Shown: positions 1-64,000 of the stretch, piece after piece
Numbering within the stretch: position 1 is the stretch's first letter
Layout of the letters: every line of letters starts with the position of its first letter
From: Nitrospira sp.
GTDB taxonomy: Bacteria > Nitrospirota > Nitrospiria > Nitrospirales > Nitrospiraceae
Length of the DNA: 64,000 nucleotides
NCBI GenBank assembly: GCA_035968315.1
Contig: JAVYIN010000005.1
Location: forward strand, 124,001-188,000
Reading direction: 5' to 3'
Made by a program: the position numbers and the translations under genes
Notes under the pieces: generated by a model
What the model saw: the letters and a program-made list of their open reading frames with translations, nothing else
Told to the model about the DNA's origin: nothing
Databases searched by the model: none

Positions 1-1074
1 CTGGCCGCTGAACAGCAGGTTGGAGAGTTTGCCGGCATGCCGCATCAGCGTCAGGGCATTGAACCCGACGAATGCCGTGAGATCGATCGTGGGATAAAAT
101 TGTGTCTTGGCGACCTTGACCAACCGTGCGGCGGCATCGGCCCGGTAGAGGGCCGCGGCCAAGTCGGGCCGATGGACCAACAGTCCCAAGGAGAGATGGT
201 CGGGCGCCGCGATCTGCTCCGGAATGACGACGGCCGGTTTCGCGAACAGGTGCAGGGCTTGATCTGGGCCTTGCCCGGCCAGCCGCGCGAGGATATGGCG
301 CTGGATGTCCAATTGATCCCGGAGGCCGGTGTGCCGTTTGATGGCGGCTTCATAGTCGGCTGCGGCGGTTTTTACGGGCTGCTCGTTGTCCAGCCCAAGG
401 CGGAAGCGGGTCTCCGCCAGCGTGCGCAAGTCGCGGCGGATGCCGACAAGAGTCTTGACCACGGTGAGTTGTTGCTGAAGCGCGTGCCCTTTGAAATAGG
501 CTCGCGCGATGGCGGTGGTCAGCCTGAGGCGCACTTCGGCCTGTTCGGCTTCTTCGGCGGCAGCCTGTCCCAGGGCCGCTTCAAGCGTGGCCCGGTTTTT
601 CCCCCAGAAGTCGAACTCGTAGCGGACACTCAACGGATTAAGGATGCCCAGGAGAATCTTGTCTCCCGCGACTTTTGGATTCAATGCCGCGAAGACCCCA
701 TGTTGGGAAATCCGTTCATAGGTGAGGGAGGCGTCCGCTTCCAGAAAGGGCAGGAGCCGCGCGCCTTCCACCTTCACCAGCGCCTCAGCTTCTCGCAGCC
801 GCGCCGCCGCGAGTTTGATGCCGGGGTTGTTCTTGAGCGCCAGGTCGATCAGCTCATTCAATTCCGGATTGCCGAATTGCGTCCACCAGCGATCGTCCGG
901 CCACTGCTGGAGCCGGCTTGTCACCTCGGCCAGCGTCTCGTTCATTTCCGGCGGCTCAAGAAACTCCGCAGGGGGATTGCCGGTGGGAATCCAGGCGCAG
1001 CTGCCGAAGAGCAGCGCGCAACCGATTCCGGCAGCGATCCGCAGGCGATAGGTGAAGCCGGAGCGGGATGTCAT
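1..1074 (-). CDS. Outer-membrane efflux lipoprotein (TolC/NodT family), 3' end cut by window edge
   Basis: The reading frame runs from ATG at 1074 to the window edge without a stop (358 codons seen). It begins with a signal peptide ending in a lipobox (LLFGSC, Cys26). The text then follows the OEP fold of RND/MFS outer-membrane factors, with a WWTQFGNPELNELID-type motif, NNPGIKLAAARLREAE, and an LVHRPDLAAALYRADAA motif near the cut end. It would form the outer-membrane duct of a tripartite pump. Its ATG overlaps the stop of the upstream MFS gene (ATGA), so the two are probably translationally coupled. A periplasmic adaptor is not seen between them and could lie beyond the left edge. Confidence 0.9.
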   Translation of the reverse strand, partial: MTSRSGFTYRLRIAAGIGCALLFGSCAWIPTGNPPAEFLEPPEMNETLAEVTSRLQQWPDDRWWTQFGNPELNELIDLALKNNPGIKLAAARLREAEALVKVEGARLLPFLEADASLTYERISQHGVFAALNPKVAGDKILLGILNPLSVRYEFDFWGKNRATLEAALGQAAAEEAEQAEVRLRLTTAIARAYFKGHALQQQLTVVKTLVGIRRDLRTLAETRFRLGLDNEQPVKTAAADYEAAIKRHTGLRDQLDIQRHILARLAGQGPDQALHLFAKPAVVIPEQIAAPDHLSLGLLVHRPDLAAALYRADAAARLVKVAKTQFYPTIDLTAFVGFNALTLMRHAGKLSNLLFSGQ

Positions 1075-2669
1075 GGCACTTCCTCGATCAATACTTCCGC
1101 ACGGAGTTCCTGCAACTCTTCCGCCGGGGTCGGCGAAAGCGGGACGTGGGTTGGGTGCGCGAACCAGACGAGCACGCCGATTACCAGAAACAGGCCGCTG
1201 GCCACCAGGAAGGCATCGTTCAGGCTCAGGATGGCCGCTTCCTGCCGGATCAGCGCACCAAGCTTGGCCTGGATCTGCGAGGGGGCGAGTCCGGCCGCCG
1301 CCAGTTTGGCTGTCAGGTGCCCCACGGGATCGTAGGAGATCGCCAGCCGCCCTCCGAAGTGATCGGCTAAATTGAGTTGATGAAAGTGGGTGCGCCGAAA
1401 GAGCACGATGCCTTGGAACGTGATGCCGAAGGCACCGGCCGCGACACGCAACAGGTTGGCGACCTCGGCGGCACGCATGACCAGCGGACCGGAGAGGCCA
1501 TGCAGCGTCAGGACCGTCAACGGTGTAAAGAACGATCCCAGGAAGATGCCCTCCACGACCATGGGCCAGAAGAGCTGGTCGTACGAGTGGGGATCATCGA
1601 ATAAGCCAATCCAATAGAATGTCCCGGCAAATCCGAGGCTGTTGAGGAAGATCAGCCAGCGCGCGTCAATGTACTTGCAGAGGAGGTGCATGACGGCAAT
1701 GGCGGGAGCGCCCAGGAGGACCAGCGGGAGCAGCGCAAGGCCGGCTAGTTTCGACGAGTATCCGAGAATCAGCTGGATCTGCACGACCAGGAGCGAGAGC
1801 AGTCCTTGAATGGAAAAGAATCCGAGCGTCAAGCAGACGATGCCGATCACGACATTGCGGTGCCGGAACAGCCGGAGATCCAGCGTGGGGTGCCGCTCAC
1901 CGAGTTCCCAGATCACAAAGCAGGGCAGCGCGATGAGCAGCACGACCGCCAGCGCTTTCAGAACGGGAGCGTCCAGCCAGTCAAAGTCGTTGCCCATGTT
2001 CAGGAACGTTTGACCCCCCAGTAACAGCACCAGCAGGAGCAGAAACCCCACGAAGTCGAAGCGCCCGTATCTTCGACGAAACCCGCGCCCGTAGAGCAGC
2101 GCCCCGAGCGTGCCGACGATGATCATGGTCAGGGCAAAATCCAGATAGAACAGAAAACGCCAGCCGAGCAGATACGCAATGTAGCCGCCGACCGGCATGC
2201 CGATGGTGAAGGGCGTCAAGCTGAACAATCCCCACACACTCAACGCCACCGTTTTCAACCGTTTCGGGTATTCGTTCAGCAGCATCGATTGGGCGATCGG
2301 CAGCGTGATGCCGCCGGCGATGCCCTGGGCAATGCGAGCCGGCAGGAATTGCGCGAGGGTTTCGCTGGCGCCGCAGAGGTACGAGGCGATGCTGTAGACG
2401 ATGAACGCGCCGATCAGCAGCCGGTAGTCGCCGATGCGGCCGGAGAGGTAGCGCGCCAGGGGAAAGCCGAGCGCCAGCCCGATCATGAAATCAGTTTGGG
2501 CCCAGGTGAGAAAGCTGGGCAGCACGCCCCCGAGATCGCCGGAAACGTGCGGCAGGAGGGCGATATACGACCCGGCATTGAACAGGACGACAATGTGTGC
2601 CAGGCCGAGGACGGCATTGAAGAGCACGAACCGCCAGCCGCGCAACCGTCGGAGATACACTGGTGCCAT
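1071..2669 (-). CDS. DHA2/EmrB-type MFS drug exporter, 14 TM
   Basis: This 532-residue very hydrophobic protein has the layout of DHA2-family (EmrB/QacA) proton antiporters: about 14 membrane segments, a motif-A-like loop (GFPLARYLSGRIGDYR, about 66-83) and a motif-C-like stretch (TPFTIGMPVGGYIAYLLGWR, about 150-170). It starts 17 bp after the FNT gene with a GAGG element upstream, and overlaps the outer-membrane factor gene by 4 bp. It is therefore the middle gene of an apparent FNT-MFS-OMF operon. EmrB proteins normally work with an EmrA adaptor, which is not in view. The substrate cannot be told from sequence. Confidence 0.88.
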   Translation of the reverse strand: MAPVYLRRLRGWRFVLFNAVLGLAHIVVLFNAGSYIALLPHVSGDLGGVLPSFLTWAQTDFMIGLALGFPLARYLSGRIGDYRLLIGAFIVYSIASYLCGASETLAQFLPARIAQGIAGGITLPIAQSMLLNEYPKRLKTVALSVWGLFSLTPFTIGMPVGGYIAYLLGWRFLFYLDFALTMIIVGTLGALLYGRGFRRRYGRFDFVGFLLLLVLLLGGQTFLNMGNDFDWLDAPVLKALAVVLLIALPCFVIWELGERHPTLDLRLFRHRNVVIGIVCLTLGFFSIQGLLSLLVVQIQLILGYSSKLAGLALLPLVLLGAPAIAVMHLLCKYIDARWLIFLNSLGFAGTFYWIGLFDDPHSYDQLFWPMVVEGIFLGSFFTPLTVLTLHGLSGPLVMRAAEVANLLRVAAGAFGITFQGIVLFRRTHFHQLNLADHFGGRLAISYDPVGHLTAKLAAAGLAPSQIQAKLGALIRQEAAILSLNDAFLVASGLFLVIGVLVWFAHPTHVPLSPTPAEELQELRAEVLIEEVP

Positions 2670-2686
2670 CGTCGCATCACCTCACG

Positions 2687-3556
2687 TCAGAAAATCGGAG
2701 AATAGCCTTGCTCTGTGGGGGCGGGGTGCGGTTGCACCGCCGGAACGGGCTGTCTCGCTACCGGCGAGGCAGCCCGATGCGTCAGATAGATGGCCAGCCC
2801 GGTGAACAGCATGCCTCCGACCAGGTTGCCTAACGTCACCGGGATTTGGTTCCAGAGCCACCATGAGGGGGCAGTGACATTGGCGCCGAGCAGCATGCCT
2901 ACTGGAATGACGAACATGTTGACGACGGCATGCTCAAATCCCTGGGAGAAGAAGAGGACTGTCGGTCCCCAGATGGCGATCAGCTTTCCGGTGAAGGAGG
3001 TGGAGGCGAAGGAGGCGACGACGGCGAGACTGACCATCCAATTGCATAGGACGGCTTTGGTGAAGACCGTGGCCAGACCGGACGAGCCATGGGCGGCATA
3101 GTAGTTGGTTTTTGCTTCTGCGATTGCGATCAACTTTGCGCCAACCGGTGAAATCGCAGAGTCCCATGCGGTGGTGATGCAGAGGGCAAAGAGCAGGGCA
3201 TAGAGTGTCGATCCCAGCAGATTGCCGAGAAAGACCCATGCCCAATTGGCAAGGATGCGACGCATGCCGACCTGGCCGTTGCTTTCAACGGCGGCGCAGG
3301 GAAGCAGTGCGAAACTGCCGGTGATGATTTCCGTGCCCAGCAGAACGGCCAGCGCCAGCCCGAAGGGAAACAGCAGGCTGCCCGCGATCCATGAGCCGGT
3401 TTCGACTGCGACCGTGACCGCCATGCTGGTCGCGATGCCCAGATAGGCCCCGGCCAGCATGCCTCGAATGACGAGGTGCAGAGGGGGAACGTTCAGTTTG
3501 ACATTGGCGCCAGCCAGCATGCTTTCGACAACGCCGAGAGGTTTGACGTAATCCAT
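2687..3556 (-). CDS. FNT-family nitrite/formate channel
   Basis: The FNT family makes pentameric inner-membrane channels for formate, nitrite and related small anions. The 289-residue product carries the family signatures in order: GTEIITGSFALLP (74-86), LCNWMVSLAV (170-179), GFEHAVVNMF (206-215) with the pore histidine at 209, and NQIPVTLGNLVGG near 235. The ATG at 3556 is chosen because AAGGAGGG lies 5 bp upstream and the protein then begins at the usual point; the open frame continues 20 codons further up without a ribosome site. It heads an operon with the MFS and OMF genes. A near-perfect sigma-54 promoter lies about 70 bp upstream. Nitrite is the likely substrate in a nitrifier-like genome, but this is inference. 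Confidence 0.9.
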   Translation of the reverse strand: MDYVKPLGVVESMLAGANVKLNVPPLHLVIRGMLAGAYLGIATSMAVTVAVETGSWIAGSLLFPFGLALAVLLGTEIITGSFALLPCAAVESNGQVGMRRILANWAWVFLGNLLGSTLYALLFALCITTAWDSAISPVGAKLIAIAEAKTNYYAAHGSSGLATVFTKAVLCNWMVSLAVVASFASTSFTGKLIAIWGPTVLFFSQGFEHAVVNMFVIPVGMLLGANVTAPSWWLWNQIPVTLGNLVGGMLFTGLAIYLTHRAASPVARQPVPAVQPHPAPTEQGYSPIF

Positions 3557-3624
3557 CCGAGCCCTCCTTCGATTCGTGGCTGACTGTGCGCTGATTGATT
3601 TGATTTGAACCGCCATCCGGCTTA

Positions 3625-3640
3625 AGCAATGTCAGTGCCA
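3625..3640 (-). promoter_or_regulatory. Sigma-54 (-24/-12) promoter of the FNT operon
   Basis: Read on the minus strand, the sequence is TGGCACTGACATTGCT. It matches the sigma-54 consensus at both elements (TGGCAC, five bases, TTGCT) with the invariant GG-N10-GC spacing. Transcription would start near 3613, giving a leader of about 57 nt before the FNT start codon. A candidate activator-binding palindrome is centred about 82 bp upstream of the -24 GG. Confidence 0.78.
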
Positions 3641-3710
3641 TTCGCGACGTGTGAGAAAACGCCTGAAGAATGCTGAGTCGAACGATATTCACTGTGAGGT
3701 CGAGCGGATT

Positions 3711-3730
3711 CGCACGATGCGCGCAGTGCG
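3711..3730. promoter_or_regulatory. Group A upstream activator palindrome (FNT operon)
   Basis: CGCACGATGCGCGCAGTGCG is an inverted repeat CGCAC-N10-GTGCG lying about 82 bp upstream of the FNT sigma-54 promoter, a normal distance for an enhancer bound by an NtrC-type activator. A near-identical element occurs at 5099-5118, between two other sigma-54 promoters. The recurrence and the shared inner bases (GCGCA before GTGCG) argue for one DNA-binding protein. Which regulator binds is inference; the intact NtrC-type protein at 13315-14703 is a candidate. Confidence 0.55.
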
Positions 3731-4062
3731 GTTCATTGGGGCCAAGTGGGAGGAGGCCTAATGCTGTGTGAGGGCAACGGCTACGTAAGTTTTGGCAATA
3801 AAGTTATGCGGGAATTTAGGCGGACCGTATTGCTCGTGTCGTTCCGTTCTCTTTTTTCCTGCTCGTCTTGAGTGGGATGCCTCGCTAGCGCGTCTAGGCG
3901 TGCTCCCTGGACGAGGTGCGGTGGGGGCGATTCTCGATGGCGCCAAGAGGCCGGCCGGATATATTCGGCGTAGTGCCGCATAGAAGCAGATTCCCGGAGC
4001 CATGGTGGCGGCAATGGGCTGTGGTTGCTGAACGGCTGCCCGATCAGGTTGGATCGCTCTCG
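3731..4062. other. Intergenic region with no gene recognised
   Basis: This stretch lies between the 3' end of modA and the FNT upstream region. Short open frames occur on both strands, but none has a ribosome site, a recognisable protein or plausible codon use. No clear rho-independent terminator for modA was found. The FNT regulatory elements lie just outside it. Confidence 0.5.
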
Positions 4063-4851
4063 TTACTGGATAGGGTCAAATCCGTAATTGAGCAAGAGTT
4101 TCTGGATGCGGGGGCTCATCAGAAAATCGGAAAACGCCGTGGCAACGTCGCGGGCGCTCTCCCGGCCTGTCGAGATCACGGCCTGACCGAAATGCACCGG
4201 CATATAAGATCCAGTAGGGGCCTCGTCACTGATGCGCACCTGTCCGCCGTTGATGGCGTCGACGCGATAGACGAGTCCCACGTCAGCTTTGCCGGTGTGA
4301 ATCAGCTGAAGAATGTCTTCGCTATGGGATGCATGGAGAATGTGGGAGCGACTCTTATCCAAATAGGTGGGATTGAGTTTGGAGAGCGCCCGGGCCGTGA
4401 CATCGCCCAATGAGGACGTCCGGGGATCTCCGAGGGCAATGCGGGTCGTGCGATTAGGCAGCGCGTCGTGAAAGGACACCAATGTGGCCAGGGAGTCCGT
4501 CGACATTACAAGGACGAGCGAGGTCTGCGCATAGATGCGGGGGGCGCCGTTGAGTGTCAGGCCCTTCTTGTGAAGGGACTCGACTTCATCCATCCCGGCA
4601 GCCAGGAATACATCGATTGGAATCCCCTGTTCGATCTGCCGGCTCAGGGTTTTCGAGGGGCGATACACCACGCTCACCGATGCCCCATATTCTCGTTCGA
4701 ACATGGGCAGGATTTCGGTAAGGGCCGGCCGTAGGCTCGGAGGCGCCCCGACCGTCAGGGGTTCAGTCTGAGCGTGTCCTACTGGTGCACCGGCAATAAC
4801 GAGTCCGCCCATGATTGCCGCCAGCACGCTCGCCTTCCGAAATCCCATCAT
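4063..4851 (-). CDS. modA: ModA-like molybdate-binding periplasmic protein (orphan)
   Basis: The product (262 residues) has a signal peptide ending near AHAQTE (about 1-28). The mature protein follows the ModA/PBP fold: a VGAPPSLRPALTEILPMFE opening, a SKTLSRQIEQGIPIDVFLAA segment, and RIALGDPRTSSLGDVTARAL further on. ModA captures molybdate or tungstate in the periplasm for an ABC importer. Two ATGs in tandem (4851, 4848) follow GGGAG; 4851 was taken. No modB or modC permease gene is nearby. A sigma-54 promoter upstream suggests regulation with the FNT and RND operons. A related oxyanion cannot be excluded as ligand. Confidence 0.82.
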   Translation of the reverse strand: MMGFRKASVLAAIMGGLVIAGAPVGHAQTEPLTVGAPPSLRPALTEILPMFEREYGASVSVVYRPSKTLSRQIEQGIPIDVFLAAGMDEVESLHKKGLTLNGAPRIYAQTSLVLVMSTDSLATLVSFHDALPNRTTRIALGDPRTSSLGDVTARALSKLNPTYLDKSRSHILHASHSEDILQLIHTGKADVGLVYRVDAINGGQVRISDEAPTGSYMPVHFGQAVISTGRESARDVATAFSDFLMSPRIQKLLLNYGFDPIQ

Positions 4852-4957
4852 CGTTCTCCCTTTTCTACCCCTGCCAATAACGGGTTGCACGTGAACTCCC
4901 TTGGATTAGGTCTGAATTCATCACGATCGATGTCGTGTTCCTTCCGTGAAGGTTCAT

Positions 4958-4973
4958 CGCAAGATCAGTGCCA
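4958..4973 (-). promoter_or_regulatory. Sigma-54 (-24/-12) promoter of modA
   Basis: On the minus strand the sequence reads TGGCACTGATCTTGCG: a full TGGCAC -24 element, five bases, and TTGC at -12, with correct GG-N10-GC spacing. Only the last base departs from TTGCW. Transcription would begin near 4946, giving a leader of roughly 95 nt to the modA ATG. Confidence 0.75.
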
Positions 4974-5098
4974 ATGGTGATTCTCGGTGCTTGCATTTTT
5001 GAGGGCGAGCTGAAGCGCCAAATTCGTGGGAAATTCGGTCCGAGCAATTTCGAGCGCGCAGTCCGCACGTCCGAGCGCATGTGCAAAGGGAGCGATTC

Positions 5099-5118
5099 CG
5101 CACGGTACGCGCAGTGCG
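5099..5118. promoter_or_regulatory. Group A upstream activator palindrome shared by modA and RND promoters
   Basis: CGCACGGTACGCGCAGTGCG repeats the element at 3711-3730 with two base differences. It lies about 137 bp from the modA -24 element and 113 bp from the RND operon -24 element, between the two diverging promoters. This suits a bidirectional enhancer bound by a sigma-54 activator. Binding is not shown. Confidence 0.55.
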
Positions 5119-5219
5119 AAAGCGGGGACTCGCCAGTTCGGGGATCGAAGCGATGCTCCCATGGCCGCGTTCCAGCATGTGTATCATGGAAGCGATTGGA
5201 TGAAGACGGGCTAGTTCAA

Positions 5220-5235
5220 GGGCACAGACATTGCT
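5220..5235 (+). promoter_or_regulatory. Sigma-54 (-24/-12) promoter of the RND efflux operon
   Basis: GGGCACAGACATTGCT matches the sigma-54 consensus except for the first base (G for T), with GG-N10-GC spacing intact. The expected start of transcription, about 5246, lies only about 7 bases before the RND gene ATG, so the mRNA would be almost leaderless. The gene also lacks a visible Shine-Dalgarno sequence, in keeping with that. Confidence 0.65.
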
Positions 5236-5252
5236 CTACATAGTGTCTGCCC

Positions 5253-8200
5253 ATGATGCAGCTTATCCACATCGCCCTGAAGAAGCCCTACACGTTTGTC
5301 GTTCTTGCGATCTTGATCGTCTTGTTCGGCGTCCAGACGACGCTCCACATGCCGACCGATGTGTTTCCGAACATCTTGATTCCCGTCACCTCCGTGGTTT
5401 GGGCCTACGACGGTCTGCTGCCGCAGGATGTCGAAGGGCGCATCACCTATATCTTCGAACGCTTCCTCACGTCGACCGTCGAGGGCATCAAGAGCATCGT
5501 CAGTCACTCCTATTACGGTAGCAGTATCATCAACGTCTATCTTCAGGACGGTATCGACCGCGGCGGGACCGAAGCCGATATCGCGGCGATCTCGCAGACG
5601 GTGGTCAAAGCGCTGCCGCCGGATATTTCCCCGCCCATGGTCATGCGTCTCGCGCCATCTTCGGTGCCGGTGGCTATGCTGCAAGTCACCTCCGATACGC
5701 TCACGATGGCGGAGCTCTACAATCTCTGCATCATGCGGATCCGGCCCCTGTTGGTCACCATCGACGGGGCCATTCTGCCGCATCCCTACGGCGGGCAGGA
5801 TATGCAGATCATGGTGTCGCTCGATCAGCAGAAATTGCTCGCCCGCCACCTGACCCCGTCTGATGTCCATCTGGCTCTCGGGAGCCAGAATCTGGTGCTG
5901 CCCGGAGGCGATATCAAGATCAAATCGACCGACTGGATCGTTTTGACGAACGCGTCCCCCCTGAAGGTCGATGATTTCAACGACATCCCGATCAAGCGAG
6001 AGGGAAATGCCTTCATCCACCTGCGGGACGTCGCTGATGTGCGGCTCGCCGGCCGGGTGCAAACAAATGCCGTGCTGGTGGATGGCCAGCAGTCCGTCAT
6101 CATCATCGTGATGAAGAGCAGCGAGGCCTCTACCCTGGATGTGGTCGATGGAATCAAGGAAATGATTCCGCGTATCGAGAAGGTTGTGCCGGATGGCGTG
6201 AAGATCAAGCTGCTGAACGATGCCTCGATTTTCGTCCGGGATTCGATTGTGGATGTGGTCTCCGAAATGGTGATCGCGGCCGTCCTGGTCGGCCTCATCG
6301 TCCTCCTCCTGCTTGGCTCCTGGCAGGCGACGGTCATTGTGGCGACCACAATTCCGCTCTCCATCCTGACGTCCATCATCTGCCTGCACTGGGCCGGCCA
6401 GTCCATCAATGTCATGACGTTGGGCGGATTGGCGCTGGCCGTGGGCGTGCTGGTCGATGATGCGACGGTGATGATTGAGAATATCGACACCCATCTCGCC
6501 ATGAACAAGCCGCTGGAGGATGCCATCATGGATGCCTCCAAGCAGATTCTTCTCCCGACGTTTGTGGCCACATTGGCGATCGCGATCGTGTGGCTGCCGC
6601 TCTTCAAGCTGAGCGGGGTCTCCGGGTGGCTGTTCATGCCCATGGCCGAGGCGATCATCTTCGCGATGCTGGCGTCCTTCATTCTTTCCCGGACGCTGGT
6701 GCCAACCATGGCGAATTACATGCTGGCCGGGCATCAGGGGCCGCATGCCCAGATGGAGGGGGCGCTGCCGGGAGAAAGGCCGCCGCTGAGCGTCTTTGCC
6801 AGATTTCAGCAGGGGTTCGAGCACGGCTTCGATCGCTTCCGCGATCGGTACAATGTGCTGCTTGAGCGGGCCGTCGCCCATCGGGGCCGTGTCGTCAGCA
6901 TCGCGCTGGTCCTCGCCGTCAGCTCGCTCAGTCTGTTGTATTTCAATGGCCGGGATTTCTTCCCCGAGATCAAGTCCGGGACGTTGCAGATGCATATGCG
7001 GGCGCCCCTCGGCATGCGGATCGAGGCGACGGGCCGCATTGCCTCGCTGGTCTCGAAAGACATTGAGCGGTTGCTCCCCGGCCAGGTCGAAGGCATCGTG
7101 AGCAATTGCGGGCTGCCGGTCGGCGCGCATAACCTGGCCTTCATTCCAACGCCGACGATCGGTCCGCAGGATTGCGATATGACCATCTCCCTCAAGAATG
7201 AAAAGTCGCCGGTATGGGAGTATCGGCGGATTCTCCGCCAGGGCTTGCGCGAGCGATATCCCGGCACCGACTTCACGTTTCAGCCGGCGGACCTGACCGC
7301 GAAGATTCTCAACTTCGGCTCGCCCTCGCCCATTGACGTGCAGATCAACGGCCCCGAGCGGTACGCCAACTACGAGTTCGCCCGCAATCTAGCCGGCCGC
7401 TTGCGCCAGATCCCCGGGACCACCGACGTCGTGATCCAGCAGACCATGCGCACGCCGACCCTGCTCGCCGAAACCAACCGCATGTTCGGACTGGGCATGA
7501 ATCTGACCCAGAAGGACGTTGCCGGCAACCTGCTCTTGACGACGGCTGGCAGCCAGCAGGTCGACCAACAATACTGGCTTGATCGGAAGACCGGCATGTC
7601 CTACCGGATCAACGTGTACACCCCTCAGCAGCAGCTCACCAGCATCAAAGATCTGTTGACGGTGCCCGTCGATCGAGATGATCGGGACGCATCGGACAAG
7701 GGCCTGAAATTGCTCGGCAATGTGACCACGTTGTCGGCGGTCGGCACGCCTGGCGTGATTACGCACAAAGATATCATGCCGTTAATTGACATCTATGTGT
7801 CCGCAGACGGGCGTGATCTGGGCGGCGTGCTGGCGGATGTCGAAACGGTCGCCCACAGCATGAAAGGCGAGCTGCCCCGGAGTGCGGCGGTCGAAATCCA
7901 TGGTCAGGCCGAATTGATGCGCGGGGCCTACACCGAACTCGTCATTGGCCTGGTCGTGGCCATCGTGCTGGTCTATCTCTTGATCGTCGTCAACTTCCAA
8001 TCGTGGCTCGATCCCTTCATCATCATTTCGGCCTTGCCCGGCGCCTTGGCAGGCATCGCCTGGAGTTTGTTTCTGACACATACGAATCTCTCCACACCGG
8101 CGCTGACCGGCGCGATTATGACCATGGGCACGGCCACGGCCAATTCGATTCTCGTCGTATCCTATGCCCGTGAACGGCTTGCCGAGCACGGCGATGCGCT

Positions 8201-8432
8201 GCGGGCGGCGATCGAAGCCGGGAAGGCCCGCATCCGTCCCGTACTCATGACCGCAGCCGCCATGATCATCGGCATGTTGCCGATGTCGATGGGGAGCTCC
8301 CAGAATGCGCCGCTCGGTCGCGCCGTCATGGGCGGCTTGGTTGTGGCCACCGTGTTCACGCTGGTGTTCGTACCCTGCGTGTACGCCATCATGTATAACC
8401 GGCGCGCCGTCCGCCAACAGGAGCGTACCTGA
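5253..8432 (+). CDS. RND efflux transporter, inner-membrane permease
   Basis: At 1059 residues the protein has the full length of an RND pump. It opens with a first membrane helix (KKPYTFVVLAILIVLFG) and the MPTDVFPNI motif. A large periplasmic domain follows, then the GVLVDDATVMIENI segment in TM4 with the paired aspartates of proton relay, and a C-terminal block RPVLMTAAAMIIGMLPMS. It lacks the DFG-type TM4 motif of heavy-metal RND pumps, so it is nearer the drug/lipophile group. It heads an RND-adaptor-outer-membrane-factor operon. Tandem ATGs at 5253 and 5256 are both possible starts; no Shine-Dalgarno is seen. Confidence 0.92.
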   Translation: MMQLIHIALKKPYTFVVLAILIVLFGVQTTLHMPTDVFPNILIPVTSVVWAYDGLLPQDVEGRITYIFERFLTSTVEGIKSIVSHSYYGSSIINVYLQDGIDRGGTEADIAAISQTVVKALPPDISPPMVMRLAPSSVPVAMLQVTSDTLTMAELYNLCIMRIRPLLVTIDGAILPHPYGGQDMQIMVSLDQQKLLARHLTPSDVHLALGSQNLVLPGGDIKIKSTDWIVLTNASPLKVDDFNDIPIKREGNAFIHLRDVADVRLAGRVQTNAVLVDGQQSVIIIVMKSSEASTLDVVDGIKEMIPRIEKVVPDGVKIKLLNDASIFVRDSIVDVVSEMVIAAVLVGLIVLLLLGSWQATVIVATTIPLSILTSIICLHWAGQSINVMTLGGLALAVGVLVDDATVMIENIDTHLAMNKPLEDAIMDASKQILLPTFVATLAIAIVWLPLFKLSGVSGWLFMPMAEAIIFAMLASFILSRTLVPTMANYMLAGHQGPHAQMEGALPGERPPLSVFARFQQGFEHGFDRFRDRYNVLLERAVAHRGRVVSIALVLAVSSLSLLYFNGRDFFPEIKSGTLQMHMRAPLGMRIEATGRIASLVSKDIERLLPGQVEGIVSNCGLPVGAHNLAFIPTPTIGPQDCDMTISLKNEKSPVWEYRRILRQGLRERYPGTDFTFQPADLTAKILNFGSPSPIDVQINGPERYANYEFARNLAGRLRQIPGTTDVVIQQTMRTPTLLAETNRMFGLGMNLTQKDVAGNLLLTTAGSQQVDQQYWLDRKTGMSYRINVYTPQQQLTSIKDLLTVPVDRDDRDASDKGLKLLGNVTTLSAVGTPGVITHKDIMPLIDIYVSADGRDLGGVLADVETVAHSMKGELPRSAAVEIHGQAELMRGAYTELVIGLVVAIVLVYLLIVVNFQSWLDPFIIISALPGALAGIAWSLFLTHTNLSTPALTGAIMTMGTATANSILVVSYARERLAEHGDALRAAIEAGKARIRPVLMTAAAMIIGMLPMSMGSSQNAPLGRAVMGGLVVATVFTLVFVPCVYAIMYNRRAVRQQERT

Positions 8433-8433
8433 G

Positions 8434-9642
8434 ATGAATAGCCTGCGCGGGAAAGGCCTTGCGGTCGCAGCCATACTTCTGTGTGTGTGCTATGTCGGAT
8501 ATCGGCTGTACGAAGGCCGGCTCGAAGCTGCGGCGCTGCGTGACGCCACCCTCGAACGCGCCGTTCCGACCGTGGCCGTAATCCATGCAACGCCGTTGCC
8601 GCCGAACGAGACGATTACGCTTCCCGGCAATATCCAGGCCTGGTACGAAGCGCCGATTTATGCGCAGGTCTCGGGCTATGTGAAGATGTGGTACAAGGAC
8701 TACGGGGCGCAGGCCAAGAAAGGCGATGTGCTCGCCGAAATCAACGCGCCGACGCTCGACGCCCAATATGCGCAAGCCAAGGCGGATTTGGAATCGGAGC
8801 GTGCCAAGAATGCGCTAGCCGAACTGACGGCACGACGCTACGTGGCGATGCGCACGAATCACGCACTTTCCGAGCAGGCGATCTCGGTGCAAGTCGCCGA
8901 GGCGAAAGCCGAAGCGGCCAAGGTCAAGGCGGCGGAACAAAACGTCAAGAACTTCGAGGCGATGATTCAGTTCAAGACCATCGTCGCGCCCTACGATGGC
9001 GTGGTCACTGTCCGCAATATCAATGTCGGCGACTACGTCAATAAAGAAGGTACGATCAGTTCCTCCGGCGGCTCCAGCACGATCAGTAACCTCTTTACCG
9101 TGGCCGACGTCAGTATGATGCGCCTCTTTGTCAGTGTGCCGGAGGCGTTCGGGCCCTTTCTCCAGCCAGGTCTGACGGCTGACGTGACGGTGCCGCAATT
9201 GCCCAATCGGCATTTCACCGCCAAGTTCCTGACCGTCGCCCGTGGATTCGATGTGAGCACGCGCACCGCCATCACAGAATTCACGATCGAGAACGAGGAC
9301 CGGGCGCTGTGGCCGGGTTCCTACGCGACCGTCCGTCTCACGGCGCCGGTCGAAAAAAGTGTATTCACGATTCCGTCCACCGCCATGGTCTTTCAAGAGC
9401 ATGGCGCGCAAGTGGCCGTGGTGACGGAAGGCGGCCGCGTGCATTTTCAGCCGATTACCGTCGGTCGGATTCTCGACAGCGCCATCGAGGTGGCGGACGG
9501 AATCTCCGCCAGCGAGCACATTATCAATAACCCCAGCGCCGCGCTGTTGGAAGGCGACACCGTGCGCATCGTCACGCCGGCGCCCGGGTACGATCTCGTG
9601 ACGCCGGATGCGCCGGCCTCAAAGGAAGAAACTTCAAAATGA
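8434..9642 (+). CDS. RND periplasmic adaptor (membrane fusion protein)
   Basis: The 402-residue product starts one base after the pump's stop codon (TGA-G-ATG). An N-terminal membrane anchor is followed by the lipoyl half-motif PIYAQVSGYVKMWYKDYGAQ, an alpha-hairpin rich in Ala, Glu and Lys (about 110-180), the second lipoyl half (IVAPYDGVVTVRNINVGDYV), and beta-barrel and membrane-proximal domains. It links the pump to the outer-membrane duct. The open frame extends into the pump gene, but those extra residues are the pump's sequence in another frame. Confidence 0.9.
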   Translation: MNSLRGKGLAVAAILLCVCYVGYRLYEGRLEAAALRDATLERAVPTVAVIHATPLPPNETITLPGNIQAWYEAPIYAQVSGYVKMWYKDYGAQAKKGDVLAEINAPTLDAQYAQAKADLESERAKNALAELTARRYVAMRTNHALSEQAISVQVAEAKAEAAKVKAAEQNVKNFEAMIQFKTIVAPYDGVVTVRNINVGDYVNKEGTISSSGGSSTISNLFTVADVSMMRLFVSVPEAFGPFLQPGLTADVTVPQLPNRHFTAKFLTVARGFDVSTRTAITEFTIENEDRALWPGSYATVRLTAPVEKSVFTIPSTAMVFQEHGAQVAVVTEGGRVHFQPITVGRILDSAIEVADGISASEHIINNPSAALLEGDTVRIVTPAPGYDLVTPDAPASKEETSK

Positions 9643-9655
9643 CGGTTCTCCTCAC

Positions 9656-11275
9656 ATGATGGGCACCCCCGCACGAACAGGATCGCAGGTGTCCGGCCTC
9701 CTGCTCGCCGGTGTGCGGCGCAGTGGGATGGTCCTGCTGGCGCTCAGTATGTCAGCCTGCAGCGACTGGTTGCCGCATGTCGATCTGGCGCCGGCCTATC
9801 AGCCCCCTCAATACGTGGTTCCGGCCTCATGGCACGGAGCCAGTCCCTTTGTGGAGGCGAAGCCGTCGGATGACGCCCTGCGTTCGGATTGGTGGACGCT
9901 GTACGATGATCCGCTCCTGAACAGACTTGAAGAGCAGGCGATGGCAGCCAATCCGGATCTCCAGGCCGCCGCGGAACGGTTCATCCAAGCTCGCGATGAC
10001 ATGATGAAGGCCCGGTCGCGCCGAATGCCGCAGATAGGACTGGGGTTTGGGGCCTCGAATAACAGGCAATCAGATAATACCCTGTTTCGCCCGCCTGACA
10101 GTCCGCTCCGGGAAAGCTCCGTGTCCATTGGCGGGCTGGCCTCCTGGGAACCTGATTTCTGGTCGGCGATCCGCAATGCGACGCGCGTGGAAACGTATCG
10201 CGCCGAGGAACGCGCCGCCGACTATGGGCTTGCGCGCCTCAGCCTGCAGGCGGAAATCGCGGCGAATTATTTCACTCTGCGCGGCTACGACGCCGAGGTC
10301 GCGACCTATAAGCAATCGATCGACCTCTATAAACGGTCACTCGCCATCGTGAAGACTCAGTTCGCCGGTGCGATCGCGTCGGCCCTCGATGTCGCCCGCG
10401 TCGAATCGCTTCTCTATAGCACGGAAACGAAATTGGCTCAGGTTCAAGGGCAACGCCAGGTGACGGAACAGTCGATTGCCATTCTCGTCAACATGGCGCC
10501 GGCCGGGTTCACGATCAAACCGGTCGATCAGCTGCGAGTGGCGACGGTCACGATCCCACAGACGATCCCGTCGACTTTGCTCGAGCGTCGGCCTGACGTG
10601 GCCAGAATGGAGCGCCAGATGGCGCAAGCGAACCGCGCCATCGGCATCGCCCGCGCCGCGTTTTATCCGAATGTGACGTTCCGGGCCGGAGGCGGCTTTG
10701 AGGATGCCGGCTTCAATCTCATCCAGCTGGCCAACAGTTTATGGTCCTATGGCGCGACGGTCGCGGTGCCGATGTTTCAGGGAGGGTATCGACGCGCCCA
10801 ATTGCAGCAGGCCTGGTCGGCCTACCGCGAAACGGAAGATCGATACCGTTCGACGGTGCTCAACGCCTTCCGCGAAGTCGAAAACAATTTGAGCCTGACG
10901 ACTCAGCTGAGCACGGCGGTCGACCGGCAGGAGGCTGCCGTCGGAGCGACGAAAAAGGCCCAAAACCTGACCACGGAGCTGTATCAGGGCGGGCTGGCCT
11001 CCAGCCTTGAACTGATTTACGCGCAGGTGGCCACGCTCACGGCGCGCATCGAATCGGTCCAGATCAAGGCCGAATTGCTGCGATCCTCGGTCGCGCTGAT
11101 TCGTGCGCTCGGCGGAGGCTGGGACCGTACGCAATTGCCGACGGACGAGGAGATCCAGCCGTTCGGTACATTCCAATATACCAATCTCGATAAACCGCCG
11201 CCTGTCGGGGGGATAGATGTTAATGTGCGTCACAACGGGATTGATAATGATCTGACGCAGCGGTCGGCGCCTTGA
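9656..11275 (+). CDS. Outer-membrane efflux lipoprotein (NodT/OprM type)
   Basis: The 539-residue product has a signal peptide with lipobox LSMSAC (Cys35 from ATG 9656). The two OEP repeats follow: WWTLYDDPLLNRLEEQAMAANPDLQAA early, IPSTLLERRPDVARMERQMA in the middle and LYQGGLASSLELIYAQ near the end. It is the third gene of the tripartite pump operon. ATG 9656 was chosen because the lipobox then sits at a normal distance; ATG 9659 is equally possible and neither has a strong ribosome site. A tail of about 50 residues after the last repeat is unlike the family and has no known role. Confidence 0.9.
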   Translation: MMGTPARTGSQVSGLLLAGVRRSGMVLLALSMSACSDWLPHVDLAPAYQPPQYVVPASWHGASPFVEAKPSDDALRSDWWTLYDDPLLNRLEEQAMAANPDLQAAAERFIQARDDMMKARSRRMPQIGLGFGASNNRQSDNTLFRPPDSPLRESSVSIGGLASWEPDFWSAIRNATRVETYRAEERAADYGLARLSLQAEIAANYFTLRGYDAEVATYKQSIDLYKRSLAIVKTQFAGAIASALDVARVESLLYSTETKLAQVQGQRQVTEQSIAILVNMAPAGFTIKPVDQLRVATVTIPQTIPSTLLERRPDVARMERQMAQANRAIGIARAAFYPNVTFRAGGGFEDAGFNLIQLANSLWSYGATVAVPMFQGGYRRAQLQQAWSAYRETEDRYRSTVLNAFREVENNLSLTTQLSTAVDRQEAAVGATKKAQNLTTELYQGGLASSLELIYAQVATLTARIESVQIKAELLRSSVALIRALGGGWDRTQLPTDEEIQPFGTFQYTNLDKPPPVGGIDVNVRHNGIDNDLTQRSAP

Positions 11276-11332
11276 TGGGGCTGCGGCGGGAGTCCGGAAC
11301 GGCACGTGGCCCTGTCGGCGCAATGAGTGCGT

Positions 11333-11362
11333 TTGACACGGGGCGGGTCGCAATCCTACGAT
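11333..11362 (+). promoter_or_regulatory. Candidate sigma-70 promoter of the first kinase/regulator pair
   Basis: TTGACA (11333-11338) and TACGAT (11357-11362) are separated by 18 bp, and a GAGGGAGAG ribosome site plus ATG follow at 11383. The regulator pair thus seems to be made by housekeeping polymerase, unlike the sigma-54 genes around it. Confidence 0.45.
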
Positions 11363-11382
11363 GCTCTATTGAGGGAGAGCCC

Positions 11383-13311
11383 ATGCGAGAGCGCGCCGCC
11401 CGCCTGTTCAACAACCTTCCGATTCATCGCAAGCTGCTGCTCGCGTCGTTCATTCCGTTGGTCGCCCTCATCGTCTTGAGCGTCATGACCTACCAGAGCG
11501 TGGAGACGTTTTCGCAAGACGAAGAGCAGCTGGACAGTCTCTATGTGACGCAAAAGAATGCGGCCGAGTATATGCGGCTGGCCGTCGATCTGGAAACCGG
11601 CTTCCGGGGATATGTGCTGACCGAACAGCATCGGTATCTGCGGCCGTATCGCGTCGCGCAGGAAGGGATCGCTGCCATCGGCCACGATCTGGCCGAGCGC
11701 CTTTCCGGTGAGCAGTTGGATCGCTTCAAAGCGATTCAAACGCTGGTGGTCCAGTTGGTGACGGAGAAAGAAGCGTTGATTCGCGCCATCAAGGAGGGGC
11801 ACAAACAGGAGGCATTCCACTACATCGAAGAGGGGCGCGGACGGGAATTGATGGTGGAGATTCGGCGGCAGATGGGAATCTTTGACCGGTACGGGCAGCA
11901 GAGTGTCGCTGAAAAATTGGCGCAGTTGAGCCAGGATCGCACGTCCACCATGTTCGTGGTGCTGGGCGGCGGCGTGTTTACCTTCGGGCTGATGGTCAGC
12001 GCGCTCTATCTGATTGCCCGTTCGATCGCGACGCCGCTGCGCGACCTGGCGACGACGGTCGGATCCTCGCCCGCGGGATTGGTGCCGGCCATCGCTGTGC
12101 TGGCGCGCACCGACGAAATCGGGGATCTCACGAGGGTCATGCACGACATGAGCGCCCAGATTCGCGGGCATTTCAATGAGATGGAGAAGTCCGAGGCCGC
12201 TCTTCGCCGGCTGAACGAGCACCTGGCGGCCTCCGAGGCAAAGTATCGAGGGCTTGTCGATCACGCTCCGTTCGGGATTTTTACCACGACGGGAATGCAG
12301 ATTACGTTTAGCAATCGCTATAACCAAGAGCTTGCGGGGCTTGATCCCGATGATCCGGTGGACCCCGATGCGTTCAGGGAGTGCATTCACCCCGAGGACC
12401 GCGACCGAGTCCTGTCAGAATTTCGGCAAGCGGTGGCGCAGGGACAGCCGTGCGAAACCGTCTTCCGATTTTTGCACAAGAACGGCGGCGTGCGCAAAGT
12501 GTTGAGCCGCCGCCTGCCCATCGTCGGCGGCGACGGCCTCCAGCCGGTGTATGTGGGGTTCAACGTCGATATTACGGCCTTGGAAGACCTGCAGGCCCGG
12601 TTGAGCCGGGCCGAGCATTTGGCGACGTTGGGGCAGGTGGCGGCGGGCATTGCCCATGAGCTCAGGAATCCCCTCGTCGGGATCGGGTCCACCGCCTCGC
12701 TGTTGCTGGATGAGTTTGCGGGCGATGATCCGCGGCGGACGGACATTGACGTGATTTTGAAAGAGGCGAAACGATTGGATCGCATCGTGAACCAAATCGT
12801 GGAATATGCGCGGCCGCGCGAGCTGGCGCCGGTGCAGTTCAGCCTCTCGGATGTGATCGACGAAGTGGTCAAAACGCTCGATGTGCCGCTGCAGGCGAAA
12901 CAGCTCGGCATCCGGGCGTCGTTGTCCCCGACAGCCGCCCAGGTGCATGCCGATCGGGATCAGATCAAGCAGGTGCTGCTGAATGTCATTCACAATGCGA
13001 TCGATGCCTCTCCGGTGAATGGCGCGGCCATCGAGGTGATCGCCTTCGAACTGTCCAGCCAGGATCGGCCGGGCATCGTGGTGCTCGTCAAAGACGCCGG
13101 CGTCGGGATTGCGCCCGACGCGCTGTCCCGCGTCTTTGAGCCGTTTTTTACCACAGGCAAGCGGCATGGCACGGGGTTGGGGCTCGCCATCTGCCGGAAC
13201 ATCATCGCGAGTCATGGGGGCGATATCCACATGACGAGCGAGGCGGGAAAAGGGACGACCGTGCGGATCTGGCTCCCGCTGAGCCAGGAGCCGCACACGG
13301 TGAAAGGCTGA
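11383..13311 (+). CDS. Membrane sensor histidine kinase (CHASE3-HAMP-PAS-HisKA-HATPase)
   Basis: From ATG 11383 (GAGGGAGAG upstream) the kinase is 642 residues. TM1 lies at about 17-38, a CHASE3-like periplasmic sensor with LETGFRGYVLTEQ follows, then TM2 near 190-212, HAMP, and PAS (about 285-395). The HisKA domain has the phospho-acceptor His425 in AGIAHELRNP, and the ATPase domain ends with [18 protein letters not shown]. The signal sensed by CHASE3 domains is generally unknown. The gene lies 3 bp upstream of an NtrC-type regulator and is surely its partner. Upstream of ATG 11383 the frame is open but lacks a ribosome site. Confidence 0.9.
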   Translation: MRERAARLFNNLPIHRKLLLASFIPLVALIVLSVMTYQSVETFSQDEEQLDSLYVTQKNAAEYMRLAVDLETGFRGYVLTEQHRYLRPYRVAQEGIAAIGHDLAERLSGEQLDRFKAIQTLVVQLVTEKEALIRAIKEGHKQEAFHYIEEGRGRELMVEIRRQMGIFDRYGQQSVAEKLAQLSQDRTSTMFVVLGGGVFTFGLMVSALYLIARSIATPLRDLATTVGSSPAGLVPAIAVLARTDEIGDLTRVMHDMSAQIRGHFNEMEKSEAALRRLNEHLAASEAKYRGLVDHAPFGIFTTTGMQITFSNRYNQELAGLDPDDPVDPDAFRECIHPEDRDRVLSEFRQAVAQGQPCETVFRFLHKNGGVRKVLSRRLPIVGGDGLQPVYVGFNVDITALEDLQARLSRAEHLATLGQVAAGIAHELRNPLVGIGSTASLLLDEFAGDDPRRTDIDVILKEAKRLDRIVNQIVEYARPRELAPVQFSLSDVIDEVVKTLDVPLQAKQLGIRASLSPTAAQVHADRDQIKQVLLNVIHNAIDASPVNGAAIEVIAFELSSQDRPGIVVLVKDAGVGIAPDALSRVFEPFFTTGKRHGTGLGLAICRNIIASHGGDIHMTSEAGKGTTVRIWLPLSQEPHTVKG

Positions 13312-13314
13312 CCG

Positions 13315-14703
13315 ATGCGCGCAGTCATTTTTGTGACCGACGATGAACAGGCGATTCGCACCGCGATCGTGAAGCGGCTGACCCGGCAAGGGCATCGCGC
13401 CGTGGGGTACGAGTCCGGCGAAGCGTTGCTGGAGGCGCTCCGGCACGATGTGCCCGATCTCGTGCTGCTCGATTTGAAGATGCCGGGCCTCAACGGGCTC
13501 GATACCCTAAAGAGCCTGCGGCAGCTGGCTCCGTCCGCCATGGTGATCATGTTGACGGCGTACGGAACCGTGCAGGACGCCGTGGAGGCGATGAAGCTGG
13601 GGGCGTATGATTTTCTGATCAAGTCGGTCGATCTGGAGGGCATCGATCCGGTGGTCGCCCGGGTGCTGGATGTCGTGACGCTCCGGCGGCGTCTGGAGTC
13701 GGAGCTGGGCCGGCAGGAGAGCCAGTATCAGTTGAGCAATCTGGAAGCCCAGAGTTATGCGATGAAGCACTTGCTCGAACAGGTGCGTGAAGTGGCGGAT
13801 AATCCCAAATCGTCGGTGATGCTGCTCGGCGAAACGGGAACCGGGAAAGAGTTTTTTGCGCGCGTCATTCATCACAACGGGCCACGGGCGTCCGGGCCGT
13901 TCATCGGCGTCAATTGCACCGCGATTCCCAAGGAGCTCTTTGAGAGCGAGCTGTTCGGGTTTGAACGAGGCGCCTTTACGGGCGCTAACCAGCGGAAGCT
14001 GGGGCTGCTGGAAAAGGCGGAAGGCGGCACGCTGTTCCTGGACGAGATCGGGGACCTCGATCAGTCCATGCAGGCCAAGCTGTTGCGCGTGATTCAAGAA
14101 CGGTCGTTTCGGCGCCTTGGCGGGACCGACGACCTCGGGGTGGATTTCCGGCTCATTACGGCGACCAATCGGGATTTGAAGAAAGAGGTGGCGCGCGGGG
14201 CCTTTCGCGAGGATCTCTATTTCAGGCTCAATGTCGTGGCGTTTGAACTCCCGCCGTTGCGGCGGCGCGCGGAAGATATTCTGCCCCTCTGCCGGCGTGC
14301 GATTGTCCGCTTCGCGCAGGAGTTCGGCAAGCCGGTGCCGGATCTGGATCCCGAGGCCTGCCGGATGCTCGAACGTTATGCCTATCCGGGCAATATCCGC
14401 GAACTGCAGAACATTCTCGAACGCGCCATGATCTTCTGCCAAGGGCGGACGCTGACGCCCAATTGCCTGCCCGCTGAACTGCGGGAGAGCGCGGCGAAGG
14501 TCGCCGTGGCCGCGGGCACGGGAACCGATCCGGTCGTGCGAGTCGAGATGAGGCTGGGACAACAGACGCTCATCGATGTCGAGCGGGCGCTGATCGACGA
14601 AGTGCTGCGCTTGTCGGACTATAACAAAACCCTGGCTGCCAAGCACCTCGGCCTGACGCGATTTGCGTTGGATCGACGGCTCAAAAAGGCCGACGACGAG
14701 TAG
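13315..14703 (+). CDS. Sigma-54-dependent response regulator (NtrC type), intact
   Basis: The 462-residue protein has a receiver domain with phospho-acceptor Asp53 (VLLDLKMPG), an AAA+ domain with Walker A GETGTGKE, the sigma-54-contact loop GAFTGA, Walker [10 protein letters not shown], and a C-terminal Fis-type helix-turn-helix ([20 protein letters not shown]). All parts of a working enhancer-binding activator are present. It lies directly after its kinase. Its targets are not known; the CGCAC-N10-GTGCG sites before the FNT, modA and RND operons are candidates because the RND operon ends just upstream. Confidence 0.93.
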
Positions 14704-14794
14704 CCTGACCCGCCGGTCTCCTCCTCATCCCCTTTCGGTGGGCTAGAGTTTTCTTCTGCCTGTTGCTTACAATGCGGTCTGCGGCAGGGGGGCT

Positions 14795-16825
14795 ATGAGA
14801 ATCCGGACCATTCGCGGACGCATTGTGTTGGCCATCGTGCTGGTGGGTTGTATCCCGCTGGTGATTGGGCTTGTCCTGGCCTATGTGTCGGGCATGCGGT
14901 CGCTGCGTGATGTCATCGGCGGCAATCTGCAAGCCGTGGCGGTGCAGGCGGCGGATCGCGTGACCCTGCTGGTGCAGAGCGAGGTGCAGAGCGTCAGGCT
15001 GCTGGGCTCCGCCCCGTTGCGTGTCCGCCAGCCGGTGGAGGGAGCCAACCAATCCTACCCTCAGGAGCCGGCATCCGTGCAAGCCGTCATTGCCGAGCGG
15101 ATGCAGGTGTGGGAACAGGGAGGGGACGGCGCCAGGAGGCTGATGAACGCCGAATTATCCCGGTTCCTCTTGGGCACCAAAGTGCGCGACGGCGACAAAG
15201 TTGTCGGCTTGCTGATCGCCGACAAGCACGGGGCGCTGGTGGCCGCGAGTTCCGATCCCGATCATTATGTGTTTGCGAACGAGCCCTGGTGGGCGGCGAT
15301 TCACGCGGGAGGGGTCGATCAGGTCTATGTCAGCGGGCTGATTCCGGCGCACGAAGGATCGTTCAGGACGCCGGAAGAAACCATCGATATTGCCGTGCCG
15401 ATTCTGGACGAGCGGCAGCATACGGTGATCGGGGCGGTGAAGGCGTCGTATCGATTCGATACGCTCTTCGCGATGATCAATCAAATCCGGATCGGGCAGA
15501 CCGGCCATGCGATGCTGTTCGACGCGGCGGGCCATCCGCTGGTCTGCCCGATTCTGCCCCGGCAGGCGCACCGCATTCCCGGCCAGCTCATGTCCATGAT
15601 CGTCTCGATGCAGCCGGGTTGGGGCATTGCGGAAGATGACGGGCATGGCGGGACGGATACGGTGGTCGGCTTTGCGCCGGTCACCGGCCTTCCGTTGCCC
15701 GACAGCTCCTGGCATATCTTCGTGCGTCAGCAACCAGGCGAGAGTTACGCGCCCATTCGGGACCAGTTGCGGAATTTGGCGGTCATTGGCTTGGTGATGC
15801 TCGGATTGTTGTGGGCGATGGGCCGCTACGTGGCGTCACGCATTGCGCAGCCGATTCAGATTTTGCAGGCCGGCGTGGAGGCGATCAGCCAGGGCACGTT
15901 CGACCGGCCGTTGAATATTCAAACAGGGGATGAGTTCGAGGAACTGGCCGCCGCCGTCCATCGCATGGCCGACCGGCTTAAGGCCTCGCGGGTGGAGCTG
16001 GAAACGTTGAATGCCGATCTGGCGCGGCGCGTCGAGGAGAAAACGGCCGAAGTCACGGAGCACATGAAGCAGCTTCAGTTCGCCGAACGGCTGGCGACGC
16101 TGGGCAAGGTGGCCAGCGGGATCGCGCATGAAATCAATAACCCCCTGGGGATCATTCTGAACCGGATCGAGTGCATGGAGATCGAGGCCGCGCACTTGGG
16201 CGTGTCGGAGGAGCAGCAGCGGGACCTGCTGGCGATCCGCACTCAGGCCGACCGCATTTCACGGATTACGAAGAGCATGCTGGCCTTGTCCCGTGGCGCC
16301 GCGACCGTGCTGAAGCCGATCGATGTGAATTGCGTCCTGAAGGCCTGTATCGAGGCGTCGCAGGAACGGGCATCTGCCAAAGGCGTGCGGATCGACGTGG
16401 CGCTGTCACCGGAACTGCCGCCGATCATGGGCGACCGTGACCGGATCGAAACGGTGATGATGAATCTGATCAACAATGCGCTCGACGCGGCGAAGGAGGG
16501 GGTGCCTCCGGCGCTGGTGACGGTGCAGTCCGAACGCTGTCCGGGGAAAGAGGGCGAGCGAGTGCTGGTGCGCATCAGCGATACGGGCCCTGGCATTCCG
16601 GAAGAGATGTTGGGGCGCATCTTCGATCCCTTCTTTACCACCAAGGAAGAAGGCCAGGGCACCGGCTTGGGGCTCTTTCTTAGTTATGGCATCGTCGCCG
16701 ATCACCGTGGACATCTTGAAATCGAAAACGGCCGGCGCGGGGCCGTGGCGTCCGTGTATCTGCCCGCGCTTGCGCCAGTCAGTGACACGCATCAGGAGGC
16801 CGGATGGGAACAGGGAAGATACTGA
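14795..16825 (+). CDS. Membrane sensor histidine kinase (dCache-HAMP-HisKA-HATPase)
   Basis: The kinase has 676 residues. TM1 is at about 9-30, then a large periplasmic domain of roughly 290 residues resembling double Cache (ANEPWWAAIHAGG, TGHAMLFDAAGHPLV), TM2 near 327-350, HAMP, a coiled linker, HisKA with His445 (ASGIAHEINNPLG) and an ATPase domain ending GQGTGLGLFLSYGIV. dCache domains usually bind small molecules such as amino or carboxylic acids. Its 3' end overlaps the next regulator gene by 22 bp, so they are co-translated partners. Confidence 0.9.
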   Translation: MRIRTIRGRIVLAIVLVGCIPLVIGLVLAYVSGMRSLRDVIGGNLQAVAVQAADRVTLLVQSEVQSVRLLGSAPLRVRQPVEGANQSYPQEPASVQAVIAERMQVWEQGGDGARRLMNAELSRFLLGTKVRDGDKVVGLLIADKHGALVAASSDPDHYVFANEPWWAAIHAGGVDQVYVSGLIPAHEGSFRTPEETIDIAVPILDERQHTVIGAVKASYRFDTLFAMINQIRIGQTGHAMLFDAAGHPLVCPILPRQAHRIPGQLMSMIVSMQPGWGIAEDDGHGGTDTVVGFAPVTGLPLPDSSWHIFVRQQPGESYAPIRDQLRNLAVIGLVMLGLLWAMGRYVASRIAQPIQILQAGVEAISQGTFDRPLNIQTGDEFEELAAAVHRMADRLKASRVELETLNADLARRVEEKTAEVTEHMKQLQFAERLATLGKVASGIAHEINNPLGIILNRIECMEIEAAHLGVSEEQQRDLLAIRTQADRISRITKSMLALSRGAATVLKPIDVNCVLKACIEASQERASAKGVRIDVALSPELPPIMGDRDRIETVMMNLINNALDAAKEGVPPALVTVQSERCPGKEGERVLVRISDTGPGIPEEMLGRIFDPFFTTKEEGQGTGLGLFLSYGIVADHRGHLEIENGRRGAVASVYLPALAPVSDTHQEAGWEQGRY

Positions 16826-18213
16826 TCGTCGATGATGAAGTCGATGCGCTGGATAACTGCCGCCGCATTTTGAGCCGGTTGGGGTACGACTGCCTGACGG
16901 AGCACGATTCGCTGCGCGCCGTGGAGCGGATCAGGCAGGAGCGGCCCGATCTGGTGCTCACGGATCTGCGCATGCCGGGCCTCGACGGCCTCGGTCTGCT
17001 GGCCGAGGCCAAACGAGTCGATCCCGCGATCAATGTGGTGCTATTGACCGCCTATGCCACCGTGCAGACGGCCGTGGACTCCATGCGGCATGGCGCGTTG
17101 GATTATGTGCTGAAGCCCTATACCAGTAAAAGCCTGGAGGAGGTGGCCAAGCGGGCGTTCGACCAGGCGGAGCCGCCGCGCGCGGCCGAGTCGGTGTCCG
17201 AGAGGGGCGCGGGCTGTTCAGACTCCTCCGGCAGGAGCGCCCTTGGGCGCATTCTCGGGCGGAGCCAGGCGATGCAGGACGTGAAGAGTCTGATCGCCAA
17301 AGTGGCCAGGACGGATGCGAATATCTTGATCTACGGTGAAAGCGGCACGGGCAAAGAATTGGTGGCTCGCGCGATTCACGATGAAAGCGAGCGGAGGCGC
17401 CAGCCGTTCATGCCGCTCGATTGTGTGGCGCTGCCCGACTCCCTGCTGGAATCTGAATTGTTCGGCCATGAAAAAGGGGCCTTTACCGGCGCGCATGCGG
17501 CGAAGGCCGGGTTGTTCGAAGTGGCTCACCAAGGCACGGTCTTTCTGGACGAAGTCAGCGGGATGAGCCAGACGCTGCAGTCACGGCTGCTTCGCGTGTT
17601 GCAAGAGCGCCATGTCCGTCGCGTGGGCGGCACGCGCTATGCCGACATCGATGTGCGGGTCATTGCCGCCTCCAATCGCGATTTGGAAGAGGCCTGCCGC
17701 AAAGGCGAATTTCGGGAGGATCTCTTCTACCGGCTGAACGTGATTCCCATCGTGCTGCCGCCGTTGCGCGAGCGTGACGGCGATGTGCAGGTGCTGGCGC
17801 AGGAGTTTCTCGCGCGCTTTCGGGGCCGGGGGCGCGCCGGGTCCGAGGCGGAGCCCGCATTCGATCCATCGGCCATGGCCTGTTTGAAGGCGCATGCCTG
17901 GCCCGGCAATGTGCGGGAACTGCAGAATGTGATCGAACGGGTGGCGGCGCTGGCGGATGGCCCGACGATCCGGGTTGAGCATCTCCCGGAGCGGTTGCGC
18001 GCAGCGGGAGAATCGGACGAAGCCGAGGCGGAGGAAGCCGCCTCCTACAAGCAGGCCAAGCAGGAAGTGGTCCGGTCGTTTGAGCGGAGCTTTCTGCTGG
18101 AGTTGCTGAAACGCCATGGCTGGCACATGAGCCACGCGGCGCAAGAAGCCGGTGTGGATCGCAAGACCATCGAGCGGATGGTCAAGCGGCATGGCCTCCG
18201 AGAGCCGGGATGA
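16804..18213 (+). CDS. Sigma-54-dependent response regulator (NtrC type), intact
   Basis: The 469-residue protein has a receiver domain with Asp54 (VLTDLRMPG), an AAA+ domain with GESGTGKE, GAFTGA and TVFLDEVSG, an arginine in FREDLFYRLNV, and a Fis-type helix-turn-helix at the C terminus (KRHGWHMSHAAQEAGVDRKT). It overlaps its kinase gene. Its receiver is closely similar to that of the degenerate regulator 219 bp downstream, pointing to gene duplication. It is the natural candidate to bind the TGGG-N10-CCCA palindromes before that gene and before the two oxidase cassettes, but this is inferred from position only. Confidence 0.93.
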   Translation: MGTGKILIVDDEVDALDNCRRILSRLGYDCLTEHDSLRAVERIRQERPDLVLTDLRMPGLDGLGLLAEAKRVDPAINVVLLTAYATVQTAVDSMRHGALDYVLKPYTSKSLEEVAKRAFDQAEPPRAAESVSERGAGCSDSSGRSALGRILGRSQAMQDVKSLIAKVARTDANILIYGESGTGKELVARAIHDESERRRQPFMPLDCVALPDSLLESELFGHEKGAFTGAHAAKAGLFEVAHQGTVFLDEVSGMSQTLQSRLLRVLQERHVRRVGGTRYADIDVRVIAASNRDLEEACRKGEFREDLFYRLNVIPIVLPPLRERDGDVQVLAQEFLARFRGRGRAGSEAEPAFDPSAMACLKAHAWPGNVRELQNVIERVAALADGPTIRVEHLPERLRAAGESDEAEAEEAASYKQAKQEVVRSFERSFLLELLKRHGWHMSHAAQEAGVDRKTIERMVKRHGLREPG

Positions 18214-18272
18214 CCGGCCCGTTCCGCGCGACATTCCTGTCCCATTCGATAGGGTAACTCTTCAACATGGGT

Positions 18273-18302
18273 GCGGCATGGGGCGTGATTGCCCCATGCC
18301 GC
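18273..18302. promoter_or_regulatory. Group B activator palindrome upstream of the degenerate regulator
   Basis: A perfect 12-bp inverted repeat (GCGGCATGGGGC, six-base spacer, GCCCCATGCCGC) lies 60 bp after the preceding stop codon. Its core, TGGGGCGTGATTGCCCCA at 18279-18296, shares the 18-bp TGGG-N10-CCCA layout with sites at 19782, 28431 and 28522. It is centred about 50 bp upstream of a sigma-54 promoter. No T-run follows it, so an enhancer is likelier than a terminator, though it could do both. Confidence 0.6.
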
Positions 18303-18336
18303 GTCCTCCTGCCTAGATATTTAGCCAGTTTCGTAG

Positions 18337-18352
18337 CGGCACTGTATTTGCT
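18337..18352 (+). promoter_or_regulatory. Sigma-54 (-24/-12) promoter of the degenerate regulator
   Basis: CGGCACTGTATTTGCT agrees with the sigma-54 consensus at every position that matters except the first base (C for T), with GG-N10-GC spacing exact. Transcription would start near 18363, about 70 nt before the ATG at 18432. Confidence 0.7.
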
Positions 18353-18431
18353 CCTTGTTTTGCAGGAGCGGACGGCAGCGTGCGTTCCTCTTGGCAGCTG
18401 AGCCAGTTGCGGACATGGAGCGAATCGGACG

Positions 18432-19631
18432 ATGGCGGCGGAAAAAATTATGATTGTGGACGATGAGCCGGAGGCGATCGAAAATTGCCGGCGGCTCTTG
18501 AGCCGGTCCCGGTATACCTGCGTGGTGGAAGCCGATGCGCAGCGGGCGCTGGCGGTGCTCGAGCGCGAGCGCCCGCAAGTATTGCTGACGGACCTTCGGA
18601 TGCCGGGCCTCGATGGCCTGGCCTTGTTGAAAGCCGCGAAGCGCATCGATCCCAGGATCAAGGTCGTGCTGCTGACCGCCTATGCCTCGCTGCAGACGGC
18701 GGTGGCCTCCATGCGGCATGGCGCATTCGATTATCTGGCCAAGCCGTTCACCGGGAAAGAATTGCGCAGTGTGATTCGGCGGGCGCTGGGAGCTGAAGGG
18801 GGAGAGGCCATCGAACCGGCGCCCGCCGGGCTGCCTCGCCCTTCATGGGGCAGTCCGCTTTCCGCTGCCGAGCCGGTCTTGGCGGGACGGGGGCCAGAGA
18901 TGCAGGCGGTGCGGGCCGCGATTGAACTGGTGGCGGAAACCGAAGCGGCGGTATTGCTCACCGGAGAACGCGGCACCGGCAAAGCCCGCATGGCTCGCGT
19001 GATCCATGCCGGCAGTCTCCGCCGCGCCAAGCATGTGGTGTCTGTCGATTGCGTGACGTCCAGCGACGCGCTGCTGGACGGGGAACTATTCGGCAGCCAT
19101 TCATTATCCGGCGTCAGTGTCGACCGGGCGGGATTGCTGGAGTCCGCGGACGGCGGCACCCTGTTCCTGGATGAAGTGGGCGGTCTCAGTTTGCGGCTGC
19201 AAGCCAAGCTCTTGCGGGCGCTGAAAGAGCGCCGGGCCAGACGGGTGAACGGCGGCCTGTATTATTCCGTAGATACCCGGGTGGTGGCGTCGTCCTCGAG
19301 GAATCTCCAAGCTGCGTGCGGGGAGGGCGCGTTTCGAGAGGATCTCTATCAGCATCTCAACGTGGTGCCGATCGCGGTGCCGCCGCTGCGCCAGCGGCTG
19401 GAAGACATCGATCAACTCTCGCGTCTCTTCATGGAGCCGTTCTGGCTTCGCAAGCAGCAGCCGCTGCCGGCGGTGTTCGGATTTGCGCCGGAGGCGCTGG
19501 CGAAGCTGTGCCGGTATGCCTGGCCGGGCAATCTGCAAGAACTCCAGCAGGTGGTGGAGCGGGCCTTCGTGCTGGCTGATGGGCCGCTTTTCGACAGCAC
19601 CTCTCTTCCGGACCATCTTCAAACTCTATAG
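18432..19631 (+). CDS. Degenerate NtrC-type regulator: no GAFTGA loop, no DNA-binding domain
   Basis: The 399-residue protein keeps a normal receiver domain (Asp54, Lys104) very like that of the regulator upstream. Its AAA+ domain is altered. The ELFGHEKGAFTGA region reads ELFGSHSLSGVSVDR (217-231), two residues shorter and without the sigma-54-contact motif. Walker A ends GTGKA (181-185), not the usual GTGKE. The arginine of FREDLFYRLNV is His308. Walker B (FLDEVGG) remains. The protein stops right after the AAA+ lid, with no helix-turn-helix. It probably cannot activate sigma-54 alone. Forming mixed oligomers with an intact paralogue, or another receiver-output role, is a reasonable inference. 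Confidence 0.88.
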   Translation: MAAEKIMIVDDEPEAIENCRRLLSRSRYTCVVEADAQRALAVLERERPQVLLTDLRMPGLDGLALLKAAKRIDPRIKVVLLTAYASLQTAVASMRHGAFDYLAKPFTGKELRSVIRRALGAEGGEAIEPAPAGLPRPSWGSPLSAAEPVLAGRGPEMQAVRAAIELVAETEAAVLLTGERGTGKARMARVIHAGSLRRAKHVVSVDCVTSSDALLDGELFGSHSLSGVSVDRAGLLESADGGTLFLDEVGGLSLRLQAKLLRALKERRARRVNGGLYYSVDTRVVASSSRNLQAACGEGAFREDLYQHLNVVPIAVPPLRQRLEDIDQLSRLFMEPFWLRKQQPLPAVFGFAPEALAKLCRYAWPGNLQELQQVVERAFVLADGPLFDSTSLPDHLQTL

Positions 19632-19781
19632 AGCCTCTCCCTCCATCACCGCCTGGTGCAAGGTGATGTGCGCGTGATGTGTGCTGCTCCGCTACAGTTT
19701 GCCTCCGGCGTCTGCTTAAAACGATAGACAGCGTTATCTAATTGATTTCATTTCATTCTGGAAGGATGCGATCCCGCGCCG

Positions 19782-19799
19782 TGGGACGGGATCGTCCCA
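19782..19799. promoter_or_regulatory. Group B activator palindrome (first oxidase cassette)
   Basis: TGGGACGGGATCGTCCCA is a perfect 7-bp inverted repeat around four bases, with the same 18-bp TGGG-N10-CCCA plan as the other group B sites. It is centred about 98 bp upstream of the -24 element at 19888. Confidence 0.55.
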
Positions 19800-19887
19800 T
19801 CGCTGCGCGAGGGGCCGGTGTGCCTGTCACGGCGCCACGGCGTGCCAACGGCGCTGTGCGAGCGGCGATTATCTCTTTGCGCGAGGG

Positions 19888-19903
19888 CGGCACCGATATT
19901 GCG
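19888..19903 (+). promoter_or_regulatory. Sigma-54 (-24/-12) promoter of the first oxidase cassette
   Basis: CGGCACCGATATTGCG has GGCAC at -24 and TTGC at -12 with GG-N10-GC spacing. The first base (C) and last base (G) depart from the consensus. Transcription would begin near 19914. Confidence 0.6.
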
Positions 19904-20107
19904 CTGCTGCACGGGCACTGGTGGTGGCGCAGGTTGTTCGGACCGGCCTCTGAATAGCCCGCATCTTGATGGATGCCCATCACCAGCATTACTCCATGCG
20001 GGACGGTGCGAGAGGAGGTCTGCCGGCCCGCCAGCGTTCGGTGTGTGTCCAGGATCGGTTAACACGCCGTGCCGAAGCACCACGGCGATGGAAAGGGAGG
20101 CCCTTGT

Positions 20108-23100
20108 ATGAGAACGGTATCGGGCTCGCATCGGCGGCGCGCGCGGCGCGTGGCTGCCGGTCTGCCTGCTGCATTGCTCGCGAGCAGTCTGCTGAGCGCT
20201 CCGCTGGGTCTGGCGCTGGATCAGCACAGCCACCATGGCGGAAGCGGAGAGGCATCGTCGGAAAAGGTTATTTATCGGGAAGGCGGATCGGTCCTGCACG
20301 ACCGCATGATGGAGGAGGTGAAACGGCAGCAGGAGTTTGTCGGACAGAAGGGGGCGTATAGCACCGGGGCCAACAGCCACATGCTGCAGCAAGGCGTGCT
20401 GCTGGTGGCGGAGGATCCGGCGAAAGTGGCCGTGAACAACGGACAGCGCTGTCCGTCGAACGCGCCGGTGAAGGAGTATCACGTTTCCGCGATCAATATC
20501 GAAATTACCCTCAGCCGGTTCCTGGACTATTTCCCCGGCTACATGTACGTGCTGACCGAGAACGTCGAGAAGGCGCGCGCCGAAGAAGCCGCGAACAAGG
20601 CGGCGCGGGACAAGGACAACGATCCCGGCGCCGTGTCGAACGGCCTGCAGGGAGACATCATCCAGCCGCTCGTAATTCGGGCCAACCAGGGCGACTGCCT
20701 GAAGCTCATGCTGCACAACGGGATCAATGAGGAAGCGACCAATCTGGTCATCAACGGCTCGTCGATGGTCGTATCGGCGACGGGAAAACCCGCCACGCCG
20801 GTCAATCCCGAGGCGACAGTCCCCGCCGGAGGCCAGCAGAGTTTCGAATGGTACATCAAGCCGGATACGCAGGAAGGCGCTCGGTTTTTCCGCTCGCATG
20901 CCTCGCGCGAACAGTTCAATCAGGGGCTGATCGGCATGCTCGTCGTGGAGCCGCGCGGCTCGCGCTATCTCAGCCCGTTCGACGGCAAGCCCATGGCGAG
21001 CGGGTGGGAGGCGATGATCGAGGATCCCAATGGCGCGGACTTCCGCGAGTTCGCGATTTTCTATCATGAAGCCGGTGACGAAGCGTTCCGCCTGTTGGAC
21101 AAGAAAGGCGACATGCTCCCGCAGCGCGATCCCCACACCGATTCGTACCGTCCGGGCGCGCGTTTGCTGAACTACCGCAGCGAGCCGCACGGCACGCGCA
21201 TCGAATTGCAGGCCCACATGGGCTTCTACGGGGACGAGTCGATGGCTTACGGCTCCTACACGTTCGGCGATCCGGCCACGACGATCCCCCGGTCCTATCT
21301 CGGCGATCCGGCCAAGTTCCGGATGGCGGGCGGATCGGAGATCGTGCATTCGCACCATCTGCACGGCGGGTCCATCCGCTGGGCGCGCCAGCCGGGCAAC
21401 AGCACCCTCGACTTCGCGGCCTCCAGCAACGGGCCGGTGAAGTTCCCGCTGATCAGCGACACGTCGGATCGGTTGGACGTCCAGTCCATCGGGCCGACAG
21501 AGATTTACGATCAGGTGATCGAAGGCGGCTCGGGCGGCTTGCAGGCGCTGGCCGGCGAGTTCGTGTTCCATTGCCACATTCCCCAGCATTATGTGACCGG
21601 GATGTGGGGGTTCTGGCGCGTGTATAACACGTTGCAGGCGCCGGGCTTCCAGACCGACGTCATGAAGCCGCTGGTGGAATTGCCGGACCGGGTGGGCCGG
21701 ATGAAGACGGGCGCGACCAGTGACAAGCTGGTCGGCACCATGGTCGATTGGTACGGCGGCAAGAAGTTCGAGATCACCAAGGACAAGACGGATTGGAACG
21801 CCACTCCGGCCAAGGTGTCCGTGAAGGATTGGGTCGAAATGCAGCTGCCGCCGCAAGGGCAGCCGGGCCACAAGAAGACGGAAAAAGAACAGACCCTGGC
21901 GTACGATTCCACCGTGAACGACTGGGCGTGGGACGGCGCCAAGGCGCTCAGCGAACCGGAGACCTCGTACGAATGGGTGAACTACAAGTCGGCGACGCCG
22001 GGCAAGCGGCAGGAGATCCTCTTCGATCCGAAGAGCGGAAAGCTCTCCTGGCCCTGGCTGCGTCCGCATCTGGGCCGGCGCGTGCCCTTCTCGCCGAGCC
22101 ACAGCGGCGCGCCGTGGCTGGAGCCGATCCATCGCCGCGATGACGGCAGCAATTCGACCGAGCCGGCCAAGCCGGGAGAAAACGGGCCTTGGAGCCTGTG
22201 CCCGGTGGGCGCGCCGGTGAAGTCGTTCAACATCCATGCGATCACGCTGCCGATCACGTTGAAAAAGGCGACGGCCAAGACTCCGGCCATCGTCGATCCC
22301 AACGGGTTGCTGTACGTGCTCCATGAAGAGGAGCAGGACGTCCGCAAGAATCCGGCGAAGCAGTTCCCGCTCGTGATTCGCGGCAATGTGCAGGATTGCA
22401 TCGATGTCGTCTACAAGAGCGAGCTGAAGGACGACGAGCGGCAAGGGTTCTCCAGCAAGACGAACCTGCATCCGCACATGTTCCAGTTCGATACGCAGGC
22501 GTCGGACGGCCCGATCATCGGGTTCTCGTACGAAATGTCCCTGCGGCCCTTCACCATCCTGAAGGACGAGCACCCCGGCAAGGGAATGCCGGTCCCGATG
22601 AACACGACGCTGGACGCCGACGCCCCCAAGGGCTCGACCAGCATCAAGGTGAAGGATGCGTCCCGGTACCACGTCAAGACCGAGCTGGGCGTGGGCATGG
22701 ACGACGTGGGTGGATTCGAGTCCGCCCGCATCAGCAAGATCGAGGGCAACACGATCACCTTCGAGCGGCCGTTGAAACACGACCACAAGAAGGGCGAGAT
22801 CGCGTCGGTCGAATGGATTCGCGAGCGCTGGTATGTGGACGCCGATTTCGGCACCACCTTCTGGCACGACCATGTGTTCGGCCTGGACGGGTGGGGCCAC
22901 GGCTTCTACTCCACGTTCATCGCCGAGCCGCCGCGGTCCACGTATCATGATCCGGTGACGGGGAAGGAGTTGCGCAGCGGGCCGGTGGCCGACATTCACA
23001 CCACCGAGCCGGTGTCCGCGCATATCCGCGGCTCGTTCCGCGAGATCGTGACGCAGGTCATGGATTCCAATCCCCGGACGGCCGAATTGATTACGGCCGA

Positions 23101-24859
23101 TAATCCGCAAGTCAAAGTGGGCGCGGTGTCCGTGGACGGCACGCCGTCCGCGGTCTATCCGGACAAGCTCAATGTGTCGCCGATGAAGTTCTTGAACGGC
23201 GGCGAGGCCACCACCGGGAGCGGCTACAACATGCGTGTCGAGCCGCTGTCCGTGCGGCTGGCGAACAATCCCGATCCGTCGCAGCTCTTCAGCAGCCGGA
23301 TCCACGGCGATCCCGAGACCCCGATGCTCAGGGCCTATCTCGGCGATCCGGTGGTCGTGCGGCTGATCGAAGGGTCGGCGAACGAAGTGCATTCCTGGCA
23401 CATCAGCGGGCACTGGTTCCCGATGGAGCGCTATAGCAAGAACTCCATCCCCCGGAGCACGCTGCATGTGGTGATCGGCGAACGGTACGACGCGGCGATC
23501 CCAGCGGCGGGCGGACCGCAGCAGATGGCGGGCGACTACCCGTATTACAGCGGGCGCGCGTCGCATTTCGCCGAAGGGAGCTGGGGCCTCTTCCGGGTGC
23601 TCGACAAGGCGGATGCGACGTTGCAGCCGCTGCCGGGCCGCTCGGAGATTCCGCAGTCGGCCAAGTCGGTCTGTCCGGCCGATGCGCCGGTGAAGACCTT
23701 CAATGTGGCCGCCATCGACAAGGCCATCCGCTACCACAAGGGCACGCCCGGTACGATGGAGGTGGACTTGGAGCGCAAGATGGTGCTCGCCAACGAGCGC
23801 GGCAAGATGTACGTGCTCGAAGGCGAGAAGGCGCAGGTCGTCTCGGGCAGTCTCGATCCGAGCCCGTTGACGCTGCACGTGAACGTGGGCGATTGCATCA
23901 AGGTCATGCTCAAGAACGAGATGGCCAAGGAGCGGGCCGGGTTCCATGTGGACAACCTGGCGTACGATCCGAAGGAGTCCATGGGCATCAATGCCGGCAA
24001 CAATCCGGGCGACCAGACCGTGGCCCCGGGGCAGAGCCGGCTGTACACGTACTACGCCCATCCGGAGTTCGGCGAGAATGCCGCGCTGATTCAGGATTGG
24101 GGGAATGTGGCCGAGAATCCGCGGAACGGGCTCTTCGGCGCCATCGTGATCGGGCCGAAGGGATCGCAGTACCGGGATCCGGTGACCGGCGACGATCTCG
24201 CGCAGAAGAGTTCCTGGCGCGCGGATGTGCTGGTGGACCGGAACGTGCCGGGGAACGAAACCCGGCAGGACTACCGGTCGTTTGCGTTGCTCTTCCAGGA
24301 TGAAGACAACATCATCGGCACCAGCTTCATGCCGTACATCCAAAAGGTGGCCGGTGTGACGGCGGTGAATTACCGGTCCGAGCCGACGGATTACCGGACC
24401 GAGAAAGGCTGCGCGTACAGCGAGGTGCTGTCCTGCGTGAAGACGGGCGACCAGCCGGTGACGCCGAACATCGCGGCGCACGTCGGCGATCCGGTCGTGA
24501 TTCACGTGCTGGGCGCCTTCAGCGAGCAGGTGCAGCTGTTCAGTGTGTCGGGTCATGAGTGGAAGCATGAGCCCTACATGAGCGGGGCGGACCTCGTGAG
24601 CACCATGGAGTTCGGCGGTGCCGAGGTCATCAATGCCTGGCTGCATGGGGGAGCCGGAGGCCCGAACGGGATTCCGGGCGACTACCTGTGGCTGAACCAG
24701 CGGCCGGGCTATCTCGATGCCGGACACTGGGGCACGCTGAAAGTGCTGGACCGCGACAGCCGCGCGATTCTGCCGTTGGGCGGAGCCGCGCCGGCCACGA
24801 AACAGGCGGAGCAGCCGGCTCCGATTCAGTCCGTGCCGGTCGCGATGAAGACCAACTAG
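20108..24859 (+). CDS. Giant six-cupredoxin multicopper oxidase, copy 1 (MnxG/ceruloplasmin-like)
   Basis: From ATG 20108 (GGGAGG 7 bp upstream) the protein has 1583 residues and an Arg-rich signal peptide. Three internal repeats begin CPxxAPVKxxxVxAI near residues 114, 698 and 1189, each long enough for two cupredoxin domains. All four copper motifs are visible: HxxHxH (414-419, in HSHHLH), HCHxxxH-x4-M (488-499), HxH (788/790) and HDH (920/922). A further His cluster is at 1095/1098/1102. The motif order puts the HCH motif first, unlike laccases. Six-domain oxidases include ceruloplasmin (Fe) and MnxG (Mn), so an exported metal oxidase is plausible; the substrate is unproven. A close paralogue lies at 28839. 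Confidence 0.9.
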   Translation: MRTVSGSHRRRARRVAAGLPAALLASSLLSAPLGLALDQHSHHGGSGEASSEKVIYREGGSVLHDRMMEEVKRQQEFVGQKGAYSTGANSHMLQQGVLLVAEDPAKVAVNNGQRCPSNAPVKEYHVSAINIEITLSRFLDYFPGYMYVLTENVEKARAEEAANKAARDKDNDPGAVSNGLQGDIIQPLVIRANQGDCLKLMLHNGINEEATNLVINGSSMVVSATGKPATPVNPEATVPAGGQQSFEWYIKPDTQEGARFFRSHASREQFNQGLIGMLVVEPRGSRYLSPFDGKPMASGWEAMIEDPNGADFREFAIFYHEAGDEAFRLLDKKGDMLPQRDPHTDSYRPGARLLNYRSEPHGTRIELQAHMGFYGDESMAYGSYTFGDPATTIPRSYLGDPAKFRMAGGSEIVHSHHLHGGSIRWARQPGNSTLDFAASSNGPVKFPLISDTSDRLDVQSIGPTEIYDQVIEGGSGGLQALAGEFVFHCHIPQHYVTGMWGFWRVYNTLQAPGFQTDVMKPLVELPDRVGRMKTGATSDKLVGTMVDWYGGKKFEITKDKTDWNATPAKVSVKDWVEMQLPPQGQPGHKKTEKEQTLAYDSTVNDWAWDGAKALSEPETSYEWVNYKSATPGKRQEILFDPKSGKLSWPWLRPHLGRRVPFSPSHSGAPWLEPIHRRDDGSNSTEPAKPGENGPWSLCPVGAPVKSFNIHAITLPITLKKATAKTPAIVDPNGLLYVLHEEEQDVRKNPAKQFPLVIRGNVQDCIDVVYKSELKDDERQGFSSKTNLHPHMFQFDTQASDGPIIGFSYEMSLRPFTILKDEHPGKGMPVPMNTTLDADAPKGSTSIKVKDASRYHVKTELGVGMDDVGGFESARISKIEGNTITFERPLKHDHKKGEIASVEWIRERWYVDADFGTTFWHDHVFGLDGWGHGFYSTFIAEPPRSTYHDPVTGKELRSGPVADIHTTEPVSAHIRGSFREIVTQVMDSNPRTAELITADNPQVKVGAVSVDGTPSAVYPDKLNVSPMKFLNGGEATTGSGYNMRVEPLSVRLANNPDPSQLFSSRIHGDPETPMLRAYLGDPVVVRLIEGSANEVHSWHISGHWFPMERYSKNSIPRSTLHVVIGERYDAAIPAAGGPQQMAGDYPYYSGRASHFAEGSWGLFRVLDKADATLQPLPGRSEIPQSAKSVCPADAPVKTFNVAAIDKAIRYHKGTPGTMEVDLERKMVLANERGKMYVLEGEKAQVVSGSLDPSPLTLHVNVGDCIKVMLKNEMAKERAGFHVDNLAYDPKESMGINAGNNPGDQTVAPGQSRLYTYYAHPEFGENAALIQDWGNVAENPRNGLFGAIVIGPKGSQYRDPVTGDDLAQKSSWRADVLVDRNVPGNETRQDYRSFALLFQDEDNIIGTSFMPYIQKVAGVTAVNYRSEPTDYRTEKGCAYSEVLSCVKTGDQPVTPNIAAHVGDPVVIHVLGAFSEQVQLFSVSGHEWKHEPYMSGADLVSTMEFGGAEVINAWLHGGAGGPNGIPGDYLWLNQRPGYLDAGHWGTLKVLDRDSRAILPLGGAAPATKQAEQPAPIQSVPVAMKTN

Positions 24860-24885
24860 CTTCACGCGGAGCAGCGTTGGCACGC

Positions 24886-24928
24886 GGGGGAATCCGGCCG
24901 TAGCAATACCGGATTCCCCCGTTTCCTT
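24886..24928 (+). terminator. Rho-independent terminator/attenuator after oxidase 1
   Basis: A perfect 12-bp stem, GGGGGAATCCGG pairing with CCGGATTCCCCC around an 11-base loop, is followed by GTTTCCTT. It lies 26 bp after the oxidase stop and before the three small cassette genes, so read-through would set the ratio of oxidase to small proteins. The T-run is broken, so termination may be partial. Confidence 0.65.
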
Positions 24929-25016
24929 ATCCGGCCGGGAGAGGCGCCAGGAGCGCAACGGGCTTGGCGAACGTCCGGCCACTATTCACGACAAACCTGA
25001 GGGTGAGGAGGTGCAG

Positions 25017-25787
25017 GTGAAACGGTCGATGATGTGGGCATCGCTGACGTTATGGGCGATCGGAAGCATGGGCATGAGCGGAACGGGCGCGGCGGCGGTC
25101 TATGAAACGGGTGCCGTGACAGATGGGGCGGTGGTGCGGGGGACGGTGACGCTGAAGGGCGCGGCGCCGGAGCCGAAATCCTTCGAGCTGCGCCGGTATC
25201 CGGACCGCGTCTTCTGCGGGGCCTTGTCTACCGGAGATGGATACCGGCAGCTCAAGGAAGTGTTTGCCGGAGAACAGGGCGGGATCAAAGACGTAGTGAT
25301 CGTGGTGGAGGGGGTCGCCAAAGGCAAACCGTTCACGGGGAGCGATGCGCAAGTGGAGGCCAATGTCTGTCAGTTTCTGCCGTTCGTGACAGTGATCAAC
25401 GACAAGCGGCAGCTGACGGTGATCAACCGCGACCCGGTGTCGCATGACATTCAAGGCTACACCTATGATCAGTCCGGAGTGGACATCGTGCTCCACCGGC
25501 CGTCATTGAAAGCGACCGGGACGACCGAGACGGTCAATCTGGTCAAGGGGCGGAAGGTGTTCACGATGCAATGCGGCGTGCATCCCTATATGCAGAATTG
25601 GGGCTATGCGGTCGATCATCCCTATTATGCCGTGACGGGCCTGGATGGAGGATTCTCCATCGGCGAGGTGCCGCCAGGGACCTATCGGATCAAGGCCTGG
25701 CATCCGGCGTTGGGTGAACAGGAGCGGGAGATCGTGGTAGAACCGAACGGGACCGTGCAGCTCGATCTTTCCTTTGAGGCGAAGTGA
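25017..25787 (+). CDS. Exported cupredoxin / transthyretin-like copper protein, copy 1
   Basis: The start is taken as GTG 25017, 5 bp after AGGAGG; GTG 25011 overlaps that ribosome site. The 256-residue product has a signal peptide, a beta-sandwich with Cys67 and Cys118 that may form a disulfide, and a cupredoxin-type site: His143 (in PVSHDIQ) and Cys186-x2-His189-x2-Met192 (in TMQCGVHPYMQ). A C-terminal transthyretin/carboxypeptidase-regulatory-like stretch follows (DGGFSIGEVPPGTYRIKAWHP). Such proteins are often annotated as methylamine-utilization-like or carboxypeptidase-regulatory proteins. It probably binds one copper in the periplasm and could exchange electrons or copper with the oxidase; that role is inferred from position. 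Confidence 0.82.
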   Translation: MKRSMMWASLTLWAIGSMGMSGTGAAAVYETGAVTDGAVVRGTVTLKGAAPEPKSFELRRYPDRVFCGALSTGDGYRQLKEVFAGEQGGIKDVVIVVEGVAKGKPFTGSDAQVEANVCQFLPFVTVINDKRQLTVINRDPVSHDIQGYTYDQSGVDIVLHRPSLKATGTTETVNLVKGRKVFTMQCGVHPYMQNWGYAVDHPYYAVTGLDGGFSIGEVPPGTYRIKAWHPALGEQEREIVVEPNGTVQLDLSFEAK

Positions 25788-25795
25788 GGCAGTTT

Positions 25796-26302
25796 ATGAT
25801 GCGGGTGATCGTGGCGATGGGAGTGGCGGCGCTGGCCGGTCTGTGCTCAGCCGGCGTTTTGCCGGCAGCGGATGTTGTGCCAGCGGGGCGGGTCGAGGTG
25901 GTCTTGGCGAATGAGCATCGCGCGCATCAGGCCGAGATCGTGGAGGCGTTCGCCGCGTCCGGCCTCACGAATCTGCATGTGCAATTCATGAAGGCGGGGA
26001 AGCCGCCGGCGAATATCGGGTTCGGTCCCAAGGTGGCGGTCGAACGGGCTCAGGCGGCCATGCGGATGGCCAAGCAATACAACGGGGGGATCGCGGTGTT
26101 GCTGCCGGAGCGGCTGTTCCCCGATCAGTATGTGACGATCGCGTCGTCCAGTTTCGACGACACGGTGGAATATCCGGTCAGCGAGGAGGCGCTCAAGGAA
26201 TTGGAGCGTCCAGGGCTGACGACGGAGCAGTTTCATGAACTCTATCGCCGGCTCACGCCGGCGGAACATGTGCCAGTCAAGAAAGGCCGGGTATTCGAAT
26301 GA
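25796..26302 (+). CDS. Exported protein of unknown family, copy 1
   Basis: I do not recognise the family. The 168-residue product from ATG 25796 (GAGG upstream) has a signal peptide (about 1-25) and a small mixed domain opening RVEVVLANEHRAHQAEIVEAF. It shares several segments with its paralogue at 34487: SGLTN(L/V)H, PP.NIG.G, KYN.G......LLP.RLFP and VTIASS..DDTVE. The opening strand-helix pattern loosely recalls LytR_C or SPOR-like folds, but this is a guess. It overlaps the next gene by ATGA and follows the cupredoxin gene with a 8-bp gap, so it belongs to the same operon. Confidence 0.75.
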   Translation: MMRVIVAMGVAALAGLCSAGVLPAADVVPAGRVEVVLANEHRAHQAEIVEAFAASGLTNLHVQFMKAGKPPANIGFGPKVAVERAQAAMRMAKQYNGGIAVLLPERLFPDQYVTIASSSFDDTVEYPVSEEALKELERPGLTTEQFHELYRRLTPAEHVPVKKGRVFE

Positions 26303-26703
26303 GAGCTATTGCATTGTACGGGGCCGCCATGGGATGGGCGATGGCGGCGTCCCTGGCGTGGGCCGGGGTGCTGGCCGACCTTCAGGAACATGGGAAGGCC
26401 ATGATCAAGGATGCCGAGGAGATGGTGATGCATGGCGGCATGGGTGACGGAAAAGCCATCGTGCACCATTGCGGCGAGGTGGCGAATCATGCGGCGGCGA
26501 TTCTGAAGCTCTTGCCTCCGTCGGACGAGCATGGGAAAGAGGCCGCGCCGCTCCTGAAGGAAGCCATTGCACACTGTGCGCGCGTGGCCGAGATGGGGGC
26601 CAGGGTCGATCCCGGCGCCAGTTTGAATCCCGCCGTCAAGGCGCGGGCCGCCGCCCGTGCGGCGATGAAGCATCTCAAAGAGGTCCGCGAGCACGGCGCA
26701 TAA
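26299..26703 (+). CDS. SmbP-like small periplasmic metal-binding protein, copy 1
   Basis: The 134-residue product has a signal peptide (about 1-22) followed by amphipathic helices rich in His, Met and Glu (EMVMHGGMGDGKAIVHHCGE, then AIAHCARVAEMGARVDPGASLNPAVKARAAAR). This matches the style of SmbP, a small helical periplasmic protein that binds copper and other divalent metals in ammonia oxidizers. It is the last gene of the first cassette. Likely roles are buffering or delivering metal for the oxidase, by inference. Its paralogue is at 34989. Confidence 0.7.
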   Translation: MRAIALYGAAMGWAMAASLAWAGVLADLQEHGKAMIKDAEEMVMHGGMGDGKAIVHHCGEVANHAAAILKLLPPSDEHGKEAAPLLKEAIAHCARVAEMGARVDPGASLNPAVKARAAARAAMKHLKEVREHGA

Positions 26704-26747
26704 TTACCTGTTTGTGCATGGTGAGGGGCAGCTTCAAAACATAACCG

Positions 26748-27374
26748 TTAGCGCTGGCCCTCTTTCTGCACGAATGGGCTCACGGCATTTTGGTCCCGTC
26801 CCGGCTGATAGGTCTCCAGCATTTGCGTGACCAGCGGCAGCACCTCCCCCTGTGCGCTGACCGGCACTTTGATCCGCACGCCGCGTCCTTCATTCCGTCC
26901 CAGGGTAAAGATGTGGACCTCCAGCATGGCGGTCTGGTGTTCGTCCTGATAGGTGAAGGCCAGGCGCTTGGCGGGAAATCCGCCCAGCGTCGTCTCCTGC
27001 TCCTTCTGCCAGGCTAGCGCCGTCTTCTTCTTCTCAAAGATCTCCGTGATGATGCGGCGGTGCGCGGCCGTGAATTCGTCGAGCGTCTGCCGCTTGTCCT
27101 GGCTCGTTCCCTCCAGGAGGTTCATGTGGCCGGAGAGGGCGACGAGGCTGTGCTCGGTTGGCGGCTGAAAGGTAATGCCAATGCCGTCCGGCAGCGGATT
27201 GCCGAGTTTCCAGGTGTCGGAATAGCGGACGGAAAATCCGAAGCGGGCGTTGGTATAGCTTCTCCAGCCAGGATGTTCGCGGTCTGGCGTGGCGGCTGAC
27301 CATGCCGGCGTCATCGCGCCGAGGCTGAGTCCAATCGCAAGCAACAGACAAATCCTGTACATAGCGGTCCTCAT
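26748..27374 (-). CDS. Exported PsbP/DcrB-like protein
   Basis: The 208-residue product starts at ATG 27374, which overlaps the stop of the SUMF1-type gene (ATGA). A signal peptide (about 1-28) is followed by a single domain opening with YTNARFGFSVRYSDTWKLG, typical of the PsbP/DcrB/Mog1-like fold, where an aromatic-rich FGFxVxYPxxW motif is common. No catalytic residues are apparent. It forms a two-gene unit with the SUMF1-type gene between the two oxidase cassettes and converges on cassette 1. Function unknown. Confidence 0.72.
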   Translation of the reverse strand: MRTAMYRICLLLAIGLSLGAMTPAWSAATPDREHPGWRSYTNARFGFSVRYSDTWKLGNPLPDGIGITFQPPTEHSLVALSGHMNLLEGTSQDKRQTLDEFTAAHRRIITEIFEKKKTALAWQKEQETTLGGFPAKRLAFTYQDEHQTAMLEVHIFTLGRNEGRGVRIKVPVSAQGEVLPLVTQMLETYQPGRDQNAVSPFVQKEGQR

Positions 27375-28252
27375 GGTGTCGGGAGGGTGGAGGGAGCGGC
27401 GGAGCGCGCGCAGCGAAATCCGATCGTGGGCGACCGTTGCTCCAGTGGCGCGCCGCTTCTGGTCGCGGCGCGCAGCAGGGCGGGCGTGCTTTTCCACGAC
27501 CCGCCGCGAGCGACCTTATATCGTCCGGTGGCCGGCCCGGATGGATTCCGTTCCGGCATGGTCATGTAGTAGTCGATGCCGAACCAGTCTTCAACCCATT
27601 CGGCGGCATTGCCCGCCATGTGGTGCAGGCCATAGGGGCTGCGGCCGGCCTCTCCGGCGGACACGGATGTCACGAGCGGAATCTCGTGGGCATGATAGTG
27701 CCCGAACGTGGCCAGGGCCGGCGTTGGCGGCTGCGATCCCCATGGAAAGAGATTGCCCTGCTCCCCCCGCGCGGCTTTTTCCCACTCGGCTTCGGTCGGG
27801 AGCCGTTTCCCCTGTGCATGGCAAAACTCCGAGGCCTCCGTCCAGGTGGCATAGAGGGCCGGCCAGCGGGCCACGGTGTCAGAACGAATCGCATGGACGG
27901 TGGTCACATGGTCGATCAGCTTGTGCAGCTCGCCGGGAATCGGACGCTGCTGTTGTATCAGCCATCCGAGATATTCGCTCAGGCTGACTTCATCCCGGTC
28001 GATCTCGTAGCGGTCCAGCCAGATGCGGCGCTGCGGCTGTTCGGTGTCGTCATATTGGAGTGCGAGGCTGAAGGCCTCATGGCCGGTGCGAGTGGTGCCC
28101 ATGAGAAAGAAGCCCTCCGCAACCGCCATCATCGGCGACGGGCTGGCTTGTGCGGCGATCGCGGCGACAGAATCCTGCCGTGCCGCCAAAGCGGAGGCGG
28201 GTGTGGCGAGGATGGCAAGGCTGAGGAGCAGGATGCTGAGCGCAAGGTTCAT
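27371..28252 (-). CDS. Exported SUMF1/FGE-fold protein lacking the catalytic cysteines
   Basis: The 293-residue product has a signal peptide (about 1-23) and a formylglycine-generating-enzyme-type fold: FFLMGTTRTG, IDRDEVSLSEY, QGKRLPTEAEWEKAARG, HHMAGNAAEWVEDWF and RGGSWKST. In true FGEs, paired cysteines that bind copper lie between the GGSW motif and the GFRCA end. Here that stretch (STPALLRAATRSGAPLEQRSPTI) has none, and only Cys in GFRCA remains. It is probably a binding or assembly protein, not a sulfatase activator. It is divergent from oxidase 2 across a shared upstream region. Confidence 0.85.
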   Translation of the reverse strand: MNLALSILLLSLAILATPASALAARQDSVAAIAAQASPSPMMAVAEGFFLMGTTRTGHEAFSLALQYDDTEQPQRRIWLDRYEIDRDEVSLSEYLGWLIQQQRPIPGELHKLIDHVTTVHAIRSDTVARWPALYATWTEASEFCHAQGKRLPTEAEWEKAARGEQGNLFPWGSQPPTPALATFGHYHAHEIPLVTSVSAGEAGRSPYGLHHMAGNAAEWVEDWFGIDYYMTMPERNPSGPATGRYKVARGGSWKSTPALLRAATRSGAPLEQRSPTIGFRCARSAAPSTLPTP

Positions 28253-28345
28253 AATGCTCTGTGAGGCCGCTGTCGATTGCCGTCTGTGGGGTGATGGTGC
28301 TGAATGAGCCTCGGGGCGATCGTCTCAATGACACGGCCGGGCGCC

Positions 28346-28374
28346 ACTATAATGCGCGTTCTCGTCCGGCACAA
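28346..28374 (-). promoter_or_regulatory. Candidate sigma-70 promoter of the SUMF1-type gene pair
   Basis: On the minus strand TTGTGC (28374-28369) and TATAGT (28351-28346) are 17 bp apart. Transcription would begin about 85 nt before the ATG at 28252. The -35 element matches only three of six bases. Confidence 0.4.
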
Positions 28375-28430
28375 GATGGCGAAACGGATTTTGCGTCAGT
28401 CTTTTCCCATGCGGATTCATCAGACGGCAA

Positions 28431-28448
28431 TGGGGCGTGTGCGCCCCA
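28431..28448. promoter_or_regulatory. Group B activator palindrome, distal (second oxidase cassette)
   Basis: TGGGGCGTGTGCGCCCCA is a perfect 7-bp inverted repeat around TGTG, with the 18-bp TGGG-N10-CCCA plan. It is centred about 175 bp upstream of the -24 element at 28614 and 91 bp from the proximal copy. Confidence 0.55.
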
Positions 28449-28521
28449 CTCAGGCATGCGCCCTTAGATTTGCATACATCCCATAACATCAGCACGTTAG
28501 GATAGTTTCCCTGCTATGAAA

Positions 28522-28539
28522 TGGGGACTGTGCGCCCCA
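28522..28539. promoter_or_regulatory. Group B activator palindrome, proximal (second oxidase cassette)
   Basis: TGGGGACTGTGCGCCCCA again has the TGGG-N10-CCCA plan, and the symmetry extends outward (GAAATGGGG and CCCCATTTC arms). It is centred about 85 bp upstream of the -24 element. Two sites at one promoter are common for NtrC-type activators. Confidence 0.55.
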
Positions 28540-28613
28540 TTTCCGCATCTGATCGATTCTGCCGAGAAGCCGGAATAGCCATAAAACACCAGGAATGTCC
28601 TCTTCCGAACGGA

Positions 28614-28629
28614 GGGAACGCAATTTGCT
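28614..28629 (+). promoter_or_regulatory. Sigma-54 (-24/-12) promoter of the second oxidase cassette
   Basis: GGGAACGCAATTTGCT keeps GG-N10-GC spacing, the ACG after the -24 GG, and TTGCT at -12; the first and fourth bases differ from TGGCACG. Transcription would start near 28640, leaving a leader of about 200 nt, much as for oxidase 1. Confidence 0.58.
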
Positions 28630-28690
28630 CTGGGAAGCGCGTGCCTTCGTGTGCAAAGGCGATTCGGCGCGTGACAGTTATGACAGCATT

Positions 28691-28764
28691 GTCTGGTGAA
28701 GGAGCGGGAAAGAAAGGACCGGCCTCCTGACAATCCCTCCGATGCAAGTTGGCCTTCACCAGAC
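28691..28764 (+). repeat. Perfect inverted repeat in the oxidase 2 mRNA leader
   Basis: GTCTGGTGAAGG (28691-28702) and CCTTCACCAGAC (28753-28764) are perfect 12-bp complements enclosing a 50-base loop, all inside the predicted leader and ending 56 bp before the ribosome site. It could fold as a long stem-loop in RNA or be a protein-binding DNA site. No matching repeat was found in the leader of oxidase 1. Confidence 0.6.
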
Positions 28765-28838
28765 TCTCCATATTCTGTAGTGGGCGCAGTGTCAGTGGGC
28801 GTGAACCATGTGCGGACTGTAAGGAGGAGGCCGAACGT

Positions 28839-31800
28839 ATGGGTTCTTCAAGGAAGTGGGTTCGAGCAGGTGTCTTAGGCCTGTCAACCTGCCTCGGCTT
28901 AGCCGGGGCGGTGGCGGCCGGGGCGGCAGTGTCCCATGAGGGGCATGACGCCGCGGAGGGGGCGGCGGTGCATCAGTCCGCCGGTCCGATGCTGCAGGAC
29001 AGAATGTCCAAGGCCATCGAGCAGATTGAGCGGCAAGTGAAGTCGAGCGGGCCGTTCCAAGGGGCCAGCGCTCATGCGATGCAGCAGGGCGTCTTGCTGG
29101 TGGCCGACGATCCTGACAAGGTGCAGGTCACGCAGGGCGGCCGATGCCCCGCGAATGCGCCGGTGCGGAAGTATGACGTCACGGCGATGAACGTGGAAAT
29201 CTCCGTGAACCGGTTCGGCGATTTCTATCCGGGCTACATGTACACCTTGACGGAGAATGTCGCCGGGGTGCGCGAGGAAGAGAAGAAGAACCGGGCGGCG
29301 CGGGACACCGATGATCCGACCTTCGCAGGCGGGGGGGCATTGTCCAATGGATTGCAGGGCGATTTGATTCAGCCCTTGGTGCTTCGGGCGAACCAGGGCG
29401 ATTGCGTGAAGATGACCTTGCGCAATCAGATCGAGGGCGAAGCCACGAACATGATCATCAACGGGTCTCAGATGCTGGTGGCCAGCACGGGGAAGCCCGC
29501 TTCCGCGACCAATCCGGACGCCTTGGTGGCGCCGGGCAAGAGCGGAGAGTTCGAATGGTACATTCCGATCGATATGCAGGAAGGCGGACGGGCGTTTCAT
29601 AGCCATGCGAGCCGGGATCAGTATTCGCTCGGCATGATCGGGTCATTTGTCGTGGAGCCCCGCGGCTCGCGGTTCTTGAGCCCGTTCACGGGCGAGGAAA
29701 TGTCGAGCGGCTGGGAGGCCATGATCGATGTGGCCGGCGGCTCGGACTTCCGCGAATTCGTGATTTTCTATCATGAAGCGGGCGACGAAACGTTCCGCCT
29801 GTTGGATCGCAAGGGCGACATGCTGCCCCAGCGCGATGCCCACACGGACACCTATCGTCCGTCGGCGCGTTTGCTGAACTATCGCAGCGAGCCGCATGGC
29901 GAGCGGTTGGAATTGCAGGCGCATTTGATCGGCTTTGCCGATGAATCGCAGGGCTATGGATCGTACACCTTTGGCGATCCGGTCACGACGATTCCGCGCT
30001 CCTATCTGGGCGATCCGGCCAAGTTCCGCATGGTCGGCGGATCGGAAATCGTGCACTCGCACCATCTGCACGGCGGATCCATCCGCTGGGCCAGACAGCC
30101 CGGCACCAGCCGTCTTGATCCGACCTTGTCCAAGAACGGCCCGGTGAAGTTCCCGCCGATCAGCGATGTCTCGGATCGGTTGGACGTGCAATCCATCGGT
30201 CCGTCCGAGATCTACGACGAAGTGATCGAAGGCGGTTCGGGCGGCTTGCAGGCGCTGGCCGGCGAGTTCGTGTTCCATTGCCACATTCCGCAGCACTATG
30301 TGACGGGCATGTGGGGATTCTGGCGCGTGTACAACACGCTGCAGGCGCCGGGCTTCCAGAATGACGTGATGAAGCCGCTGGTGGAATTGCCTGACCGCAA
30401 GGGCAAGATGAAGGCGTCGGTCACCTCCGACAAGCTGGTGGGGACGCTGGTGGATTGGTATGGCGGCAAGAAGTACGAGATCACGAAGGACAAGACCGAT
30501 TGGAAGGCCAATCCGGTGAAGGTGTCGATCAAGGATTGGGTCGAGTACATGCTGCCGCCGCAGGGCTTGCCGGGCAACACCGAAGATCAGGTGCTGCAGG
30601 CGAAGGCCAACGATGCGACGGTGGTGAACTGGAAGTGGGACGGCTTCCGGGCGATGAATGAGCCGGAGACGCCGCACCGCTGGGCGGACTATTGGTCGGC
30701 CACGCCGAATGAGCGGCCGGCGATCACGTTCGATCCGCAAACCGGGAAGCTCGCGTTCCCGTGGCTGCGCCCGCATCTCGGGAAGCGGCCTCCGTTCGCG
30801 CCGAACCATGGCGGCGCCCCCTGGCTGGAGCCCTTCCACGTCCGTGAGGACGGCACGAAGAGCACCGAGCCGGCCAAGCCGGGCGAACAGGGCCCCTGGA
30901 GCCTCTGTCCGGAAGGCGCCCCGCGCAAGCAGTTCAACATTCATGCGATCACGCTGCCGATTACCTTGAAGAAAGCGACGCCCAAGACCGCGGCGATCGT
31001 CGATCCGATCGGGATGCTGTACGTGTTGCATGAGGAAGAGGAAGAAGTCCGCAAGAATTACGAGAAGCAGGTGCCGCTCGTGATTCGCGCGAACGTGCAC
31101 GATTGCGTGGACGTGATCTACAAGAACGAAGTGCCGGATGACGCCCGCACGGGTTGGGCGAACAAGATCAATCTGCATCCGCATTTCTTCCAGTTCGATA
31201 CGAGCGCGTCGGACGGACCCACGATCGGGTTCTCCTACGACATGTCGCTGCGCGCCTTCACGATGTTGAAGGATCCGGAGCCTGAGAAGGGCATGCCGGT
31301 GCCGGCGAACAGCGTGTTGACCGCGGACAGCAAGGCGGGGGCGTCCAGCATCACGGTGTCGGATGCGTCCCGGTACCATGTCAACACCGAATTGGGTGTG
31401 GCCATGGACGATCCGAAGTATTTTGAAGTGGCCCGTATCAAGGCGATCAAGGGGAAGACCATTACCTTTGACCGTCCCTTGAAGTACGCCCATCGGAAGA
31501 ACGATATCGCGAGCGTGGAGTTCATCCGCGAGCGCTGGTATCTGGACGTCGATCTGGGCACCGTGTTCTGGCACGACCATGTGTTCGGCACGGATACCTG
31601 GGGCCATGGGCTGTTCTCCGCATTGATCACCGAGCCGCCGCGGTCGACGTATCATGACCCGGTCACCGGCAAGGAACTGCGGAGCGGTCCGATCGCGGAC
31701 ATCCACACGCTGGAGCCGGTCTCGGCCCACGTGCGGGGCAGCTTCCGCGAAGTGATCATGCATATCGTGGACAGCAATGCACGGGCGGCCGAGTTGATCA

Positions 31801-33569
31801 CCACCGACAATCCGCAGGCCCGCATGGGCGCGGTGACGGTGGACGGGCCTCCGTCGCATCAGTTCCCGGAGAAGATCAACAAGTCTGCCATGACGTTCCT
31901 GAACGGCGGCGAAGCGACGACGGGCGGCGGCTACAGCATGCGCGTGGAGCCGTTGAGCGTGCGTTTGGCGAACAATCCGGATCCGTCGAAGCTGTTCGTG
32001 TCCGGCATTCACGGCGATCCGGAGACTCCGTTGCTGCGGGCCTATCTCGGCGATCCGATCCTGGTTCGGGCGCTGGTGGGTTCAGCCAACGAAGTGCATA
32101 CCTGGCACGTGACGGGCCATTGGTTCCCGATGGAGCGCTATGCCGCGACGGCCATGCCGCGCAGCACCGTGCACCTCGTGATCGGCGAGCGGTATGACCC
32201 GGCGATTCCCGCCGCGGGCGGACCGCAGCAGATGGCGGGCGACTACATGTACTACAGTGGCCGCGCCTCGCATTTCGCCGAAGGCAGCTGGGGCCTCTTC
32301 CGCGTCTTCGATGAAGCGCAGAAGGATTTGAAGCCGCTGCCGAACCGTGAAGAGATTCAGAAGTCGGCGCCGTCCGTCTGTCCGGCGGATGCGCCGGTGA
32401 AGTCGTTCAACGTGTCCGCGATCGATCATCACATCCGGTACCACGATCAGGCGCCGGAGATGATGGAAGTGGACCTTGAGCGGAAGATGGTGCTGGGCAA
32501 TCCGAACGGGAAGATCTACGTCCTCGAATCGGATCGTGACCAGGTGAAGTCTGGCGCCGTGAAGGCGAGCCCGCTCACGCTGCACGTGAACGTCGGGGAT
32601 TGCGTCAAGATCAACCTGAAGAACGAAATGGCCAAAGAACGGGCCGGGTTCCACGTCGATATGATGGCGTTCGACCCGAAGGACTCGTTCGGCGGCAACA
32701 TCGGCAAGAACGCCGGCGATCAAACGATCGCCCCGGGCCAGAGCAAGACGTATACGTACTATGCTCACCCGGAATACGGCGAATTGGCCGCCCTGATCCA
32801 GGATTGGGGCAACGTGGTGGAAAATCCGCGCAACGGCCTCTTCGGGTCCATCATCGTCGGTCCGAAGGGTTCGCGCTATCGCGACCCGATCACCGGCGAG
32901 GATATCACCATGAAGAGCAGCTGGCGCGCGGACGTGCTGGTGGATCGCACGATCCCCGGCAACGACAATCGCAAGAACTACCGCGATTTCTCGTTGATGT
33001 TCCAGGACGAGGATAACATCGTGGGCGTCAGCTTCATGCCCTACATCCAGCAAGTGGCGGGTATTTCGGCGGTGAACTACCGTTCGGAACCCACCAACTG
33101 GCGCGTGGAGAAGGGGTGTGAGATTGTCGGGTCCTTTGCCTGCACCAAGGCGGGCGAGGAGCCGGTGACGCCGACGCTGCAGGCCCATGTGGGTGACCCG
33201 GTGGCGATTCACGTGCTCGGCGCCTTTAGCGAGCAGGTGCAGTTGTTCACCGTGGAAGGCCACGAGTGGCCGCACGAGCCGTACATGGTGGGCGCCGATC
33301 AGGTCGGCACCATGGAGTTCGGCGGTTCTGAAGTGATCAATGCGTATCTCACCGGTGGCGCGGGCGGGCCGAACAAGCTCGCCGGCGACTACATGTGGAA
33401 GAACCAGCGTCCGGCGTTCGCCAATGCCGGTCAGTGGGGGCTCTTCCGCGTGCTGCCACTCGGCGATCAGAAGATCCTCTCGTTGAACGCGCATGCTCAG
33501 GCCGGCAAGACGGCGGAGCGCGCGATCGACGGCGGGGCGCTCTTCCGGACGTCGTCGGCAGGTCGGTAA
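28839..33569 (+). CDS. Giant six-cupredoxin multicopper oxidase, copy 2 (MnxG/ceruloplasmin-like)
   Basis: From ATG 28839, with AAGGAGGAGG 8 bp upstream, the protein has 1576 residues and a signal peptide (about 1-31) followed by a His-rich stretch (SHEGHD). Copper motifs are all present: HSHHLH (406-411), HCHIPQH with Met491 (480-491), HPH (780-782), WHDH (911-914) and His1087/1090/1094. The three CPxxAPxKxFN repeats and almost every domain border match copy 1. The C-terminal tail after the last cupredoxin differs from copy 1, as does the spacer in the first domain. An exported copper oxidase acting on a metal or small inorganic substrate is the best reading; which one is not decidable here. 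Confidence 0.9.
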   Translation: MGSSRKWVRAGVLGLSTCLGLAGAVAAGAAVSHEGHDAAEGAAVHQSAGPMLQDRMSKAIEQIERQVKSSGPFQGASAHAMQQGVLLVADDPDKVQVTQGGRCPANAPVRKYDVTAMNVEISVNRFGDFYPGYMYTLTENVAGVREEEKKNRAARDTDDPTFAGGGALSNGLQGDLIQPLVLRANQGDCVKMTLRNQIEGEATNMIINGSQMLVASTGKPASATNPDALVAPGKSGEFEWYIPIDMQEGGRAFHSHASRDQYSLGMIGSFVVEPRGSRFLSPFTGEEMSSGWEAMIDVAGGSDFREFVIFYHEAGDETFRLLDRKGDMLPQRDAHTDTYRPSARLLNYRSEPHGERLELQAHLIGFADESQGYGSYTFGDPVTTIPRSYLGDPAKFRMVGGSEIVHSHHLHGGSIRWARQPGTSRLDPTLSKNGPVKFPPISDVSDRLDVQSIGPSEIYDEVIEGGSGGLQALAGEFVFHCHIPQHYVTGMWGFWRVYNTLQAPGFQNDVMKPLVELPDRKGKMKASVTSDKLVGTLVDWYGGKKYEITKDKTDWKANPVKVSIKDWVEYMLPPQGLPGNTEDQVLQAKANDATVVNWKWDGFRAMNEPETPHRWADYWSATPNERPAITFDPQTGKLAFPWLRPHLGKRPPFAPNHGGAPWLEPFHVREDGTKSTEPAKPGEQGPWSLCPEGAPRKQFNIHAITLPITLKKATPKTAAIVDPIGMLYVLHEEEEEVRKNYEKQVPLVIRANVHDCVDVIYKNEVPDDARTGWANKINLHPHFFQFDTSASDGPTIGFSYDMSLRAFTMLKDPEPEKGMPVPANSVLTADSKAGASSITVSDASRYHVNTELGVAMDDPKYFEVARIKAIKGKTITFDRPLKYAHRKNDIASVEFIRERWYLDVDLGTVFWHDHVFGTDTWGHGLFSALITEPPRSTYHDPVTGKELRSGPIADIHTLEPVSAHVRGSFREVIMHIVDSNARAAELITTDNPQARMGAVTVDGPPSHQFPEKINKSAMTFLNGGEATTGGGYSMRVEPLSVRLANNPDPSKLFVSGIHGDPETPLLRAYLGDPILVRALVGSANEVHTWHVTGHWFPMERYAATAMPRSTVHLVIGERYDPAIPAAGGPQQMAGDYMYYSGRASHFAEGSWGLFRVFDEAQKDLKPLPNREEIQKSAPSVCPADAPVKSFNVSAIDHHIRYHDQAPEMMEVDLERKMVLGNPNGKIYVLESDRDQVKSGAVKASPLTLHVNVGDCVKINLKNEMAKERAGFHVDMMAFDPKDSFGGNIGKNAGDQTIAPGQSKTYTYYAHPEYGELAALIQDWGNVVENPRNGLFGSIIVGPKGSRYRDPITGEDITMKSSWRADVLVDRTIPGNDNRKNYRDFSLMFQDEDNIVGVSFMPYIQQVAGISAVNYRSEPTNWRVEKGCEIVGSFACTKAGEEPVTPTLQAHVGDPVAIHVLGAFSEQVQLFTVEGHEWPHEPYMVGADQVGTMEFGGSEVINAYLTGGAGGPNKLAGDYMWKNQRPAFANAGQWGLFRVLPLGDQKILSLNAHAQAGKTAERAIDGGALFRTSSAGR

Positions 33570-33580
33570 GCAAGACTGTG

Positions 33581-33610
33581 GCGGGGCGCGGGGATGTCCC
33601 TGCGCCCCGC
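33581..33610 (+). terminator. Stable GC hairpin after oxidase 2
   Basis: GCGGGGCGCGGGGA pairs with TCCCTGCGCCCCGC with one mismatch and a very short loop. It begins 11 bp after the oxidase stop. No T-run follows, so it may protect the mRNA 3' end rather than terminate; a second hairpin follows at 33648. Confidence 0.45.
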
Positions 33611-33647
33611 TCGCACATGTGCCAGGCCGGTCAAAATCACTCAATCT

Positions 33648-33680
33648 CATGGGGGAGCGTTCTGGCTCCCCCATGTTCTT
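33648..33680 (+). terminator. Rho-independent terminator/attenuator after oxidase 2
   Basis: CATGGGGGAGC pairs perfectly with GCTCCCCCATG around GTTCTG, followed by TTCTTT. It sits between the oxidase and the small genes of cassette 2, the same place as the hairpin in cassette 1, so partial termination may set expression ratios in both. Confidence 0.6.
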
Positions 33681-33704
33681 TGGAACGGGGACGCGGGGGT
33701 GACA

Positions 33705-34484
33705 ATGAAAGCACAGATGTGTCGCGTGGCGATGGGCGGGCTTCTTGCGGTGGCCGCGAGCGTGGCTACCATGGCTGTGGGGACTGTATGGGCCTATGAA
33801 GAAGTGGCCGTGACCAACGGCGGAGCCGTGACGGGTTCGGTCCGGTTTGCCGGAACGGCACCGGCGCCGGATCGATTCGAATTGCGCCGTTACTATGACC
33901 GGGTCTATTGCGGCGCGTTGTCCGATGGATCGGGCTATCGTTTGCTCAAGGAAGTTTTTGTGGGCGCTCAGGGTGAACTGAAGGATGTCATCGTGACGAT
34001 TGAAGGGGTGGCGAAGGGCAAGCCGTTTACCTGGCAAGAAACCAGCCTGGAAGCCAATATGTGCCAGTTCGTCCCCTTCGTCTCTGCCCTGCGGCAAGAA
34101 CATGCGCTGCGCGTCGTGAATCTCGATTCCGTGGCCCACGATCTGCAGTTTTACGAACGGGATGAACAAGGCCACATTTTCATCATGTTTCACCGTCCCG
34201 CCTTGACCAAGGGCGGCACCAGCGATCTGGTGCGCACGACGGGCAACCGCCGGAGCGTCACGATGCAATGCGGCATGCATCCCTACATGCAGGGGCATGG
34301 GCTGGTGGTCGAGAATCCCTACTATGCGATCACAGGGCCGGAAGGATCGTTCAGCATCTCGGATATTCCTCCGGGGGAGTATCAATTGAAGGCCTGGCAC
34401 CCGGTCTTAGGGGAGAAGATGCAGCCGATCCGCGTGACGGAACAGGGCACGGTCAGCGTGGGATTCACGTTTGAAGGGAAGTAA
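33705..34484 (+). CDS. Exported cupredoxin / transthyretin-like copper protein, copy 2
   Basis: From ATG 33705 the 259-residue product has a signal peptide ending near VWAYEE, the same beta-sandwich as copy 1 (FELRRYYDRVYCGALSDGSGYRLLKEVF), a His in SVAHDLQF, and the CxxHxxM cluster in TMQCGMHPYMQ. The transthyretin-like end is EGSFSISDIPPGEYQLKAWHP. Both putative disulfide cysteines are kept. It is separated from oxidase 2 only by two hairpins. A GGGGGTGAC stretch precedes the start. Confidence 0.82.
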   Translation: MKAQMCRVAMGGLLAVAASVATMAVGTVWAYEEVAVTNGGAVTGSVRFAGTAPAPDRFELRRYYDRVYCGALSDGSGYRLLKEVFVGAQGELKDVIVTIEGVAKGKPFTWQETSLEANMCQFVPFVSALRQEHALRVVNLDSVAHDLQFYERDEQGHIFIMFHRPALTKGGTSDLVRTTGNRRSVTMQCGMHPYMQGHGLVVENPYYAITGPEGSFSISDIPPGEYQLKAWHPVLGEKMQPIRVTEQGTVSVGFTFEGK

Positions 34485-34486
34485 GC

Positions 34487-34987
34487 ATGAGGGTACGGAT
34501 TCTTGGGTTCTCCAGCCTGGTGTTGTGGGGGTTGCTCGCGGCCGGGGGTATTGCGGGAGCCGATGAAGGGCGGCCTGCCGTCAGCCGGGTCGAGGTGGTG
34601 TTGGCGGACTCGTATCGAGAGCAGCGACAGAGTCTGACGGATGAGTTTGCCAAGGCCGGTCTCACCAACGTCCATTTTCAGTTCGCCAGACTGGGGCATC
34701 CCCCGAAAAACATCGGTCTTGGCCGGGACGTGCCGGCCGAGCAGGCGCGGGAGGCGATTCGGCTCGCCGCGAAATATAACCTCGGGGTGGAGATCCTCTT
34801 GCCTCAGCGGCTGTTCCCGCCTCGATTTGTGACGATTGCGTCGTCGAATTACGACGACACGGTTGAGACCAAGATCGATCGGGCGGCACTGGCTCAGCTT
34901 CAGAACCCTGCTTTGAGCACGGAAGAGTTTCATCGTTTGTACCGGGCGTTGACAACGCCCCAGGCTGATGGGAAGGGAGTGTATTGA
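34487..34987 (+). CDS. Exported protein of unknown family, copy 2
   Basis: The 166-residue product is the paralogue of the protein at 25796 and is likewise not recognised. A signal peptide (about 1-25) is followed by the shared domain (RVEVVLADSYREQRQSLTDEF; KYNLGVEILLPQRLFP; VTIASSNYDDTVE; STEEFHRLYRAL). Conservation of the IASS.(F/Y)DDTVE segment between otherwise drifted copies suggests it matters for function. The gene starts 2 bp after the cupredoxin gene stop. Confidence 0.75.
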   Translation: MRVRILGFSSLVLWGLLAAGGIAGADEGRPAVSRVEVVLADSYREQRQSLTDEFAKAGLTNVHFQFARLGHPPKNIGLGRDVPAEQAREAIRLAAKYNLGVEILLPQRLFPPRFVTIASSNYDDTVETKIDRAALAQLQNPALSTEEFHRLYRALTTPQADGKGVY

Positions 34988-34988
34988 G

Positions 34989-35429
34989 ATGAGGCGAATG
35001 GTTGCGTGTGCCGCCGTGGGGCGATGGCTCTTGTCGGCGGTGCTGGTCGGCGTGGGGGGTTCGGTGACGGCATCGGCTGGCGTGGCGGCGGCAGAGCCGT
35101 CCAGGCTGCAAGCGGATGCGGATGGGCTGATGAAAAATGTCGAGGAGATGATGGCGCATGGGGGCATGGGAGATGCCAAGGCCATCTTGCATCATTGCGG
35201 AGAAGCCTCGCGTTTGGCCGAGGGGATGCTCAAGCAATTGGCACCCGCCGATCCCGGCACGCAGGATGCCCGCGCGGCGCTGGACGAAGTGATCCGGCAA
35301 TGCCGCCGCGTGTCCGAGCGCGGAGTGCATGCCGATCCCGGTGCGCTGCTCAATCCCGCCATCAAAGCCCGCGCGGCTGCGCGGGACTCGATCAAGGCTC
35401 TCGGACTTAGCCGGATCAATCGCAGTTAG
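34989..35429 (+). CDS. SmbP-like small periplasmic metal-binding protein, copy 2
   Basis: The 146-residue product starts at ATG 34989, directly after the preceding stop, with GGGAG upstream. A signal peptide (about 1-35) is followed by the helical region shared with copy 1: EEMMAHGGMGDAKAILHHCGEA, then IRQCRRVSERGVHADPGALLNPAIKARAAAR. It has fewer histidines than typical SmbP, so metal binding is inferred. The 3' end overlaps the convergent czcA-like gene by 14 bp. Confidence 0.68.
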   Translation: MRRMVACAAVGRWLLSAVLVGVGGSVTASAGVAAAEPSRLQADADGLMKNVEEMMAHGGMGDAKAILHHCGEASRLAEGMLKQLAPADPGTQDARAALDEVIRQCRRVSERGVHADPGALLNPAIKARAAARDSIKALGLSRINRS

Positions 35430-38400
35430 GCCGGCCGGTCCGATGAGGTGGATGCGCTCTCCTGGCGCCCTGTGGGAACCGCCGATACACGGCGGGAAGG
35501 ACCAAGAGCGTCAGGGCGGTGGACGTGAACAGCCCGCCGATCACCACCGTGGCCAGCGGCCGCTGCACTTCCGCGCCCAGGCTGGTGGCGAGGGCCATCG
35601 GCACGAATCCCAAGCTCGCCACCAATGCCGTCATCAGCACCGGCCGCAGCCGGTCCATCGCGCCTTCGGTGACGGCCTGATCGGTCGAGCGCCCCTCCGA
35701 TTCCAGCTGCCGGATGTGACTCACCAGGACCACGCCGTTCAACACCGCGATGCCGAAGAGTGCGATGAAGCCGATGACGGCCGACAGGCTCAGCGGCAAT
35801 CCACGAGCCCAGAGCGCCAGGATGCCGCCCGACAGCGCGAGCGGCACATTCAAGAAGATCAGAAGCGCGGGGCGCATGGCTCCGAAAATGACGCTCAAGA
35901 CACCCAGAATGAGCAGCAGGGTGACGGGGACGACGACAGCCAGCCGCCGTGACGCCTCCTTGAGATGCTCGAATTGCCCGCCCCATGTGATCTCGTACCC
36001 TGGGGAAAGGGTCACGGCCTGGGCCACCGCGCCCTGAGCGTCGTTCACAAAGCTGCCCAGATCGCGGCCTCGAATGTTGCACTCCACGACGATTCTTCGC
36101 TGTACGTGCTCACGGCTGATTTGAGCCGGTCCTGCATCCACCTGGATCGTGGCGACGCGCGACAGGGGGACGAGTTCTCCGTGCATGGTCGGGATCAAGA
36201 GATTGCCCAACGTGCCGGGGTCGCGTGAGGCGCTCTCCGCCAAGCGGACCACCAGCTCGAATCGCCGGGGGCCTTGCACGACCGCTCCGACGACCGCTCC
36301 CACTCTGGTCGCCTGCACGAGGGTGAGCACCTCGTCGGCCGTGAGCCCGTATCGCGCGATCGCCTCGCGGTTCACGATGACGCGCAGGAGCGGCAGGCCG
36401 GCGACTTGCTCGACTTTCACGTCCGCCGCGCCCGGCACCTGTTCCAGCGCATGAGCCACCCGCTCGGCCTGGTGCCGCAGCACGTCCAGATCAGGGCCGA
36501 ATATTTTGACGGCGAGATCCGAGCGCACGCCCGCGATCAATTCGTTGAAGCGCATCTCGATCGGCTGGGTAAAGCTGAGGCCGACCCCCGGGACCTGCCC
36601 CGTGATCGAGGTTGTGAACTGCTCGATCAGCGCCTCGCGGGTGCGGGCCGTCACCCATTCCTTGTGCGGTTTCAGTATGACAAACACGTCGGACATGTCC
36701 ACGCCCATCACATCGGTGGCGACTTCGGGGCTGCCGGTCCTGGTGACGACGTGGGTGACTTCGGGGAATTGGCGGAGCACTCGTTCGATGTCGAGCGAGG
36801 TGGCGACGGACTCGCTTAACGAGACGCTCGGCAGCCGCCAGACTTGTATCGCGAGATCGCCCTCATCCAGCCTGGGAATAAACTCGATCCCCAATCTGCT
36901 TCCAAGGCCGAGACTGAGGAGGAACAGGCCGAGCGCAATTGCGACCGGCCACAGCGGGTGCGCCAGCGTCCAACGCAAACAGGGCGCATAAAGGCCGCGC
37001 AGGATCCGAATGAGACGAGTCTCTTCGTGGTCGGGTCCGGGCCGTACGAACCAGAAGGAGAGGAGCGGCGTCACGGTCACCGCAAGCAGCAGTGAGCCCG
37101 CCAGCGCCATGATGACCGTGGCCGCCATCGGACGGAACATCTTTCCTTCGATGCCGGTGAGCGTGAGGATCGGCACATAGACCAGCATGATAATGCCCAC
37201 GGCGAACGTCATGGGGCGCAGGACTTCTCGCCCGGCGGCCAGCACCGCCGCCAGGCGTTCGTCCCGGTTCCGGCTCTTGGCCGAGGCCAGCCGGCGCAGG
37301 ATGTTGTCCACCATCACGACCGATCCATCCACCAGGAGGCCGAAGTCGATGGCCCCCAGGCTCATGAGATTGCCCGAGAGTCCCGCCTGCATCATGCCGG
37401 TGAAGGCGATGAGCATGGAGAGCGGAATGGCGGACGCCACGATGAGGCCGGCCCGCAGATCCCCAAGAAAGAGAAAGAGCACGGCGATGACCAGCAGGCC
37501 GCCTTCCAGCAGGTTGTTCCGCACGGTCCCGATCACGTTGGACACAAAGAGCGTGCGGTCGTAGTAGGGCTCGATCACGACGCCGGGAGGCAGCGTCTTC
37601 TGGATGTCTTGCACCCGCGCCTTCACCTGCGTAACGACGCGCTGGGCATTTTCGCCTGCGAGCATCTGGACCATGCCGATCACCGTCTCACCCTCTCCCA
37701 TGGCCGTGGCCGCGCCGATGCGGAGGGCTGAGGCTTCCTTCACCTCCGCCACGTCGGCGATATAAATCGGGACGCCGCCCGATCCATGGGCAACCACAAT
37801 ACGGGCGAGATCGCTCACCTGGGTGGCCAGCGCTTCCCCCCGAATCAGGAGCTGCTCGCGCTGGTGTTCGATGTAGCCGCCTCCGGCGAGGGCATTGTTC
37901 TGATGCAAGGCGTCAACGATGTGTTTGAGCGACAATTTCAAGGACAGGAGTTTCGCCGGATCCACGATGACGTGAAATTGCTGCGGCTCGCCTCCCCAGA
38001 TGTTGACCTCCACCACGCCGGGGACCGCCCGCAGTTTCATGCCGATGTCCCATTCCAGCAGGGTGCGCAAGGCCATCGGACTGTAGCCCGGCCCCTTGAG
38101 CGTAAATTGATAGACTTCTCCCAGCCCGGTCGTCAGGGGACCCATGATCGGACGGCCATATTCAGTGGGAATCCGTTCCACCGCACGGGCCAACCGCTCG
38201 GCTACGAGTTGCCGAGCCCGGTAGATGTCGGTGTGGTCCTCGAAAATCGCCGTGACCGCTGAGAGGCCGTAGCGGGACACGGATCGCAGTTCGCGCAAAG
38301 CGGGCAAACCGTTCAACGAGGCTTCGATGGGAACGGTCACGAACTGCTCGACTTCGACCGGTCCCAGGGCCGGGGCGCGGGTCAGGATTTGCACTTGGAC

Positions 38401-38529
38401 GGGCGTCAGATCCGGTACGGCATCGATGGTGAGGTGCGCGAAGGACCAGAGGCCTGCCGCGATGACCATGATGACGGCCACGAGGGTGAAGAATCGATAG
38501 CGCAGAGAGAGCGTCAGCAAGCGGTCCAT
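35416..38529 (-). CDS. czcA: CzcA-type heavy-metal RND efflux pump
   Basis: The 1037-residue pump has the RND layout with PDLTPVQVQILT after TM1. Its TM4 motif, AIDFGLLVDGSVVMVDN at about 391-407, is of the DFGxxxDGxxxxxEN kind seen in Zn/Co/Cd/Ni exporters, unlike the AIGxxVDAAVVMIEN form of the copper/silver pump CusA. The usual glutamate of that motif is an aspartate. It would export divalent metal cations across both membranes together with the adaptor and outer-membrane genes upstream. It follows the adaptor with a 7-bp gap and ends overlapping the convergent SmbP-like gene. Confidence 0.9.
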   Translation of the reverse strand: MDRLLTLSLRYRFFTLVAVIMVIAAGLWSFAHLTIDAVPDLTPVQVQILTRAPALGPVEVEQFVTVPIEASLNGLPALRELRSVSRYGLSAVTAIFEDHTDIYRARQLVAERLARAVERIPTEYGRPIMGPLTTGLGEVYQFTLKGPGYSPMALRTLLEWDIGMKLRAVPGVVEVNIWGGEPQQFHVIVDPAKLLSLKLSLKHIVDALHQNNALAGGGYIEHQREQLLIRGEALATQVSDLARIVVAHGSGGVPIYIADVAEVKEASALRIGAATAMGEGETVIGMVQMLAGENAQRVVTQVKARVQDIQKTLPPGVVIEPYYDRTLFVSNVIGTVRNNLLEGGLLVIAVLFLFLGDLRAGLIVASAIPLSMLIAFTGMMQAGLSGNLMSLGAIDFGLLVDGSVVMVDNILRRLASAKSRNRDERLAAVLAAGREVLRPMTFAVGIIMLVYVPILTLTGIEGKMFRPMAATVIMALAGSLLLAVTVTPLLSFWFVRPGPDHEETRLIRILRGLYAPCLRWTLAHPLWPVAIALGLFLLSLGLGSRLGIEFIPRLDEGDLAIQVWRLPSVSLSESVATSLDIERVLRQFPEVTHVVTRTGSPEVATDVMGVDMSDVFVILKPHKEWVTARTREALIEQFTTSITGQVPGVGLSFTQPIEMRFNELIAGVRSDLAVKIFGPDLDVLRHQAERVAHALEQVPGAADVKVEQVAGLPLLRVIVNREAIARYGLTADEVLTLVQATRVGAVVGAVVQGPRRFELVVRLAESASRDPGTLGNLLIPTMHGELVPLSRVATIQVDAGPAQISREHVQRRIVVECNIRGRDLGSFVNDAQGAVAQAVTLSPGYEITWGGQFEHLKEASRRLAVVVPVTLLLILGVLSVIFGAMRPALLIFLNVPLALSGGILALWARGLPLSLSAVIGFIALFGIAVLNGVVLVSHIRQLESEGRSTDQAVTEGAMDRLRPVLMTALVASLGFVPMALATSLGAEVQRPLATVVIGGLFTSTALTLLVLPAVYRRFPQGARRAHPPHRTGRPNCD

Positions 38530-38536
38530 CGGCGCC

Positions 38537-39709
38537 TCATTCCCCCGTTCCGATATGCTCTTTTAAAAGGACATTTTTCAGGTCGAAGACGCCCTCGGTG
38601 ACGACACGGTCCTGCTCGGTCAAGCCCTTCGTCACTTCGACCCATCCGCCGCCCTCCCGGCCAAGCTCGACCTGCACGAAGGTATAGGCGGAGTCCCGTT
38701 CGATGAAGGCCCCACGGACTTGGCCCACAGCGGTCACGGCAGACATCGGAATGGCCAGCACCGGTGAGCCTGGCAGCGTGAGGGTAACCTCGACATATTC
38801 CCGCGGCTTCAGATGCCCCTGCGCGTTGGCGACTTCAAAGCGGACCTGGATGGTTCTGGTGGTGTCATCGGCCATCGGCGCGATATAGGTGAGCGGCGCC
38901 GTCACCGCATCCGCTCCTTTGGGGGCGATCGTGCCCTGGTCGCCTTCTGTGAATTTGCGCGCCTGTTCGATCGGCAGGTTGGCGAACACCCAGACGCGGC
39001 TGGTATCGACGACTTCGAATAATGCGTCGCCCGGCGCCACGCCCTGTCCGCGCACAGCCTGCTGTGATACCACGGTGCCGGCGATGGGGGAGGTCAAGGT
39101 ATAGTGATGGCCTTCTTCATGCCCGCCACGTTCGAGCCCGGCCAGCTCTGCCTTCGACAGCCCCATGGCCAGCAGCTTCTCACGGACATGCTGGTAGCGC
39201 GCCTTGGTTTCCAGATAGCGGCCCTTGTCTTCGATGAGCTTGCGTTCGGACACAATGTCGTCCGCCCGCAGTTTCTCTGTCCGCTGGAAGCTGTTGGCAG
39301 CGACGTCGGCCTGCGCTTTCCCGACGAGGTATTCTTCCACCAACTGATCGAGCTGCAAGCTGCCGATGGCCACAAGCGGCTGGCCGGGCTTGACGTGATC
39401 GCCCAATTGCACGCGGATCTGTTCGATTTGTCCTGCGATGCGCGGAGTGATCTTGGCCACCTGCGTCAGATCCAACGCCACTTCGCCGGGAGCGGTGATC
39501 ACGTCGGGAATCGCATGCCGCGCGACCGGCTCCGTTCGCAGGCGATCCCGGACCGTCGGCGGCGGCTGGATGGCATGAGGGCCGGCCTGGTCCCGCTGGC
39601 GTGCGGCCGTGGGAGGATGGGCCGGTGGTTCCGTGCCATGGTCTCCGCAGCCCGCAAGTAGCAGTATGGCGGCAGCCATCAGCCGGTGTGCCGTGGTGTG
39701 CCGGCTCAT
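38537..39709 (-). CDS. czcB: CzcB-type periplasmic adaptor lipoprotein
   Basis: The 390-residue product has a lipobox (LLLAGC, Cys21), a variable Pro/His stretch, lipoyl halves (ITPRIAGQIEQIRVQLGDHVKPGQPL and LTSPIAGTVVSQQAVRGQGVAPG), an alpha-hairpin with a His/Glu-rich turn (RGGHEEGHHY) that may bind metal, and the CzcB-type end. It overlaps the outer-membrane gene by 4 bp (ATGA). Confidence 0.9.
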   Translation of the reverse strand: MSRHTTAHRLMAAAILLLAGCGDHGTEPPAHPPTAARQRDQAGPHAIQPPPTVRDRLRTEPVARHAIPDVITAPGEVALDLTQVAKITPRIAGQIEQIRVQLGDHVKPGQPLVAIGSLQLDQLVEEYLVGKAQADVAANSFQRTEKLRADDIVSERKLIEDKGRYLETKARYQHVREKLLAMGLSKAELAGLERGGHEEGHHYTLTSPIAGTVVSQQAVRGQGVAPGDALFEVVDTSRVWVFANLPIEQARKFTEGDQGTIAPKGADAVTAPLTYIAPMADDTTRTIQVRFEVANAQGHLKPREYVEVTLTLPGSPVLAIPMSAVTAVGQVRGAFIERDSAYTFVQVELGREGGGWVEVTKGLTEQDRVVTEGVFDLKNVLLKEHIGTGE

Positions 39710-40956
39710 AGCGGCGCTCCTAAGGATCGTTCCAGTCTGACCAAGGCGATGGAGAGGTCCGCGCGCACTTGGGCATATTCCAGCAGCGTCTGCCGGTACA
39801 CGCGCTGGGCATCCAGCACGTCCAGCAGGCTCGCCGCGCCTTGCCGAAAACTGGTCCGGGCGACGGTCACCGTCTGTTCCGCTTGTTTCAAGAGGCCGGT
39901 CTCGAAGACCTGCAGCTGGTCTTGCGCGGTGCGCACTTCTTGTGCATGTTGTGTGATGGCCTGTTCCAACTCGGTTTGGGCCCGCCGCTGTTCCGCGTCC
40001 GCGCGGTATTTCGCGCCCAGGGCCGACTCGATTTCCCCTTGCCGCCGGTACCAGAGCGGAAGCGGGACGCTGAGGCCTGCGGAGACGGCTTCGTCTCCGG
40101 CTTCGCGATGGTAGGTTCCCTGGAGGCTCACATTCGGAATGCGGGATTCCCGTTCGTAGCGCACGGTATGCTCGGCCTGCTCCGCGAGCCTGGCCACGCG
40201 GCGGACCGTGGGATGCTGCTCAACAGCCCGGGCTGCCAGCTGATCGATGTCCAGCCCTTGCCGGGGGGAGAGGAAGTCCCCATGGATGGAAAACTGTTTG
40301 CCGAGTGATCCGGCCGTGATCGTATTGAGCCGCGCCTTGGCCACCAGCAGCGTATTCTGTGTGCGGGCGACTTCTTTCCGCGCCTTCTGCACCTCGACGC
40401 CGGCTTTCATCGTATCGAAGGAGGTGGCTTCGCCGGCCGCGACCCTGGCTTTCACCGTGCGCAACACTTCTTCAACCAGGTTTACGTTCTGAGCGGCGAG
40501 CTCGGCATCACGCTGGGCCAAGAGCACGGCATAGAAGGCCACTTTGACATCGGCGACGAGTGCCAAACGGGTTTCTTCCAGCGCGGCTGTGGCTCCGGCC
40601 ACCCCGGCGTTCGCGGCGTCCTGCCGTGCCTGCCGCTTGCCGGTCCATTCGAGCGGTTGCTCGACCGTCACGGTCCGCTCGGTAATGCGGACGCCGTTGC
40701 TGGGGTCGCGAATCGCCCCGCGCCCGGTCGTGCCCGAGAGCGAGGGATTGGGATAGGCTCCCGCCGCGATCTGTTGACCGTGGCTTTGCTTGACCAGCCC
40801 TTCCGCGCCGGCCAGTGCCGGACTGTGTTCCGCGGCTACGGCCAGGATCTCCTCTAATGAATAGGCGGAGGCGGCAGGCTCAGCGGCCGAGCTCAATGTC
40901 ATGCGCCCTGCCAAGCCGCAGAGGATTACTATAACAAGAACGATACGAGGACTCAT
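39706..40956 (-). CDS. czcC: CzcC-type outer-membrane efflux protein
   Basis: The start at ATG 40956 follows GAGGAGGC by 4 bp; the open frame extends 25 codons further without a ribosome site. The 416-residue product has a signal peptide and the two OEP repeats (SLEEILAVAAEHSPALAGAEGLV; VKARVAAGEATSFDTMKAGVEVQKA; FRQGAASLLDVLDAQRVYRQTLLEY). It is not a lipoprotein by sequence. It is the first pump gene of the czcCBA-like operon. Confidence 0.88.
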   Translation of the reverse strand: MSPRIVLVIVILCGLAGRMTLSSAAEPAASAYSLEEILAVAAEHSPALAGAEGLVKQSHGQQIAAGAYPNPSLSGTTGRGAIRDPSNGVRITERTVTVEQPLEWTGKRQARQDAANAGVAGATAALEETRLALVADVKVAFYAVLLAQRDAELAAQNVNLVEEVLRTVKARVAAGEATSFDTMKAGVEVQKARKEVARTQNTLLVAKARLNTITAGSLGKQFSIHGDFLSPRQGLDIDQLAARAVEQHPTVRRVARLAEQAEHTVRYERESRIPNVSLQGTYHREAGDEAVSAGLSVPLPLWYRRQGEIESALGAKYRADAEQRRAQTELEQAITQHAQEVRTAQDQLQVFETGLLKQAEQTVTVARTSFRQGAASLLDVLDAQRVYRQTLLEYAQVRADLSIALVRLERSLGAPL

Positions 40957-41059
40957 CAGAGCCTCCTCTGTTTCGACGAGCGGTCTCAGCGCGGCCGGAT
41001 CACGCCTGCCAGCGCAACGAAACCGGTGCAACGCGAGTACAAACGGTCAATGGAGAGAA

Positions 41060-41557
41060 CTAGACGAGCTGTGACGGTGGTGCGCGTGAGGGAATGTCGC
41101 GCGTGAAGAGCGTATGGGATGAGGAGAAGGTCCGATCCTGACTCACCGGGCTGATGGGGGGCAATGTCAGGCCGGCGGGAGGCTCAACGACGAACAGCAC
41201 GCCGGCCAGCGGCTTGGGGAGACTCCGATCGGTCGAATCGCTGACGAAGGAAAATCCGAGTTCGGCATAGTCCGACGCCTGTGAGGGATGCGTGGAGAGG
41301 GCGATGTGGTCTGCAGGCGGCTGCTCGACGGCAGCGGCCGTCTCATGATGGCGCGTAAATTCGCCGTCCAGGTCAGGGGAGAAGACCGTATGGACGGTCC
41401 CGCCATGGACATGTCCGGCCTCTCCGTGATGATGGTCCGTTTCCGGATGGACATGGAAGAGGGGAACGGCCAGCATCCAGACCATGATCCAGGCGCGCAG
41501 CAGGATTTGCGGCCATGCAGAGGCGCTGGATTCTCTGTTCAGACAAGCCCGTCTCAT
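41060..41557 (-). CDS. His-rich exported/membrane protein at the head of the czc operon
   Basis: The 165-residue product has one hydrophobic segment (about 18-35), followed by a His cluster (FHVHPETDHHHGEAGHVHGG) and a second hydrophobic, Pro-rich part. Small His-rich proteins of this kind often precede czc/cus metal-efflux genes and probably bind metal in the periplasm, but I do not recognise a named family. It lies about 100 bp upstream of czcC on the same strand. The ATG at 41557 has only a weak AGGG element upstream. Confidence 0.65.
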   Translation of the reverse strand: MRRACLNRESSASAWPQILLRAWIMVWMLAVPLFHVHPETDHHHGEAGHVHGGTVHTVFSPDLDGEFTRHHETAAAVEQPPADHIALSTHPSQASDYAELGFSFVSDSTDRSLPKPLAGVLFVVEPPAGLTLPPISPVSQDRTFSSSHTLFTRDIPSRAPPSQLV

Positions 41558-41662
41558 AGCGAAACCCTAACATATGGTCCCACCCGCATCAAGGAACGGA
41601 TGTTTCCTGCGGGCGAAACGGCATGCGCGAAATGGCAAGGCGTTGAGTTGAGCGGCCTGACC

Positions 41663-42184
41663 CTATTCCTTCACCGTCACCGTCATCGTGATCGGCTCCA
41701 GCGGGTTGTCGGCGGCGTCGCGGGCGGCGGCGACGATCTGGTCGATGACTTCGATGCCCCGAAACACTTCGCCGAAGACGGTATAGCGCCGGTCCAGGCC
41801 GCTATTGTCCCCTACGCAGATAAAAAATTGGGAGCCGTTGTCGTTGAAGTCGCGGGTGCTGTTGCTCTCGCGCGGCATCTTGGCCATCGACAGGGCGCCG
41901 CGCTTGTGCGGGCGGTCGTTCGGCTCCGGCGGGAGGAAGTAGCCAGGCCCCCCGGTGCCGTGGGTCGTGCGGTCGGGATTTTTGCTGTAGGGATCGCCGC
42001 CTTGAATGATGAAGCCGGGCACGACGCGGTGGAACGTGGTCCCGTCGAAGAAGCCCATCTTGGCGAGATTGACGAAATTCTCCACATGGCGCGGAGCGTC
42101 GTCTGGGTAGAAGCGGATCTTGATCTCGCCGAACTTGGTGACGATCGTGGCGCGGGGATCTTTTTTCTGAAATTGCATAGTCAT
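41663..42184 (-). CDS. Cyclophilin-type peptidyl-prolyl isomerase
   Basis: The 173-residue product is a single cyclophilin domain with FHRVVPGFIIQGGDP (catalytic Arg in FHRV), NGSQFFICVGDNSGLDRRYTVFGEV and no signal peptide, so it is likely cytoplasmic. It speeds proline isomerization in protein folding. ATG 42184 or ATG 42178 could be the start; neither has a clear ribosome site. Confidence 0.88.
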   Translation of the reverse strand: MTMQFQKKDPRATIVTKFGEIKIRFYPDDAPRHVENFVNLAKMGFFDGTTFHRVVPGFIIQGGDPYSKNPDRTTHGTGGPGYFLPPEPNDRPHKRGALSMAKMPRESNSTRDFNDNGSQFFICVGDNSGLDRRYTVFGEVFRGIEVIDQIVAAARDAADNPLEPITMTVTVKE

Positions 42185-42199
42185 AGGTGGAGACTGTAA

Positions 42200-42336
42200 C
42201 AAGGGCGAGGGGCGAGGGGCAAGGGGCAAGAATCGTGAAACGTGAGAGGTGAAAAGTGAAACGTTTAAAGAGGATGAGAGATCTCCGATGAGTTTCCGAT
42301 CTTCATCGTTTTACGTCTCACCTTTCACGTTTCACG
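42200..42336. repeat. Tandem and inverted repeats between cyclophilin and MFS genes
   Basis: A GGGGCRA-type short tandem run lies at about 42203-42230. It is followed by a 30-bp imperfect inverted repeat: arms 42234-42263 (CGTGAAACGTGAGAGGTGAA...) and 42307-42336, differing at about five positions. The right arm overlaps the last codons of the MFS gene, so its last residues (SRET) are encoded by the repeat. It may act as a bidirectional terminator or be a dispersed non-coding element. Confidence 0.65.
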
Positions 42337-43629
42337 AGATAATCCCTTCCCCGGATCGATCTTGAGCCACAGGATTCCCCCGATGAGTGCGATCGCCGCG
42401 GCGGCGCCGAGCGAGACCGGCCAGCCCCACTGTTCGGCGATCCAGGGCGTGACGGTCGGCGAGAGGGCTCCGCCGATGTTGGCGCCCGTATTCATCAACC
42501 CCGACAGGCTCCCCGCATGGATTTTGGACAGGTCGCTCGTCGAAGACCAGTAGGCGCCGACGCTGAAATAGAGCCAGCCGGCGCCGAGCGAGAGGCTGGC
42601 GATGGCGAGATAGGGGGAATCCACGAGAGCCCCGAGTCCAATCGCCGTTCCCGCGAGGAGCATCCCGGCCATGCCGGCCTGCCGTCTCCCACGCGTAATC
42701 CCGTGGCGCTGGACGAGACGATCCGTCACCCAGCCTCCGATCGGACAGAAGAGGAGAATGGCCAGGAACGGAGCGGAGGCGAAGAGGCCGCCCCGCAGGA
42801 TATCGAAGCCGCGCACATTTACGAGATAGAGATAGAACCAGGACATGTAGACGTAGGCGACGTAGCCGAGACAGCTGTAACTGAGCACGAGCCACCACAC
42901 CGTCGGAGTGCGCCGCAACGCCGCCCAGGGGATGGCGGGGGAGGCGGCGCGAGGGGCTTGCGCACCCGCGAGGGCATGGCGCTGGCCGACCCAGGGATGT
43001 TCGGCCGGGCGATCACGGGCGAGCAGCCACCAGACAGCCGCCAAGGCGATGCCCAACCCGGAGGAGAGGTAGAAGGCCGTCTGCCAGCCGTAGTTGACCA
43101 TGATCCAGGCGGTGATCGGCGGAGTGACGGCCGCGCCGACCCCGATGCCGCCGATGGCGATGCCGATGCCAAGGCCGCGTTCCTGCGCCGGCAGCCAGTC
43201 GGTCACGGCGCGGTTGAAGTTCGGGAGGGCCACGGCTTCCCCCACACCCAGCAGAAACCGCGCGAGCGCCAGGGCTCCCACAATACCGAGCCATCCTGTC
43301 AGCGGCGACGCGGGGGCCATCGCGGTCCAGGCGGTGAGGGCCGACCACCAGAGCAGAGCGATCGTCAGGATGAGACGCGCCCCCCACCGGTCCCCCAGCC
43401 AGCCGCCGGGAATTTGAAAGAGCGCATAGCCGATGACGAAGGCGGAAAACACGAACCCCATCTGCTGATCGGTGAGGCCCAGCGCCGGCATCATGTGCCG
43501 GGCGGTCACGGAGATGTTCACCCGGTCGATGTAGGTGACCACGCTGATGGCGAAGAGCAGCCCGAGGATGAGCCAGCGGACGCGCGTGCGTGGCGGAGAG
43601 GCCTGGTCAGTGGAATCGGGCTGGTGCAA
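42325..43629 (-). CDS. MFS transporter (anion:cation symporter-like)
   Basis: The 434-residue protein has about 12 membrane segments, with DRVNISVTARHMMPALGLTDQQMG near the first helix, GGWLGDRWGAR as motif A, and FLLGVGEAVALPNFNRAVTDWLP, typical of ACS-family carriers of organic acids such as hexuronates. Its substrate cannot be fixed from sequence. A TATAAT box lies 29-34 bp upstream of the ATG. The C-terminal codons are formed by an inverted repeat. Confidence 0.85.
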   Translation of the reverse strand: MHQPDSTDQASPPRTRVRWLILGLLFAISVVTYIDRVNISVTARHMMPALGLTDQQMGFVFSAFVIGYALFQIPGGWLGDRWGARLILTIALLWWSALTAWTAMAPASPLTGWLGIVGALALARFLLGVGEAVALPNFNRAVTDWLPAQERGLGIGIAIGGIGVGAAVTPPITAWIMVNYGWQTAFYLSSGLGIALAAVWWLLARDRPAEHPWVGQRHALAGAQAPRAASPAIPWAALRRTPTVWWLVLSYSCLGYVAYVYMSWFYLYLVNVRGFDILRGGLFASAPFLAILLFCPIGGWVTDRLVQRHGITRGRRQAGMAGMLLAGTAIGLGALVDSPYLAIASLSLGAGWLYFSVGAYWSSTSDLSKIHAGSLSGLMNTGANIGGALSPTVTPWIAEQWGWPVSLGAAAAIALIGGILWLKIDPGKGLSRET

Positions 43630-43657
43630 CGGTTCGGTCGATCCAGTGAAGGTCCGG

Positions 43658-43663
43658 ATTATA
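43658..43663 (-). promoter_or_regulatory. -10 element before the MFS gene
   Basis: A perfect TATAAT on the minus strand lies about 29 bp before the MFS ATG. The sequence 17 bp further up (TAGAGG) is a poor -35 element. Confidence 0.35.
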
Positions 43664-43933
43664 GCGGCTTGCGGGAAGGGCCTCTAGCGGAAACTCTGGG
43701 GGAAGGACCGGGAAGGGATCTGTCAGGCCATCCATACGATCAGACCCGCACCCGCCTGTCCTAGCGAGGGCCATTTGATTCAACTCACCGATCAATCTGC
43801 CGATAAAGGAAGACGCAGCCGGAGGAACGGCATCTCAGAAAAGGGGATCAGAGACGAGACCCCGGCAGAGGCGGGGCGCGCGCAAGTAGATCTGAACCGC
43901 TGCGACAGGATGAAACGGGACCGGAGGGTAGGG

Positions 43934-46750
43934 TTGAACGCTGCAGGACCATCTCGCGAGCAACGCTCGTCTCACCGATTGTGGTGCTGGTGGGCGCGCC
44001 CCCTGATTGTCGGGATCACCCTGATTGCGCTGGTGATGGGAGGGCTCTTCTCTCTGAATGTCCGGACGCAATTGATCGAGGGGGCCGGCAAACGGCTGGC
44101 CTTGGCCGCCAGTACCAGCGCAGAGCAAATCGACCGGATGCTGTCTGAGCGGTACGGGGATATGTCGTTGTTTGCGCAAACCCGTGTGTTTCAGGAGCAG
44201 CGGGTCCCGGCCATGACGCAGGCCTTGGCCGACATTCAACAGGCCAATCCCGTCTATGCCTGGATCGGCGTGACAGATGAGGCCGGGCGAATTATGGCGG
44301 CGACCGATCGGGCGACGGTCGGCCAGGATGTGTCCGGCGAGGCATGGTTTCGCGAGGCCCTCGCACGCACCGGACCTCGGGTCATGCTGCAGGATATCCA
44401 GCGTTCGGCGGTGGCCGGCAATATGCTCACCGTGGGATTCACCGCTGTGATTCGAGGGCCGGCAGGACAATTCCGAGGCGTCATGGCCAGCCGTGTCGGC
44501 CTTCCGGTCTTGGAGGGCATCATTGCCAGGACGCTGGACACGATTCGGATCCAGGAAGGCCTGTCGGCGCGGATTGAGTATCAGCTGCGCGACCGTGACG
44601 GCGCGCTTGCCGCCGATTCGATCGGGGCTGGGGAGACCCCTGTGAATCAAGTCACGAATCCGCCCTCGCCCGTGCCGCAGGATCAGGCGGACGGATCCGG
44701 GTACCGGGAGGAAGCGGATGCCCGCCGGCACGTCTCCATCGTGACCGGCTTTGCTCAGACCAAGGGCTATGAGGCCTTCCCCGGATTTCACTGGCGCATC
44801 CTGACGCAGATGGATCGCGACGGAATTCTCGCACCCTTGCGGGCGCAATTGGTGCCCCTGGGGTGGGCTGGCGCCGTCTTGCTGGCGCCTTCCATCGGGC
44901 TGCTGTGGTGGACGACGGGGTCGTTGAAACGGGAGTGGATGCGGGCCACCCAGCATGAGCGGTTGCTGCAGAGGCACAGCGGAGCGCTCGAAGCCTTGCT
45001 GGAGAGCACCAGGCGCCTCACCTCCGAGCAGAAGCTCCCCCAGCTCTTGCAGCAGGTGTGCGAGACTGCCCACGCCTTGACCGGGGCCTCCTATGCCGCC
45101 CTTGCGGTCTTTGACACGGCGACTCGGCAGGTGACGCAGTTCATTACCGCCGGGATGGATCCCGCGACGCAAGCGGCGATTGGCGCGCTGCCGGCCGGGC
45201 GGGGATTGTTGGGGACGCTGAATGAGCGGACGTCGATCATTCGGCTGCGCGATCTGACGCAGCATCCGGGATTTACCGGCTTCCCGCCGCATCATCCCCC
45301 CATGCGATCCTTGTTGGGGCTGGCCATTCTCGTGGGGCCTCGGGTGTATGGCCGGCTGTATGTGTCGGATAAGCGGGGCACGGCCGGCGCGGATGCTGTC
45401 CCCGGCGGCTCACGCGGCCCTGCCGAGTTCACGGAGCTGGATGAAGCCCTCATGACCGCGCTGGCCGCGCATGCCGGCGTCGCGATCGAAAAAACGAAGT
45501 TGCTGGAAGAGGCGCAGGCCAGCGCGCAGGCCAAATCGGAATTCCTCGCGACGATGAGTCATGAGATTCGCACGCCGATGAATGGGGTGATCGGCATGAC
45601 CGGCCTGCTGTTGGAGACGGACCTGACCCCCGAGCAGCGGGACTATGCCGCGACCATTCGGAACAGCAGCGAGCATCTCTTGATGGTGATCAACGATATT
45701 CTCGATTTTTCCAAGATCGAAGCCGGAAAGATGCTGCTGGAGGCGATTGAGTTCGATCTGCGTGCGACGGTGGAGGGCGTCGTGCGGTTGCTGGAGTCCG
45801 GCGCCAGGGACAAAGGCGTGGCCCTCACCTGCCGGGTGCAGGCGGATGTGCCCACGGCCTTGCGGGGGGATCCCGGGCGTCTTCGCCAGATCGTCTTGAA
45901 TCTTGTCGGGAACGCCATCAAGTTCACCGCGCAGGGCGAGGTCGTGGTCACGATCGGACTGGTGCGCCAGACCGCAGAGAAGGCCACTGTTCGGGTAGAG
46001 GTCCGTGATACGGGGATCGGCCTGTCTCCTGCCGTGCAAGGGCGCCTGTTTCAATCCTTCAGCCAGGCGGATACCTCGACGACGAGACAGTATGGGGGGA
46101 CCGGATTGGGGCTCGCCATCTGCAAACGGCTCGTGTCGCTCATGGGCGGGGAGATCGGCGTGGACAGCCAGGTGGGTGTGGGGAGCACCTTCTGGTTTGC
46201 GGTCACCTTCGAGAAACAGCCGGCTGCGGTGTTGCCTGCAGGGGCTCCCCTTGTGCAGGATCTCCGGGGCTTGCATCTGTGTCTGGTGAACGATCATCCC
46301 CTCAGCCGGCGCATGCTGGAATTGTACGCGGCTAAATGGGGAGTGCGCTGCCTGGTCGCCGACAACGGGGGGCAGGCCTTGGAGCGCTTGCGCGCCTGCG
46401 CGGAGCGTGGTGATCCGTGCGAGGTGGCGATCATCGACCGGGACATGTCCGGGATGGACGGGCGGGCCTTGGCCGCGGCGATGAAAGCCGATCCCGTTTT
46501 GGCCGCCACGCACCTGATCGTGCTGGCCTCGCAAGAAGAGCCTGGCGGCACAGAGGAGGCCGCGCAGGCGTGGTACGCGGCCTGTCTTGCGAAGCCGGTG
46601 CACGAAGCGCAGCTGCAGGCCTGTCTCGTCGCGGCGCGGCAGGCGGCGCGCGAGCGGGCGTCCTGTTCGGCGGGATCCGGCGAGCCGGCGTCCGAGGCGG
46701 CGGGGAGTTCCCGTGACGGGTTGCTGCCGGGGCAAGCCGATGCGGCCTGA
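43934..46750 (+). CDS. Hybrid sensor histidine kinase (dCache-GAF-HisKA-HATPase-REC)
   Basis: The start is taken as TTG 43934, preceded by GGAGG with 6-bp spacing; ATG 43910 is an in-frame alternative without a ribosome site. The 938-residue product has TM1 (about 21-43), a periplasmic Cache-like sensor, TM2 near 315, a GAF domain (about 345-515), HisKA with His543 ([23 protein letters not shown]), an ATPase domain ([23 protein letters not shown]) and a C-terminal receiver with Asp835/Asp837 ([11 protein letters not shown]). The receiver's acidic pocket reads LVNDHP, so it may be weakly active. A stand-alone receiver protein follows. Confidence 0.87.
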
Positions 46751-46853
46751 GGTTTTGGCCAAGGGGCTTGTGCCGTGAGAGGCCAAGAGAAGTGGCGGCG
46801 ATTCTGTGTGCCTGAGCAGGAAAGAGGAATTATATTAACCAAGGACATGCGCG

Positions 46854-47591
46854 ATGAGCATTTTAATCGTGGAAGACAATGCGGTGAATGCCAAATTGTT
46901 AGCGCTCCAGCTCAAAGGGAGCGGGTATCGCACCATCGTGGCGGATGGCGGCGCGGCGGCGCTGGAGATCCTGCGCGGCCCGGAGGTCATCGAGCTCATC
47001 ATCACGGATTTTATGATGCCGGAGATGAACGGGTTGGAGATGATTGGCCTGATCAAGGCGATGCCGGAGCGCCGGGATCTTCCGATTCTGATCGCCTCTG
47101 CCTATTCGGATCTCCATACGGTCTCGAAGGCGAAAGCCCTCGGCTGCCAGGGATTCCTCGTCAAACCCGTCGAGAAAGCGCAGTTGCTCAAGCGGGTGGC
47201 GGACCTGCTGAAGCAGGACACGCTCCCTGTCTTGCAAGAGAAGCGGCATATGATGGCGAAGTTGGGCATCGATGCGGAGCAATACGATGATCTTGCCCGG
47301 CTGTTCAGGGCGCAATTGGATGCGGCGCTGCCGGCGGTCGTGCTGGAGCAACAGGATTCGGACGCGGGAATTTCGGAGAATCTTGGCTATTTGCTCAAAG
47401 AGCTGGCCGAGAGCGCGGCGTTTCTCGGGGCCGAGAAATTTCTCCGGCTCTATGAGCAATGTAAAGGTAATTCTTTGCCGAAGCGGTCGCACGGCCAGGC
47501 TTTGAAAGAGGCGCTTCAGGAATTAGACCAGGCGCTGAGCGCGTGTACGAAGCCCTCAACGGAGGCGCCGCCGTCGAGTGCGGCGGCCTGA
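46854..47591 (+). CDS. Response regulator with C-terminal Hpt-like helical domain
   Basis: The 245-residue product has a standard receiver (VEDN, Asp52 in IITDFMMPEMNG, Lys in FLVKPVEK). A helical tail of about 110 residues follows; its segment LGYLLKELAESAAFLGAEKFL resembles the AHTLKGSAxxLGA helix of Hpt phosphotransfer domains but has no histidine there. It may be a pseudo-Hpt used for docking. The gene lies 103 bp after the hybrid kinase on the same strand and is a likely partner. Confidence 0.8.
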   Translation: MSILIVEDNAVNAKLLALQLKGSGYRTIVADGGAAALEILRGPEVIELIITDFMMPEMNGLEMIGLIKAMPERRDLPILIASAYSDLHTVSKAKALGCQGFLVKPVEKAQLLKRVADLLKQDTLPVLQEKRHMMAKLGIDAEQYDDLARLFRAQLDAALPAVVLEQQDSDAGISENLGYLLKELAESAAFLGAEKFLRLYEQCKGNSLPKRSHGQALKEALQELDQALSACTKPSTEAPPSSAAA

Positions 47592-47729
47592 CGGTTCGAT
47601 CCTCCTGCAGTATCGCCGGGTGGGGCTGAACCGGAGCGCCGGAGCCCCGCGCTGCGCGCCGAATCTGCGGAGCCGCGTCCCTGTCTGGTATCGGTCCAAT
47701 CGAAAAACCCCTTATCCTATGCAGGTTTG

Positions 47730-47759
47730 TTGGATTTCAACGCAAGGTTCCGGTAAGAT
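47730..47759 (+). promoter_or_regulatory. Candidate sigma-70 promoter of the AsmA-like gene
   Basis: TTGGAT (47730-47735) and TAAGAT (47754-47759) are 18 bp apart. Transcription would start about 30 nt before the GTG at 47796. Confidence 0.4.
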
Positions 47760-47795
47760 CGCGCCGGTTTGAATATTTCTCGTGAAGAGGGTGGC

Positions 47796-50700
47796 GTGTC
47801 GCGTCTTCGGCTTGGGTTTATGGTGTTGCTTGTTCTGCTGGTGCTGGCCGGCGCGGCGATCCTGTTTTCAAACACCCTCTTTGGCCAAGACTATCTCAAG
47901 GAATTTGTCTTGGCGCAGCTGGAGGAAAGCCTCGGCCGCAAGATCGAAGTCCATCGGGTGAAGGTGGTGCTCTTCCCGAGCATCCGGGTGGACCTCAGCC
48001 AAGTCGCCATTCACGATCCCCATTCAGAGCAGGTGGTACTGTCCGCGAAGCGGATCGATCTCGTCCTGCGGTTTCTTCCCTTATTGAAAAAACAAGTGGT
48101 CGGCAAGCGATTGCTGGTTGAAGAGCCGGTGCTGACCATCCGCCGGAACGAGGCGGGGCACTGGAATATGCTGGATGGGACGAATCAGGCGGCGACCGAT
48201 CAGCGGACGATGGAGATGCTCACGCGGGTCTTTTTGATTCGCGAGGCGCGGGTGGTCAATGGGACGGTCACGGTCATCGATGAGGGCCGGGCGGACGGGG
48301 TTCGGTCGCTTACCCTGGAGCAGGTCGAAGCAGGGGTGGTGATCCGGCCGGAACAGGGCGTGGCGGATGTGCAGGTGTCGGTGGCGCAGACGGGAGAGGG
48401 CGGGCTCGCGGCGGTCTCGCTGGAGGGCCAGGTGAAGCGGGTGGAGCGGTCCGCGGCGCTGGCGGCGGAGGGCGCCCCTGCTCCTCTGCCCGTGTTTCAG
48501 TTCGAGGGGCGCGTGGAGGCGGCGAATCTGGCCCTGCGTGGGATTGCCGATTTCTTCGGGCCTCGGCCGGTTCCCGATCAGATTCAGGGGCTCATCAATC
48601 TTCAAGGCCAGGTGCGTGTGTTGCCCGGATTATCCGGATACGACGCGGTGCTGTCGTCCCTGACGGCGCGGGTGAATCAGTTGAGTGTGACGGGGAAAGC
48701 GAATCTGTCCGGACTGCTGACCCCGCAGCCGACGTTTGCGGTGACGTTTAATTCATCCTGGGTCACGCTGCCGGAATTGCTGGCGACGATTCCGGCGCAA
48801 TGGATTCATGCGCAGCTCCCGGCGATTATGGCCGAGCATCAGATCGACGGGAAAGTGCAGCTGGTGAACGCGACGGTGACCGGATCGGCGGCGGCGGGTC
48901 CGCAGCTCTCGGTGACCGGGGAGTTTCACATTCAAGAGGGCCGTGCGTTGCTGGGGCAGGAGCGCGTGCTGGCGAAGGATCTTGCCGGGGTGGTGGCGGT
49001 CGAGCCGGGCCGGGTGCGCGTGGGGGCATTCACGGGGAGTTACGGGGCGATTCAGATTACAGAGGGGAAGGCCCAGGTCTCGTTTCTGGAGGCCGGCCCC
49101 TGGCTGGAGCTGGATATCACCGGCAGCATGGCGGCGGCCGAGTTGGTGCAGTTTCTCGGCAAGACGGTGAAGTCGGAACAGCTGGCCGCCCTGCTGGCGG
49201 GGATGCGGGATGTGGAAGGGCTGACGCTGCCGACGTTTCGCCTCGTGGGGCCGCTGACCCAGCCTGACGGCATTACCTTCGCCGGCGGGGAGATCACGGC
49301 GCGGTACGTCAGCTTCACCCATCCGTCGCTTCCGGAGCGGGTCACCGGGTTGCAGGGCCGTGTGATTCTCGCCGAGGGCGGCACGCAGTTCGATCAAGTC
49401 ACCGGGCATCTGGGGGATACGACCCTGCAGGCGCAGGGAGTGGTGACGGGCGGCGCTGCCAGCCGGTTTCAGGACTTTGTCATCCGCGCGTACGGCGATG
49501 CCGGCCGCATCGCGAGGTTTGTGCCCGGCGGGGTGGTGCCGGCCGGAATGTTCGAGGGCCTCCTCAGCGCGGCGGTGCAGCTGACCGGCGCGACGGGCGC
49601 TCCGCATGTGCGGGGCAATCTGGTGCTGACGGAGTCGAGGGTGGTGGTGCCGGATGTGATGGAAAAGCCCGTCGGCGCGCCCGCGGTGCTGGAGTTTGAA
49701 GGCGATTTGACGCAGAAGAATGCCGCGACGGTCACGCTGGTGGAGCTGGTCGTGCCGGCGGCAAGGATTCCGGTCAAGGGGACGATCAAGGTCGGCGGGA
49801 AGTTTTCCATCGATGTGGCGGTGGCCACGGGCGTCCTGTCGCTGTCGAGCTTGCCGGAATGGATTGCCAAAGGCGGATTCGAAGCGGGCCAGGTGGAAGT
49901 GTCGCTCGATGTCAAAGGCAAGGAGACCGATTGGAAGAATTGGCGGACGACGGGGTGGCTGGCGCTGACCAACGGCCTGATGCAGGTCAAGGGCGGCGGG
50001 TATGTGGAGGACCTCTATGCGCGGGTGAAGCTGGTGCGGAACGGCATGGAGATCAAGCGGCTGTCGTTCAAGGTGCAGGACAGTGATCTGGCCCTGGAGG
50101 CGACGGTGCGGAATTGGCCGGGCAAGCCGGTCATCACCGGCAAGATCGAGTCCAATCAGCTGGATCTTGACCTGGTGATTCCCAAAGGGGAGCGGTCGCC
50201 GATGCGCGAGGTCCTCGAATCTCTCGCGGCCACGAGCCAGACGGCGGTGACGGCGTCGGTGGCGCGGGCGCACTATCAGCATCTCAAGTTCGGCGGGCTC
50301 ACGGCGCGGATCATGCTGCAAGACGGCATGCTGGACATCGACCGGATTGCCGGCGGGTCGGCCAATGGGCAGGTGGCCGGGCGGGTCGTGGTGCATCTTC
50401 CGCGGAACGAGCCGACGGACGTCGACGTGTCGCTGCGCGCGACCGGATTGGAAGCGGAGGATCTGCTGCGGCTGATGCATGCGGAGACGCAGGGCATCTC
50501 CGGCCTGGTGCGGGTGAGCGGATCGATCCGCGGCCATGGACGGAATCCGCACGGCGTGTACCCCTCGCTCAATGGGAAGGCCGAGGTGCTGTTGGAGGAC
50601 GGTCGCATCTTGAAAGAAAAAGAGCGCGCCATTTGGAAGATTCTGAGCATCCTCAACCTGCCGGCGGTCTTGCAGGGCAAGGTCGATTTGGAAAAGGACG

Positions 50701-51155
50701 GCTTGCCCTATAACAAAATCGCGGCGACGCTGACGATTCAGAACGGGTCGGTTCAAACGGAAAACCTGATTATCGACAGTCCGATTCTGAAAATCACGGC
50801 CGCGGGGAACTACGACTTGCCCACCGATCAGCTGGACATGGTCGTCGTGGTCAGTCCCTTCGGGTCCTATTCAAAGTTTATCAATTCGATTCCGTTATTC
50901 GGACGCATTTTGGCCGGCGAGCGCACCGGGATGGCGACGGCGATCTTCTCCATCAAGGGCGCCTTGGAAGATCCCGAGGTCACCTATCTGCCGATGAAGT
51001 CGTTTGCGGCCGGCCTGTCGGGGCTGGCGCAGCTGGCCATCGATGTGCTGAAGAATACGCTGACGCTGCCGATGGATTTGGTGACGCCGAACGACGGGAA
51101 GCCGGCCGAGCCGTTGCGCGACGCGGCGCCTGAGCCAGTGCCCGCCACGCCTTGA
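47796..51155 (+). CDS. AsmA/YhdP-like giant envelope protein
   Basis: The start is GTG 47796 with GAGG 6 bp upstream; TTG 47769 is in frame but less likely. The 1119-residue protein has one N-terminal membrane anchor (about 6-28), then the AsmA opening (LEESLGRKIEVHRVKVVLFPSIRVDLSQVAI). Long repetitive beta-rich segments follow, with an AsmA-like C-terminal block (YNKIAATLTIQNGSVQTENLIIDSPILKITAAGNYDL) and an IPLFGRILAG motif. AsmA-family proteins are thought to form bridges that carry phospholipid toward the outer membrane. The Ala/Pro-rich tail is not conserved in type. Confidence 0.85.
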   Translation: MSRLRLGFMVLLVLLVLAGAAILFSNTLFGQDYLKEFVLAQLEESLGRKIEVHRVKVVLFPSIRVDLSQVAIHDPHSEQVVLSAKRIDLVLRFLPLLKKQVVGKRLLVEEPVLTIRRNEAGHWNMLDGTNQAATDQRTMEMLTRVFLIREARVVNGTVTVIDEGRADGVRSLTLEQVEAGVVIRPEQGVADVQVSVAQTGEGGLAAVSLEGQVKRVERSAALAAEGAPAPLPVFQFEGRVEAANLALRGIADFFGPRPVPDQIQGLINLQGQVRVLPGLSGYDAVLSSLTARVNQLSVTGKANLSGLLTPQPTFAVTFNSSWVTLPELLATIPAQWIHAQLPAIMAEHQIDGKVQLVNATVTGSAAAGPQLSVTGEFHIQEGRALLGQERVLAKDLAGVVAVEPGRVRVGAFTGSYGAIQITEGKAQVSFLEAGPWLELDITGSMAAAELVQFLGKTVKSEQLAALLAGMRDVEGLTLPTFRLVGPLTQPDGITFAGGEITARYVSFTHPSLPERVTGLQGRVILAEGGTQFDQVTGHLGDTTLQAQGVVTGGAASRFQDFVIRAYGDAGRIARFVPGGVVPAGMFEGLLSAAVQLTGATGAPHVRGNLVLTESRVVVPDVMEKPVGAPAVLEFEGDLTQKNAATVTLVELVVPAARIPVKGTIKVGGKFSIDVAVATGVLSLSSLPEWIAKGGFEAGQVEVSLDVKGKETDWKNWRTTGWLALTNGLMQVKGGGYVEDLYARVKLVRNGMEIKRLSFKVQDSDLALEATVRNWPGKPVITGKIESNQLDLDLVIPKGERSPMREVLESLAATSQTAVTASVARAHYQHLKFGGLTARIMLQDGMLDIDRIAGGSANGQVAGRVVVHLPRNEPTDVDVSLRATGLEAEDLLRLMHAETQGISGLVRVSGSIRGHGRNPHGVYPSLNGKAEVLLEDGRILKEKERAIWKILSILNLPAVLQGKVDLEKDGLPYNKIAATLTIQNGSVQTENLIIDSPILKITAAGNYDLPTDQLDMVVVVSPFGSYSKFINSIPLFGRILAGERTGMATAIFSIKGALEDPEVTYLPMKSFAAGLSGLAQLAIDVLKNTLTLPMDLVTPNDGKPAEPLRDAAPEPVPATP

Positions 51156-51180
51156 CCGACCCCGGACCCCATGTTAGCAT
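51152..51180 (+). promoter_or_regulatory. Candidate sigma-70 promoter of the M24 peptidase gene
   Basis: TTGACC (51152-51157) and TAGCAT (51175-51180) are 17 bp apart and overlap the end of the AsmA-like gene. The leader to ATG 51241 would be about 55 nt. Confidence 0.45.
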
Positions 51181-51240
51181 CGCCGGACGCCTCACACGAA
51201 AGGGTTTGGGCACCATCGGGCTCCGTGGTGCCGTCCATCC

Positions 51241-52389
51241 ATGAAACGATCTGCCTCCGCACAGCCTGATATCGCCACGCTCTTTATCGCCGCCAGCGAA
51301 GGCGATTCGAATCTCTACTACGCCACGCGGTTCGTGGCGCCGGATCCGTTTATATATATGGAAGTGAAGGGCGAGCGCCTCTTGGTGATGAGCGATCTCG
51401 AAATGGATCGGGCCAAGACGCAGGCGTCGGTGGACCGGGTGCTGTCGTACTCGGAGCTGGAGAAACAGGCCAAGGCGCAAGGGGTGAAAGAACCCGGCAC
51501 GGTCGATATTGTGCATGTGGTGCTGCGCGCGGCGAAGATCCGGCAGCTGCTGGTTCCGGCCAATTTCCCGTTCATCCATGCGACCCGGCTGCAAGAGATG
51601 GGCTATAGCCTGAAGCCGAAGCGGGATCCCTTCTACGAGCAGCGGGTGATCAAAACGGCCGAAGAGGTCCGGCATATCGAGGCCTCGCAGCGGGCGACGG
51701 AAGAGGCGGTGGCCGCGGCCCATGCGACGCTCAAGCAGGCCGAGATTCGCGGGCCAGAGCTGTGGCTGGACGGGGCGCCGCTGACATCGGAACGCATCAA
51801 GAAGCTGATCAATGTGAAGCTGATGGAGCGCGATTGTGTGGCGCAACATACGATTGTGGCGGGCGGCGAGCAGGCCTGCGATCCCCATCACGAGGGCAGC
51901 GGCCCCCTGCCGGCGCACCGGAGCATCATTTTCGACGTGTTCCCGCGCTCGGCCGACAGCCGCTATTTCGCCGACATGTCCCGCACCGTGATCCGGGGGA
52001 CGGCCAGCCCCGAACTGAAACGGCTCTATCAAACGGTGAAAGACGCCCAGGAAGAGGCCATCACCAAGATCAAGGACGGCGCCGACGGCATGAAGATCCA
52101 TCAGGGGATCTGTGACCGGTTTGACAAGGCCGGGTACAAGACGGGTCTGGTCGAGGGCCGGATGCAGGGCTATTTCCACGGGACCGGGCATGGGGTGGGG
52201 CTGGATATTCACGAAGCGCCGCGCATCAGCCGGACCGGGTCGCTGTTGCAGGAAGGCCATGTCGTGACCGTTGAGCCGGGACTCTACTATCCCGGGTTGG
52301 GCGCCGTGCGCATCGAGGACATGGTCCTCGTGACGAAGGACGGCTGCCGCAACCTGACGAACTTTCCGAAGATCTTCGAGCTGGATTAA
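51241..52389 (+). CDS. M24-family Xaa-Pro aminopeptidase/dipeptidase
   Basis: The 382-residue product has an N-terminal creatinase-like domain (about 1-145) and a C-terminal pita-bread domain with all five metal ligands: Asp232 (IFDVFPR), Asp245 (YFADMSRT), His317 (GTGHGVGLDIHE), Glu345 (TVEPGLY) and Glu360 (RIEDMV). It would cleave X-Pro bonds in peptides in the cytoplasm with two divalent metals. There is no signal peptide and no strong ribosome site before the ATG. Confidence 0.9.
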   Translation: MKRSASAQPDIATLFIAASEGDSNLYYATRFVAPDPFIYMEVKGERLLVMSDLEMDRAKTQASVDRVLSYSELEKQAKAQGVKEPGTVDIVHVVLRAAKIRQLLVPANFPFIHATRLQEMGYSLKPKRDPFYEQRVIKTAEEVRHIEASQRATEEAVAAAHATLKQAEIRGPELWLDGAPLTSERIKKLINVKLMERDCVAQHTIVAGGEQACDPHHEGSGPLPAHRSIIFDVFPRSADSRYFADMSRTVIRGTASPELKRLYQTVKDAQEEAITKIKDGADGMKIHQGICDRFDKAGYKTGLVEGRMQGYFHGTGHGVGLDIHEAPRISRTGSLLQEGHVVTVEPGLYYPGLGAVRIEDMVLVTKDGCRNLTNFPKIFELD

Positions 52390-52460
52390 CATGAGCGATC
52401 AGCCTTCAGCGATCAGCTTTCAGTGTTCGCTGAGGGCTGACGGCTAAAGGCTGAAAGCTT
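52386..52460. repeat. Imperfect inverted repeat between peptidase and iron-sulfur genes
   Basis: About 30 bp on the left (AGCGATCAGCCTTCAGCGAT... at 52395) and about 30 bp on the right (ending GGCTGAAAGCTT) are imperfect complements built from repeats of TCAGC and GCTGA units. It fills the gap between the two genes and could form a long hairpin. It resembles dispersed intergenic repeats. Confidence 0.55.
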
Positions 52461-52465
52461 CTTCC

Positions 52466-53437
52466 ATGCGCCTCACCATTACCCTTCAGCGGTTCAATCC
52501 CGAACAAGACGCGGCGCCGCATGACGAGGAAATTCGCCTCGATGTCAGGCGCGGCACGACGGTGCTCGATCTGCTGATCCGCATCAAGCAGGAGGTGGAT
52601 GGCCGGCTCGCGCTCCGCTATTCCTGCCGTTCGGCCATTTGCGGATCCTGCGCCATGGAGATCAATGGCGGCCAGAAGCTGGCCTGCCGCACGTCGGTCC
52701 GGCAGGAATATGCGCGTCATGGCCGGCTCCGGATCGCGCCGCTGCCGCATTTTCCGGTAATCAAGGATCTGGTCGTCGATATGGGGCCGTTCTGGCGGAA
52801 GATCCGGGATATCACGCCCTGGCTCTCCTCCTCGTCGCTCGCGGACCATCGGCCGGCTGAGGCGGCGGGGGGCCTTCCCGAACCGGCGGAGTCCCGATTC
52901 CACAATGTGGACGCCTGCATCATGTGCGGGGCCTGCGTGGCGGCCTGTACGGTGCATGCGGTGTCGCCGCAGTTTGCGGGACCAGCCGCGCTGGCCAAGG
53001 CCGACCGGTTTCTTGCCGATCCCCGTGAGTCGGAACGGGTCACGCGCGCGCGGCTGGAAGTGCTGCAAGACGAGCATGGCATCTGGGATTGCACGCGGTG
53101 CAACTTCTGCGTCGAGGTCTGTCCCAAAGATGTCAAGCCGATGGAAGCCATCATCCGGCTGCGGCGGGCCTCGCTGGACCGCCGGCTGCCTCCCACGGCC
53201 GGCGCGCGTCATATCACGGCGTTTGCCGGGCTCATCGAGGGGCAGGGGCGGCTGAATGAAGCGGTGATGCCGCTCAAAGTAGTGGGGGCCGACGGCTCCC
53301 GTTTCCGGCGAATCCTTCCATTGGGAATCAGGATGTTCTTCAAGGGCAAGGTGCCCAATCCCTTCGCGCATCGGCTGGCAGGCCTCTCGCAAATCCAGGC
53401 CATTTTTCGCCGGGGCCGCCGGGCTCCGCTGGCCTAG
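52466..53437 (+). CDS. sdhB: SdhB/FrdB-type iron-sulfur subunit with an extra cysteine
   Basis: The 323-residue protein has a plant-type [2Fe-2S] domain (Cys54, 59, 62, 74; CRSAICGSC) and a ferredoxin domain with CIMCGACVAAC (Cys151, 154, 157, 161) and CTRCNFCVEVCP (Cys209, 212, 215, 219). In usual SdhB/FrdB the second motif is C-x5-C and holds [3Fe-4S]; here Cys212 fills the position of a non-ligand residue, so a [4Fe-4S] cluster is possible. It would pass electrons between a flavoprotein and a membrane or soluble partner. No sdhA or sdhC is next to it. The tail after about 235 is longer than in E. coli SdhB. Confidence 0.87.
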   Translation: MRLTITLQRFNPEQDAAPHDEEIRLDVRRGTTVLDLLIRIKQEVDGRLALRYSCRSAICGSCAMEINGGQKLACRTSVRQEYARHGRLRIAPLPHFPVIKDLVVDMGPFWRKIRDITPWLSSSSLADHRPAEAAGGLPEPAESRFHNVDACIMCGACVAACTVHAVSPQFAGPAALAKADRFLADPRESERVTRARLEVLQDEHGIWDCTRCNFCVEVCPKDVKPMEAIIRLRRASLDRRLPPTAGARHITAFAGLIEGQGRLNEAVMPLKVVGADGSRFRRILPLGIRMFFKGKVPNPFAHRLAGLSQIQAIFRRGRRAPLA

Positions 53438-53566
53438 CCTAGCCTATCTTCCTCCTTCAGCGGCGGGTGCGCCGGCGGATCCTGCGGAAATTACAAAAAA
53501 GATGGCGGAACTCAGGCCGATTGGCAATAGTAACGGCTAGGAAACCCAAGTCCGAGGGCCGTGACT

Positions 53567-53926
53567 ATGGAACATCGGCAGCATCCCCGCTTCCCCGTGT
53601 CGTTTGCGAGCTCCTTCAGCTCGATCAATCTCGTGAAGGGCGATGGCAATGTCGTGGATCTCTCCATCCGGGGGTGCCGCATTTTCAGCCTGACCGAAGT
53701 GAAGGCCGGCACGACGCTGCAGCTGACCATGCAGGTGTCGAAGCAAGAGCCGCCGATTCAGGTGACACAGGCGGTCGTGCGATGGTATCGCGACCATTCG
53801 TTCGGTTTGGAGTTTGTGAGCCTTTCCGAAGAGGCCTGGCCCAGGCTGCAGCAGCTGGTGAAGGAGTTGGAGCGCGAGCCCTATCAGCGCGAGAATGCCT
53901 CGGAGGGGAACAGCCTGCCGTGTTAG
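53567..53926 (+). CDS. PilZ-domain protein (putative c-di-GMP binder)
   Basis: The 119-residue product from ATG 53567 (GAGGG 8 bp upstream) is a single PilZ domain with both c-di-GMP motifs: RxxxR (Arg4-Arg8, RQHPR) and DxSxxG (Asp31-Gly36, DLSIRG). It probably reports cyclic-di-GMP to an unknown partner. The next gene follows on the same strand. Confidence 0.88.
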   Translation: MEHRQHPRFPVSFASSFSSINLVKGDGNVVDLSIRGCRIFSLTEVKAGTTLQLTMQVSKQEPPIQVTQAVVRWYRDHSFGLEFVSLSEEAWPRLQQLVKELEREPYQRENASEGNSLPC

Positions 53927-54011
53927 TCGTCCATGGAATGCATGCAAGGGCAGTTCAATCGCAGGCGCCGCGCCGAGCGGGAGGCGGTCTGCGCGCAGGA
54001 GGCACCGGCTC

Positions 54012-54731
54012 ATGATTCGTGTGGGACTCGTGACGCTTGTGGCGACCCTCTTTATCGGGAGTCTGCTCTATTACACCCTCCACCGGTTGGATCTGGCCGA
54101 CAGCGAGCAACGGGAGCAGGCGGTCAGCCAGGCGTTTCAGCAGCGGGCGGGGGCGGTGAGCCGGGCCTTTGCCTCGTTGAGCGCGGCGGTGCTGCTGGTC
54201 GATGTGGCCAAGATGCAAGAGTTGCTGGGCCATGCCTGGGGTGCGGAGGGGCTGGCGGATACGATGCTGATCGATACGGGCGACCGGGTGCTGGCCGCCT
54301 CAAACTCCGCCTATGTCGGCCACTTAATGCAGGATGCCAAATGGATTTCCATCCGCGCGCACAGCCGGGAATGGGTGTTTGTCGATGAACCGGCTCCCGG
54401 CCAGGAGCGGGTGACCGTCTTCGAGCCGGTGCTGGCCAACGGCTCCACCATCGCGTGGGCGCGCCTCAGTTTTCTGCGGACCAGGGGAGAGGGGGCGGTG
54501 CGCACGCAAGAGGCGCGGCTGCAATTGGTGGGGGGCTTGCTGATTCCGATCGGCGTGATCCTGTCGGCGCTCGTCGCGCTCGTCATGCGGTTGGCGACCA
54601 CCCGGATGCAGCAGCGGATCAAGTCGGTCGTGGTCGAAGCGATGGCTGAGCCGCAGCCGGAGTCATGGGACGGGGAGGCGCTGCAGGCGCACGAGGCTAC
54701 GGCCGGTGGCGGTACCCGTAGAGCAAGGTAA
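54012..54731 (+). CDS. Two-TM membrane protein with periplasmic sensor-like domain
   Basis: From ATG 54012 (AGGAGG about 10 bp upstream) the 239-residue product has TM1 (about 4-23), a periplasmic domain of about 145 residues resembling a single Cache or CHASE-like input domain (DTMLIDTGDRVLAASNSAYVGHLMQDAKW), TM2 (about 175-200), and a short cytoplasmic tail without any output domain. It may be a truncated receptor or work with a partner such as the PilZ protein upstream. Its 3' end overlaps the convergent TPR gene by 35 bp. Confidence 0.65.
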   Translation: MIRVGLVTLVATLFIGSLLYYTLHRLDLADSEQREQAVSQAFQQRAGAVSRAFASLSAAVLLVDVAKMQELLGHAWGAEGLADTMLIDTGDRVLAASNSAYVGHLMQDAKWISIRAHSREWVFVDEPAPGQERVTVFEPVLANGSTIAWARLSFLRTRGEGAVRTQEARLQLVGGLLIPIGVILSALVALVMRLATTRMQQRIKSVVVEAMAEPQPESWDGEALQAHEATAGGGTRRAR

Positions 54732-56394
54732 TATTGATGCGCCGGCTGGGGTACTCGTCCCGAAAGGTGATCTCGTCGGTTTCGTGAAACAGATCGGAGT
54801 TGAACACCACGGCGCGGTTGGCGCGATAGGGCACCCGGATAGTTTTGGCGCCGACGTGATGCAGCCACTCCAGAATCTTCGGTTTGTTCTGCTCGCTGTT
54901 ATAGGCCGCAAAGTTCCAGTCCGCCGGGGCTTCCTTGTCGTAGACCACTAAGCCCCCCTTTTCAGGATTCAGGTTCGCCTCGTCCGGCGTAATCCAGAAA
55001 TTCACATTCACCGCCGCCGCATCGGCATGCAGCGTGAGCCCGCGCCTGGCGCTGTCTTGCTTGAAGGCCCAGGCTTGGGTGAGGCGATGCTGCGCGAAGA
55101 TGCGCGGGAAGGCCAGGCGCAGCTCCTCGGCGATCTGCAAGAGCAGCGGCGTCGCGAAGCCATCCCCTAAAAAGGCGCCGAGGTAGCCGTTCTCGTAGTC
55201 CTTCTTCCAGATCGTGGACTCCAGGCAGAACCGGCGCAAAGCGGTCAAAGCCTCCGGCCGCAAGAGCTGGTCGATAAACGTGACTTCGGGCCGTGCCCCC
55301 AGATAGCGGGATTCGATGGCCGGCACATCCAGGGCAGGATTCAGTGCGCCCTCGGCCAGCCGTTCGCAGGACGCGCGATAGAGGAACTGATTGAAAGAGG
55401 GCGCAATCGGCGTGAGCGCGGCGGCCTCGATGGGGCAGCGGTTCTTCGTGGGGTGCTGCGCGGCCAGCGCGATCGTCAATCGGTCCAAGGCCTCCACGTA
55501 GCGCTGCTGTGACGCATCGAGCAGCCCCCGCTCCATGAGGTAGCGGACCTGCTCGGCATCGTGTTTCAACCGTGACCGGAACAGGCTGGTCTCCGTGACG
55601 GCCCGGCCATGGTCGTGCTTGGCGGTCGCAATCCTGGTGAGCAGGGCGAGGGCCTTGTCATGTTCCCCCGTCCAGATGCGGGCCACGCCCAGGTTGTAGA
55701 GGGCTTTGGGCGAGTCGGGCACGATGGTCAGGGCCTGTTCAAACGAGGCGATGGCCTCGTCGATAGTGCCGGTCTCCATCAGCGCGAGCCCCAGATTGTT
55801 CCAGGCCTCAAAGTGTGTGGGCTTGAGCCTTATTGCGTCACGGTAGGAGGCGATGGCGCCCTGAAGATCGTTCTGTTCTTTGAGGGCGACCCCCAGGTTG
55901 TTATGGGTATCGGCATGGCTCGGGTTGAGGGCCAGAGCCTTGCGGTAGGCCTGCACGGCCTCGTCGAGGCGCTGCAGATCCTTGAAGACGTTCCCCAGGT
56001 TGATCAGAGCTTCGACATATTTAGGATTGAGCGAGAGGGCCCGCTCATAGGCCCGCACCGCCTCGTCTTTCTTCCCTGCGCGCTGCGTCACCACGCCGAG
56101 GTTGAACCAATAGAGCGGCGTCGAGGGGGAGGCGTCGAGGGCTTGGGTAATGAGGTCGATCGCCTGGTCGTAGCTGCCCACCCGATAGGCGAGCAGACCC
56201 AGCAATTGAAGGGCTTCGGGATGGCCCGGCGCCATATTCAAGGCGAGCTGATAGCTCCGTTCGGCCTCCGCCAGTTGCCCGGCCTGATGGTGGCGCTTGC
56301 CCTGGTCGAGCAGGTTGCGGAGGGCAAAGGAGTCGGGAGCGTGGCCGGTCTTTCCCTGGATGGCGTCCTGTCGGCGTCGGTCTGATCGGTTCAT
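54697..56394 (-). CDS. TPR-repeat protein with C-terminal 2OG-Fe(II) oxygenase domain
   Basis: The 565-residue protein has about seven TPR units (residues 25-265), a linker, and a C-terminal domain with the facial triad of 2-oxoglutarate/Fe(II) dioxygenases: His456-x-Asp458 (LTLHADAAAVNVNFWITP), distal His537 (NSDLFHETD), and a 2OG-binding Arg at 551 or 552 (YPSRRINITLLYG). It is probably a protein or peptide hydroxylase that finds its target by the TPRs; the target is unknown. The gene is isolated and converges on the membrane sensor gene. Confidence 0.85.
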   Translation of the reverse strand: MNRSDRRRQDAIQGKTGHAPDSFALRNLLDQGKRHHQAGQLAEAERSYQLALNMAPGHPEALQLLGLLAYRVGSYDQAIDLITQALDASPSTPLYWFNLGVVTQRAGKKDEAVRAYERALSLNPKYVEALINLGNVFKDLQRLDEAVQAYRKALALNPSHADTHNNLGVALKEQNDLQGAIASYRDAIRLKPTHFEAWNNLGLALMETGTIDEAIASFEQALTIVPDSPKALYNLGVARIWTGEHDKALALLTRIATAKHDHGRAVTETSLFRSRLKHDAEQVRYLMERGLLDASQQRYVEALDRLTIALAAQHPTKNRCPIEAAALTPIAPSFNQFLYRASCERLAEGALNPALDVPAIESRYLGARPEVTFIDQLLRPEALTALRRFCLESTIWKKDYENGYLGAFLGDGFATPLLLQIAEELRLAFPRIFAQHRLTQAWAFKQDSARRGLTLHADAAAVNVNFWITPDEANLNPEKGGLVVYDKEAPADWNFAAYNSEQNKPKILEWLHHVGAKTIRVPYRANRAVVFNSDLFHETDEITFRDEYPSRRINITLLYGYRHRP

Positions 56395-56510
56395 GGCTCC
56401 GTCCTGGATAATGACCAGGGTGAGCCTATACGAAAGGGATGCGTGGGGTCAAAGGGAGGGGAGGCATAGGCCTGGTGATTTATGGGGTGAAAACGGGTAT
56501 TCTGCGCCCC

Positions 56511-59321
56511 ATGGCCACCCCGGAAGATCAGGCGCGCGAGCACATCGACCAGGCGCTGGAGCAGGCAGGTTGGCGCGTGCAGGACTACAAGAGCGCGAAT
56601 CTTCATGCTGGACGGGGCGTCGTCCTCAGAAATTTCCCCCTCGTGAGCGGCCACGGCTTTGCGGATTACTTGCTCTATCTGGACGGTAAGGCAGCCGGGA
56701 TTATCGAAGCCAAGAAAGAGGGCGTGACGCTTATTGGCGTAGAAGTTCAGGCCGAGAAATACAGCAAGGGCCTCCCTACGGACTTGCCTGCCCATATTCG
56801 TCCCTTACCATTTCTGTACCAGAGCACCGGCCTGGAAACGCGCTTCACGAACGGCCTCGATCCTCAGCCGCGCAGCCGTCCGGTGTTCAGCTTCCATCGG
56901 CCCGAGACGTTGGCCAGCTTGATCCTTCAGCACAGTGAAGTTTCCGGAGATCTGCACGGCGCATCCCTGGCCGCAGAATCCGCAGCGCCGACGCTTCGTG
57001 GTCGCCTGAGAACCCTGCCACCCCTCAGCATCACCGGCCTCTGGCCCGCGCAAATTACCGCCATCAATAATCTTGAGAAGTCGCTGGCTCAGGATCGTCC
57101 GCGTTCGCTGATCCAAATGGCCACCGGCAGCGGCAAGACGTTCACCGCCATCAACTTTATCTACCGCCTCATCAAGTTCGGCGGGGCGAAGCGCGTACTC
57201 TTTCTCGTCGATCGCGGCAACCTGGGCGACCAGACGCTGAAGGAATTCCAGCAGTACGTCTCGCCCTACAATAACTTCAAGTTCACTGAAGAGTTCATCG
57301 TCCAGCGGCTGGCTGGCAATACCCTCGACACCACCGCGCGCGTTTGCATCAGCACCATCCAGCGCATGTATTCCATGCTCAAGGGACGGGAGTTGTCGGA
57401 GGAGGACGAAGAGGCCTCCGTGTCCGGCCTCGAACGGCTCTTCAAGAAACCCGAGCCGCTGGACTACAACCCGGCCATTCCGATCGAAACCTTCGACATC
57501 ATCGTCACCGACGAATGCCACCGGTCCATCTACAACCTTTGGGTGCAGGTGTTGGAATACTTCGATGCCCACCTCATCGGCCTCACCGCCACGCCCAACA
57601 AACAGACCTTCGGCTTCTTCAATCAAAACCTCGTCATGGAATACAATCACGAGCAGGCCGTGGCCGACGGCGTCAACGTGAACTACGACGTGTACCGCAT
57701 CCGCACCGCCATTACGCAGGCAGGGTCTAAAGTAGAGGCGGGGTATAGCGTGCAGTTGATGAATCGGGAGACGCGGACCAAGCGGTGGGAGCGGCTCGAC
57801 GACGATTTCGCCTACGATCCCGACCAGCTCGACCGTGACGTGGTCGCTCCGGACCAGATCCGCACCATCGTCAAAGCCTTCCGGGACAAGCTCTTCACCG
57901 ACATCTTTCCCGGCCGGACCGAGGTCCCCAAGACCCTCATCTTCGCGAAAGACGACGCCCACGCGGAAAACATCGTCGAAATCCTTCGCGAGGAGTTCGG
58001 CAAGGGGAACGAGTTCGCCCAGAAGATCACCTATCGCACCACCGGGGTGACTCCCAAAGACCTCATTAAGAGCTTTCGCAACAGTTACCATCCCCGCATC
58101 GCCGTCACGGTGGACATGATCGCCACCGGCACCGACATCAAGCCGGTTGAAATCGTCGTCTTCATGCGCGCGGTCAAATCCCGCACCTTTTTTGAGCAGA
58201 TGAAGGGCCGGGGCGTCCGCGTCATCAAACCGGATGATCTGAAGGCCGTCACGCCAGATGCCACGAGCAAAGACCACTTCGTCATCGTCGATGCCGTCGG
58301 CGTCTGCGAGCAAGACAAGACCGATGCTCGTCCGATGGAGAAAAAGCCCAGCGTCGCCTTTGAGAAGCTGCTCCAAGCTGTGGCATTGGGGAATATGGAA
58401 GAGGATGTGCTTACCAGCATTGCCGGACGGCTGGCCCGCATGGAGCACCGCATCACGAAGGCCGATGAACAGGCCATCAGCAAAGCCAGCGGCGGCCTCT
58501 CACTCAAGGACCTGAGCCGGGCTCTCGTGGAAGCGGTCAATCCCGATCGGCAAGAAGAACGAGCCACGCAGCAATTCGGTACGAGCAAGCCGACTGAGCA
58601 GCAGATCCAGCAGGTCGCCACCACGTTGATTCAAGCAGCAGCCAAGCCATTTCACGATCCGAAATTCCGCGAACTTCTGGTCGAGATCAAAAAGAAGAAC
58701 GAACTGACGATCGACCATGTCAGTCAGGACCAAGTTATCGAAGCAGGCTTCAGCGCCGACGCGCTGGCCCGTGCCCGCACCATCGTGCAGTCCTTCGAGC
58801 AGTTCATCGCACAGCACAAGGACGAGATCACGGCTCTGCAAGTGCTCTACAGCAAGCCGTATAAGCAACGGCTCACGTTCGAGGACATCAAGGACCTGGC
58901 CCACGCCATCGAAAAGCCGCCCTATCTCTGGAACGAATCCCAGCTCTGGCAGGCCTATGCCGCGCTGGAGAAGTCAAAGGTCAAAGGCGCAAGCGGCAAG
59001 CGCATCCTGACCGATCTGGTTTCTCTCGTTCGCTTCGCCACGCATCAGGAGAATGAGCTGGTGCCCTTTCCCGAGAAGGTCAATGCCAACTTCAAGGCGT
59101 GGCTGGGGGAGCAAGGGAGCCGTGGGAAGAAGTTCACCGACGAACAGCGCCATTGGTTGGAAATGATCCGTGACCACGTCGCAGCAAATCTTGTGGTTGA
59201 GCCGGACGACTTTGAGTACGCGCCTTTTGCTCAAGAAGGCGGGTTGGGGAAAGTCCATCAGATCTTTGGGGACAAGCTGAATACGCTTATTGAAGAATTA
59301 AACGGGGCGTTGGCAGCATGA
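56511..59321 (+). CDS. hsdR: Type I restriction enzyme, R subunit
   Basis: The 936-residue subunit has an N-terminal nuclease core (Asp52 in GFADY, then Glu66-Ala-Lys68 in IIEAKKEG). The motor has Walker A ATGSGKT (204-210), a DECH box (334-337) and TGTDIKPVEIVVFMRAV, and ends in an EcoEI-type C-terminal region. It cuts and translocates unmodified DNA in complex with HsdM and HsdS. ATG 56511 gives the usual start; a longer frame to 56439 lacks support. Its stop overlaps hsdS (ATGA). Gene order R-S-...-M is unusual. Confidence 0.93.
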   Translation: MATPEDQAREHIDQALEQAGWRVQDYKSANLHAGRGVVLRNFPLVSGHGFADYLLYLDGKAAGIIEAKKEGVTLIGVEVQAEKYSKGLPTDLPAHIRPLPFLYQSTGLETRFTNGLDPQPRSRPVFSFHRPETLASLILQHSEVSGDLHGASLAAESAAPTLRGRLRTLPPLSITGLWPAQITAINNLEKSLAQDRPRSLIQMATGSGKTFTAINFIYRLIKFGGAKRVLFLVDRGNLGDQTLKEFQQYVSPYNNFKFTEEFIVQRLAGNTLDTTARVCISTIQRMYSMLKGRELSEEDEEASVSGLERLFKKPEPLDYNPAIPIETFDIIVTDECHRSIYNLWVQVLEYFDAHLIGLTATPNKQTFGFFNQNLVMEYNHEQAVADGVNVNYDVYRIRTAITQAGSKVEAGYSVQLMNRETRTKRWERLDDDFAYDPDQLDRDVVAPDQIRTIVKAFRDKLFTDIFPGRTEVPKTLIFAKDDAHAENIVEILREEFGKGNEFAQKITYRTTGVTPKDLIKSFRNSYHPRIAVTVDMIATGTDIKPVEIVVFMRAVKSRTFFEQMKGRGVRVIKPDDLKAVTPDATSKDHFVIVDAVGVCEQDKTDARPMEKKPSVAFEKLLQAVALGNMEEDVLTSIAGRLARMEHRITKADEQAISKASGGLSLKDLSRALVEAVNPDRQEERATQQFGTSKPTEQQIQQVATTLIQAAAKPFHDPKFRELLVEIKKKNELTIDHVSQDQVIEAGFSADALARARTIVQSFEQFIAQHKDEITALQVLYSKPYKQRLTFEDIKDLAHAIEKPPYLWNESQLWQAYAALEKSKVKGASGKRILTDLVSLVRFATHQENELVPFPEKVNANFKAWLGEQGSRGKKFTDEQRHWLEMIRDHVAANLVVEPDDFEYAPFAQEGGLGKVHQIFGDKLNTLIEELNGALAA

Positions 59322-60643
59322 GCACTCTCGGTGATCTCACTGTTCCAAAGATTGATCAGTCCGGCCCGCCCAAAACCGGAGAGTTCACTTACATTGATAT
59401 CAGCAGTATCGATAATGATCTGAAGAGAATTGTCGAGCCGAAGTTCCTTCCGGGAAGCGCTGCTCCGAGTCGAGCCAAGCAGCGGTTACAGCCTGGAGAT
59501 GTTTTGGTCTCGATGACTAGGCCAAACCTGAATGCAGTTGCAATTGTTTCACACGACTTGACAGGGGCTATCGGATCTACAGGCTTCCATGTGCTTCGAC
59601 CAGTTGAGGGCATCGAACCTCGCTGGCTCTTCTATGGTGTGCAGACACATGCTTTCATTGACGCAATGTCGAGCCTCGTCCAAGGCGCCCTATATCCAGC
59701 AGTTCGCCCAAAAGACATCAAAGGCTTTGGCCTCGATGCGCCGTCTTGGTTTGAACAGCAGCGCATCGTCGCTGAGATCGAAAAGCAGTTCTCTCGCCTC
59801 GACGAAGCCGTCGCCAATCTCAAACGTGTCAAGGCCAATCTCAAACGCTACAAAGCTGCCGTCCTCAAAGCCGCCGTCGAAGGGAAGCTGACCGAAGACT
59901 GGCGTAGGCTGCATCCCAACGTCGAACCAGCCAGCAAACTCCTTGAACGCATCCTCGCCGAACGAAGGGCGAAGTGGACCGGCAGAGGGAAATACAAAGA
60001 GATACCCGTACCGGATAGAACGAATTTGCCACCACTCCCGAACACTTGGACATGGTCTTCAGTTGAGACCATATGCTCGGACGTTGTGGATTGTCCGCAC
60101 TCAACGCCGAAGTGGGAAGCGACGGGTCGTGTCTGCCTTCGAACCACGGAGTTTCGGCCGGGACGATTGGTTTTGGCTGATGTGCGCTTTGTGTCTCAAT
60201 CCACCTATGAGAAACGAATTCAGAGATTAAAACCGAGGGAGAATGACGTTGTTTACAGTCGCGAGGGCGGGATCCTTGGGGTTGCGTGCATGGTTCCCCA
60301 TGGAATTGATCTTTGCCTTGGTCAACGGATGATGCTTTTGCGGTCACATTCGCTATTCACGCCAAATCTTCTGATGCACTGGCTGAATTCTTCGTGGATT
60401 CTTGCACGTGTCCGGTCCTTGACTGGTGGCAGTGCGTCACCACATCTCAATGTTGGTGAAGTGAAACTGTTCCCGGTTCCAATTCCACCGCTTAATGAGC
60501 AACAGCAGATCGTTGCCGAAGTCGATCGCCGCTTGTCCGTCATCGACGAACTTGAAGCCGCCGTCCAGGCCAACCTCACCCGCGCCGACCGATTGCGGCA
60601 GTCGATTCTTGGACAGGCGTTTGCTGGGAGGCTCCAATGTTAG
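59318..60643 (+). CDS. hsdS: Type I restriction-modification specificity subunit
   Basis: The 441-residue protein has two target-recognition domains (about 1-150 and 230-380), each followed by a long helix (QQRIVAEIEKQFSRLDEAVANLKRVK and QQQIVAEVDRRLSVIDELEAAVQANL). This near-repeat is typical of HsdS. It sets the bipartite DNA site for methylation and cutting. The first domain seems slightly short at its N terminus compared with usual HsdS. Its base composition drops in the second domain, as expected for exchangeable recognition domains. Confidence 0.92.
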   Translation: MSTLGDLTVPKIDQSGPPKTGEFTYIDISSIDNDLKRIVEPKFLPGSAAPSRAKQRLQPGDVLVSMTRPNLNAVAIVSHDLTGAIGSTGFHVLRPVEGIEPRWLFYGVQTHAFIDAMSSLVQGALYPAVRPKDIKGFGLDAPSWFEQQRIVAEIEKQFSRLDEAVANLKRVKANLKRYKAAVLKAAVEGKLTEDWRRLHPNVEPASKLLERILAERRAKWTGRGKYKEIPVPDRTNLPPLPNTWTWSSVETICSDVVDCPHSTPKWEATGRVCLRTTEFRPGRLVLADVRFVSQSTYEKRIQRLKPRENDVVYSREGGILGVACMVPHGIDLCLGQRMMLLRSHSLFTPNLLMHWLNSSWILARVRSLTGGSASPHLNVGEVKLFPVPIPPLNEQQQIVAEVDRRLSVIDELEAAVQANLTRADRLRQSILGQAFAGRLQC

Positions 60644-60650
60644 GGAAGGC

Positions 60651-61295
60651 ATGATACCCAATCCCACACCCATACTCAGGTTCACTCACGTGGATAACCT
60701 CGATACGATCATCCAGCGAGGTGGGCTGCATGCTCCGAATCATGTGCCCAATGACGGATTGCCGTATCGTTTCTGCCATAGTGCAGAGGTTCAGAGTGCT
60801 CGTGCGGCGGTGCCCGTTCAGCTAGGCCCCGGAGGGACCATTCACGACTATGTGCCGTTCTATTTCGGTTATCTTTCGCCGATGATGCTGAATCTAAAGA
60901 CTGGCCGCGTAGAGGGCTATAGTGAGGGACAGGACCCGCTCATCTACTTGGTCTCGTCGGCTCAAGCTATTGAGGCAGCCGGGGTCAAGTTTGTGTATTC
61001 AGATGGTCATGGCCTAGCCATGTTCACCGAATGGTTTGATGATCTGACTCATTTGGATGCGGTGGATTGGGCTGTGGTGAATCAGCGGTATTGGACTGAC
61101 GCGATTGATGATATGGATCGCCAGCGGAGAAAACAGGCTGAGTTTCTCGTGCACCGACACTGTCCGTGGTCTTTGATTCAGGAGATTGTGGTGATTGATG
61201 GGAGGATGAAGCAACGCGTTGAGACGATTCAGTCCGCCTTCCCTGCGAATCAGAGGAGGGTAGTCAGGGTTGATCGGAATTGGTATTATTGGTGA
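60651..61295 (+). CDS. darT: DarT toxin: ssDNA thymidine ADP-ribosyltransferase
   Basis: The 214-residue product begins at ATG 60651, 7 bp after hsdS, with AGGGAAGG upstream. It matches DarT (DUF4433): RFTHVDNLDTIIQRGG, Arg51 in QSARAAVPV, the YVPFYFGYLSPMM motif, and a Glu164 in KQAEFLVHRHCPW that fits the catalytic glutamate. DarT attaches ADP-ribose to thymidine in single-stranded DNA, blocking replication; several are anti-phage. Its antitoxin DarG follows at once. The pair lies inside the type I restriction operon and has lower GC than the core genes. Confidence 0.92.
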   Translation: MIPNPTPILRFTHVDNLDTIIQRGGLHAPNHVPNDGLPYRFCHSAEVQSARAAVPVQLGPGGTIHDYVPFYFGYLSPMMLNLKTGRVEGYSEGQDPLIYLVSSAQAIEAAGVKFVYSDGHGLAMFTEWFDDLTHLDAVDWAVVNQRYWTDAIDDMDRQRRKQAEFLVHRHCPWSLIQEIVVIDGRMKQRVETIQSAFPANQRRVVRVDRNWYYW

Positions 61296-61306
61296 CTTTT
61301 TTTGAC

Positions 61307-62347
61307 ATGATTCATAACGCTACAGGCAACCTTCTTCAAACTGACGCGGAAGCCCTCGTCAATACCGTCAACTGCGACGGGTTCATGGGCAAAGGCATTG
61401 CTTTGCAGTTTAAGCAAGCTTGGCCAGAAAACTTTGATGTCTATGCCAAGGCCTGTCGTGCGAAAGAGGTTCGTCCAGGCCAAATGCTGGTTTGGGAATC
61501 TGGCCGAATGGTTAATCCCAGATACATCATTAATTTCCCGACGAAGCGGCATTGGCGAGAAAAGTCCCGGCTTGAGGATATCCGGAATGGTCTCCGTGCG
61601 TTAGTGGCGGATATCCGGCGGCTTGGTATACGTTCGATTGCGGTACCGCCGTTGGGCTGTGGAAATGGCGGTTTGGATTGGCAAGATGTTCGTCCACTTA
61701 TCGAAGCGGCTTTCGCTGAGTTGTCTGACACTCAGGTACACTTGTTTAGTCCTTTGGGCGCGCCAGAGGCGAAGACCATGCCGGTCAACACGAAAAGGCC
61801 GGAGATGACCATCAGCCGTGCTCTATTTGTGAAGGTCATGCACCAGTATGAGTCGTTAAGTTACCGTCTCACTCTTCTTGAAATCCAAAAGTTGATGTAC
61901 TTTCTTCAGGAGGCAGGCGAGCCTCTTCGCTTGCGGTTTGAAGCGGGAACCTATGGTCCATATGCGGCGAATCTGAACAAAGTCTTGGAGCGAATTGAGG
62001 GGCATCATATCCGTGGCTATGGCGATAGCCAGAAGCCTGATACTGAAATTGAGTTGCTTCCTGATGCGGCGAAAGAAGCTGACTTATACCTGAGCCAGCA
62101 TCCCTTGCCGATCGCCCGAGTGAACCGTGTGAGTAACCTTATTCAAGGATTTGAGACTCCCTACGGCATGGAGCTCCTTTCTTCCGTCCACTGGGTGTGC
62201 ACTCATAGCAAGCCAAAGGCAACTACACCAGAGGCAGCTATAGAGTCAGTGCATGGGTGGAACGAGAGAAAACAAAAGATGTTCCGTTCCGAGCATATCC
62301 GTGTAGCCTATCAGCGTCTCCGTGAGCTTGCTTGGATAGCCAAGTGA
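61307..62347 (+). CDS. darG: DarG antitoxin: macrodomain ADP-ribosyl hydrolase
   Basis: ATG 61307 gives the normal macrodomain opening (MIHNATGNLL); GTG 61292, overlapping the darT stop, is an alternative. The 346-residue product has a macrodomain (about 1-155) with EALVNTVNCDGFMGKGIALQFK and the phosphate loop VPPLGCGNGGLDW. A C-terminal domain follows whose text (LTLLEIQKLMYFLQEAGEPLRLRFEAGTYGPYAANL) resembles Panacea/SocA-like domains. DarG removes ADP-ribose from DNA and also binds DarT directly. Its stop overlaps an hsdM fragment (GTGA). Confidence 0.92.
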   Translation: MIHNATGNLLQTDAEALVNTVNCDGFMGKGIALQFKQAWPENFDVYAKACRAKEVRPGQMLVWESGRMVNPRYIINFPTKRHWREKSRLEDIRNGLRALVADIRRLGIRSIAVPPLGCGNGGLDWQDVRPLIEAAFAELSDTQVHLFSPLGAPEAKTMPVNTKRPEMTISRALFVKVMHQYESLSYRLTLLEIQKLMYFLQEAGEPLRLRFEAGTYGPYAANLNKVLERIEGHHIRGYGDSQKPDTEIELLPDAAKEADLYLSQHPLPIARVNRVSNLIQGFETPYGMELLSSVHWVCTHSKPKATTPEAAIESVHGWNERKQKMFRSEHIRVAYQRLRELAWIAK

Positions 62348-62502
62348 GTCCCTCTACCCAAATCGTCCAAAAACTCTGGAATTACTGCAACGTCCTCCGT
62401 GGCGACGGGATGAGCTATGGCGACTACGTCGAGCAGTTGACGTATCTGCTGTTCCTCAAGATGGCGGGCGAGTGTTATTCACCGCTTGAATTGATAGTGT
62501 GA
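62344..62502 (+). pseudogene. Truncated hsdM: N-terminal fragment only
   Basis: From GTG 62344 (overlapping the darG stop), 52 codons are read. The first 43 match the start of the complete hsdM at 63143 almost residue for residue (IVQKLWNYCNVLR..GMSYGDYVEQLTYLLFLKMA), then the text changes to CYSPLELIV and stops. Homology ends near 62472. Most differences from the full copy are silent third-base changes plus one codon gap, so it is not a fresh duplication. It looks like the remnant of an hsdM gene displaced when the next two genes entered. Confidence 0.85.
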
Positions 62503-62849
62503 TGAAGCTGCCCCATGCTGATCGCTTAGAGGTTCCTCAGGCCAAAGTGGTCCAGTATATGCTGTCTTCGACCCATCGCGCAGGCAGAGGAAAGGCCGCG
62601 TTCTTTTCTGCATTCGGGTTTCAGGTGTCCGCATGGGAAGCGCTGGCAGACGCCTTGCGGCAACAGGCGAGGGGCAACGCTGTGACCCTCTCGGAGGACA
62701 CTCCATTTGGCACTCGGTATATCATCGAAGGCCCGCTTGTCGCGCCACATGGCCGGCAATTGCAAGTGCGGACGGTCTGGTTTATAGATAAAGGCGGTCA
62801 GATACCGAGATTTGTGACCGCCTATCCCCTGAAACGGAGGACGCGATGA
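62502..62849 (+). CDS. DUF6883-like small protein
   Basis: The 115-residue product (ATG 62502; GTG 62499 also possible) has the style of DUF6883 proteins: MKLPHADRLEVPQAKVVQYML at the start, HRAGRGKAAFFSAFGF, then TRYIIEGPLVAPHGRQLQVRTVWFIDKG and a PRFVTAYP end. Such proteins are commonly paired with a DUF4926 protein, as here, which suggests a toxin-antitoxin-like pair, but no activity is established to my knowledge. It overlaps the next gene by ATGA and sits between two hsdM copies. Confidence 0.75.
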   Translation: MKLPHADRLEVPQAKVVQYMLSSTHRAGRGKAAFFSAFGFQVSAWEALADALRQQARGNAVTLSEDTPFGTRYIIEGPLVAPHGRQLQVRTVWFIDKGGQIPRFVTAYPLKRRTR

Positions 62850-63085
62850 TTCAGGAATTGGAAGACGTGATTCTGGAATGCGACCTTCCTAAGCACGGTT
62901 TGAGGCGTGGCGATATCGGTACGGTGGTCCTCATTCATCGGGGTGGCGAAGGGTACGAGGTTGAGTTTACGACGTTGGATGGTGAGACGGTGGCTGTGGT
63001 GACACTGTTGGCCGCTCAGGTTCGTCCGGCGCACAAGCGTGAGATTGCCCATGCACGCGAACTCGCTGGGTCGGCGTCGTCGTAG
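62846..63085 (+). CDS. DUF4926-like small protein
   Basis: The 79-residue product is a small SH3-like beta-barrel of the DUF4926 type (IQELEDVILECDLPKHGLRRGDIGTVVLIH, then GYEVEFTTLDGETVAVVTL). It is translationally coupled to the DUF6883-like gene. A role as the antitoxin or partner is inferred from pairing only. Confidence 0.78.
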   Translation: MIQELEDVILECDLPKHGLRRGDIGTVVLIHRGGEGYEVEFTTLDGETVAVVTLLAAQVRPAHKREIAHARELAGSASS

Positions 63086-63142
63086 TGGTTTCTGCGCCAG
63101 GGCCTTTCCCCCTTTTTCGGTGAGTAGTCTAGCCATCACTCT

Positions 63143-64000
63143 ATGAGCCCCTCTGCCATCGTCCAAAAACTCTGGAACTACTGCAACGTTCTGCGCGACG
63201 ACGGGATGAGCTATGGCGATTACGTCGAACAGTTGACGTATTTGCTGTTCCTCAAGATGGCCGACGAGCGCACGAAGCCGCCGTACAACCAGCCCAGCCA
63301 GATTCCTGACAAGTACAGTTGGCCCAGCCTGCTCAAGAAGGACGGTGACGACCTATTTGACCACTACCGTCATCTCCTGGAAGAGCTCGGCAAAGGGAAG
63401 GGGATGCTCGGTCTCATCTTTACCAAGGCCCAGAATAAGTTTCAGGACCCGGTGAAGCTTCGGCGGCTGATTGTAGATCTCATCGACAAAGAAGACTGGT
63501 CCACGATGAGCGCCGATGTGAAAGGGGATGCCTACGAGGGCTTACTCGAAAAGAACGCACAAGATACCAAGTCCGGCGCTGGCCAGTACTTCACTCCCAG
63601 GCCGCTGATTGTCGCAATGGTAGAGGCCATCGCCCCGAAGTCCAGCGAGACGATCTGCGACCCGGCCTGCGGGACCGGCGGGTTTTTCCTGGCCGCCCAC
63701 GACTACATCGTGAAGCACTATCCCACCCTGACCAAGGACGAGAAGCGACAACTCAAGCAGGGCACGTTCAAGGGATGGGAATTGGTCCAAAGCACAGCCC
63801 GGCTTTGCGCGATGAATCTGATGCTGCACGGGATCGGAAGCGATAAAGACCTGCCCATTGTCGTATCCGACTCCTTGGCCGCTGATCCCGGCGATCGGTT
63901 CGACATCGTGATGACCAATCCGCCGTTCGGAAAGAAGAGTAGCACGACCATCGTCGGCGAAGAGGGGCAGGTCTCCAAGGAACGGGACATCGTCGAGCGT
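63143..64000 (+). CDS. hsdM: Type I restriction-modification methyltransferase subunit, 3' end cut by window edge
   Basis: The frame is open from ATG 63143 to the window edge (286 codons). An N-terminal helical HsdM domain is followed by SGAGQYFTPRPLI, the SAM-binding motif DPACGTGG (173-180) and the catalytic NPPFG (from Asn259) of N6-adenine methyltransferases. It methylates the host's sites and forms the core complex with HsdS. It is separated from hsdR-hsdS by darTG, an hsdM remnant and two small genes. Confidence 0.93.
   Translation, partial: MSPSAIVQKLWNYCNVLRDDGMSYGDYVEQLTYLLFLKMADERTKPPYNQPSQIPDKYSWPSLLKKDGDDLFDHYRHLLEELGKGKGMLGLIFTKAQNKFQDPVKLRRLIVDLIDKEDWSTMSADVKGDAYEGLLEKNAQDTKSGAGQYFTPRPLIVAMVEAIAPKSSETICDPACGTGGFFLAAHDYIVKHYPTLTKDEKRQLKQGTFKGWELVQSTARLCAMNLMLHGIGSDKDLPIVVSDSLAADPGDRFDIVMTNPPFGKKSSTTIVGEEGQVSKERDIVER

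Follow-up and report, generated by a model that had tools for sequence, protein, structure and literature searches.

Sigma-54 regulons governed by two-component activators are well known, and the regulon proposed here is a new one of that familiar type. In the NtrC/NR(I) regulons of Proteobacteria, a kinase is paired with an activator built of receiver, AAA+ and Fis-type domains, and dyads of GCAC/GTGC half-sites, usually 7 bp apart, lie upstream of the sigma-54 promoters. For Nitrospira, sigma-54-dependent regulators have been noted upstream of nxrA, and the excerpted text of that report ties them to nitrogen metabolism without describing an element or regulon (PMC7522533). The locus studied here, from the same genus, lies in a 64,000-nucleotide stretch (hereafter the window; C5:124001-188000 of the 3.11 Mb Nitrospira genome G000, for which genome-wide statements come from pattern searches), and we consider it likely from its sequence that a kinase-activator pair, HK1-EBP1, acts through a 29-bp element on four promoters to form a local, partly self-feeding sigma-54 regulon. 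No description of this combination of regulator, element and targets was found in the open-licence papers searched. Nitrospira is hard to manipulate genetically and its gene regulation is poorly known; here the sequence yields a regulator, a DNA element and a set of targets that lend themselves to in vitro tests, with nitrite, bicarbonate, molybdate and envelope stress as candidate signals.

EBP1 (13315..14703, plus strand), the proposed activator, is an NtrC-family response regulator with a receiver, an AAA+ domain carrying GAFTGA in the translation, and a Fis-type helix-turn-helix (PF00072, PF00158 and PF02954, all above cut-offs). It follows the sensor histidine kinase HK1 (11383..13311, plus; CHASE3-HAMP-PAS-HisKA-HATPase by domain matches), whose start is probably the ATG at 11383 of a reading frame listed from 11272. 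The pair thus shares its architecture with NtrC and its kinase, whereas EBP1 reaches only 394.4 bits against the equivalog cut-off of 558.6 (TIGR01818). AtoS-AtoC are the best NCBIfam family matches of HK1 and EBP1, yet both proteins score far under those equivalog cut-offs (423 versus 714 and 223 versus 646 bits), and no acetoacetate genes were recognised near HK1-EBP1. The DNA site also departs from that of NtrC, with half-sites 10 bp apart and two further pentamers within the element, and the targets here are transporters. None of the three perfect elements in this genome precedes nxr genes.

The first-pass annotation had described two 20-bp elements, one before the operon of an FNT-family channel and one between the diverging modA and RND promoters. 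Both were found, with CGCAC-N10-GTGCG exact at 3711-3730 and 5099-5118 and 18 of 20 bases alike, and both are kept in relatives at these positions. These palindromes proved to be the cores of a longer, asymmetric element of 29 bp, CGCAC-N-GNGC-N5-GTGCG-N4-CGCTC, which that annotation had missed together with a third copy. In its full form, the predicted upstream activator element of the FNT operon (3702..3730, minus; CGCACTGCGCGCATCGTGCGAATCCGCTC) and the modA/RND intergenic element (5090..5118, minus, pointing toward modA; CGCACTGCGCGTACCGTGCGGAATCGCTC) are perfect matches. The FNT element is conserved with a different spacer in four relatives (L005, L006, L007 and L029), where the arms are exact, the spacer varies and the extra CGCTC follows four bases downstream; in three others (G022, G025 and G033) the modA/RND element stands out, with both its promoters, from surroundings that have mostly drifted. 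The core alone, CGCAC-N10-GTGCG, occurs at eight places in the genome (two in the window), and perfect 29-bp copies occur at three in the whole 3.11 Mb, C5:121991, 127702 and 129090, all between C5:121991 and 129118 and so within 7.1 kb. Among imperfect copies only C7:351467 has two mismatches, the others having three; as a further target it was set aside when no sigma-54 site was found nearby. A matrix derived from 85 sites of the family, with the window's FNT site among the training set, has the consensus TTT-CGCAC-N-GTGCG-N4-GTGCG-AATT-CGCTC-rATTT and scores the two window copies at 39.5 bits (3702-3730) and 40.9 bits (5090-5118), whereas no other place in the window exceeds -4.7 bits.

The three sigma-54-like sites proposed earlier are present at their coordinates. 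They are the predicted promoters of the FNT operon (3625..3640, minus; -24/-12 sequence TGGCACTGACATTGCT, 0 mismatches), of modA (4958..4973, minus; TGGCACTGATCTTGCG, 1 mismatch) and of the RND operon (5220..5235, plus; GGGCACAGACATTGCT, 1 mismatch). With as many as two mismatches allowed, the consensus is no commoner in the window than chance (22 found versus 31.5 expected from shuffles), and the promoter calls consequently rest on context and conservation: GG-N10-GC with TGGCAC/TTGC, preservation between species, and rpoN present in the genome. Alignment shows the FNT promoter, TGGCACNGANNTTGCTTA, preserved in four relatives; 71 bases separate its GGCA from the core, as in most FNT orthologues. 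In G022 and G033 the RND promoter reads GGGCACAAACATTGCT, and the modA promoter of relatives is TTGGTAT/C..TTGC, in the same place with a weaker -24 box. The FNT and modA/RND promoter regions are footprint-conserved together with their elements. The predicted RND leader (5220-5260) would be only about 7 nt long before the start codon, nearly leaderless. This short leader and the weak modA -24 box in relatives count against the model.

We then considered element and promoter jointly. In 147 family genomes we searched for a 20-bp core with GGCA-N6-TTGC 50-80 bases beyond it, and the reversed pattern served as a control. The joint pattern was present in 54 of the 147 genomes and the reversed control in 0, counts that are not phylogenetically independent; in a phylum-wide sample of 245 genomes there was no match outside the family. 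Within the 50-80 bases allowed, the core-to-GGCA distances fall at 59-63 and 70-76, plus a single 80, giving two classes one helical turn apart, for which the p-value of a helical-phase test is descriptive only, as related species are not independent. By this spacing, the element holds a fixed helical phase before predicted sigma-54 promoters in related species. If the element were instead bound by a repressor or served DNA architecture, with sigma-54-like sequences nearby by coincidence, its GC-rich, partly palindromic nature and the chance frequency of -24/-12 matches at two mismatches would fit; this reading accounts poorly for the joint conservation of element and promoters, the two spacing classes and the empty reversed control, and we judge it highly improbable. 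In other genomes the element stands before genes for porin-like proteins, for a GDSL-type protein (by family search), for a CBS-like protein and for one of 154 aa that looks secreted.

The predicted products of the regulon in the window genome serve envelope transport and include a nitrite-type anion channel, a molybdate-type binding protein and two exporters. The channel gene (2687..3556, minus; 289 aa; PF01226, E 7e-59, 199.5 bits) probably begins at the ATG at 3556, and not at the longer reading-frame start at 3616, because GGAGGG lies just upstream of the former and the latter lies upstream of the predicted transcription start. The protein belongs to the same FNT fold family as NirC, and its relatives in other phyla (50-57% identical) adjoin NIR_SIR-type nitrite reductase genes, NirA- or NirB-like. 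It differs from NirC in scoring only 62.3 bits against the equivalog cut-off of 293 (NF008595) and in sharing its operon with an EmrAB-type exporter, so that the earlier reading of a nitrite-type channel holds by the gene context of relatives and not by family assignment. The second gene of the operon is probably that of an EmrB-type DHA2 MFS exporter (1071..2669, minus; MFS_1; TIGR00711 231 bits, just above cut-off), which follows FNT in relatives too. A probable outer-membrane efflux protein (1..1074, minus; reading frame by eye) runs off the window, and an EmrA/HlyD-type protein with HlyD domains comes next outside it (L115:14035-15564); the gene order is the same in three other loci (L019, L025 and L030). 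The first-pass annotation was right about a channel operon with an element and had overlooked the efflux pump within it.

The ModA-type periplasmic protein (4063..4849, minus) passes the TIGR01256 equivalog cut-off (124.8 versus 62.5 bits), which bears out its description as a molybdate-binding protein, and among solved structures its nearest relatives are ModA proteins that bind molybdate. Translation probably starts at the ATG at 4849 of a frame open from 4890. No modBC was seen beside modA in the list of window reading frames. On the other side of the intergenic element are an RND efflux permease (5253..8432, plus; ACR_tran E 2e-189), an HlyD/CusB-type membrane-fusion protein found by family search (8305..9642, plus), the true start of which is probably near 8436, and an outer-membrane efflux protein (9608..11275, plus; PF02321; TIGR01845 NodT 315 bits, above cut-off). 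An RND pump under the element had been proposed before and is retained, with the correction that the pumps are two, the other being the EmrAB-type pump of the FNT operon.

The third perfect element (C5:121991-122019) lies about 2 kb before the window and precedes an unannotated reading frame of 33 aa (MKEIISSIGDRELAWIMLAIAGLIVWSTWGLVS) with its own sigma-54 promoter (L115:13400-14120; G000:C5:121775-122019). Its product is a single-helix membrane protein with no family match in Pfam and with homologues in 36 of the 147 family genomes. An exact core is found 141-170 bases ahead of the chosen start codon in all 29 readable homologue loci, and synonymous codons vary widely at the conserved residues, so the microprotein is a real protein. 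The element search thus exposes a microprotein that is conserved at the codon level and outside the reach of Pfam.

Most of these family genomes hold 28 or more EBP1-like matches, and this abundance of other enhancer-binding proteins counts against the model. The first-pass annotation had named the gene at 13315-14703, and several observations make it the best candidate. Of the 54 genomes that bear the element, 51 have EBP1, and the 11 element-bearing genera are all among the 13 with EBP1; the three genomes in which it was not detected are 81, 94 and 66% complete, and its absence there may reflect missing sequence. Conversely, 26 EBP1 genomes are without the exact element-plus-promoter pattern, including a clade with HK1-EBP1 behind a SulP gene. 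The recognition helix, [LMIV][TS]RF[AS]LDRRLK[KR], is nearly invariant among orthologues 61-100% alike. HK1-EBP1 is divergent from FNT both in close relatives, where the element lies in between, and in the N. defluvii clade. Three genomes (G098, G069 and G090) have an element with a sigma-54 site immediately before HK1, and then a sigma-70-type promoter. The elements, the promoters, their conservation and phasing and the association with EBP1 are seen in the DNA itself, and we draw from them the strong inference that EBP1 reads the element. That a different activator, either EBP2 (16804-18213) or one encoded elsewhere, binds the elements with EBP1 merely nearby is in our estimation quite improbable: several of the many such proteins have Fis-type helices in common, and EBP2 does co-occur with the element above chance (32/54 versus 15/93), yet, when the two proteins are compared for co-occurrence, 22 of the 54 genomes with the element have no EBP2, a distribution that disfavours it as the regulator, and it is EBP1 that adjoins elements in several genera with its recognition helix nearly unchanged.

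The N. defluvii clade carries, in the intergenic region shared by HK1 and FNT, a conserved variant of the element, GAGCG-N4-CGCAC-N-GNGCG-N3-GTGCG-N4-CGC, present in 23 of the 147 genomes. By coordinate comparison, most of the variant sites lie just upstream of HK1, at a distance of some 2.1 kb from EBP1. A sequence TGCAC-N10-GTGCA near -350 of FNT in three loci was discarded as not conserved, the real variant element there having a 9-bp core spacing. A candidate sigma-54 promoter (GG-N10-GC) toward HK1 in this clade was likewise dropped in favour of a sigma-70-type TTGCAC-N18-TACGAT, and the TTGCAC variant is found in most loci of the clade. In the window, HK1 is preceded by a sigma-70-like promoter, TTGACA-N18-TACGAT (11333..11362, plus), which the first-pass annotation had missed; the motif TTGACA-N17/18-TA[CG]GAT recurs before HK1 in six other loci (L005, L006, L029, L198, L146 and L147).

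For the window genome, we propose that this sigma-70-type promoter would provide a basal supply of HK1-EBP1 (11383-14703), and that HK1, perceiving a signal through its CHASE3 and PAS domains, would phosphorylate EBP1. Bound to the 29-bp element, EBP1 would loop the DNA and, through its AAA+ GAFTGA domain, open sigma-54 polymerase at four promoters: those of FNT-EmrB-OMP-EmrA, of modA, of RND-HlyD-OEP and of the 33-aa membrane microprotein 2 kb outside the window. As the RND pump genes lie upstream of HK1-EBP1 here, read-through from RND-HlyD-OEP would yield more HK1-EBP1 and so amplify the response. Binding, activation, the signal and read-through are the parts of this model that we infer.

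As to the signal, a link between nitrogen-oxyanion metabolism and export, as suggested in the first-pass annotation, is plausible, and the gene context of relatives marks the FNT protein as a nitrite-type channel. The regulon could instead be real and answer a shortage of inorganic carbon, with FNT passing bicarbonate like the algal LCIA. Such a signal is also conceivable because the same regulator stands beside SulP, or SulP, P-II and DabA, in other Nitrospirales: its neighbours in family f3 include SulP, DabA and P-II, a CitMHS-type transporter and a NuoL-like (DabB-like) protein, and one clade of the window's own genus has HK1-EBP1 behind a SulP gene. Bicarbonate uptake by SulP and Na+/H+ antiporters has been proposed for N. 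marina (PMC8115632), and the best solved relative of the FNT protein is Chlamydomonas LCIA. However, LCIA is equally the top solved match of FNT proteins beside NIR_SIR-type nitrite reductase genes; the score of 112.7 bits is no closer than the 116.3 and 105.6 bits of two nitrite-linked proteins, and the LCIA match, which does not discriminate between the two readings, was dropped as evidence for a bicarbonate channel. The 50-57% identity to nitrite-linked relatives also speaks against a carbon signal, and efflux pumps and ModA fit no obvious carbon response, so that we hold a bicarbonate-responsive regulon to be unlikely. The broader version, in which HK1-EBP1 would be a low-inorganic-carbon switch of Nitrospirales, one sigma-54 activator with one pentamer-array element governing uptake of the SulP/DabA type in certain lineages and, in others, an FNT serving as a bicarbonate channel, with the small membrane protein tuning transport, seems to us distinctly unlikely.

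Some side observations concern these other lineages and the remainder of the window. In L128 (3413-6846), and also in L127 and L129-L134, genes for SulP, an EBP1-like protein without a helix-turn-helix, HK1 and EBP1 follow one another in a row; all eight loci inspected in this SulP-linked clade carry a rearranged GAGCG-N4-CGCAC...CGCTC element, and in L127-L134 a GGCAC-N6-GTGCT sequence also lies upstream of SulP. In L138 (4329-16410), HK1-EBP1 orthologues are next to CitMHS-type, SulP, P-II, DabA and NuoL-like genes, and an unrelated reading frame of 51 aa (MSEFSILYKSL...), found again in L139, has a sigma-54 site in front of it. Back in the window, EBP3 (18432-19631) is the third response regulator of NtrC-like type. 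It is without GAFTGA and, judged by its length, without a C-terminal helix-turn-helix, which rules it out as a normal sigma-54 activator. At 80 bp upstream of EBP3 lies a sigma-54-like site (18337-18352, plus), and a reading frame of 1596 aa (20069-24859) resembles, by eye, a multi-domain multicopper-oxidase-type protein.

Follow-up and report, generated by a model that had tools for sequence, protein, structure and literature searches.

The window, by which we mean the whole 64,000-nt stretch of Nitrospira sp. DNA that was analysed, carries a sensor histidine kinase (HK2) and an NtrC-type sigma-54 activator (RR2), followed by a degenerate bEBP (dRR) and two giant multicopper oxidases (MCOs), of which oxidase B is 69% identical to oxidase A (Table 1). 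A second kinase/NtrC-type pair, HK1/RR1, lies just upstream (RR1 at 13315-14703). The RR2 translation shows both GAFTGA and the HTH; at the same time, NCBIfam holds no equivalog for it, as the best names (AtoC, NtrC and PEP-CTERM regulator) all fall below their cut-offs, and assigning RR2 as a PEP-CTERM (PrsR) regulator was rejected on that score. A single scan covering 84,980 species genomes recovered HK2 orthologs, 65-87% identical and adjoining RR2, from Nitrospira-type genomes alone. Of 396 genomes belonging to the phylum, 161 carry giant MnxG-like oxidases, mostly with at least two in each.

Table 1. Genes, operators, promoters and leader RNAs of the RR2 locus (window positions).
Feature	Position	Strand	Basis and remarks
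HK2, sensor histidine kinase, 676 aa	14795..16825	+	Pfam dCache_1, HAMP, HisKA, HATPase_c
RR2, NtrC-type sigma-54 activator	16804..18213	+	Pfam REC, AAA+, Fis-type HTH
Operator 1, ATGGGGCGTGATTGCCCCAT	18278..18297	.	core 18279-18296 = TGGGGCGTGATTGCCCCA; precedes dRR
dRR predicted -24/-12 promoter, CGGCACTGTATTTGCT	18337..18352	+	sequence
dRR, degenerate bEBP	18432..19631	+	Pfam REC + AAA+; GAFTGA lost, HTH absent
Operator 2, GTGGGACGGGATCGTCCCAT	19781..19800	.	core 19782-19799 = TGGGACGGGATCGTCCCA; precedes oxidase A
Oxidase A predicted -24/-12 promoter, CGGCACCGATATTGCG	19888..19903	+	sequence; GGCAC...TTGC conserved in orthologs
Structured leader RNA, copy 1	19916..19988	+	model R1, 43 bits; fold z -3.3; inside predicted oxidase A transcript
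Oxidase A, giant MCO	20108..24859	+	Cu-oxidase Pfams; ORF opens 20069, ATG 20108 likely start
Operator 3, distal, ATGGGGCGTGTGCGCCCCAC	28430..28449	.	core 28431-28448 = TGGGGCGTGTGCGCCCCA; precedes oxidase B
Operator 4, proximal, ATGGGGACTGTGCGCCCCAT	28521..28540	.	core 28522-28539 = TGGGGACTGTGCGCCCCA; 91 bp from operator 3
Oxidase B predicted -24/-12 promoter, GGGAACGCAATTTGCT	28614..28629	+	sequence
Structured leader RNA, copy 2	28691..28764	+	model R1, 86.2 bits; fold z -3.7; oxidase B leader
Oxidase B, second giant MCO	28839..33569	+	Cu-oxidase Pfams; ATG 28839 picked by ribosome-binding site

The four TGGG-N10-CCCA palindromes that a sequence-only reading of this DNA had described were found at 18279, 19782, 28431 and 28522. 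That reading took them to be 18 bp long; the motif itself stands, but comparison of 71 sites gave a 20-bp consensus, ATGGGGCG-N4-YGYCCCAT, in which a flanking A (65 of the 71 sites, 1.5 bits) and a flanking T (68 of 71, 1.7 bits) are conserved even though neither played a part in site selection. About 0.10 such palindromes are expected by chance per 20 kb (second-order Markov null). The exact pattern TGGGRCG-N4-CGYCCCA occurs at two places in the 3.11 Mb genome, both at the window locus, and allowing up to one mismatch yields four places, three of them at this locus and the fourth in an ORF-free stretch that reads as 23S rRNA. Matches away from the locus are few, and the many copies inside random genes that the sequence-only reading had named as counter-evidence did not turn up. 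The regulon is essentially confined to the RR2-MCO locus rather than extending over envelope genes.

Good -24/-12 elements were located downstream of the palindromes at all three targets, with predicted transcription starts (near 18363, 19914 and 28640) matching those proposed earlier. These GG-N10-GC elements score 19-20.5, on a scale where a score of 18 is reached by about 11% of shuffled regions, and they are also present in orthologs; the GGCAC...TTGC of the oxidase A promoter is kept at about the same place in orthologs, whether these carry RR2 or not. The genome encodes rpoN (Sigma54_DBD, E 1e-56). The FGE-like gene at 27371-28252 (divergent, minus strand) showed no convincing sigma-54 promoter candidate. 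An IHF site between operator and promoter is common in sigma-54/bEBP regulons, although not a defining feature; here, IHF-like sites in that interval showed no enrichment (the top-scoring match, at 10.65 of 13, is no better than the mean of shuffled sequence).

From operator start to the -24 GG, the distances are 59, 107, 184 and 93 bp for operators 1, 2, 3 and 4, respectively. Across the collected loci, paired operators stand 88-92 bp apart in 29 of 29 pairs, and the operator nearest the promoter is mostly 89-94 bp from the -24 GG, the other values (103-104, 107 and 116 bp) being about one or two helical turns beyond the usual one. The usual layout is operator, ~90 bp, operator, ~91 bp, promoter. 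Such fixed palindrome-promoter spacing is hard to square with the palindromes being transcription terminators or RNA hairpins 3' of RR2 and neighbouring genes that bind no protein, as might be supposed from the position of several of them ~30-200 bp past the RR2 stop codon and from the 12-bp perfect stem of operator 1. Moreover, the oxidase B pair sits between divergent genes, T-runs are absent after the palindromes, the arms retain TGGG/CCCA rather than covarying, and an RR2 locus with no downstream MCO has no palindromes, all of which makes the terminator explanation very improbable. The core of operator 1 is nested in a longer perfect repeat, GCGGCATGGGGC-N6-GCCCCATGCCGC (18273-18302), and given this longer dyad, operator 1 might have another role.

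The palindrome follows RR2 across genomes. In orthologous regions it was present in 15 of 15 readable loci with the HK2/RR2 pair versus none of 24 without it (Fisher 4e-10, scoring as a miss one further locus, L080, which is an N-filled assembly gap and thus only an apparent exception). A second set of 20 further loci, chosen by RR2 alone, had the palindrome ahead of a giant MCO in 19, and the lone palindrome-free locus has no giant MCO downstream. At the level of whole genomes, 33 of the 38 that encode RR2 and 3 of the 39 that lack it had the core pattern (Fisher 4e-13), most places in the RR2 genomes falling at the RR2-MCO locus, while a reversed-pattern control gave 2 matches in the 77 genomes. 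In six related genera the palindrome accompanies RR2 with constant spacing and is nearly missing where RR2 is absent, and none was found at 14 loci of kinase paralogs 35-39% identical. Exceptions are the RR2-linked oxidase A promoters of L042 and L054 and the L042 dRR promoter, which have no palindrome. The RR2 recognition helix, VDRKT[IV]ERM[VI]K[KR]HGL, is nearly invariant and was present in every ortholog read; those of other MCO-linked regulators differ, and the promoters of these regulators are without the motif. It is very improbable that a real operator is bound by another regulator, be it RR1 or an unlinked one, with RR2 a mere neighbour. A kinase/NtrC-type pair does lie directly upstream of HK2/RR2, and bEBPs of one class can have similar sites, but RR1 is present in few of the fetched palindrome loci and RR2 in nearly all, and the motif almost never occurs in genomes lacking RR2.

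Since the Fisher and shuffle values treat related genomes as independent, we added a test on the MCO tree, in which RR2 adjacency was scored within 2.5 kb, a rule that undercounts loci with a degenerate regulator or other genes in between. On this tree the motif changed at least 10 times, with 5-7 independent pairs agreeing and none opposing (p only ~0.03). The palindrome pair was also found before three different MCO types, and it therefore follows RR2 rather than the ancestry of the target. Many of the loci do come from related Nitrospira genomes, as conservation through shared promoter ancestry without function would have it; this, however, is extremely improbable in view of the changes on the tree, the three MCO types, and the retention of motif and spacings in flanking promoter sequence that has otherwise diverged.

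The sequence-only reading had proposed a sigma-54 regulon in which RR2 (16804-18213) acts on dRR and both oxidase cassettes, and this gains support from the way the palindrome tracks RR2, from the fixed promoter spacing and from the few off-locus matches. Judging from these sequence features, ATGGGGCG-N4-YGYCCCAT is very probably the upstream activating sequence (UAS) of RR2, which would be the sigma-54 activator dedicated to the giant MCOs and dRR. We infer that HK2 would sense an extracytoplasmic signal via its dCache domain and then phosphorylate RR2, that RR2 dimers would occupy the palindromes and then oligomerise, and that, via a DNA loop, RR2 would make sigma-54 RNA polymerase open the oxidase A, oxidase B and dRR promoters. 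As for dRR, it was ruled out as the palindrome binder, having no HTH, and many palindrome loci are without it; by its sequence and upstream elements it is a predicted target of the palindrome/promoter control, not the binder. All dRR orthologs read have lost GAFTGA and most have lost the P-loop. Without known motifs contacting DNA or sigma-54, dRR is a probable feedback or decoy subunit, which would probably feed back either through mixing with RR2 or through drawing phosphate from HK2.

With its predicted -24/-12 promoters, REC/GAFTGA/HTH activator, linked dyad and rpoN, the RR2 system appears to be a further case of a sigma-54/NtrC-type bEBP regulon. The UASs of NtrC and NifA are dyad sites for Fis-type HTH dimers, distant from the sigma-54 promoter, and at glnA about three helical turns separate the NtrC sites. 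The dyad operators of the RR2 system likewise stand at a distance from the promoter, but their half-sites are ATGGGGC and their spacing is wide and regular, at 88-92 bp. Looping and UAS distance in bEBP activation have been described, as have HrpR/HrpS hetero-hexamers and bEBP negative regulators, where bEBP activity requires a further subunit, bEBP-like or regulatory (PMC7057263). A similar part is suggested for dRR, which, unlike HrpR/HrpS, has neither GAFTGA nor HTH and might interact with RR2. The proposed arrangement also resembles the control of mnxG and mcoA by MnxS1/MnxS2/MnxR in Pseudomonas putida GB-1, and a related strain needs rpoN to oxidise Mn (PMC11930936, PMC11409713). At the same time, the Mnx system has two kinases and one regulator in a putative operon and a predicted IHF, whereas here HK2 and RR2 form one pair, HK1 and RR1 form another upstream of it, and IHF-like sites are not enriched. 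The literature searched held no description of an MnxR operator. We do not claim membership of the Mnx system, because oxidase A failed the MnxG score test (114 bits against NF041487, cut-off 3100), being only distantly similar to MnxG.

Nitrospira are central nitrifiers in which giant MCOs are widespread without an established role or trigger; a role in Mn(III)-based protection against oxygen radicals has been proposed (PMC3578206), and related lineages that oxidise Mn likewise carry two as yet unexplained MCOs (PMC9040806). A named candidate activator, an exact operator and promoters make the question of the inducing signal testable, including in Candidatus Nitrospira defluvii, whose chromosome carries a site pair at about 3523332-3523440. 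With regulator and operator swapped between related oxidase promoters, the system is also a clear-cut natural example of regulatory rewiring.

Both oxidase leaders contain a structured, covarying RNA with a predicted three-way junction, compensatory changes in the closing stem and a conserved GGACCGGCCTCC loop. Rfam searches of the window (up to E 5) and of seven loci (up to E 1) matched nothing at the leaders; a tpke11 match (E 3.5) was below threshold and away from the leaders. The GGACCGGCCTCC loop is predicted to be able to pair with the oxidase's own Shine-Dalgarno, and we tentatively suggest an undescribed cis-regulatory leader RNA, in which case the oxidases could be under two gates, with RR2 acting on transcription and an RNA switch, perhaps one that senses a metal, acting on translation.

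The sequence-only reading had placed four palindromes and three -24/-12 elements in the window, and all of them were confirmed at those positions (see table for the palindromes). A scan of the 3.11-Mb source genome, of which the window is G000:C5:124001-188000, with TGGGRCG-N4-CGYCCCA found exact matches at two places, both in the window. Allowing one mismatch added two further places, one in the window and one outside it, in an ORF-free stretch reading as 23S rRNA; by chance, about 0.10 TGGG-N10-CCCA palindromes per 20 kb would be expected (second-order Markov null, arms matching at 5/7 or better). Because the motif was derived from these very sites, tests on other genomes weigh more.

Features of the oxidase locus and leader RNA copies of the source genome (window coordinates unless a contig is given)
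Feature	Position	Remarks
RND-type efflux gene sets	5253-11275; 35416-41031	pump, HlyD-like and outer-membrane protein; on both sides of the region
HK1/RR1	11272-14703	kinase/NtrC-type regulator pair, upstream of palindromes
HK2/RR2	14795-18213	kinase/NtrC-type regulator pair, upstream of palindromes
Palindromes	18279; 19782; 28431; 28522	TGGG-N10-CCCA
Degenerate regulator (dRR)	18432-19631	REC and AAA+ domains, without helix-turn-helix
Oxidase A	ends 24859	giant multicopper oxidase (MCO), first cassette
FGE-like gene	27371-28252, minus	sulfatase-modifying type, named by eye from sequence
Oxidase B	28839-33569	giant MCO, second cassette
Leader RNA	19916-19988; 28691-28764; G000:C6:156400-156477	each before a giant MCO

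Forty regions were fetched by oxidase orthologs. Of the readable ones, all 15 carrying an RR2 ortholog had the palindrome (one more had Ns at the critical place), versus none of the 24 without RR2. In total, 301 kb of regions with RR2 held 38 palindromes, a few being intragenic, and 471 kb of regions without it held 0. Regions without RR2 retained the GGCAC...TTGC promoter of oxidase A, and their regulators differed from RR2 wherever read. Of 396 phylum genomes, 38, spread over six genera, carry an RR2 ortholog. When 20 more loci were fetched on RR2 alone, 19 had the palindrome, usually in two copies; a giant MCO followed immediately in each, whether type A, type B or one more divergent. The sole exception has no MCO downstream; named genomes, Candidatus Nitrospira defluvii among them, agree. 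The palindrome was absent from 14/14 loci of kinase paralogs 35-39% identical.

Searching 77 whole genomes with TGGGGCG-N4-YGYCCCA gave matches in 33/38 genomes that have RR2, the RR2-MCO locus accounting for nearly all of these matches, versus 3/39 without, one match apiece (Fisher 4e-13, the genomes being related); the reversed pattern gave two matches in total. The five RR2 genomes lacking a match had Ns (G343), variant sites (G105, G139, G245) or no MCO downstream (G385). An MCO tree calls for 10 or more operator changes; 5-7 independent pairs are in agreement with RR2 adjacency and none oppose it (median p 0.03).

The RR2 recognition helix, VDRKT[IV]ERM[VI]K[KR]HGL, hardly varies among orthologs and is unlike the helices of the other MCO-linked regulators. 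The degenerate regulator has lost GAFTGA, has no helix-turn-helix and is missing from many loci that retain the palindrome, and rpoN was found in the source genome. Together these observations make RR2 the best candidate for the palindrome-binding protein, although binding itself is something we infer. The degenerate regulator is kept at 56-69% in several loci, with the P-loop lost in most, and could possibly be an anti-activator.

Seventy-one sites gave the operator consensus ATGGGGCG-N4-YGYCCCAT, whose outer A and T played no part in site selection. Paired sites, found before three MCO types, lie 88-92 bp apart in 29/29 pairs. At most oxidase promoters the nearest site is 89-94 bp upstream of the -24 GG; at others it stands at 103-104, 107 or 116 bp, an excess of roughly one or two helical turns. 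At degenerate-regulator promoters the distance is 34 or 58-59 bp. Larger distances arise where the filter passed the distal site only, or where the start codon was placed too far downstream (locus L074).

We propose that HK2 receives a signal, that phosphorylated RR2 would then occupy the tandem operators and loop to sigma-54 polymerase, and that the latter would transcribe the oxidases and the degenerate regulator; beyond operator identity, these steps are likely rather than observed. MnxS/MnxR control of mnxG and mcoA in Pseudomonas works alike, without our claiming membership for the RR2 locus; oxidase A is a distant MnxG relative scoring far under the curated cut-off. Each of the two oxidase cassettes also encodes small proteins, among them one similar to a small metal-binding protein. 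In many loci the FGE-like gene is again found beside the MCO genes, at times in several copies.

A second check, after transcription, may perhaps come from a conserved structured element between the predicted transcription start and the oxidase start codon. A covariance model found three copies in the source genome, one per giant MCO, and copies in 107/396 phylum genomes; a giant MCO follows in 42 of 43 loci inspected, the remaining one being a short contig end, and Rfam gave no match to the element. Pairing in the closing stem reaches 98.6% across 27 aligned leaders, both sides have changed at 8/11 of its pairs, and the covariation score of the structure is 0.346 versus 0.196 in shuffles. We favour an RNA over a DNA operator because G-U pairs lie on the sense strand and the model scores much lower on the opposite strand. 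At least eight pairs between the loop and the Shine-Dalgarno region were possible in 62% of leaders, which are related rather than independent, versus 9% of flank-shuffled controls, and this complementarity suggests translational control of the oxidases.

Several RR2-less regions hold another dyad, TGTCYAA-N4-TTRGACA. Dyads like it lie some 180 bp upstream of the oxidase A -24 element, for example in loci L044, L046 and L050. The window seems to retain half of one, ATAGACAGCG, near 19724, as though one operator had taken the place of another. The third giant MCO of the source genome (1646 aa; locus L134, G000:C6:145000-164900) comes with a sigma-54-like site of its own, with TGTCTAGCTGAATGGACA as a different dyad and with an adjoining bEBP gene, perhaps a second regulator/operator pair in parallel.
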